IMG/VR virus record: IMGVR_UViG_3300029787_000241
Span: 1 to 28,695 of that record
Source: a virus
Reading direction: 5' to 3' (one strand)
DNA: 28,695 bases
The translations under genes and the position numbers were made by a program. The first letter of the stretch is position 1, and each line of letters starts with the position of its first letter. Under the pieces are notes generated by a model that was given only the letters and a program-made list of their open reading frames with translations, was not told the origin of the DNA and did no database searches. Below are positions 1 through 28,695 of this stretch, piece after piece.

Positions 1-634
1 GAGGCTGTAAGCCAGTACCAGGATTATGGTACTTACCTTTAGTGCGGTCTCTTGTCCCCCAGTCTTTTGCGGGTTCTTTAATTGCTTCATTGTTATAATA
101 ATAGTTCTTACTCTTACTGAGTAGAAAGATATACTCATGTGCCTTAGTACATCTATCCTTCACACTCTCAGGCATAGGATTAGGTTTATGCCATATAATA
201 TCTTGTCGTAGATACCAACCATCCGCACGTAATGCGAATGCTACCATCCAAGGTATACCAATTAGATCTTTACTCTTCAATCCTTCTAACTTGTTACCTC
301 TAACTGGAGAGAATGAAGGTAGATCTTGATTAGTTTTACTCACTGTCTGTTTAGGGTAATTACCATCAGATCTATAGTTATAGTAAGAGTCTCCTAAGTT
401 TAACCATAGTGTTCCGTCATCAGTGAGTGCATCACGTACTAATGAGAATACTTCTACTAGATTTTGTACGAATTCCTCTGGAGACTGTTCCATACCTATT
501 TGTTTATCCTCATCACCATAGTTACGTAAACCATAGTAAGGTGGAGAAGTGACACACATCCGTGCCTTCTGATCATAGGTTGCGAATGTCTTGAGTGACT
601 CACGACAATCACCAAATAATATAAGGTCTTTCAT
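1..634 (-). CDS. DNA methyltransferase, N4-cytosine/N6-adenine type (partial)
   Basis: The frame is open from an ATG at 634 to the left window edge, giving 211 residues with no stop; the C-terminus lies outside. The N-terminus reads MKDLILFGDCRESLKTF, followed by the catalytic motif IV as TSPPYYGLR (SPPY at residues 30-33). This layout, with motif IV first and the SAM-binding motif expected near the C-terminus, is that of beta-class amino-methyltransferases (N6_N4_Mtase family). Later segments such as DGTLWLNLGDSYYN and RQDIIWHKPNPMPESVKDR are also typical of the family. SPPY is commoner in N4-cytosine enzymes, but adenine enzymes can carry it too, so the target base is undecided. The ATG directly follows the stop codon of the upstream gene (zero spacing), so translation is probably coupled. 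Possible roles are protection of phage DNA or partnership with the nuclease-like gene at 1182-1775. Confidence 0.85.
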   Translation of the reverse strand, partial: MKDLILFGDCRESLKTFATYDQKARMCVTSPPYYGLRNYGDEDKQIGMEQSPEEFVQNLVEVFSLVRDALTDDGTLWLNLGDSYYNYRSDGNYPKQTVSKTNQDLPSFSPVRGNKLEGLKSKDLIGIPWMVAFALRADGWYLRQDIIWHKPNPMPESVKDRCTKAHEYIFLLSKSKNYYYNNEAIKEPAKDWGTRDRTKGKYHNPGTGLQP

Positions 635-838
635 TTATAAGATTTTAGTATACTGCCAATCATGACGGTATATACAAAGTTTACACTGTCCTACACCATG
701 TAGTGTATCTTTATCTTCCCACTGTTTAACGCATAGCGTGAAATAATGAGAGTCTATGAATGTAATGAAACCTGTCTCATGTAACATGTCTCTCTTTACT
801 TCCACACGATCTCCCACATTGAATGGGAATGACTTCAC
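635..838 (-). CDS. small hypothetical protein, possibly SH3-like barrel
   Basis: This ORF of 67 residues overlaps the end of its upstream neighbour by four bases (ATGA) and abuts the methyltransferase start, so it sits inside a coupled operon. The N-terminus NVGDRVEVKRD followed by TGFITFIDSHYFTLCV resembles the beta-strand pattern of small KOW/SH3-like folds. It has two close cysteines (CKLC, near residue 53) and no membrane segment. I recognise the general look of a conserved cyanophage small protein but no function. The fold suggestion is inference. Confidence 0.7.
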   Translation of the reverse strand: MKSFPFNVGDRVEVKRDMLHETGFITFIDSHYFTLCVKQWEDKDTLHGVGQCKLCIYRHDWQYTKIL

Positions 839-1179
839 AATGAACTACCACGTTGAAACTTGGCAATATCTTGTAATGTTATATCAGCAGCATACTCATA
901 TGATTTAGATTTAACATATGATTCTACTTTTGGTGGTTCATCTGGTAGTTTACCAGGTAATCCTGTTTCAACATATGGACGAGGATTGATCATCTTCTCC
1001 ACTAATGTAAGAATGTCTTCACGTATTTGCATGAGTTCATCATAGCAATGTTGATTATGAGCACAACCACGAAGGTCATGATCTGGTTTATGTAATGATT
1101 CTAAGAATAAACTCTTAGCACGATCCCACTTCTCATATGATGAAGGTTCGTCTATTGATCTCTGATCTTTAGATGGCAT
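835..1179 (-). CDS. hypothetical protein
   Basis: This 114-residue soluble protein is charged, with a helical middle around DELMQIREDILTLVEKMINPRPYVETGL and a proline-rich stretch (GLPGKLPDEPPKVESY). It has three histidines and two cysteines near residues 34-45 (DHDLRGCAHNQHC) that could bind metal, although no known finger pattern fits. It overlaps the downstream gene by four bases and lies two bases after the nuclease-like gene, so it is co-transcribed. No family was recognised. Confidence 0.65.
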   Translation of the reverse strand: MPSKDQRSIDEPSSYEKWDRAKSLFLESLHKPDHDLRGCAHNQHCYDELMQIREDILTLVEKMINPRPYVETGLPGKLPDEPPKVESYVKSKSYEYAADITLQDIAKFQRGSSL

Positions 1180-1181
1180 TG

Positions 1182-1775
1182 TTATAAAGACATTAATTTT
1201 TTATATAAAGGACCTACTACGACTCCCTCACTATAGTGAGCATGTTCCTTTAGTAAATCTTTGTTTATGTAGTGGACTGTAAGATCTGGATTATCAATCC
1301 AATTACTATAAGTCCAAGAGCAAGAACGGACGTATCTGTTCCCTTGTTCCTCACATATACGTATAATTTGATCATTTAATCTCTCGGCAATTGATTCAAA
1401 TTTAAACTCTACAACATATATTAGCATACCATCGGCAAAAAGGGAAGCAATGATAGGTAAATTAACACTTACATCTTTTTCATACCTAGTTCTGGTATAA
1501 TCATTGAAGCATCCACCGCCATTAGTTCTCTTACCAGTATAGTTCTTAGGTTTAATTTCTTTTTCAACACCATTGATGTCAATGGCATCACGACCTAATT
1601 TACCTGGTATAGTCTTACAACCTGCAACAGCAGCAGTTATCTGTTCACGTAACGTAGAACTGTTTGGGTCACCCATATACTCTTTATACAGTTCTTCAAA
1701 CAGTTCTCCTTGATTCTTAGTTGGTTTACCTAATGAACGATCTACTGCAAGTTTGAGTAGTTTAGTTGAGAACAT
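1182..1775 (-). CDS. candidate PD-(D/E)XK-type nuclease
   Basis: The protein has 197 residues. Around residues 63-75 it reads RDAIDINGVEKEIKPKN, in which D66 and E73-I-K75 fit the D...(D/E)-x-K signature of PD-(D/E)XK nucleases. The acidic residue ends one strand and the E-x-K lies on the next after a short turn (NG). A helical N-terminus (ELFEELYKEYMG) precedes it, as in many restriction-endonuclease-like proteins. The downstream operon includes an amino-methyltransferase, and such a neighbour is typical of restriction-modification loci, which supports the call. Its start overlaps the preceding stop by one base (TAATG). The nuclease call is inference from a short motif; another member of the fold, or an unrelated protein, is possible. 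Confidence 0.5.
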   Translation of the reverse strand: MFSTKLLKLAVDRSLGKPTKNQGELFEELYKEYMGDPNSSTLREQITAAVAGCKTIPGKLGRDAIDINGVEKEIKPKNYTGKRTNGGGCFNDYTRTRYEKDVSVNLPIIASLFADGMLIYVVEFKFESIAERLNDQIIRICEEQGNRYVRSCSWTYSNWIDNPDLTVHYINKDLLKEHAHYSEGVVVGPLYKKLMSL

Positions 1776-2005
1776 TACTCCTCCTCAAAATATATACCAT
1801 GATAAGCATTGAATGCATCAAGACTCAATGTATCATCATCATGATACTTCATGACATTATCACAATCAAATATAAACTCTTCAACGAAATACTGTGCATT
1901 TAAATTTAAAGTACTAGCAGCACTGATAAGTTCATCAGTTTGTTCTGCATTGCAACCTAATACACGTGTACAATAATTAATGTCTTGGTTTAATTGTGAA
2001 ATCAT
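1775..2005 (-). CDS. small acidic hypothetical protein
   Basis: This ORF of 76 residues is strongly acidic, especially the C-terminal half (FDCDNVMKYHDDDTLSLDAF, ending FEEE). It has no membrane segment. It is coupled by one-base TAATG overlaps on both sides, upstream with the 54-residue ORF and downstream with the nuclease-like gene. An acidic partner next to a nuclease could be a DNA-mimic inhibitor, but nothing in the sequence proves this. No family was recognised. Confidence 0.65.
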   Translation of the reverse strand: MISQLNQDINYCTRVLGCNAEQTDELISAASTLNLNAQYFVEEFIFDCDNVMKYHDDDTLSLDAFNAYHGIYFEEE

Positions 2006-2169
2006 TACGCAACCTCCAAGTCAGATAAGTAAACGGATGCAAGCATCATTTCATCTTGGTAATTCCAAAATTTAACAGTAGCGGTATTGCTACGTCTGTT
2101 GAGTTGAACTACATCACCATTTAGATCATCATGTAGTTTGTGTTGAACTTGAGTACCGAGTTTGATCAT
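2005..2169 (-). CDS. small hypothetical protein (54 aa), first gene of the methyltransferase operon
   Basis: The ORF runs from ATG at 2169 to TAA at 2007-2005 and encodes 54 residues beginning MIKLGTQVQHKLHDDLNGD and ending SDLEVA. Support comes from its TAATG overlap with the next gene, its position 18-30 bases below a strong promoter, and a strand pattern (GTQVQHKL, GDVVQLN, TATVKFWNYQDE) like small SH3-like barrels. No clear Shine-Dalgarno sequence is seen. Function is unknown. Confidence 0.6.
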   Translation of the reverse strand: MIKLGTQVQHKLHDDLNGDVVQLNRRSNTATVKFWNYQDEMMLASVYLSDLEVA

Positions 2170-2193
2170 GAGTGATTTGTTTGTTATGTACTT

Positions 2194-2221
2194 ATTATAG
2201 CACTAAAAAACCCCCTGTGAA
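2194..2221 (-). promoter_or_regulatory. sigma70-type promoter with extended -10
   Basis: On the minus strand TTCACA (2221-2216, one mismatch to TTGACA) is followed by a 16-base spacer and TATAAT (2199-2194) preceded by TGC, an extended -10. The -35 box is the loop of the terminator hairpin at 2204-2227, and the T-run lies in the spacer. It reads into the 54-residue ORF and the methyltransferase operon. A host-type promoter here suggests early or middle expression. Confidence 0.65.
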
Positions 2222-2227
2222 GGGGGT
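2204..2227 (-). terminator. rho-independent terminator of the tail-fibre operon
   Basis: On the minus strand ACCCCC, loop TTCACA and GGGGGT form a six-base-pair hairpin followed by a run of T. It lies 24 bases past the stop of the 117-residue gene, so it closes the late structural operon. Confidence 0.85.
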
Positions 2228-2250
2228 GTGTGACAGTTTGTAATAGTGTC

Positions 2251-2604
2251 CTATGACTTGGGTGCATTCTCCCAAGATATGTCACCAAATAGGTCAACCA
2301 CGTATGCTTTTATATAATGATCTGCATCTGGGCAAAGAGATTCTTTGGGAAACCATGATCCTGCATTAATAGCAGCAGCGGTTTCGTCATCAAATTTGAT
2401 AGTATTGAATATGCCACCTTGTTTTATTATATCCATAACATAGTCATCCACGAAACCTTCGTAATATGTTGTAACAGTTGCTTTCTTCGTGGCATCAAGA
2501 TTATTATATTTGTCTAAGTTGAAATACAAACATGCACATTGGTTTCTATTGGCATAATAAGATATTAAATCAAATAAAGATAGTTCGTTTCCTTGTACAA
2601 TCAT
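2251..2604 (-). CDS. hypothetical protein, end of structural operon
   Basis: This 117-residue protein has no membrane segment and is rich in aromatic and acidic residues (LISYYANRNQCACLYFNLDKY, TTYYEGFVDDYVMDI). It overlaps the preceding gene by four bases (ATGA) and is followed by the operon terminator. Its position at the end of a run of tail-fibre genes suggests a virion protein or a fibre-assembly chaperone, but no family was recognised. Confidence 0.65.
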   Translation of the reverse strand: MIVQGNELSLFDLISYYANRNQCACLYFNLDKYNNLDATKKATVTTYYEGFVDDYVMDIIKQGGIFNTIKFDDETAAAINAGSWFPKESLCPDADHYIKAYVVDLFGDISWENAPKS

Positions 2605-3470
2605 GATCCTAATTCATTTTGTGCTTGTTGAATTATTAAATTCAAGAATTCTGTCTTATCATATGTATTTGCCATGTCATCAGTAGCAGTATACGTAGCT
2701 GATTTACTTATTTGATACTCAGCAATAAGTTGACTGAAATAGTTAGTCTGTGTTAATGATTTCAATAACATAAAATGTGATATCTTATCTTTGAACTCTT
2801 TAAGATAATGGTTTGATAGTGGTAAGAACTGATCATCCGTTGCAAGATATGCATTAGATGGGTTCTCTACCTTATAGATTTTATTATAGAACTCAGGTGA
2901 TATTGGAAACTTAGTTCCTTCTGCATTACCAGAAAACTCAGGAGTACCAGTAATATCTCTCAGTTTAGTTCTATATGTAGTATACAATGCCTTATCATCA
3001 GCACTTAATGGGCAATCACTACACATTACCCAATCAGATTCATCTAGTAAGAAATTTCTTGCAAGTCTCACACTCAATGGTGTAACAGTTGCTTGCTTGG
3101 CATACATTTGTGCTAGTTCTGTTTGAAAATTAGTATTCTCAATAGAATCAATCAAGTACCAACCTTCAATTAATTTATCTTTAAGAGTGGTAGCCTTGGC
3201 ATTATCAACTGACTCCATCTCATAGTCTTTCCACTCATCTGTATTAGTTTTAAAATTTCTCACATATTTTCTACGTGCAGCAATATACTTATTACTATCA
3301 CTATAGTAACTAAATGTTATAAGTTTATCTTTATCACTGTCCCAATCAGGGTACAACAAAGGGACTAGTGTATCTGTCCAATAATTCTCTGGAACAGGTT
3401 TTGTTGAACCCATATATGATAATTCTTGTGCTATTACATCTAATTGCACTTGTAATACTGGTACTGACAT
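2601..3470 (-). CDS. hypothetical protein in tail-fibre cluster
   Basis: This 289-residue soluble protein starts MSVPVLQVQLDVIAQELSYM and is mostly helical in appearance, with many Tyr, Asp and Lys residues. It has one CSDC cluster at about residue 150 (WVMCSDCPLSADD). A GGAG lies 14 bases before the ATG at 3470, rather far for a Shine-Dalgarno site. A 29-base gap separates it from the 1284-residue fibre gene. No family was recognised. Its place between fibre genes and a small partner suggests an assembly factor or minor virion protein. Confidence 0.65.
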   Translation of the reverse strand: MSVPVLQVQLDVIAQELSYMGSTKPVPENYWTDTLVPLLYPDWDSDKDKLITFSYYSDSNKYIAARRKYVRNFKTNTDEWKDYEMESVDNAKATTLKDKLIEGWYLIDSIENTNFQTELAQMYAKQATVTPLSVRLARNFLLDESDWVMCSDCPLSADDKALYTTYRTKLRDITGTPEFSGNAEGTKFPISPEFYNKIYKVENPSNAYLATDDQFLPLSNHYLKEFKDKISHFMLLKSLTQTNYFSQLIAEYQISKSATYTATDDMANTYDKTEFLNLIIQQAQNELGS

Positions 3471-3499
3471 TTTAAAATTATAGTCTCCGTCTTATTTAG

Positions 3500-6400
3500 T
3501 TAATATGCTTTAATTAAGTATTTACATGTTCTATATGGATGTAATAATGGTACATCTATATCTGGATCAATAGTTGCTTGTGGTTCAATCTTAGTTGTTG
3601 CTTTCAATGTCAATGTGGCATCACTACAACCAAGACCAGAACTATATGTTATAGAAGGTCCCACTTCACCTTGAACAGTATATGTTAATGCGTCAACATT
3701 ATTCTTAAGAATTTTACCAGCAGTAGGAACATATACTAAAGTAGTTGCCTTTCCATTCCACCATACAAATTCACAAATTGCAAAGTGATCTGTATTACCA
3801 GCATTATCATTTGTAGATGATGAATCAGCACGTACTTGTTCTACTTTGAAATTAGTACCTGCTGCTTTTGCATTTTGTGGTAGTGAAACAGTATAAGTAT
3901 ACCATTTAGTATCACCAGCAGCACCATCCCAATTACTATTCAAATCAACTTGAGGTATAGTACCAGCAAAAGGATCAGTTCTTGGTGTAGTTCTTCCTGC
4001 AATGATAGTGTCAACAAGTATCCAAGTAGTAGGAGATCCAGCTGTTGAATAATAGATTTGCATTGATTCTTCTGAAGCATCACCACCATTTACACCATTT
4101 CCTCTTGCTGCCTTGATAGAAAAATGAGTAGCATTTGATGTATCTACAGGCATCAATTCTACCCATCTTGTCTTAGCACCAATAGCAGTTTGAGTATGTG
4201 CTCCACCAAATAACACATAATTTGAATATGCTTTTGATGATCCTGATGCGACAGTAATACTATCAACTTTATCAGAGTTACCTCCACTTCCTAGAGTTGC
4301 AGTTGCAATTGTTCCTCCACTCTGACCATGCAACACATAAACATATGGTGTTTCAGTATATCCAGAACCAGAAGAAGTCACAGTAATGCCTGTAACTAAA
4401 CCATTAGTCATAACTGGTGTTGCTGTTGCACCATTTCCACCACCTCCAGATATTAATACAATTGGATCTGCGGTTGGAAGTTTAAATCCACCAGCAGTGC
4501 CAGTTCCAGCACCATTAGTATTGATTGTAACATCATCAACTGTATTACTAAATGATGCTGATTTAATAAGAGCATCTGAAGTTGTAATTTGTTGAGGATT
4601 ATCATATCCAGTAATAATACCAAGTTGCACCTTAGCATATCCATCACCACCATTATTACTAGTTCCTGTTGTTTGACCACTCATTGATACACCTGCACCA
4701 CCACTACCTACTTTAACTTCAACTGATGCGGGATTACCTAAATTTGTAAATTGTACATATCCAGTCCAAATTCCACCAGCACCACCTCCTCCTCCACCAG
4801 GAGTCCAATAATCATTATTATATGATGCCACCATTATAACTTTACCATTTGTTAATGAAGAATCAACAAGAGTTCCAGTAGAAAAATAATTAGTAGAATA
4901 AGATGAAATTCCTTGATTACCACCAGCACCACCTCCATGACCTCCATCACCACCAGGTCCACCACCGACACCACCAGATCCACCACCATTTCCAACACCA
5001 CCAGTGATTTGACCAGGAGTACCGCAGCCACCGCCACCTCCTCCTCCACCGCCACCGATGCATCCATAATTACCACCAGGTCCACCGCCACCCATTCCGA
5101 GTGATTGTGCTGTTCCTTGAATACCTCCAAGTGGATTCCCTTGTCCTGGTGATCCTGGACCTCCATCATATCCATTAGAACCACCGCCACCGCCACCACC
5201 AGCACCAGCAACACAAGTTCCATTTCTTAATAGTGCTGTAGCAGCACCACCTCCACCACCATGAGCAGTTCCTGAACCACCTGGATGACCATTACCACCA
5301 GCTCCACCATCACCAGAGGACGATGTTTGTGCTCCATCTTTAGCTGTAGCACCTGGTCCTATTTGACATGTCCAACCAGCAGTTGTAAAATTTGCCAATT
5401 CACTTTGTTTTAAGGAGATATTAATCTTACCTCCACCACCACCTGCTAAACCACCATAAAATGAGTCTCTACCTTTACCACCATGTAATTCAAAAGTAAC
5501 TGAAGTAAGTCCTGTAATACCAGTTAAGTTAAAAGTACCATCACCAGTAAATTCTTGAGTGCTAGAACCACTCTGTCCACCAACTAATACGTTTATTCCT
5601 GCACTACCATCACTATATGAACCAGTTTGAGCACCACCAGAACCTCCACCATTAGGATTACTTGGATAATCTAAATATGGCCATCCATTTCCTGAATTAC
5701 CTGCTGTACCAGCAGAACCTGCTTGTCCTGTTATTGCACCAGGAGCAGTTTCACTACCAGTATTAATTGATGCTCCACCAGATTTTCCTAATCCACCTTG
5801 TAATCCACTAGTAGCACCTCCTCCTTCTCCACCAGCTGCTTTTAAAAATACTTTTGATCCATCACCAACCTTTAAATGACTTTCTGTACCATTATTACCT
5901 GTTTGTGTACCAGCACCACCTGATCCTCCACCACCATACATTTGATATGTTAGCCTATCAAATGTACCAGTAATAGCAGTTAAATCAATAGTATATGTTC
6001 CAGGAACTGTATATTCAAATTCATTACTATTATCAAATATTGGTGTGCCACCTGTTGTAGATAGTTTACCACCAAGTTGTGTGGTAGTAAGAATAGGTTT
6101 ACATATGGGGTTAGGTATAGTAGTTTGAAATTCATAAGATCCAGACCCAGATCCAGATGCAAGATAATAATCACCAGGTTCATTAGCACCAGTTGCAAAT
6201 GCTGCTGTAGGATCAGCAGTACCACCTGTACCACCAGCTCCACCTGCATAGTCTAGAGAATCGTATGTTGCAACTGTATTATCTGTAAGAGGTTGTCTTA
6301 AAAGACCATGTTTATGTGTTAATACAATACCATCACCAGTTGGATACCATCTAGTAACTCTTCCTGTTGATGCTTTATAATCTTGTAAATATCTATCTCC

Positions 6401-7354
6401 ACTTGCACCACCAACCCACTCAGCACCACCAGGAGTAGAATGATACATGATGTGACTATGTTGAGGGACACCAGAAAGTTTTCTTTCTCTCATTGATATA
6501 GTAACATCCTGACTACCAATAATTGTACAACCAGTAGTCTCAATTACTTGATCATATCCACTTGTAACGATTGTACCTAAAGAAAAATATTCATCTTGTT
6601 GATCTTTATCAAGATACCATGCACCACCTGTAGTACCTGTTGCAATACTGACATTTCCTATATTGGGAGAGTTGTTACCATATACAGGACCATTACCAAC
6701 TACCTTCTTGGCAATTAAATCAGGAACTTTAAATGTTCCTAAGTATTGATCACCCCAATTTTCTAGTACATTATTAGTATTAATAGGTTGTAATGTTGCT
6801 CCACCTTGAGCAGTTAGATCAGTCATTCTTAATGTAAATGTAGCACTAGTTCCACCTGCTACTGATACAGTAGGGACTGAAGTATATCCTGAACCACTAT
6901 TTGTGACGTTTAAATAAAGAATCTTTCCATTTGAATCAACAGATCCAACTGTTGCTTCCATATTAACTCCACCAGTAGGTGCAGCAGTTATTGTAACAAC
7001 AGATGATGTTGTATATCCTGATCCACCATTAACTACATCAATACCATTACTAGATCTTCCACCATATTTTGAACCAACAATCTGATATAATCCTGGATAA
7101 TCACCTATATTATATTCTGTCCCATCACAATATAAGTATCCTTCATGTGTATATGCTGGACTATCACCAGCAACATAAGCATTACCAGCAGATTCAGTTA
7201 AATTTGGATAGTTACTAGCAGTTGCCTTAACAAAACTATGATCATATGAATTTTGACCCGCTTTGAGGTTAGTTACAATAGAACCGATAGGTGTAGTATC
7301 TGTGAGAAGGTCTGTTAAATATCCCTTCCTAGCATTTCTATATCCTTGTGTCAT
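3500..7354 (-). CDS. tail fibre/adhesin with collar domain and polyglycine region
   Basis: The protein has 1284 residues. Residues 72-99 match the phage tail collar pattern (GYLYCDGTEYNIGDYPGLYQ, then YGG), resumed after an insert at TFKVPDL. The insert carries a GSGYT-type repeat (NGGSGYTTSSVVTI, NSGSGYTSVPTVSV), with a third copy near the C-terminal third (SSGSGYTETPYVYV). Residues about 465-865 are extremely glycine-rich, with uninterrupted runs of six to ten glycines around residues 735-785, as in phage adhesins that pack polyglycine helices. The C-terminus YLIKAY is shared with the 550-residue neighbour. It is a likely receptor-binding or distal fibre component outside the virion core. 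Glycine-coding bias produces several long false frames here. Confidence 0.85.
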   Translation of the reverse strand: MTQGYRNARKGYLTDLLTDTTPIGSIVTNLKAGQNSYDHSFVKATASNYPNLTESAGNAYVAGDSPAYTHEGYLYCDGTEYNIGDYPGLYQIVGSKYGGRSSNGIDVVNGGSGYTTSSVVTITAAPTGGVNMEATVGSVDSNGKILYLNVTNSGSGYTSVPTVSVAGGTSATFTLRMTDLTAQGGATLQPINTNNVLENWGDQYLGTFKVPDLIAKKVVGNGPVYGNNSPNIGNVSIATGTTGGAWYLDKDQQDEYFSLGTIVTSGYDQVIETTGCTIIGSQDVTISMRERKLSGVPQHSHIMYHSTPGGAEWVGGASGDRYLQDYKASTGRVTRWYPTGDGIVLTHKHGLLRQPLTDNTVATYDSLDYAGGAGGTGGTADPTAAFATGANEPGDYYLASGSGSGSYEFQTTIPNPICKPILTTTQLGGKLSTTGGTPIFDNSNEFEYTVPGTYTIDLTAITGTFDRLTYQMYGGGGSGGAGTQTGNNGTESHLKVGDGSKVFLKAAGGEGGGATSGLQGGLGKSGGASINTGSETAPGAITGQAGSAGTAGNSGNGWPYLDYPSNPNGGGSGGAQTGSYSDGSAGINVLVGGQSGSSTQEFTGDGTFNLTGITGLTSVTFELHGGKGRDSFYGGLAGGGGGKINISLKQSELANFTTAGWTCQIGPGATAKDGAQTSSSGDGGAGGNGHPGGSGTAHGGGGGAATALLRNGTCVAGAGGGGGGGSNGYDGGPGSPGQGNPLGGIQGTAQSLGMGGGGPGGNYGCIGGGGGGGGGGCGTPGQITGGVGNGGGSGGVGGGPGGDGGHGGGAGGNQGISSYSTNYFSTGTLVDSSLTNGKVIMVASYNNDYWTPGGGGGGAGGIWTGYVQFTNLGNPASVEVKVGSGGAGVSMSGQTTGTSNNGGDGYAKVQLGIITGYDNPQQITTSDALIKSASFSNTVDDVTINTNGAGTGTAGGFKLPTADPIVLISGGGGNGATATPVMTNGLVTGITVTSSGSGYTETPYVYVLHGQSGGTIATATLGSGGNSDKVDSITVASGSSKAYSNYVLFGGAHTQTAIGAKTRWVELMPVDTSNATHFSIKAARGNGVNGGDASEESMQIYYSTAGSPTTWILVDTIIAGRTTPRTDPFAGTIPQVDLNSNWDGAAGDTKWYTYTVSLPQNAKAAGTNFKVEQVRADSSSTNDNAGNTDHFAICEFVWWNGKATTLVYVPTAGKILKNNVDALTYTVQGEVGPSITYSSGLGCSDATLTLKATTKIEPQATIDPDIDVPLLHPYRTCKYLIKAY

Positions 7355-7356
7355 AA

Positions 7357-8742
7357 TTATATCTTAATTAGAAATTCCATCACAATAAATGGAGCAGTTG
7401 CAGAATCAATTGATCTTGAAGCATCAGCTCCCACAGTCATTGTTGTTGATAAATTTTCTGGATTAACAACAATAGCATTTGTTTTTACTTTATATGTATG
7501 ATCACCTTTGACTAAATCAACACGATGATTATGTAATGTTGGATCACCACTTGGTTGAGCTAGATCAGCAGTATCAGTTTCATTGTTCTGTACATCAGGA
7601 ACTACTCTACTTGTACTAACCTCTTGGTTTGATTGCATAGGCATAACATCATATAAACTTACACTATTAGAATCTAGTGGCACACCTTGTAATCCATTAG
7701 CATATGTTACAGGAACAGTAAAATTATGTGATGCTGATGCACCACCACCGATAGATATACATACTCCAAATAAAGGAGCATTAAGCATATTTGCATAGTA
7801 AGCAGTGTTTTGTCCATCTGGTGATCCATTTAATGTTCCACCATCCAAAGAATATTGTACATTATTAAGACATTGATATGTGTACTGAGTACCACCTGGT
7901 TCCCAACCACCTTGAATGCAATGACCCCAATAAATTGTTTGTTGTAATCCAGCTAACTGAGTACTAACTGCATTTCCACAAGGACTAACAGGACACCAAC
8001 GCTGAGTACGACATTGTTCTTGACCACTTCCAGGCGAATTACTACCATTTTTTGTAGCATCTAACCAATCCTGTATAGGAATTGTTGACGCATTTCTGTA
8101 TCCAGCAAATCCTTGCACCTGTGGTTCATTACTACTTGGTTCATTAGTTGTTAATATTCTTTCTCTAAGAGCATTATGAAAATGTGAATGTGGATGAATA
8201 GCATTTTCTTCAACACCCTCTGTATCAGTATAATGAGTAGCACCAGCGTATGTCCATGATGGTTTGCCTTTAACTTCAATCTCTTGACTAGGAACATTAA
8301 TCTGTCCTGTGTATTCTATATTAACAGGACTTCCTATAGCAGACTGTGCTTCAATACCAATACCAGATCTACTAAACTCATTACCTAAAGAATTATCTAG
8401 TCTTATATTATTATACACACCAGCGTTAGCACCTGAAGTTGGTTCTGCATACTTAGATCCCATATCAGGAACCATAAATTGAGTGTCTAATAAGGTATCA
8501 AAATCAGTGCCATCTGCATTTTTTCGTAAGAACTTGCAACTAGTTCCTACTCCACATATAGCAGCAAGTTGTGGATAATCAGCAGCAAAATATTTTGTGC
8601 CATCACATTTTAAATAACCAGCAGGTAAATTATTTTTATTTGCTCCGTCGTCTGGTAATCCACTGTAATCAACTGGCCAATTTATAATTTGACCTGTTAG
8701 ATTACCATACTTAGATCTTTCTTTACTGTATAAAACTGCCAT
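7357..8742 (-). CDS. tail fibre protein with collar domain
   Basis: The protein has 461 residues. Residues 42-65 read GYLKCDGTKYFAADYPQLAAICG, the phage tail collar domain, followed by FMVPDM, the second half of the same fold. Ahead of this, residues 13-27 (GNLTGQIINWPVDYS) match the N-terminal layout of the 550-residue paralogue. A HPHSHFHNAL histidine cluster, like the HxH metal sites of short-tail-fibre heads, lies near residue 185. The C-terminus ends EFLIKI, a variant of the FLIKAY ending of its neighbours. It begins one base inside the stop of the previous gene and is two bases from the next, so the three fibre genes are translationally linked. It probably forms trimers on the baseplate or fibre tip. 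Confidence 0.8.
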   Translation of the reverse strand: MAVLYSKERSKYGNLTGQIINWPVDYSGLPDDGANKNNLPAGYLKCDGTKYFAADYPQLAAICGVGTSCKFLRKNADGTDFDTLLDTQFMVPDMGSKYAEPTSGANAGVYNNIRLDNSLGNEFSRSGIGIEAQSAIGSPVNIEYTGQINVPSQEIEVKGKPSWTYAGATHYTDTEGVEENAIHPHSHFHNALRERILTTNEPSSNEPQVQGFAGYRNASTIPIQDWLDATKNGSNSPGSGQEQCRTQRWCPVSPCGNAVSTQLAGLQQTIYWGHCIQGGWEPGGTQYTYQCLNNVQYSLDGGTLNGSPDGQNTAYYANMLNAPLFGVCISIGGGASASHNFTVPVTYANGLQGVPLDSNSVSLYDVMPMQSNQEVSTSRVVPDVQNNETDTADLAQPSGDPTLHNHRVDLVKGDHTYKVKTNAIVVNPENLSTTMTVGADASRSIDSATAPFIVMEFLIKI

Positions 8743-10394
8743 TAGTATGCTTTAATTAGGAACGTAATTGTACAACTAGGTTGTGATGTATCACATGAAA
8801 TATTTAGAGCATTTTCAAGACTATCTGCCTGTAATGAAGATCCATTTGCATTATCAGCAGTATGTGATGGAGGACCAGTCATTGAACCAATTCCCTGAGC
8901 TATTTCAAAACTACCATGATTATGTGCTCTAAATGCTTGCTCTAAGGGATTTTTATTTTCCTTACCTTGATTGAGTGACATTGGCCATGCACCATGTCTG
9001 AATACTAAGGTTTCTGTACCAGAAACTGTTCCTGTCTGATCAGTTACAGTAATTGTATATTTGTCAGTTGGTTGATCATATTCAACCTTAGTTACTTGTG
9101 ATCCACCAGTATTTGTCCAATAAGTATATTTCTTAGTAGGATCTTTTACAGTAACAAACATTAATGGAGTAATCTTATCATGTTGCACCCATGTATTTGG
9201 TGCAGTACCATAAGTTCTACTAATATCTGTTGCTGCTGGTAACTCAATTTGATTTGTTGTAGCAGTAATAGTTACATTATCAACTTCAAATTTTGCATTT
9301 ACATGTTCTGGATCGTCAGGCATAGCATCAGCAGGTCTTGCAACTCCATCGTACCCAAAGAAATTTGGTCTTGATCTTCTTTCCATTGGTCTTGGAAACA
9401 TACCAACGTGTGCTGGCATTTGATGTGTTTCTACTGGTGTTGAAGTATTAATGGTAGAGGTATTTCCTTGACCAAATATATTTTGTGTATAAGTTTGAGT
9501 TCCTTGACCAGATCCTCTATCAACACCTCTCCAGTTAGATGCACCAGCTGGAACATTATTCCAATAATTTTTACCAGCTTCATTAGTAAATTCGTAGAAT
9601 CTTTCCATTCTTGGTAATGTCCATTCATGTTGTTCATCACCATAAAATGTTGTATTAACTGCACCATTTTGCCATGATACTGGTTGAGAAGCAGCATTAG
9701 CACATGTATTAGGACCTCTAGTTTGAGCACATATATTTGTTGTTGCAGTACCACTCATTGAAACGCCTGCATCTGTTTTAAATACCATAGGTCCAGTGGC
9801 ATTTGGGTTAACAGATTGAATAGTATCAGGATGACTATGTGCTGGTGTATGATTAATACCCAATTTACGATTAAGTACATATGCTGTTTCTAAAAAATCT
9901 GGAGCACTTAATATAAATCCAGAAAATTTAAAATATAAATTACCAGCAAGATTTAATTGAAAATCAATATCTGATGTTGCTTGATATGTTGTTGATACTG
10001 GATTAGTCTCACCATAATCTGCAACTCTATTTCCTATTACAGTCGCAGCATCTAACTGATTTTGTTGATACTTTGTTTGTTGCAAATTGATAGGTTCTAA
10101 ATCCATCAATACACTATTAGATAGTTGTGGTAATCTAAATGTCGCTACTGTATCAATATAAGGGAACTCATAATGATTACCTTGACCATCAATCATGTTA
10201 CCACCATAGGTATCACCTATAACTGATGCTAATAAAGGATAATCAGAAGCAGATAATGTATCTCCTTTACATGTAATCCATCCTTTAGGAATGTTGGATT
10301 CAAGAAACCCAGTTCCTCCATCACCACCCCAAGGCATGATAGTGCCAATCTTGGCAGCTCTCATCGTTTTTATTGAATCGTATTTTACTGCCAT
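8742..10394 (-). CDS. tail fibre protein with collar domain
   Basis: The protein has 550 residues. Residues 14-21 (AKIGTIMPW) and 38-65 (GWITCKGDTLSASDYPLLAS, then YGGN) are a collar-domain start; TFRLPQL follows as its second half. Histidine patterns NHTPAHSHPD (about residue 180), METHQMPAHVGMFPRP-like and RAHNHGSFEI near the end resemble HxH ion sites of T4 gp12-type fibres. The C-terminus is TFLIKAY. A GGAG lies nine bases before the ATG, inside the last codons of the giant upstream gene, so translation is likely coupled to it. It is a host-recognition fibre by domain content; the receptor is unknown. Confidence 0.8.
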   Translation of the reverse strand: MAVKYDSIKTMRAAKIGTIMPWGGDGGTGFLESNIPKGWITCKGDTLSASDYPLLASVIGDTYGGNMIDGQGNHYEFPYIDTVATFRLPQLSNSVLMDLEPINLQQTKYQQNQLDAATVIGNRVADYGETNPVSTTYQATSDIDFQLNLAGNLYFKFSGFILSAPDFLETAYVLNRKLGINHTPAHSHPDTIQSVNPNATGPMVFKTDAGVSMSGTATTNICAQTRGPNTCANAASQPVSWQNGAVNTTFYGDEQHEWTLPRMERFYEFTNEAGKNYWNNVPAGASNWRGVDRGSGQGTQTYTQNIFGQGNTSTINTSTPVETHQMPAHVGMFPRPMERRSRPNFFGYDGVARPADAMPDDPEHVNAKFEVDNVTITATTNQIELPAATDISRTYGTAPNTWVQHDKITPLMFVTVKDPTKKYTYWTNTGGSQVTKVEYDQPTDKYTITVTDQTGTVSGTETLVFRHGAWPMSLNQGKENKNPLEQAFRAHNHGSFEIAQGIGSMTGPPSHTADNANGSSLQADSLENALNISCDTSQPSCTITFLIKAY

Positions 10395-10397
10395 TTA

Positions 10398-13300
10398 TTA
10401 TAACTCCATTAACCACCAACCTCTTAATGAAGCTGGTATTGTTTGTTGTGTTGCAGATCCTTCTACATCATATGTACCAACATAAACTAATCCAAATGCA
10501 CAGTTACGTGTTTGAACAACCATTTCACCAGAATCCCATGCTACTGTCCTTGTTTGTCCAGCACCTGCTTCAAGTTTAGATCCAGTTGAATCACCTTGAA
10601 TTGCTGTAGCAACTGCATTGATCTTCTTCGCTCTAATAATCAAACTTGTATTATATGTTAGATTACCAGCAAGTTCAGTAAATCTAATCATATCACCTGT
10701 TTGTGGATTGTCTGGTAGATATAGAACCATATTACTTCCAGATGTAGAATTGATCAAATAGTTATTATTGTTCTGTAATGGGTTAGTCTCTTGTTGACCT
10801 ATACCAGTTGTAATATCAAATGCAACATATGTTTGTCTTCTACCACCATTTGCTGTCCAGTATTTTTCAATACCAAACGAATCAATAGCATTATTATGGT
10901 AAATTGCAAAGTCTTTAGGACCCTCAGTTCCACCAGTTCCAGCAGATCCAAGGTTATCAACATGGAACATCTTCTCAGACGCAGATTCTATAGCAAGAAC
11001 CTTACCCTTCTGATAGTATTTCTCTCCTAAGAAAATACTACCTTCAAGAGCTGTCATCTTGATAGATTCTACACTATTACAGACTCCAGTTGACTGACAC
11101 TGCTCATAGAATATTCTAAGATTACCAAAGAAGTTAGCAGCACCCTTGAGTGTCATACCATTGGTATTTGTTATAGGATCTTCAATTGATCCATCACCTG
11201 CATGACCATCATCATTAGCAATAGATAGAACTAAAGTTTTACTATCAGAACCATACATTCTGAATACACCACTGTTAATTGTAAAGTCATCATTAACAGT
11301 TGTATGACCACCACCAAATAAATCAACTAAAGTTGTAGAAGTGACGTTTGGATTCCTAATAGACTTAGGCATCTTAACTTGATAGAAAGCATCAAGACCT
11401 CCATCAACACTATCAGTAACAAAGAATTCGGATCCTATTCTGATAAACTGAATATAATCAAGTTTTGGTTGAATTAGATCAGCATCAACTAATCCTAATT
11501 CAAGTCTTGTATCAAGTTGATTAGGAGTTCTTGCCTTAAATGTCTTACCAGTTGTAGGTGCTCTTAATGCACGAGTAGCAGGTAAATCCTCTAATAATGT
11601 TGTAGTTCCTAACTTATTCAATTTAACAACATTAAGACCAACAGCAGCATTTATTGCAGTTGTTCCTTCTACACCTCTACCACCATTAGTATATGTGGCG
11701 TTAGATGATGTTGGTAAGAACTGATTAGATCCACTTACATATGGAGCAGCAGTAATTTGAATAATCTCAATCTGAGCACTATCGTAAATTGCTACATAAT
11801 CACCTATTGTAAATGATTCATAATTAGCTTGGATTTGAATGTTAGTGGTTGCTGTTACAACAGCAGCTGCTACTGTTGTAAATGGTCTTGTAGCAAGAGT
11901 CTGGTTAGTTGACTGTGGATCATGTTTATAAACATGAACTACATCAGATGTTGTATATCCAGAAGGTGTTGTACCATAAGATTCAGCGACAGCAAAATGA
12001 GTTCCATGTTTATTACCAATCGTTGTATCACCTGTACAGGTGTCAACTTCAAAGGTTTTAACACCACTACCATTTGTTATAGTTAACTTCTTGTTGGTAG
12101 TTGCATTTTGATATGCTGTGGTGCATGTGCCATTTAATGTGAAACCACCAGTATAAGAAGTATCACCATTGATAGTTACTTCACCAGTTACAGAATCAAC
12201 TTCAAATAATGTATTTTCTGAATTAGTATCACATCCATTTTTGACGGAGAATTTTTTAGCAACTTGTGATAATGTAGTCTTAAGTTCAAATATCTCACCA
12301 TCAGCACCGCCAGAAGGACGAGAAATAATTACATAGTCACCAGGTTGTCCTGTAGCACGACTATCTGAACCTGTTAATACCCCACCAAATTGTGATAAGT
12401 AAACATTATCCTCTGTTCCAGAACCATCAATAACTTGAGTAGTCCATGTAGCATCAAACTGAACATTACATTTATAAATGTTTGTTGTATCAGGATGCTC
12501 TGTGCTTGTTGTTGATAAAGTTCCAAATGGTTGTCTTTGTACCTCAATATAATATGGTGTAGTATTAATTTGTGGTAGACGTGTGATCTTAACAAATTCA
12601 GCATACTCTGTTCCCTGTTCAACAGTATCAATAAGTAGAATATCATTCTCGTTATAATACTGAACACCGTTAGCATCATAAGGAGTTCTCTTAATTGGTA
12701 AGTAGTACTTATCTCCTGTTAATACTGGGAATGTAGCAGCACTCTGTCCAGTAGGAGTTTGTTGATATGATGTTCCACCCCAATCACCAGAACCTGCGGT
12801 ATCAATCTTATTAAGTTCTCCTGTTGCAGCAGTAGAAACTAAGACAGTAATTAAATCTACATTATTATCAAAGAGATTATTACCAAGAATACCACTTGTA
12901 TGACTTTGAATTGTGGAACCAGCCTGTGCTCTACGTCCAACAAAGGAGTAAGAAGCATTACCGCCACATAATGTCATATCAGCATTAAATCTTGATGTAG
13001 CATCAACAACCAAGTTGTTTCTAATTGTAGTAGTACCACCTTGGCCAGCAATTCTTAATGTAGAAGCATTAGTAGCAAAATCAACTATACTTGTTGCACT
13101 ATTACCAGATAAGAATTCAACAGTTCCAGATGGAGACTCAAATTTAGTAGTATCAGTTAATCCTCTTCTAGTACCAAGTATTACATCACCAGAAGTCTTT
13201 AATGCCTTAGTATCAATCTGTACAAAAGAGTCAGACTCAGTGCTTGCGAATGCACCACCAAGAGTTAACTTAGATTTGTTAGTATTAGATCCATCAATAC

Positions 13301-16300
13301 TATCACCAATAGTAATCTCACTATCACCACTTGTATTACCAATCTTGATGTTTTGTGATCCAGTTGTTACATTACCAATTTCAATATTTCTTGCAGATCC
13401 ACCAACCAATAGACCTTGAGTTGGTCTAGTTCCAGTTGTTAAACCGACAAATGTATTGTTGTTGAATAGTGTTGCTGTACCATTAGTAATGGTTGTATTA
13501 ATATCAGCACTATTAGCACTACCAGCTCCACCACCATTGACTGATATATCGTCTTGGAATGTAGCACTAGCAGTAAATTCAGAAGTTCCAGTAACAGTTA
13601 ATGCACTGTTCATGTTTGCTAGAGTTGTATTAATACCAACTCTTCCATTATTTGTAGTAGAAACTCTAAATGTTGCTGCTGACTGTGGAGCAGAACTATC
13701 ACCACCGACCATGAATGCATGATCTTGAGCAGTTTGAGTTCTTGCTGCATATGTTGCATGAGCAGCAAAGTTTGCAATAGTCTTACCACTGATCCATGCA
13801 GTACCAACAACATCTAAATTAGCAAGAGGATCAGTCGCAGCAGATACAAATGCGTCTGCATAATCAACATGAGCAGCACGTGCAACAGTGTTAATACCAA
13901 TCTTATATTCACCAATAGTCTGTGTATCTGTTCTTATTGTCTGAGCACCAAGTACACCAACTTCCTTCCAAGAAGCATTTGCAAGTTTTATTACAGCATT
14001 TGGTGTATTAGTATTGTTAAATACCAACTCACCAGCTGAGATAGTATCATTAGCAGCAATACTGAATGTGCATGTGTTACCACCACTAGTAAATCCAGTA
14101 TTGATTAAGAAAGTTCCATTAAGTTTACTCTCACTCAACCCTACTAATTTAATTTCTTGACCAGCAATTAAACCACCAGTTATGACATTTGCATTAGTGA
14201 CACCAGATTTCCACTGAATAGTAATAGTTCTGGTAGAATTAAATATAAACTTCTCAATCTGAGATGTAATAGTTGTAAATGAGTTAGAGAATATCCAACC
14301 AAGTGAACCACTATTTCCTACAGACTCACCTTTAAGTAGAATGTCTCCAGTTAGAGGAGCACCAGCTGAACCATAAGCAACAACCTGTGATGCATCATAA
14401 GTTCCATCCTGATCAGGTGTAATATTAGATGCTACAGATGCAACAGCATGTGTCTGAATCTTATATCCTTGACCAGATCCGAGTGAACCACGTTGGTTAA
14501 ACTGGAATACACCAGCTGCTACTCTGTTACCTGCAATTATAATATCACCATTAGTCTGGCGATTTTTAGTCATCGCAGTTCTATCAAGAGATGAATCATC
14601 CTTAGTGGAAGATACATTAGAAGTTACCTTCAATGAAGATAGAACACCAACATTAGGAAGACCTAAAGTAAGATCTCTAACATCAGCTCCAACATTGATA
14701 GTTACAGGTGAATTGAATGTACTTGTTTGATCTCCATTCTCACCACCATTGACTGTGATATACTCATTAAATGTAACAGGAGTATCAAATGTAGTAACTA
14801 GATTTCCTACTGCATCATCCTCATCATCAGATCCAACAAGTGATGCAGACTCTAGGAATATTTCTTCACCAGTGATAGCATCAATCTTACGATTACCAAT
14901 GTATAGATCACCGTTAGAGTTAAGACCAGTATAGAATACTAAACCACCATCTTGTTTCTTAGACTGTGCATAGAAGTCTTGAGTTGTACTCAATAGAACT
15001 TCTTGACGTGCTGGTAAACCAGTGGAGTAGTTACCTGGACCAAAACCAAGGTATTCAAATGTGTGGTTTCCTGCTCTCGCAATAGATGGTCTTCGTAACT
15101 CAACGTACATACGTTGATCTACAACAACTGTACTGTCACCTGCAATTGGAATCTTACGATCTTCTGATCCAGCAGATGCATTACCATTTTGTGCTTCAAG
15201 TATGTTACTACCTGTGTAGTTATTATTCTTAAGTGCTTCAGTAGCAAGGAAATCAGTAACGGATTCTTTAGTTAATGAACCTTTAAAATCGTTAACTGTA
15301 ACTAAACCATGAACATAGTTGTCAGCAGCAGAATATGTTTGACCAGGATCTTTAGCACTAGGATTAAGTTGTTTGAACCATAATGGATCGTTCTTATAAT
15401 CTAATGGATATAACTTACTAATTGGTTGAGAGAACTTAAAGTTCCTAAAGTTACCTAAGTTACCTGCACCCTGTGGGAATGGAGATATGTTACCACGAAC
15501 AGCTGTTAGATAGAATATACCATCTTGCTGATCAAAGATACGTCTTTGTATTTCTTGAACATCATAAACATAGAATGTTTCATCAATCTCACCAGCATCC
15601 TCTACAGACTCAACATAGAATTGTATATTAGCAGCATCAGTAATAATATCACCAGGTGTGATGGTGTAAACCTTAGCACCATTTTGTCTGTAATAAAATT
15701 GTGGTAGATTTTCTTTAATAAGATCTTTACGTACAAGTGACTTACCACTGTTAGGGAAATCTAAAAGATCTGCAAATACAGAACCTTGAGTAAATCTAAT
15801 ATTATCTGTAGAAGAATACTTAATATCACCACTAACACCCTTTATAATTAAATGCCATGTAGTTGTATTAGGTACTTGCAATGCAGCATGAATATAACCA
15901 GAACCAGATGAATTACCAGTCCATGTTACAGCGTTGGCAGTTACAGATGATGTCTTGTTAGCAGTAAAGTTACCACCTTGAGGTGCAGTTATCTTAACTG
16001 TTGTAAAGTTCTCATTCTTAAGTCCAACATTTGTAATATTATGGTCAAATACAGTAAGTTCTAAGTATTCATTGCTATTTTCTGTATAATATCTACCAGA
16101 CTGAATAGACATTGAAACATAGTTTGATGTCTCAATAGTTCTTAGATAGTTTTTAGTTCCTGAAGTATCTTTCTTATATGGATCATAGAATATGTTCTCA
16201 CCAGAAGCATTGGTTTTAGCAATACTATTTGAGGTAAAGTCAGCATCTTTGAATCCAATAACTTCGTTTGCATTACCACTATCAGTTGTGTTAAAGAACT

Positions 16301-19300
16301 TCGCTTTAGTTACATTACCTGTGACTGGTTTTAATTTAATTTTTTGTGGTAAAAGTTTTCTTGTATCGTCCTTTCTTGCCTTGATACTAAATCCATTTAG
16401 AGGATCACGAACAGACTTTAGATACTTTGGAATAACATAACGTAAACGATATATACGATCATTTGCTTCTCTAGCAGAATCATCAATTCTTTCATAATAT
16501 GAATCATTTGTTTTGTTATTACCAGAACTATCACTATATTCAGAATCATGGAATCTTCCTAAAATACTCTGAGCATTTGAAGATTCATTCTTAACATTTA
16601 AGTACCACTTTCCTTTATCAGTAGTTCCAACATTACCATCATATGTTGGATCATAACGCATGGGTGACTCACGCTTATCTGAGAATACAGAGAAGTTATA
16701 TGTTCCACTATTTAAAGGAACAAATATAATAGGATTAGATCCTGATATTGCATCAGCATGTGTTTTATGTACTGTAATTACCTTAGCAGTATTATACTTA
16801 GCATAGAAGAACTTGTCTCCTCTAAGTCTGCTACTACCGTCAGCAACATCAGGATCACTAGCGGAAGATCCACCTACAACTGGTAAGTTACCACCTTCAT
16901 TCTTTCTAAAGAATACTTTATGAGATGTAACAGAAGCGTTAGGAACATCAAATATATGAGGAATATCTGTAATAATTCCACCACTAACAGCAGTTGAAAG
17001 TACACAACCATATTCATGTAGATCGTACTTATCATCAAGAACAAATTGATAGATATCAATTTCAACATCTGGATGAATCGCTTCTACTTCAGCAGAGTGA
17101 ATGTAGATACCAGCAGCAGCGTTATCTTTGCTGTTTGCAAGCATTAATTTAGTTTGATCACTTCCATTAAATGTTGTTGTGCCAGAGTAATCTTCTGGTT
17201 TTGTAATTCTACCTGGTGCAATTACATAATACTCTGTATTAGTATCAAAACCATTAGGTAGTCTTACATTACGCTTATCAACTTCAACATACTGGTTAGT
17301 TGTTGTATTATAACGGGGTCTTGGAACCAATCTTACGGGAGTTCCAGTTTCTAATTGATGAGGATTAGATCCTGATGTTGGTCCTGGTGTCCAATCCTTC
17401 AATCCCCAGATAGTTGATCTGGCAGCAAGGCTAGAAGTAGGATTAGAAGGTTGAGTTCTAGTGACAGTTCCTACACCTGTTTGAATGATTGTTGTAATAT
17501 TAGCAAAGTACTGACGTATGGTATCAGAAACACCCACACATTCAGGATAGGTTGTATCTTGAGTAATAGTTTCATCAACATCTGGTGTATATGCAGTTGT
17601 GTATCTACCAGATGGTAGTGTGAAGTAGAGATATGTATTGGTTGTAGTAGCAGTGCTATTAACAGCATTACCTGTTGACAATCCAAGTGGAGCAACATTT
17701 CTTTCAATAGAACTTAAATTACCCTGTGTAGTAATTGTGTCTGTAATCAACTTGAACAGAGTTGTAGCAGCAGAAGCAACATTCTGACAAGGACCATTAG
17801 AGATGTTTCTAGTTACATTGTTTAGTGAGGTTGGTGTAGTTATAGTATCAGTAACAATCTTGAATAAAGTATCAAGAGTAGATTTAACATTATCACATCT
17901 TGCACTACCTGTATGTCCTGTCCTAGTTACAGCAGCGAGAGTTTCTGGTGCTGTAATAGCATTCTGTACAATATTAGATAGAGTAGTAATTGAAGACTCT
18001 ACAGCATTACACTTATAAACTGATTGAGTACGTGTAACATTTTTGAGTGTTGAATTATTACTAATTGCATTAGTTAAAATAGTTGATAATGTAGTAACAT
18101 TACTAATTTCATTTGCTAATTGTGTATCAGTCCAATTAGCAGTACTAGCACCAGAGTAAATAACTTGACTTAGTGCAGTATGTCCACCAACAGTAACTGT
18201 ATCACTCTTAATTATTTGAAGAGCAATATCTTTTAAATGGTTAATAGCTTCTACTGTCTCAGTAATAGCACCACCCTGTACAGCACCACCAACATATAAG
18301 TTAGCAGTATCCCATACACGATCATTACCACCATGTTTGATATTAAATGCAATTACATCAACGATGTCTAACAAGTCATCATTACAGTCAGCAATTGTAT
18401 AACCAACAGGAGGAGTATAACCACTATTGTTAGCTAACATTCTACCTTGTGCTATGTCAGCAATAAACTGTCTATTAAGTGTTAACAGAGTTGCAGAATC
18501 ACCTGCTTCATCACTTGAAATACTTAAATTATCACCTGTAATTGTATTATCAAATGTTTGTGTCAATCCATGTTTACCAACAACAAGAACCTTTTCATTT
18601 CTCATTGCTTGGATTGCTATTTGTGTAGCATCTTGGAATGCTTCTAATGTTTGAGTCTCTTCACCAGCAACATGAGCACCCTTAACATATAGGTTTGCCA
18701 TATCCCAGACTCTATCATTACCACCGAACCCTACATTAAATGCAACTTCAACAACAAAGTCCTTGATGTCATCAATACAGTCTTGCTTGTTACCAGTTGG
18801 AGGTAAGAAACCAGGATGGTTAAGAAGCATTCTTTCATATGCTTCTGCTGCAATAAATGCAGCATTAGAATTTAGAAGATTATATGCGTCGCCAGCACCA
18901 TTGTTTACAGAGATTTGAGTGTCTAATGTAATTGTAGTATCATAAGTCTGTGTTAATCCATGAGAACCAACAGCAAGAATTTTTTGGTTCTTAATGACCT
19001 GAGCTGCCATGTCTTTGGCATGTTCAAATACTATATTAGTCTCAGTTTCTTCACCCGCAACATGAGCACCAGTTTTGTATGAATATGCAGCATCCCATGT
19101 CTTATCATTACCACCATACGCTACGTTATCTGCAATTGATTCTAATAGATCTCTAACATCATCAACACAATCAGAGTTATGATATGTTCTATTACCTGCA
19201 ACAGAGAATATCTTATGAACTGAATCAGTCTTAGCAGATATAAATGTGTGTGGATAACTACCACCACCCTTAACTACTGCTCTCTTAATACTATTAGCAA

Positions 19301-22300
19301 CAGCAGATACAAATGTATGAGCAGTTGTGTTAGTAGAAGGTGTAGTATCTAATGTTTGTATACTAAATGTGTTAGCATCAGAAACAGTAATCTTAGTCCA
19401 CTTATTACTGATAGGGTCAGTAGAACGAGGATACGAATGGTTTGTTGCATTATTATCCTGAGCACATGTAAATGTGACTGAGTTATCAGCCATCTTAATG
19501 TAATCATCAGTTTGCATTCCATGATTAGCAACAGTCAATACCATTATACCTGTGGTTGGGTTATATACAGCATTGGTTGGAGTTAAATCAGTTGCAGCAA
19601 CGAACTGATGATCATATTGATCGCCAGCAGCAGAAGCACCAACATTAACTGTGATAGTTCCTGCTTGTTTCTCAATAGCATTAGTTGCAGCTCTCTTGAA
19701 TGTGTGAACACTAGCTGGTTCATACTTGATACTATCTGCTACACCACTATCAAATGTGTGTGCAGACTGTGGAATGTATTGAATTGCTTCAGCAAGAGCA
19801 CTTACAAATGTATGTGTGTATTGATTATTTGCATCAGCATCAAATCCAACATTAAATGTAATTTCTCCAGTTTGTTTCTTAATTCCATTAGTAGTAGCAC
19901 TTACAAATGTATGTGTAGAACTATCAGAAGATTTACCAACATTAACTGTAAATGTATTTGTTGTTTTACTTCTTATTTGTAACCATCTTCCACTTGGATA
20001 ATCAAAACCAGCACGAGGATAAGTTTTCTGTGCTGAGTTACCATCAAGACTACATGTAAATGTTAATCCACCATCAGCAACTTGAATATAATCACCGCCG
20101 TTTGTAACACTATTAGCAACAGCAGATACGAATGTGTGTACAGTTGTATTAGTAGATGGAGTGTAGTCAAGAATCTTGACATCAAATGTGTTTGTTGTTA
20201 CATTAGTAACAGTAAGAGCTCTGCCACTTGCAGGATCATTTGGTCTTGGATAGGAATGATTAGTTACATTACCATCTTGAGCACATGTAAATTTAAGAGC
20301 ATAATCAGAAATTCTTACAAAATCATTGTTGTCTAAACCATGATTTGCAATAGTAAGTGTTACAATACCTGTAGTAGGATTATATGCAGCGTTTGTTGGA
20401 GTGAATACAGCAGGACCGTTGAACCCATGATTCGCAACTGTAATTGTTAAATCACCAGTTGTAGGAGTATATGTTGCATTTGTTGCAGTATGATCAGAAG
20501 AACTAACCGCTGTGATTGGTATAGACTTACCTGCTTTAGGGTCAGTGCCAGGACGAGGATAAGAATGCTGAGTTGCATTACCATCCTTAGAACATGTAAA
20601 GGTTAATGAATTATCTTTAAGAACTATGTCATCTCCAACACGCAAGCCATGTTGTCCTACGGTAGCTACCATGACACCTGTTGCAGCGTTATATGAAGCA
20701 CCTGAAGGCTTAAAGAATTTGTTAGTACCAGCGTTACCTACCTTAACAGTGATGGTTGTTGCTGTTACACTTGTAATTTTTAGTGATCTACCAGATGCTT
20801 GATCTCTACCTGCACGTGGATATGACTGTGCTGTATCATTACCATCCATTGTGCATTTGAATGACACTGCACCATTTTCAATTAAGACTCCCTTTCCTTT
20901 CTTGAGACTATGAGCTCCGATAGTTAAAGTTAAATCACCACTCGCAGGATCATATGTTGCATTTGATGGTGTAAATGTTTGATTAGAACCAGCAGCACCA
21001 ACTGATACTTTAAATGTATCAGCAGTTGCACTAGAAACTGTCAACCACTCAGCATCAGCAGGATCTCCCTCTCTTGGATACTTATGCTCTGTAGCATTAT
21101 TATCCATTGCACATGTAAATGTTAGAGAATCAGTCGCAAGTCTAACTCTATCTCCATTAACAAAACCATGAGATGTTTTTGTAAAAACTAAATCACCATT
21201 TGCAGGTGTATATGCAGCACCTGTAGGTGTTAAGAAAGAACTACCAACCTTAGTAATCTCTACTGCATTTTGATATGATCTATCTTTTCTTCTAAGGATA
21301 GCATTAGTAGCAGCACTAACAAAAGTATGTAATGATACGTTTGTTGAGGGTGTGATATTTAAAGTTTGTATATCAAATGTGTTTTGTGTTACGTTAGATA
21401 CAGGAACAAACTTACCACTAATAGGATCTGTACTACGTGGATATGTTTTCTGAGTTGCATTACTATCAGTAGCACAAGTAAATGTTAATGAATTATCTAC
21501 AACCTTAATTAAATCTAGATTCTCAAACCCGTGAGAATTGAGAGTAAATGTGATGAAACCTGTTGTTGGATTATATACAGCGTTTGTAGGAGTATGCTGA
21601 GTTGTATCACTTCTAGGATATAAATGATCACTAGCATAAGAATCCTGAGAACATTTGAATTTTAGAGAACCATCAGCAATTCTAACACTCTGTCCTTTAT
21701 GGAACTTATGATCATTAACAGTTAACTTAAGATCACCAGTTGCAGGATCGTAATCTGCATCTGTTACATCAAAATTAGTAGTTGGTGACTTTCCAACATT
21801 TATTGTAAATGTATCATTAGTAGCATCTTCAAGAGGAAGTATGCTTGCACCAGCAGGATCTCCTGATCTAGGATATGAATGCTGTGTAGCATAGTTATCC
21901 ATACCACAAGTAAAGTTCAATGCATTGAAATCTATTCTGACTGCATCATTCTCTCCTAAAACACTATTACCAACAGCAGATACAAAGGTATGAGTACCAG
22001 CAGTAGAATCATTAGCAGGTCCAACATTAACTTCAAATGTATCTGTTGTTTTATTTGATATTGTTAACCACTTTCCACTAGAAGGATCAGTTGCACGTGG
22101 ATAAGAATGATTAGTTGCATTGCTATCTTTAGTGCATGTAAATGTTATTGAATTATCTCTAATTAAAATTCTCTGACCATTAGTAAATCCGTGACTAGCA
22201 ATAGTCAATGTCATTACACCTGTAGTTTGGTTGTATACAGCATTAGTAGGTGAGTGTATACTTGCTTTGGTCATACCATGAGCTGTTGATGTTATAACCA

Positions 22301-25300
22301 TCACACCAGTCTCGGCATCATATGTTGCATTTGTAGGAGTATACTTCTGAGTTGATGATTCAACAATCATTCTCTCAACCGACTCAGCAGCGATTATATT
22401 TTTATTAGCAAGTATAAGATTACGAGCATCACCATTTCTATCAGCAACTAATTCTGGTTGATCAGTAGCAACAGGATCATTAGCAGTAGTATAATCTTGT
22501 GTTAGACCATGAGAACCAAAGATAAACACATTCTCTTTACGCATGACTTGAATCGCCATGTCCTTACAATAGTTGAATGCAGCAAGAGTCTCATTTTTAT
22601 TTGATGTTGCATTTGCAATAGAACCTCTTTCATAATAATCAGCAGCATCCCATGTTTCAGCGTTTCCACCATAACCTGTGTTATCTGCAACAGCAGTTAT
22701 TGCACTTTCTAAATCAGTAATAAATGTAGCTTTAGTATATCCACTAGCAGCTGTATAACTAGGATAATCAAGAAGCATTCTGTCATATGCTTCATTCGCA
22801 ATGAATGTTTTATTATTAATAATCAATGCACGGGCATCACCAAAACGACCCGTTACAAACTGTTTAGTTGCTGTCTGTGCGTTATCACCCAACTCAATAG
22901 AAGCTGAGTCAAGAACTCTCTTAACAAATGTACTGTTAGGGATTACAGGGGTTGTTGGTCTTGTTGCACCAGCATTCAACTTTCCATTAGTAAACTGACT
23001 AGGATCGTAATCAGCAACTGTCATACCTTCTACAACACCACTGGTATCACCAATATTAACAATAGCACTGTTATTAGTAGTATCTACACCTGTACGTAAG
23101 TATGTGAAGTTACGCATTGCAGCGATTGCAAGATCCTTAGCGTAATTGTAACCTTCTAAAGTTTCAGTTAGTTCACCATCAATATAAGATAGATTAGTAC
23201 CAACATAGTAAGATTCAGCAGCTTGAATAGTATTGATGTTGCCACCAAGTCTTAGATCCTGAATTGTAGCATCAATTAAATACCCAACGTCTCTACGACA
23301 TTTGGTTATAGTAATTGTTTCTTTTACCTTAAGTGTTGGATACTTAGCGAGAATACGATCATATGCTTCATGTGCGATGAAATCTTTATTTGCTTCAATT
23401 CTATCAGCAGCGTCAAGAATCTTATTATTAATAGTTACACCAGAAGGATTTAATATATCTGCTATAGCAGTAAATTTTTTAAATCCACTTGGTTCTAAGG
23501 TTGCAAAGAATGTATTATTACCACCAGCAGTTCTTGGATTTAACTTGACATATAATTTATCTTCTGTTTTAGCACCAATCCTATATCCACCAATAGTAGC
23601 AGCAGGACGTTTCTTTGGATCTATTGCACCATCATCACCATGATATATTTTTGTATTGTTGCCAGGATCGTTAGATGCATAAACATCAAGAGTATAGTAT
23701 GACTGTCTCTTAACATTTCCAGAGGTCTCATCAACTGTTTGAGGAGGAATAATATCTGTAACAAATCCACCCTTATCTTGGTTAAACGCAAATCCTTTGA
23801 AACCAATAGCATGTAAGGATGTGTTACCAAAGTTAGAGTTAGAGTTGGTGATTGACATGTCACCACCACTTTCCATTAGGAAGTGATCAGCGAAACCAAC
23901 AGCGAAGATACTAACACACTGAATGAATGAATCTTCAGATGCACGAACGTGGAAGTTTCTCCAATCATCTTTCCAGAACGCATCACCTTTTGTGTGATAT
24001 GGAACTGTAGCAAATGCATCTGTTAAGGATGCTTGATTGAATGTGTTTGTAAACTCATCATATCTAATGAATGCTCTATCATCTTTCTGTAGAGATACAC
24101 CAGTATACTGAGCAATAACCATTGATTTGAAACCAGTGGCTTTTAAACCATTCGCCCAGATACCACAAATTCCCCATGTAGAACGAATAGAACAGTTGAA
24201 CACGTAGGGGGATGCAGATTCAACTGAGTCAACTTCTGCTTTTACGACTGCATTGGAATTTAAGCCATTTGCTGTGGTATAAGTTGTACCACTCACAAGA
24301 CTAGTATTTGTACCTAACGCACTTACACTGCCAGGAATTTGGTAGGAAAATTTCTTCTTATCTACCAAATCAAGAGATGAAATTGCAAACGTGCCATCTA
24401 TCTGATCATCTAGACCATTACTTTCAACTGCAATGAACTGGTTTCTAAAGTAACCATGATTAACTTTTGTAGTTACTTCAACAGTAATAGTCCCTCTTGG
24501 AGAGGAATCAGTACACTTAATGCTTTCAATAGCACGAATATCTGATAGAGGACCTACGATTCTGTTTTCTTCAATTCTATCTCCAAACTCGTTAGAATCA
24601 TCAATTGTTGGTTGATACTGTGAGAATGCTTTAGCAATTTTCTGATAATATATTCCTAACTCTTCCTTATCTGCGTATTCAAATACAGTTAATTTGTGGT
24701 GAGAGAAGTTTGGAACAGCAAGATCAGTCCATGCACTACCAGGACTATCAGCAGGTGGTGTTTGATAATAAACTTTACCTACACCATCAGTTGAATTGTA
24801 TAATGGAGAAGTTGGTTCTAAATCACCATCTTTAATAGTAAACTGCCAGAAGTAAGTACCACCAGTTACATTGAAGATTGCTGATCTTGGTTCAATTGGG
24901 TCAGCAGGATCAGGAACATATAAAGGACGTACAATAGTTCTACGTAGATCGTAACCAATGATAGAAGAACCACGAGGAATAATAACACCACCTTCAGTGT
25001 TATTAAATTTGTAGAGAATATTATTTGGATCGGAAAGGTCTAGAATGGAATTATCGTTCCACTCACTTAATGCTTGGTCAAAGTTAAATTCATTGATACC
25101 TGTAGTAGAAGTGAGACCAGGACGGTTATCAATGTAATGGTTACCAGGCATTACCATGACAGTGAATTGATCAAACCTGTCGTTGTCTATTCCTGGTACG
25201 TAAGAATAACGTGAAATTTCTATAAATGCTCTCTGTAAAGACTTAAACGGTCTTATAGGAGAGTTACCTCTATTATTCAGTTCATCTGAAGCGTTAAAGT

Positions 25301-25370
25301 CGTCAGGTGAGACATACAAATACTTACCAGTCTTACTACTGATAAGATTATCAAGTCTTGTCAATGCCAT
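10398..25370 (-). CDS. giant virion structural/tail fibre protein (4990 aa) with nested repeats
   Basis: This is one uninterrupted frame of 4990 residues. Order of parts: residues 1-640, a beta-rich N-terminus (MALTRLDNLISSKTGKYLYV start; GVIIPRGSSIIG and STWGICGIWANGLKATGF stretches of beta-helix look), of a kind common in cyanophage structural proteins. About 655-2400 holds five copies of a helical repeat (NKxFIAxEAYDRML ... TWDAAxxY ... KDMAIQVMR ... SHGLTQ). About 1005-2055 is a beta-repeat array with ten YPR signatures inserted in the third copy. About 2410-2640 has about five short C-x-V ... TLxxIxxxxI ... VTR repeats. About 3450-4300 resembles a fibrous triple-stranded shaft (NIEIGNVTTGSQNIKIGNTS). 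The C-terminal domain includes YLPDNPQTGDMIRFTE and ends RGWWLMEL. There is no signal peptide. A TATAAATA late promoter lies 36 bases upstream. It is probably a long fibre or tail-associated protein; which one is unknown. Confidence 0.85.
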   Translation of the reverse strand: MALTRLDNLISSKTGKYLYVSPDDFNASDELNNRGNSPIRPFKSLQRAFIEISRYSYVPGIDNDRFDQFTVMVMPGNHYIDNRPGLTSTTGINEFNFDQALSEWNDNSILDLSDPNNILYKFNNTEGGVIIPRGSSIIGYDLRRTIVRPLYVPDPADPIEPRSAIFNVTGGTYFWQFTIKDGDLEPTSPLYNSTDGVGKVYYQTPPADSPGSAWTDLAVPNFSHHKLTVFEYADKEELGIYYQKIAKAFSQYQPTIDDSNEFGDRIEENRIVGPLSDIRAIESIKCTDSSPRGTITVEVTTKVNHGYFRNQFIAVESNGLDDQIDGTFAISSLDLVDKKKFSYQIPGSVSALGTNTSLVSGTTYTTANGLNSNAVVKAEVDSVESASPYVFNCSIRSTWGICGIWANGLKATGFKSMVIAQYTGVSLQKDDRAFIRYDEFTNTFNQASLTDAFATVPYHTKGDAFWKDDWRNFHVRASEDSFIQCVSIFAVGFADHFLMESGGDMSITNSNSNFGNTSLHAIGFKGFAFNQDKGGFVTDIIPPQTVDETSGNVKRQSYYTLDVYASNDPGNNTKIYHGDDGAIDPKKRPAATIGGYRIGAKTEDKLYVKLNPRTAGGNNTFFATLEPSGFKKFTAIADILNPSGVTINNKILDAADRIEANKDFIAHEAYDRILAKYPTLKVKETITITKCRRDVGYLIDATIQDLRLGGNINTIQAAESYYVGTNLSYIDGELTETLEGYNYAKDLAIAAMRNFTYLRTGVDTTNNSAIVNIGDTSGVVEGMTVADYDPSQFTNGKLNAGATRPTTPVIPNSTFVKRVLDSASIELGDNAQTATKQFVTGRFGDARALIINNKTFIANEAYDRMLLDYPSYTAASGYTKATFITDLESAITAVADNTGYGGNAETWDAADYYERGSIANATSNKNETLAAFNYCKDMAIQVMRKENVFIFGSHGLTQDYTTANDPVATDQPELVADRNGDARNLILANKNIIAAESVERMIVESSTQKYTPTNATYDAETGVMVITSTAHGMTKASIHSPTNAVYNQTTGVMTLTIASHGFTNGQRILIRDNSITFTCTKDSNATNHSYPRATDPSSGKWLTISNKTTDTFEVNVGPANDSTAGTHTFVSAVGNSVLGENDAVRIDFNALNFTCGMDNYATQHSYPRSGDPAGASILPLEDATNDTFTINVGKSPTTNFDVTDADYDPATGDLKLTVNDHKFHKGQSVRIADGSLKFKCSQDSYASDHLYPRSDTTQHTPTNAVYNPTTGFITFTLNSHGFENLDLIKVVDNSLTFTCATDSNATQKTYPRSTDPISGKFVPVSNVTQNTFDIQTLNITPSTNVSLHTFVSAATNAILRRKDRSYQNAVEITKVGSSFLTPTGAAYTPANGDLVFTKTSHGFVNGDRVRLATDSLTFTCAMDNNATEHKYPREGDPADAEWLTVSSATADTFKVSVGAAGSNQTFTPSNATYDPASGDLTLTIGAHSLKKGKGVLIENGAVSFKCTMDGNDTAQSYPRAGRDQASGRSLKITSVTATTITVKVGNAGTNKFFKPSGASYNAATGVMVATVGQHGLRVGDDIVLKDNSLTFTCSKDGNATQHSYPRPGTDPKAGKSIPITAVSSSDHTATNATYTPTTGDLTITVANHGFNGPAVFTPTNAAYNPTTGIVTLTIANHGLDNNDFVRISDYALKFTCAQDGNVTNHSYPRPNDPASGRALTVTNVTTNTFDVKILDYTPSTNTTVHTFVSAVANSVTNGGDYIQVADGGLTFTCSLDGNSAQKTYPRAGFDYPSGRWLQIRSKTTNTFTVNVGKSSDSSTHTFVSATTNGIKKQTGEITFNVGFDADANNQYTHTFVSALAEAIQYIPQSAHTFDSGVADSIKYEPASVHTFKRAATNAIEKQAGTITVNVGASAAGDQYDHQFVAATDLTPTNAVYNPTTGIMVLTVANHGMQTDDYIKMADNSVTFTCAQDNNATNHSYPRSTDPISNKWTKITVSDANTFSIQTLDTTPSTNTTAHTFVSAVANSIKRAVVKGGGSYPHTFISAKTDSVHKIFSVAGNRTYHNSDCVDDVRDLLESIADNVAYGGNDKTWDAAYSYKTGAHVAGEETETNIVFEHAKDMAAQVIKNQKILAVGSHGLTQTYDTTITLDTQISVNNGAGDAYNLLNSNAAFIAAEAYERMLLNHPGFLPPTGNKQDCIDDIKDFVVEVAFNVGFGGNDRVWDMANLYVKGAHVAGEETQTLEAFQDATQIAIQAMRNEKVLVVGKHGLTQTFDNTITGDNLSISSDEAGDSATLLTLNRQFIADIAQGRMLANNSGYTPPVGYTIADCNDDLLDIVDVIAFNIKHGGNDRVWDTANLYVGGAVQGGAITETVEAINHLKDIALQIIKSDTVTVGGHTALSQVIYSGASTANWTDTQLANEISNVTTLSTILTNAISNNSTLKNVTRTQSVYKCNAVESSITTLSNIVQNAITAPETLAAVTRTGHTGSARCDNVKSTLDTLFKIVTDTITTPTSLNNVTRNISNGPCQNVASAATTLFKLITDTITTQGNLSSIERNVAPLGLSTGNAVNSTATTTNTYLYFTLPSGRYTTAYTPDVDETITQDTTYPECVGVSDTIRQYFANITTIIQTGVGTVTRTQPSNPTSSLAARSTIWGLKDWTPGPTSGSNPHQLETGTPVRLVPRPRYNTTTNQYVEVDKRNVRLPNGFDTNTEYYVIAPGRITKPEDYSGTTTFNGSDQTKLMLANSKDNAAAGIYIHSAEVEAIHPDVEIDIYQFVLDDKYDLHEYGCVLSTAVSGGIITDIPHIFDVPNASVTSHKVFFRKNEGGNLPVVGGSSASDPDVADGSSRLRGDKFFYAKYNTAKVITVHKTHADAISGSNPIIFVPLNSGTYNFSVFSDKRESPMRYDPTYDGNVGTTDKGKWYLNVKNESSNAQSILGRFHDSEYSDSSGNNKTNDSYYERIDDSAREANDRIYRLRYVIPKYLKSVRDPLNGFSIKARKDDTRKLLPQKIKLKPVTGNVTKAKFFNTTDSGNANEVIGFKDADFTSNSIAKTNASGENIFYDPYKKDTSGTKNYLRTIETSNYVSMSIQSGRYYTENSNEYLELTVFDHNITNVGLKNENFTTVKITAPQGGNFTANKTSSVTANAVTWTGNSSGSGYIHAALQVPNTTTWHLIIKGVSGDIKYSSTDNIRFTQGSVFADLLDFPNSGKSLVRKDLIKENLPQFYYRQNGAKVYTITPGDIITDAANIQFYVESVEDAGEIDETFYVYDVQEIQRRIFDQQDGIFYLTAVRGNISPFPQGAGNLGNFRNFKFSQPISKLYPLDYKNDPLWFKQLNPSAKDPGQTYSAADNYVHGLVTVNDFKGSLTKESVTDFLATEALKNNNYTGSNILEAQNGNASAGSEDRKIPIAGDSTVVVDQRMYVELRRPSIARAGNHTFEYLGFGPGNYSTGLPARQEVLLSTTQDFYAQSKKQDGGLVFYTGLNSNGDLYIGNRKIDAITGEEIFLESASLVGSDDEDDAVGNLVTTFDTPVTFNEYITVNGGENGDQTSTFNSPVTINVGADVRDLTLGLPNVGVLSSLKVTSNVSSTKDDSSLDRTAMTKNRQTNGDIIIAGNRVAAGVFQFNQRGSLGSGQGYKIQTHAVASVASNITPDQDGTYDASQVVAYGSAGAPLTGDILLKGESVGNSGSLGWIFSNSFTTITSQIEKFIFNSTRTITIQWKSGVTNANVITGGLIAGQEIKLVGLSESKLNGTFLINTGFTSGGNTCTFSIAANDTISAGELVFNNTNTPNAVIKLANASWKEVGVLGAQTIRTDTQTIGEYKIGINTVARAAHVDYADAFVSAATDPLANLDVVGTAWISGKTIANFAAHATYAARTQTAQDHAFMVGGDSSAPQSAATFRVSTTNNGRVGINTTLANMNSALTVTGTSEFTASATFQDDISVNGGGAGSANSADINTTITNGTATLFNNNTFVGLTTGTRPTQGLLVGGSARNIEIGNVTTGSQNIKIGNTSGDSEITIGDSIDGSNTNKSKLTLGGAFASTESDSFVQIDTKALKTSGDVILGTRRGLTDTTKFESPSGTVEFLSGNSATSIVDFATNASTLRIAGQGGTTTIRNNLVVDATSRFNADMTLCGGNASYSFVGRRAQAGSTIQSHTSGILGNNLFDNNVDLITVLVSTAATGELNKIDTAGSGDWGGTSYQQTPTGQSAATFPVLTGDKYYLPIKRTPYDANGVQYYNENDILLIDTVEQGTEYAEFVKITRLPQINTTPYYIEVQRQPFGTLSTTSTEHPDTTNIYKCNVQFDATWTTQVIDGSGTEDNVYLSQFGGVLTGSDSRATGQPGDYVIISRPSGGADGEIFELKTTLSQVAKKFSVKNGCDTNSENTLFEVDSVTGEVTINGDTSYTGGFTLNGTCTTAYQNATTNKKLTITNGSGVKTFEVDTCTGDTTIGNKHGTHFAVAESYGTTPSGYTTSDVVHVYKHDPQSTNQTLATRPFTTVAAAVVTATTNIQIQANYESFTIGDYVAIYDSAQIEIIQITAAPYVSGSNQFLPTSSNATYTNGGRGVEGTTAINAAVGLNVVKLNKLGTTTLLEDLPATRALRAPTTGKTFKARTPNQLDTRLELGLVDADLIQPKLDYIQFIRIGSEFFVTDSVDGGLDAFYQVKMPKSIRNPNVTSTTLVDLFGGGHTTVNDDFTINSGVFRMYGSDSKTLVLSIANDDGHAGDGSIEDPITNTNGMTLKGAANFFGNLRIFYEQCQSTGVCNSVESIKMTALEGSIFLGEKYYQKGKVLAIESASEKMFHVDNLGSAGTGGTEGPKDFAIYHNNAIDSFGIEKYWTANGGRRQTYVAFDITTGIGQQETNPLQNNNNYLINSTSGSNMVLYLPDNPQTGDMIRFTELAGNLTYNTSLIIRAKKINAVATAIQGDSTGSKLEAGAGQTRTVAWDSGEMVVQTRNCAFGLVYVGTYDVEGSATQQTIPASLRGWWLMEL
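17450..18145 (-). repeat. VTR repeat block in the giant protein (about 5 units)
   Basis: Successive units of roughly 35-45 residues share a leading cysteine, a helical core TLxxIVxxxIxxPxxL and the end VTR or IER: CNAVESSITTLSNIVQNAIT, CDNVKSTLDTLFKIVTDTIT, CQNVASAATTLFKLITDTIT and a diverged copy starting CVGVSDTIRQYFANITT. A first copy lacks the cysteine. The hydrophobic spacing suits a short coiled coil. Confidence 0.7.
18170..23405 (-). repeat. helical EAYDR repeat family, five copies, one split
   Basis: Five copies of a unit of about 120-160 residues encode a helix pair (NKTFIANEAYDRMLLDYPSY), then a GYGGNxxTWDAAxxY segment, a KDMAIQVMRKE helix and a closing SHGLTQ. Approximate positions are 23405-23085, 22845-22495, 22445-22360 joined to 19200-18945, 18905-18560 and 18510-18170. 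The third copy is interrupted between its first helix and its TWDAA segment by the YPR array. Confidence 0.75.
19205..22355 (-). repeat. YPR beta-repeat array, ten signatures
   Basis: Units of about 80-110 residues follow TPTNAxYxPTTGxxxLTxxxHGF, then DNSLTFTCxxDxNATxHSYPR, DPxSGxWL and a closing TFxVNVG, often with HTFVSAxxNSI. Ten YPR signatures are readable. At least three units are cut short: a start that restarts after AHGM, one that ends just after YPRSD, and one that restarts after NHGFNGP. The similarity is clear at protein level and also visible in the DNA. Confidence 0.8.
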
Positions 25371-25405
25371 ATCTTCTACTGTAGATTATTAATCCGATCT
25401 CGTTT

Positions 25406-25413
25406 TATTTATA
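25406..25413 (-). promoter_or_regulatory. T4-type late promoter
   Basis: The minus strand reads TATAAATA exactly, the T4-type late consensus recognised by the phage late sigma factor (gp55) with the sliding clamp. It lies 36 bases before the ATG of the giant virion gene and just past the tmRNA terminator, where a promoter for the structural operon is expected. No other exact match was noticed inside the operon. Confidence 0.75.
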
Positions 25414-25474
25414 CAAGTAAAGCACTAGGTTTGACTGGGGTTCTAAAATTTTACATAGAAGTAATTTTAACCAT

Positions 25475-25498
25475 TAAAAAAGAGGGCATTACACCCCC
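25475..25498 (-). terminator. rho-independent terminator of the tRNA-tmRNA unit
   Basis: On the minus strand GGGGGT, loop GTAAT and GCCCTC (with one G.T and one T.G pair) form a six-pair stem followed by six T. It lies directly after the tmRNA coding piece and so ends the cpeT-HNH-tRNA-tmRNA transcript. Confidence 0.75.
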
Positions 25499-25499
25499 T

Positions 25500-25737
25500 A
25501 GGGTTGTTGGGTTACAAGGACAACCTATCCCCGATCTCTCCTATGCAGTCGCTAGTTCACGAGTGCGAGAGAATGCAACGATTTTATTCGCTGCGAAGTT
25601 AGATGTTTTTGCATCTGTGGTTTGCTTATCCAAGCAGGTTTCAGTCATGTCCCTTATACCCCGTCAAAACCAGTGCATCCCCGTGATGGAGATGAGGGGA
25701 GTTGAACCCCTGTCCGAAATGTAGGTTACATCACCTA
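25500..25737 (-). ncRNA. ssrA: circularly permuted (two-piece) tmRNA
   Basis: The acceptor piece comes first on the minus strand (about 25737-25687), with the hallmark TTTCGGACAGGGGTTCAACT, a T-arm (AGGGG/CCCCT) and the acceptor strand CATCTCC plus discriminator A. After only four bases (TCAC) the coding piece begins at 25682 with GGGGATG and the D-loop TGGTTTTGACGGGG. GGGGATG pairs with CATCTCC over seven pairs and keeps the G3.U70 wobble that alanyl-tRNA synthetase needs. The tag frame at 25594-25541 encodes AANKIVAFSRTRELATA then TAG; the resume codon is GCA or the next GCG. A stem GGTTGT/ACAACC follows. CCA is not encoded, so it must be added. The product rescues stalled ribosomes and tags proteins. 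Order and tag match alpha-cyanobacterial ssrA. Outer ends are approximate. Confidence 0.9.
25541..25594 (-). other. tmRNA proteolysis-tag reading frame
   Basis: The frame GCA GCG AAT AAA ATC ... GCA TAG encodes AANKIVAFSRTRELATA inside the tmRNA coding piece. The ANKIV-FSR core is that of marine picocyanobacterial tags. The end LATA differs from the usual hydrophobic-Ala-Ala ending. Confidence 0.85.
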
Positions 25738-25753
25738 TTCCCCATAAGGGGAA
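25738..25753 (-). other. hairpin between tRNA-Arg and tmRNA
   Basis: TTCCCC, loop TTAT and GGGGAA form a perfect six-pair hairpin filling the space between the tRNA-Arg discriminator and the tmRNA acceptor piece. There is no T-run after it, so it is more likely an RNA-processing spacer or part of the precursor than a terminator. Confidence 0.5.
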
Positions 25754-25827
<74 letters not shown>

Positions 25828-25840
25828 AAAATCCTGTAGG

Positions 25841-25913
25841 TGCTTCTTGAGGGAATTGAACCCACCTTATCCGAATTATGAGTTCGGTGCATTCACCAGA
25901 TTGCTAAAGAAGC
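25841..25913 (-). tRNA. tRNA with CAT anticodon (Met, or Ile2)
   Basis: The 73-base cloverleaf has acceptor GCTTCTT/AAGAAGC, anticodon stem CCGAA/TTCGG with loop CTCATAA (anticodon CAT), and T-arm GTGGG TTCAATT CCCTC with one T-T mismatch. The D-stem is only three pairs plus a mismatch. The 1-72 pair is G-C, so it is not an initiator. Elongator Met and lysidine-modified Ile both carry CAT; I cannot separate them from sequence alone. It starts four bases after the HNH gene. Confidence 0.85.
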
Positions 25914-25917
25914 CTTG

Positions 25918-26271
25918 TTAGGATGGTAACAATATTAAATCAGGTAACTTTTTGATACCTGCATGTACGAGTCTGTGACAATTAGAACATAATGGAACGC
26001 ACTTGTTGACTTCTTCCAGAAGTTTATCATATGGTCCTGTCCTTGTCAACCCTGTCAGGGAAACAGTTTTCTCGCTGTTGTCTGCACGATGAAGATCCAT
26101 TACACATATAGGATACTGTATATTACAACAGACACAAGGATTTGACTTGGCATCATCTACCAACTTCTGTCTATTTTCAGGACCACGTTGGTTGATTCTC
26201 TTAGTCTTGCCGTGTTTTCTAGCCCATTCACGCTGATATTCTCTATTCTTCTGTTTGTCCTTTATTGGCAT
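25918..26271 (-). CDS. HNH endonuclease-like protein
   Basis: The protein has 117 residues. The N-terminus is very basic (MPIKDKQKNREYQREWARKHGKTKR), suited to DNA binding. The C-terminal part has a zinc-binding HNH layout: C46-x-x-C49, then DLH61 as the first catalytic His, and CVPLCSNCHRLVH with C95-x-x-C98, H99 and H103. The length and layout fit small free-standing phage HNH nucleases, some of which act in homing or DNA packaging. Its start lies 29 bases inside the upstream 50-residue ORF, and its stop is four bases before the tRNA-Met gene, so it seems to be part of the same transcript. A homing role near the RNA-gene cluster is inference. Confidence 0.8.
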   Translation of the reverse strand: MPIKDKQKNREYQREWARKHGKTKRINQRGPENRQKLVDDAKSNPCVCCNIQYPICVMDLHRADNSEKTVSLTGLTRTGPYDKLLEEVNKCVPLCSNCHRLVHAGIKKLPDLILLPS

Positions 26272-26395
26272 GTAGAACCTCTAATGCTTTACGTACTTCT
26301 GGAGTTTCATCCCAAGACCATATGTTAGTATGCTTAGGATTCTTTTTCTTTTGTACAAATTCTTTTTTTGTTGTTTCGCTGCTTTTTAGTTTCAT
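26243..26395 (-). CDS. small hypothetical protein (50 aa)
   Basis: The ORF begins with ATG at 26395, overlapping the cpeT stop by four bases (ATGA), and ends with TAG at 26245-26243, running 29 bases into the HNH gene. It encodes a lysine-rich N-terminus (MKLKSSETTKKEFVQKKK) followed by TNIWSWDETPEVRKALEVLH. The tight coupling and the ordered C-terminal half favour a real gene. Function is unknown. Confidence 0.55.
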   Translation of the reverse strand: MKLKSSETTKKEFVQKKKNPKHTNIWSWDETPEVRKALEVLHANKGQTEE

Positions 26396-26868
26396 ATCGC
26401 TATTGGTTTATCAGATTTTTCTAAATTGTATATAACGTCACTACCCCAAACAAGTTTGTCATCTCTCCAACCTTGATCCCTACTCTTGTAGTATTCTCCA
26501 TTGAACTTTACTGTAGATCTTACCACACCTCCACGGATAATGCAAGCATCTGTCTTGACTTTACCATCATAATAATCTCCTACTTGGAAGAACATCATAT
26601 CACAACAATAGTTATGTTCACCCCAATCAGGTGTCCAATTTTGTACTATGATAACACCTTGTTGTTCATGAACTCTATGCCACTTATTCCTATATGGATT
26701 TTCTTCACCCATATAATGATACCATTGTTTAGAAGTTAATTCATTATCACTAATACGTTCCCACTTAAGTTTACAATGAGCATACTTAGCAGGATTAGAT
26801 GATGCTTGATTCCAATTATCATAAAATCCCTCCAACTTATCACAAAAATCTTTTACTAGACTAGGCAT
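26392..26868 (-). CDS. cpeT: CpeT-like phycobiliprotein-associated protein
   Basis: The protein has 158 residues. It shows the CpeT/CpcT pattern: an N-terminal F..W.Q....NP..YAH...KW segment (FYDNWNQASSNPAKYAHCKL), then QWYHYMGEENPYRNKWHRVH, VIIVQNW, CCDMMF and the C-terminal YYKSRDQGWRDDKLVWGSD. Host members act in bilin attachment or bilin-chaperone roles on phycobiliproteins; cyanophage CpeT genes are known auxiliary metabolic genes. It is somewhat shorter than the usual host protein of about 200 residues. No Shine-Dalgarno sequence is seen before its ATG. It heads a run of overlapping genes leading to the tRNAs and tmRNA. Family call is firm; the reaction in phages is less certain. Confidence 0.85.
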   Translation of the reverse strand: MPSLVKDFCDKLEGFYDNWNQASSNPAKYAHCKLKWERISDNELTSKQWYHYMGEENPYRNKWHRVHEQQGVIIVQNWTPDWGEHNYCCDMMFFQVGDYYDGKVKTDACIIRGGVVRSTVKFNGEYYKSRDQGWRDDKLVWGSDVIYNLEKSDKPIAI

Positions 26869-26991
26869 AAATATTTGTTAAAATTAAGGTGTAATTGTTG
26901 ATTCCCACACATATATAATGGTAGAATTAAGGAGTAGCAAGATGAGGTGAGAAGTTCTTCATTATGAGTCCATTTAATTCAAGAGGTGTTT
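26869..26991 (+). promoter_or_regulatory. divergent intergenic region with plus-strand -10 element
   Basis: This A+T-rich stretch separates the minus-strand cpeT start from the plus-strand microgene. A perfect TATAAT lies at 26914-26919 on the plus strand, but no convincing -35 box is found at 15-19 bases. CATAAATA at 26868-26875 on the plus strand resembles a T4-type late promoter. AAGGAG at 26929-26934 precedes a two-codon frame (ATG AGG TGA), which may be chance. Confidence 0.4.
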
Positions 26992-27141
26992 ATGCACAAT
27001 ATCAACAGTAATCAACTAGCAGAGTGGAAACATTCTGAACTCAAACACAGTATAGACAAAGTAGACGATTATTACAACTGTATGATAGACGCAGAAGAAA
27101 CGCACTCAGACAAAAGAATATGTTTAGAACTACTAAATTAA
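26992..27141 (+). CDS. plus-strand small protein (49 aa)
   Basis: This is the only convincing plus-strand gene of the window. ATG at 26992 has GAGG five bases upstream, a good ribosome-binding site. The 49 residues begin MHNINSNQLAEWKHSELKHS and continue IDKVDDYYNCMIDAEE, with two cysteines and a mainly helical, amphipathic look. A strong plus-strand terminator follows nine bases after the TAA. Short acidic helical proteins of this kind occur in cyanophages; no function is known to me. Confidence 0.6.
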   Translation: MHNINSNQLAEWKHSELKHSIDKVDDYYNCMIDAEETHSDKRICLELLN

Positions 27142-27150
27142 GCAAAGAAT

Positions 27151-27175
27151 GACCCCCGAAAGGGGGTCTTTTTTT
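27151..27175 (+). terminator. rho-independent terminator of the plus-strand microgene
   Basis: GACCCCC, tetraloop GAAA and GGGGGTC form a perfect seven-pair hairpin followed by seven T on the plus strand. On the minus strand the hairpin has no T-run, but it lies directly after the 28-residue ORF and could still slow the ho1 transcript. Confidence 0.9.
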
Positions 27176-27260
27176 ATTTCTTTTTAAATACTCCAAATTT
27201 TGTCAGAATATACACTGACAATATAGTCCAGAATACTACTTCTAACCCAACATTGTTCAT
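27174..27260 (-). CDS. 28-residue single-span membrane microprotein
   Basis: ATG at 27260-27258 overlaps the ho1 stop by four bases (ATGA), the same coupling seen between real genes here. The product is 28 residues: a polar start MNNVGLE, a hydrophobic span of about 15 residues (VVFWTILSVYILTKF) and a basic end VFKKK. This is the form of tiny thylakoid subunits such as PsbT, PetL or PetN, but it does not match any that I know. The stop overlaps the T-run of the opposing terminator. Expression is inferred from coupling alone. Confidence 0.5.
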   Translation of the reverse strand: MNNVGLEVVFWTILSVYILTKFGVFKKK

Positions 27261-27961
27261 TTTCTAAACCTTTTAGATACAATCATTTCTTGTATGAAAT
27301 CTATTGCAAAACTATTTAATAACTGCCAGAAAGATTTAGCAGCATTACCTTGAATCTCTTCAAACATATACATGTTCATTCTAAAGGCATAGTTTGCTTC
27401 TGCAATTAACATATTAGTTTGATATTCACTCATTCCTAAGTTATTAAGAATTTCTCTGTAATTATTCTTAAATTCTTTTGCATTTGATATGTCAGGAAAA
27501 TCATAGAATTTTAATCCTTTACCTGCTGGTGGTCTTAGAACACGTTCTGTAATTCCTTTTAGAATCTTACCACCTGACAGATCACCAATGTATCTGGTGT
27601 AGTGATGTGCAATGAGAAGATATGGATCTTTCTCTGCTACCTCATTAATTCTATAGAAATATGTGGCACATGCTTCTGAAGGTTCTTGCATGTCTTTCCA
27701 ACCAGGACCATAAAAATATTCAAGATCTTCTTCAATATATTTTTTCCTTTCTAATTCTGGATAATATATTGCCTTAACTTTAGGATCTTCAGAATTTTTG
27801 ATATGATGTTCCATCACGTCATAAACGTAATAGAAATTAGTAAGCAACTTACGATATTCTAAAGGATCTAACACCCCTTTTAGAAAGGAAGATACAAACT
27901 TAGTATTCTCTGCTGCTGTGTGAGACTTTTTAGTCCCTTCTTTTAGTGCTGTTGCTAACAT
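27257..27961 (-). CDS. ho1: heme oxygenase
   Basis: The 234-residue protein has the full length of cyanobacterial and phage Ho1. The proximal heme ligand is H14 in KKSHTAAEN, and the distal helix has GDLSGG at residues 126-131, which lets heme bend and oxygen bind. It converts heme to biliverdin IX-alpha, CO and iron, with electrons from ferredoxin, in the cytoplasm. In cyanophages biliverdin feeds phage bilin reductases such as PebS or PcyA; neither is in this window. The preceding membrane-protein gene ends one base before its ATG, and the 28-residue ORF overlaps its end, so the three form one unit under the promoter at 28291-28319. Confidence 0.95.
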   Translation of the reverse strand: MLATALKEGTKKSHTAAENTKFVSSFLKGVLDPLEYRKLLTNFYYVYDVMEHHIKNSEDPKVKAIYYPELERKKYIEEDLEYFYGPGWKDMQEPSEACATYFYRINEVAEKDPYLLIAHHYTRYIGDLSGGKILKGITERVLRPPAGKGLKFYDFPDISNAKEFKNNYREILNNLGMSEYQTNMLIAEANYAFRMNMYMFEEIQGNAAKSFWQLLNSFAIDFIQEMIVSKRFRK

Positions 27962-27962
27962 A

Positions 27963-28268
27963 TTAATCTACCTCTAACCAAATAATATAATCATCAGGGT
28001 TCACTCCAGTCAAATCTATTTGATCACGACCAAAATCACCTGTTGGAGGAGGAACTAAAGGTGAATATATCCCTTTAGGTCTTCTTGGATAATTATCTAT
28101 AAGTGATTCAACTGCTGTGTCAAACCATCTATTCATTGATTTTGCCATCTTACGATACGATGTTCCAACATATAATTGACCACTCACAACTGCAATAGTA
28201 GCAGCACCCCAAAACATATAATAAAATCTAGATTTCATTTGTGCTCTGATTTTTTCTCTACTCGCCAT
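27963..28268 (-). CDS. small membrane-anchored protein upstream of ho1
   Basis: The protein has 101 residues. A basic N-terminus (MASREKIRAQMKSR) precedes one membrane span at about residues 15-34 (FYYMFWGAATIAVVSGQLYV), then a soluble, proline-containing tail (YPRRPKGIYSPLVPPPTGD) ending DYIIWLEVD. The positive-inside pattern puts the tail outside the cytoplasm or in the lumen if it enters thylakoids. It is the first gene after the embedded promoter and lies one base from ho1. I know no function; coupling to ho1 hints at a photosynthesis-related or heme-related role, which is inference. Confidence 0.75.
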   Translation of the reverse strand: MASREKIRAQMKSRFYYMFWGAATIAVVSGQLYVGTSYRKMAKSMNRWFDTAVESLIDNYPRRPKGIYSPLVPPPTGDFGRDQIDLTGVNPDDYIIWLEVD

Positions 28269-28290
28269 AACATATTATTTTATCCACTAT

Positions 28291-28319
28291 AATATAGCAT
28301 AAAAAAAGGAGGGTGTCAA
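28291..28319 (-). promoter_or_regulatory. near-consensus sigma70 promoter of the ho1 unit
   Basis: On the minus strand TTGACA (28319-28314, perfect) is followed by a 17-base spacer and TATATT (28296-28291) preceded by TGC. TTGA lies in the loop of the upstream terminator and its T-run is in the spacer. The promoter reads into the 101-residue membrane protein and ho1, and suits early or middle transcription by host RNA polymerase. Confidence 0.8.
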
Positions 28320-28328
28320 GCACCCTCC
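28301..28328 (-). terminator. rho-independent terminator after the barrel-like gene
   Basis: On the minus strand GGAGGGTG, loop CTTGA and CACCCTCC form a perfect eight-pair hairpin followed by seven T. It ends transcription from the 28382-28695 gene and, at the same time, holds the -35 box of the next promoter. Confidence 0.9.
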
Positions 28329-28372
28329 CATAAGTTCCGATTGTAGAGACCGCACGAAATGTGTCTCGTCTC

Positions 28373-28380
28373 TATTTATA
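28373..28380 (-). promoter_or_regulatory. T4-type late promoter motif before a short hairpin region
   Basis: TATAAATA occurs exactly on the minus strand directly after the stop of the barrel-like gene. Downstream lies an inverted repeat (TAGAGAC/GTCTCTA, 28344-28374) and then the terminator at 28301-28328. The transcript would be only about 60 bases unless the terminator is read through to ho1. Confidence 0.45.
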
Positions 28381-28381
28381 A

Positions 28382-28695
28382 TCAGAATGTGAACTTAACA
28401 CCTGCTTTAGCACCCCAGTCTAAGTCATCTTCGTTAGTTACTCCAGAGATCTCTCCGTAGAACTTATCGTATGAACCACCAAGGTATCCAATGAATTCTA
28501 CATCACCGAACTCATCAGTTGACTCTGTGTGAGTCACTGTAGGACCACCAGATACATAGTATCCAATTCCACCTTCAGTTGTTCCTTCGTATCCTATTAC
28601 TGCTTCTAATCCACCAGATGTATATGCACCATCAGGATATGAACCAGACGCTTCCAAATTCACATATGGACCAGCAAAAGCTGCACCAGCGAAGA
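28382..28695 (-). CDS. secreted beta-barrel-like protein (partial, start outside window)
   Basis: The frame stays open to the right edge, so the true start is beyond it; the GTG at 28663 is internal. The visible N-terminal part reads FAGAAFAGPYVNLEASGSYP, in which AAFA-GPY fits the end of a signal peptide cut after the alanine. The mature part of about 95 residues alternates Gly and aromatic residues (GYEGTTEGGIGYYVSGG, GYLGGSYDKFYGEISG) and ends GAKAGVKFTF, with the terminal Phe of outer-membrane barrel proteins. It is too short for a porin, so a small barrel or a porin-derived protein is likely. Such signal-bearing short proteins occur in cyanophages; the role is unknown. Confidence 0.7.
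   Translation of the reverse strand, partial: FAGAAFAGPYVNLEASGSYPDGAYTSGGLEAVIGYEGTTEGGIGYYVSGGPTVTHTESTDEFGDVEFIGYLGGSYDKFYGEISGVTNEDDLDWGAKAGVKFTF

Follow-up and report, generated by a model that had tools for sequence, protein, structure and literature searches.

We find a full-length circularly permuted tmRNA gene of the cyanobacterial type in a T4-like cyanophage, encoding a tag whose degradation end is unlike that of any sampled host. The gene lies on the minus strand of the window, the whole 28,695-base stretch analysed here, which is an uncultivated virus record from IMG/VR and a metagenomic fragment. We consider that it is probably a working two-piece tmRNA of a lytic T4-like cyanophage, long resident in phages, dependent on the host, and altered in its C-terminal signal. 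As judged from sequence and its comparison with relatives, the gene anatomy is complete, the pairing is compensatory, and the tag core is conserved while the tag end is changed. Two-piece phage tmRNAs are known as a kind, and the window is not a first; the comparative change of the tag end in phages appears to be new.

An Infernal search with Rfam models, which the sequence-only reading had proposed for its candidate permuted tmRNA, gave two high-scoring matches on the minus strand. The match to RF01851 (cyano_tmRNA) extends from 25770 to 25483 and covers model positions 1-288 (124.4 bits, E 1.2e-33, above the gathering score; cut-off 70 bits), and the match to RF04321 (tmRNA_permuted) extends from 25735 to 25586 (77.3 bits; cut-off 47 bits). 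ARAGORN, which is independent of Rfam, called a permuted tmRNA* at the same locus, and the proposed identity is thus confirmed. The reading placed the gene at 25500-25737 and gave no strand. Its locus is right, and the full gene is slightly longer, with the Rfam match reaching upstream to 25770 and a 3' hairpin and T-run at 25499-25480 (Table 1).

The internal anatomy agrees with that reading. The acceptor piece is encoded 5' of the coding piece, all seven pairs of the acceptor stem form, the alanine identity pair G3.U70 is present, and the discriminator is A. The ends it predicted, 25687 and 25682, are exact, and the four-base TCAC junction without an encoded CCA is present at 25686-25683. 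A tag frame runs from an alanine resume codon (GCA at 25594 or GCG at 25591) to a stop codon. A search for the tag core pattern gives one match in the window and none in 100 shuffles. The folding of 25735-25483 is better than that of all 200 dinucleotide shuffles (z -3.2). The region has 5 terminator-like sites, versus 0.9 in shuffles. No riboswitch scored above the Rfam cut-off. A 97-aa plus-strand ORF antisense to the gene (25431-25724) is probably a chance frame.

Table 1. Features of the permuted tmRNA gene and its neighbours in the window, and tRNA genes located within the junction in related viral loci (locus handles begin with L).
Feature	Position	Strand	Basis or remark
Permuted two-piece tmRNA gene, cyanobacterial type	25483..25770	-	RF01851, RF04321, ARAGORN
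Acceptor piece with upstream hairpin and T arm	25687..25770	-	cmscan alignment, sequence, pairing; 5' limit is the Rfam match limit, not the mature end
T-arm stem; loop TTCAACT	25711-25707/25699-25695; loop 25706-25700	-	sequence, cmscan alignment
Acceptor 3' strand CATCTCC	25694-25688	-	sequence, pairing
Discriminator A	25687	-	sequence
Junction TCAC without encoded CCA, predicted to be cut out	25683..25686	-	sequence
Coding piece with tag frame and pseudoknot region	25500..25682	-	cmscan alignment, pairing, sequence
Acceptor 5' strand GGGGATG, start of coding piece	25682-25676	-	sequence, pairing
Tag frame (A)ANKIVAFSRTRELATA-stop	25541..25594	-	ARAGORN; frame set by the conserved ANNIVAFSR core
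Terminator-like hairpin AGGGGGTGTAATGCCCTCT then T-run, 3' end of gene	25480..25499	-	more terminator-like sites in the region than in shuffles
tRNA-Arg (TCT), directly upstream of tmRNA	25754..25827	-	ARAGORN
tRNA with CAT anticodon	25839..25913	-	ARAGORN; RF00005 57.8 bits
Nested tRNA-Tyr (GTA) in relatives	L336:1471-1553; also L337, L346, L366, L375, L377, L383, L388, L397, L409, L412, L420, L422		
Nested tRNA-Asn (GTT) in relatives	L260, L372, L374, L384, L414		

The setting is that of a cyanophage tRNA cluster, as the sequence-only reading had stated: two tRNA genes lie upstream, and the window proteins are T4-like cyanophage in kind (tail collar, short tail fibre, CpeT, heme oxygenase, HNH endonuclease, and DNA methylase). 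Its relatives point to a marine cyanobacterial host. The tRNA with the CAT anticodon is probably tRNA-Ile2 (lysidine-modified CAT), because the matching tRNA of phage Sf-FS3 carries that annotation. An HNH endonuclease gene (25918-26271, minus strand) lies directly upstream of the tRNA-tmRNA cluster; in phage S-WAM2, an HNH gene is also found within the corresponding tRNA cluster. Directly downstream of the tmRNA is a very large, tail-fibre-like reading frame of 4990 aa (10398-25370, minus strand); its matches are short tail fibre genes from Synechococcus phages. In Sf-FS3 and S-SSM7, the tmRNA likewise stands shortly before a large fibre gene.

A survey of 18,146 phage genomes counted 53 two-piece tmRNAs, of which 50 were marine or aquatic, and the accompanying tree has a cyanobacterial branch common to host and phage tmRNAs (PMC9004378, 2022). 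A later list holds 79 phage tmRNAs (PMC11915505, 2025). The literature searched yielded no description of the tag-end pattern, most subscription papers lying outside that search. The marine phages Melnitz, Mosig, and AG-345-P14 (PMC9004378) resemble the window in being marine myophages with a complete permuted ssrA, but the Melnitz copy is of the alphaproteobacterial type with a glutamine riboswitch, whereas that of the window is cyanobacterial. We find the window's type in the isolates S-CAM1, S-CAM3, S-SSM7/S-SSM6a, Sf-FS3, and S-CRM01, in most of them adjoining tRNA genes. Full-length covariance matches were obtained in S-CAM1, S-SSM7, Sf-FS3, and S-CRM01, as well as in the single-cell virus AG-345-P14. 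Sf-FS3 has the same ...FSRTRELATA tag end as the window, while S-CAM1 and S-CAM3 end in STVAA, S-SSM7 in DELVTA, and S-CRM01 in ...TSLVAAL. The records examined for S-CAM1, S-CAM3, S-SSM7, Sf-FS3, and S-CRM01 carry no tmRNA annotation. Hypothetical proteins are drawn over the gene in S-SSM7 (L221:2504-2722, T4-GC 1277), S-CAM1 (L219:2474-2599), and S-CAM3 (L425:1500-1640), and these are probably spurious frames. Four further phages (S-RSM4, S-WAM2, S-H9-1, and S-BM3) matched through tRNA-Tyr alone, with no tmRNA above the Rfam cut-off in the stretches fetched.

Virus loci were collected with three scans: one for an acceptor and junction pattern, with no selection on the tag; one for the tag core, which selects on the core and not on the end; and one for the start of the coding piece, which yielded few additions. 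Host loci were collected by the acceptor and junction pattern, not by the tag. An alternative pattern, GGGGNTGCANTGGTTTYGACGGGGNANNAAGG, gave 5 matches and was too strict. ARAGORN loci with the core AN[NK]IVxFxR numbered 139 among viruses (the window copy, L001, excluded) and 118 among hosts, corresponding to 109 and 113 distinct sequences, respectively. Eleven phage loci were unparsed and were left out of the pairing count and the tree.

Pairing and tag frame are conserved throughout this set. All seven acceptor pairs, G3.U70, and A73 are present in each of the 99 parsed phage copies and the 113 hosts. Phages show two-sided changes at acceptor pair 5 (GC, AT, TA, and CG), at pair 6 (TA and CG), and at several T-stem pairs, and the covarying acceptor strands sit in separate pieces. 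All 109 distinct phage copies retain the tag frame, the resume-side Ala codon, and the stop; these copies were recognised by their tag core, so that tag-less copies would escape. Codons of the tag core vary synonymously while the core is conserved, although its conservation comes in part from the selection of loci. The 3' half of the window tag folds into a hairpin, and RNA pairing there could explain part of the codon conservation, such as the ACT codon found in 46 of 46 LxTx tags.

Among the known tmRNAs closest to the window gene is the two-piece tmRNA of marine Synechococcus and Prochlorococcus (RF01851). The two share the permuted order, seven-pair stem, G3.U70, A73, short junction, absence of CCA, and tag core AN[NK]IVxFSR, with a full-length covariance match. 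The window differs in a much lower bit score, a locus in a phage tRNA cluster, and a tag that ends in ELATA rather than APVAA, with the stop TAG rather than TGA. This difference at the tag's degradation end, which the sequence-only reading missed, is in our view the most interesting point of the locus. Host tags have 16 residues, an Ala-Ala end, and the stop TGA in 113 of 113 distinct sequences, nearly all of them ending in APVAA. In phages, by contrast, 80 of the 109 distinct tags lack the Ala-Ala end. Over all 109, the last two residues are TA (39), AA (29), LV (14), TV (12), AV (8), LA (3), VA (2), PA (1), and AL (1). The 80 tags without Ala-Ala have ends that include LATA, LVTA, TALV, PSLV, and AVAV behind a retained ANNIVAFSR core. 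All three stop codons are used. The difference is also seen in the scan that was unselected for the tag: Ala-Ala is absent from 19 of 23 distinct cyanobacterial-type phage tags, versus 6 of 27 other permuted viral tags, which may include prophage or host sequence (Fisher P 4e-5).

Such variety might reflect drift, if selection acts on ribosome rescue and not on degradation in cells that lyse within hours. The spread of phage tag lengths (14-25 residues, versus 16 in all hosts) and the many ends are consistent with drift, and in H. pylori a truncated tag still permits rescue and viability (PMC2584231). The changes are nevertheless restricted. Of the 109 phage tags, 108 close with Ala or Val, and 108 have Thr, Ala, Leu, or Val just before the last residue. 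Residues such as Ser, Gly, Asp, Glu, and Pro, each one base change away from an Ala codon, are never found as the last residue. LATA and LVTA recur, and the fourth-last Leu of LxTx tags is encoded by six different codons. Thus, the changed end looks like a constrained shift rather than free drift, and we regard drift as unlikely, while the most serious of the alternatives.

A phage tmRNA could instead act as a decoy, either by titrating SmpB or by blocking trans-translation of the host in another way, and it would compete with host tmRNA for SmpB. The precedent is mycobacteriophage DS6A, in which a phage-borne tmRNA domain lacks a tag frame; a molecule of this type inhibits tmRNA in E. coli (PMC4131195, PMC11915505). 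A decoy has no need of a tag, however, and the window copy has one, as do its relatives, in which frame, Ala codon, and stop persist through synonymous change. The conserved pairing, tag core, and constrained end together argue against both decay and a DS6A-type tag-less decoy, which we consider improbable.

The gene form and the Rfam family are shared with hosts, and a few viral contigs carry the host end QAAPVAA, as would be expected if phages had recently picked up an ordinary host ssrA with no phage-specific change. In a tree built without tag and junction, however, 99 phage and 30 host tmRNAs are split by one branch in 100% of bootstrap trees; the tmRNA has therefore long been resident in phages. 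Phage copies score 74-170 bits, versus about 285-329 among the host matches listed. With a tag end in the window unlike that of all hosts sampled, recent pickup is very improbable. On the same tree, 11 changes are needed between Ala-Ala and other ends, 7 of them forced by well-supported branches, so the end change has recurred or reverted several times, although recombination inside the gene may inflate these counts. Least credible is a non-functional relic or leftover attachment site, since tmRNA genes are common integration sites but this one is complete, with compensatory pairs in relatives, a retained terminator-like hairpin, a T4-like lytic context, and no integrase among the window proteins searched.

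A working phage tmRNA would depend on its host at several steps. The gene would be transcribed with the upstream tRNAs, and the 25499-25480 hairpin would end the transcript. The TCAC junction would be excised by RNase P and 3' tRNA-processing enzymes of the host, the host CCA-adding enzyme would complete the acceptor piece, and host alanyl-tRNA synthetase would charge it, with the acceptor stem and adjoining helices holding the two pieces together. No SmpB and no ClpP was found in five isolate genomes that carry such a tmRNA, and host SmpB and ClpP would therefore be required. With host SmpB, the phage RNA would rescue ribosomes stalled during infection; the virus would thus supply ribosome rescue, as the sequence-only reading proposed, and the appended tag (A)ANKIVAFSRTRELATA would replace the host ANKIVSFSRQTAPVAA on rescued fragments.

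As a degron, the altered C-terminal signal is probably weaker, or is read differently. In the E. coli tag, a change of the last or second-last Ala raises the KM of ClpXP (PMC7652416). For engineered tag ends in Synechocystis, the order of strength is LVA > AAV > ASV (Huang 2010, as given in PMC3446811, where the set ranked does not include LATA). By analogy with these data, Val ends, and probably Thr-Ala ends, are expected to be weaker degrons than Ala-Ala, although the cyanobacterial protease might accept Thr as the second-last residue. We favour a signal that has been retuned rather than abolished, because the end residues stay small and hydrophobic. We tentatively suggest, as a possibility rather than a probability, that the degradation end of a tmRNA captured from the host was reprogrammed several times in cyanophages, so that rescue is kept while the products are spared, slowly degraded, or rerouted to another protease.

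tmRNA both releases stalled ribosomes and marks the unfinished protein for destruction; if our suggestion is true, the virus separates these two functions of trans-translation. An invariant host end set against a changed but constrained phage end makes the reason why some phages carry tmRNA a testable question. The tag ends also offer a simple marker to distinguish phage from host trans-translation products in proteomics of infected cells.

The recurrent placement of a tRNA gene inside the junction of relatives is, together with the tag-end change, a point that deserves a specialist's second look. About a fifth of the loci are so arranged: an entire tRNA gene lies inside the permuted tmRNA junction in 17 of 81 tag-scan loci, and in one locus (L260) from another scan. 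These loci form about nine distinct sequence groups, and about 10 changes on the tree (8 at the least) are needed to account for them. Maturation of a nested tRNA requires excision of the junction, which indirectly supports junction cutting. A single case has been described, a tRNA-Ala in a nominally archaeal MAG, and was called unique (PMC11915505). The nested phage genes span about 340-393 nt, while the longest host match among the matches listed is at most 344 nt. The inner tRNA is hidden by the Rfam clan filter. Phage acceptor stems that seemed broken proved to belong to loci with a nested tRNA, with the sole exception of L360, which has a mis-set start.

The four-base junction of the window, by comparison, is no oddity: without a nested tRNA, junctions are 4-11 nt in phages and 5-29 nt in hosts, with 6 nt in most sampled hosts. 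As in the window, no CCA is encoded in any of the 118 host loci.

Several further observations concern individual loci. In S-CAM1, a wcaG RNA motif (RF01761, 83.5 bits) lies at L219:5066-5162, about 2.3 kb downstream of the tmRNA. Two viral loci have paired matches to the acceptor-junction pattern about 740 nt apart (L005:5631-5673 and 6371-6413; L056:7253-7295 and 7993-8035). ARAGORN calls one of the two as tmRNA in each, and the second match is possibly a partial duplication. Finally, one viral contig (L415:5547-5937) carries a one-piece standard tmRNA with the tag ANNIVPFARKAAPVAA, a cyanobacterial tag with the host-type end.
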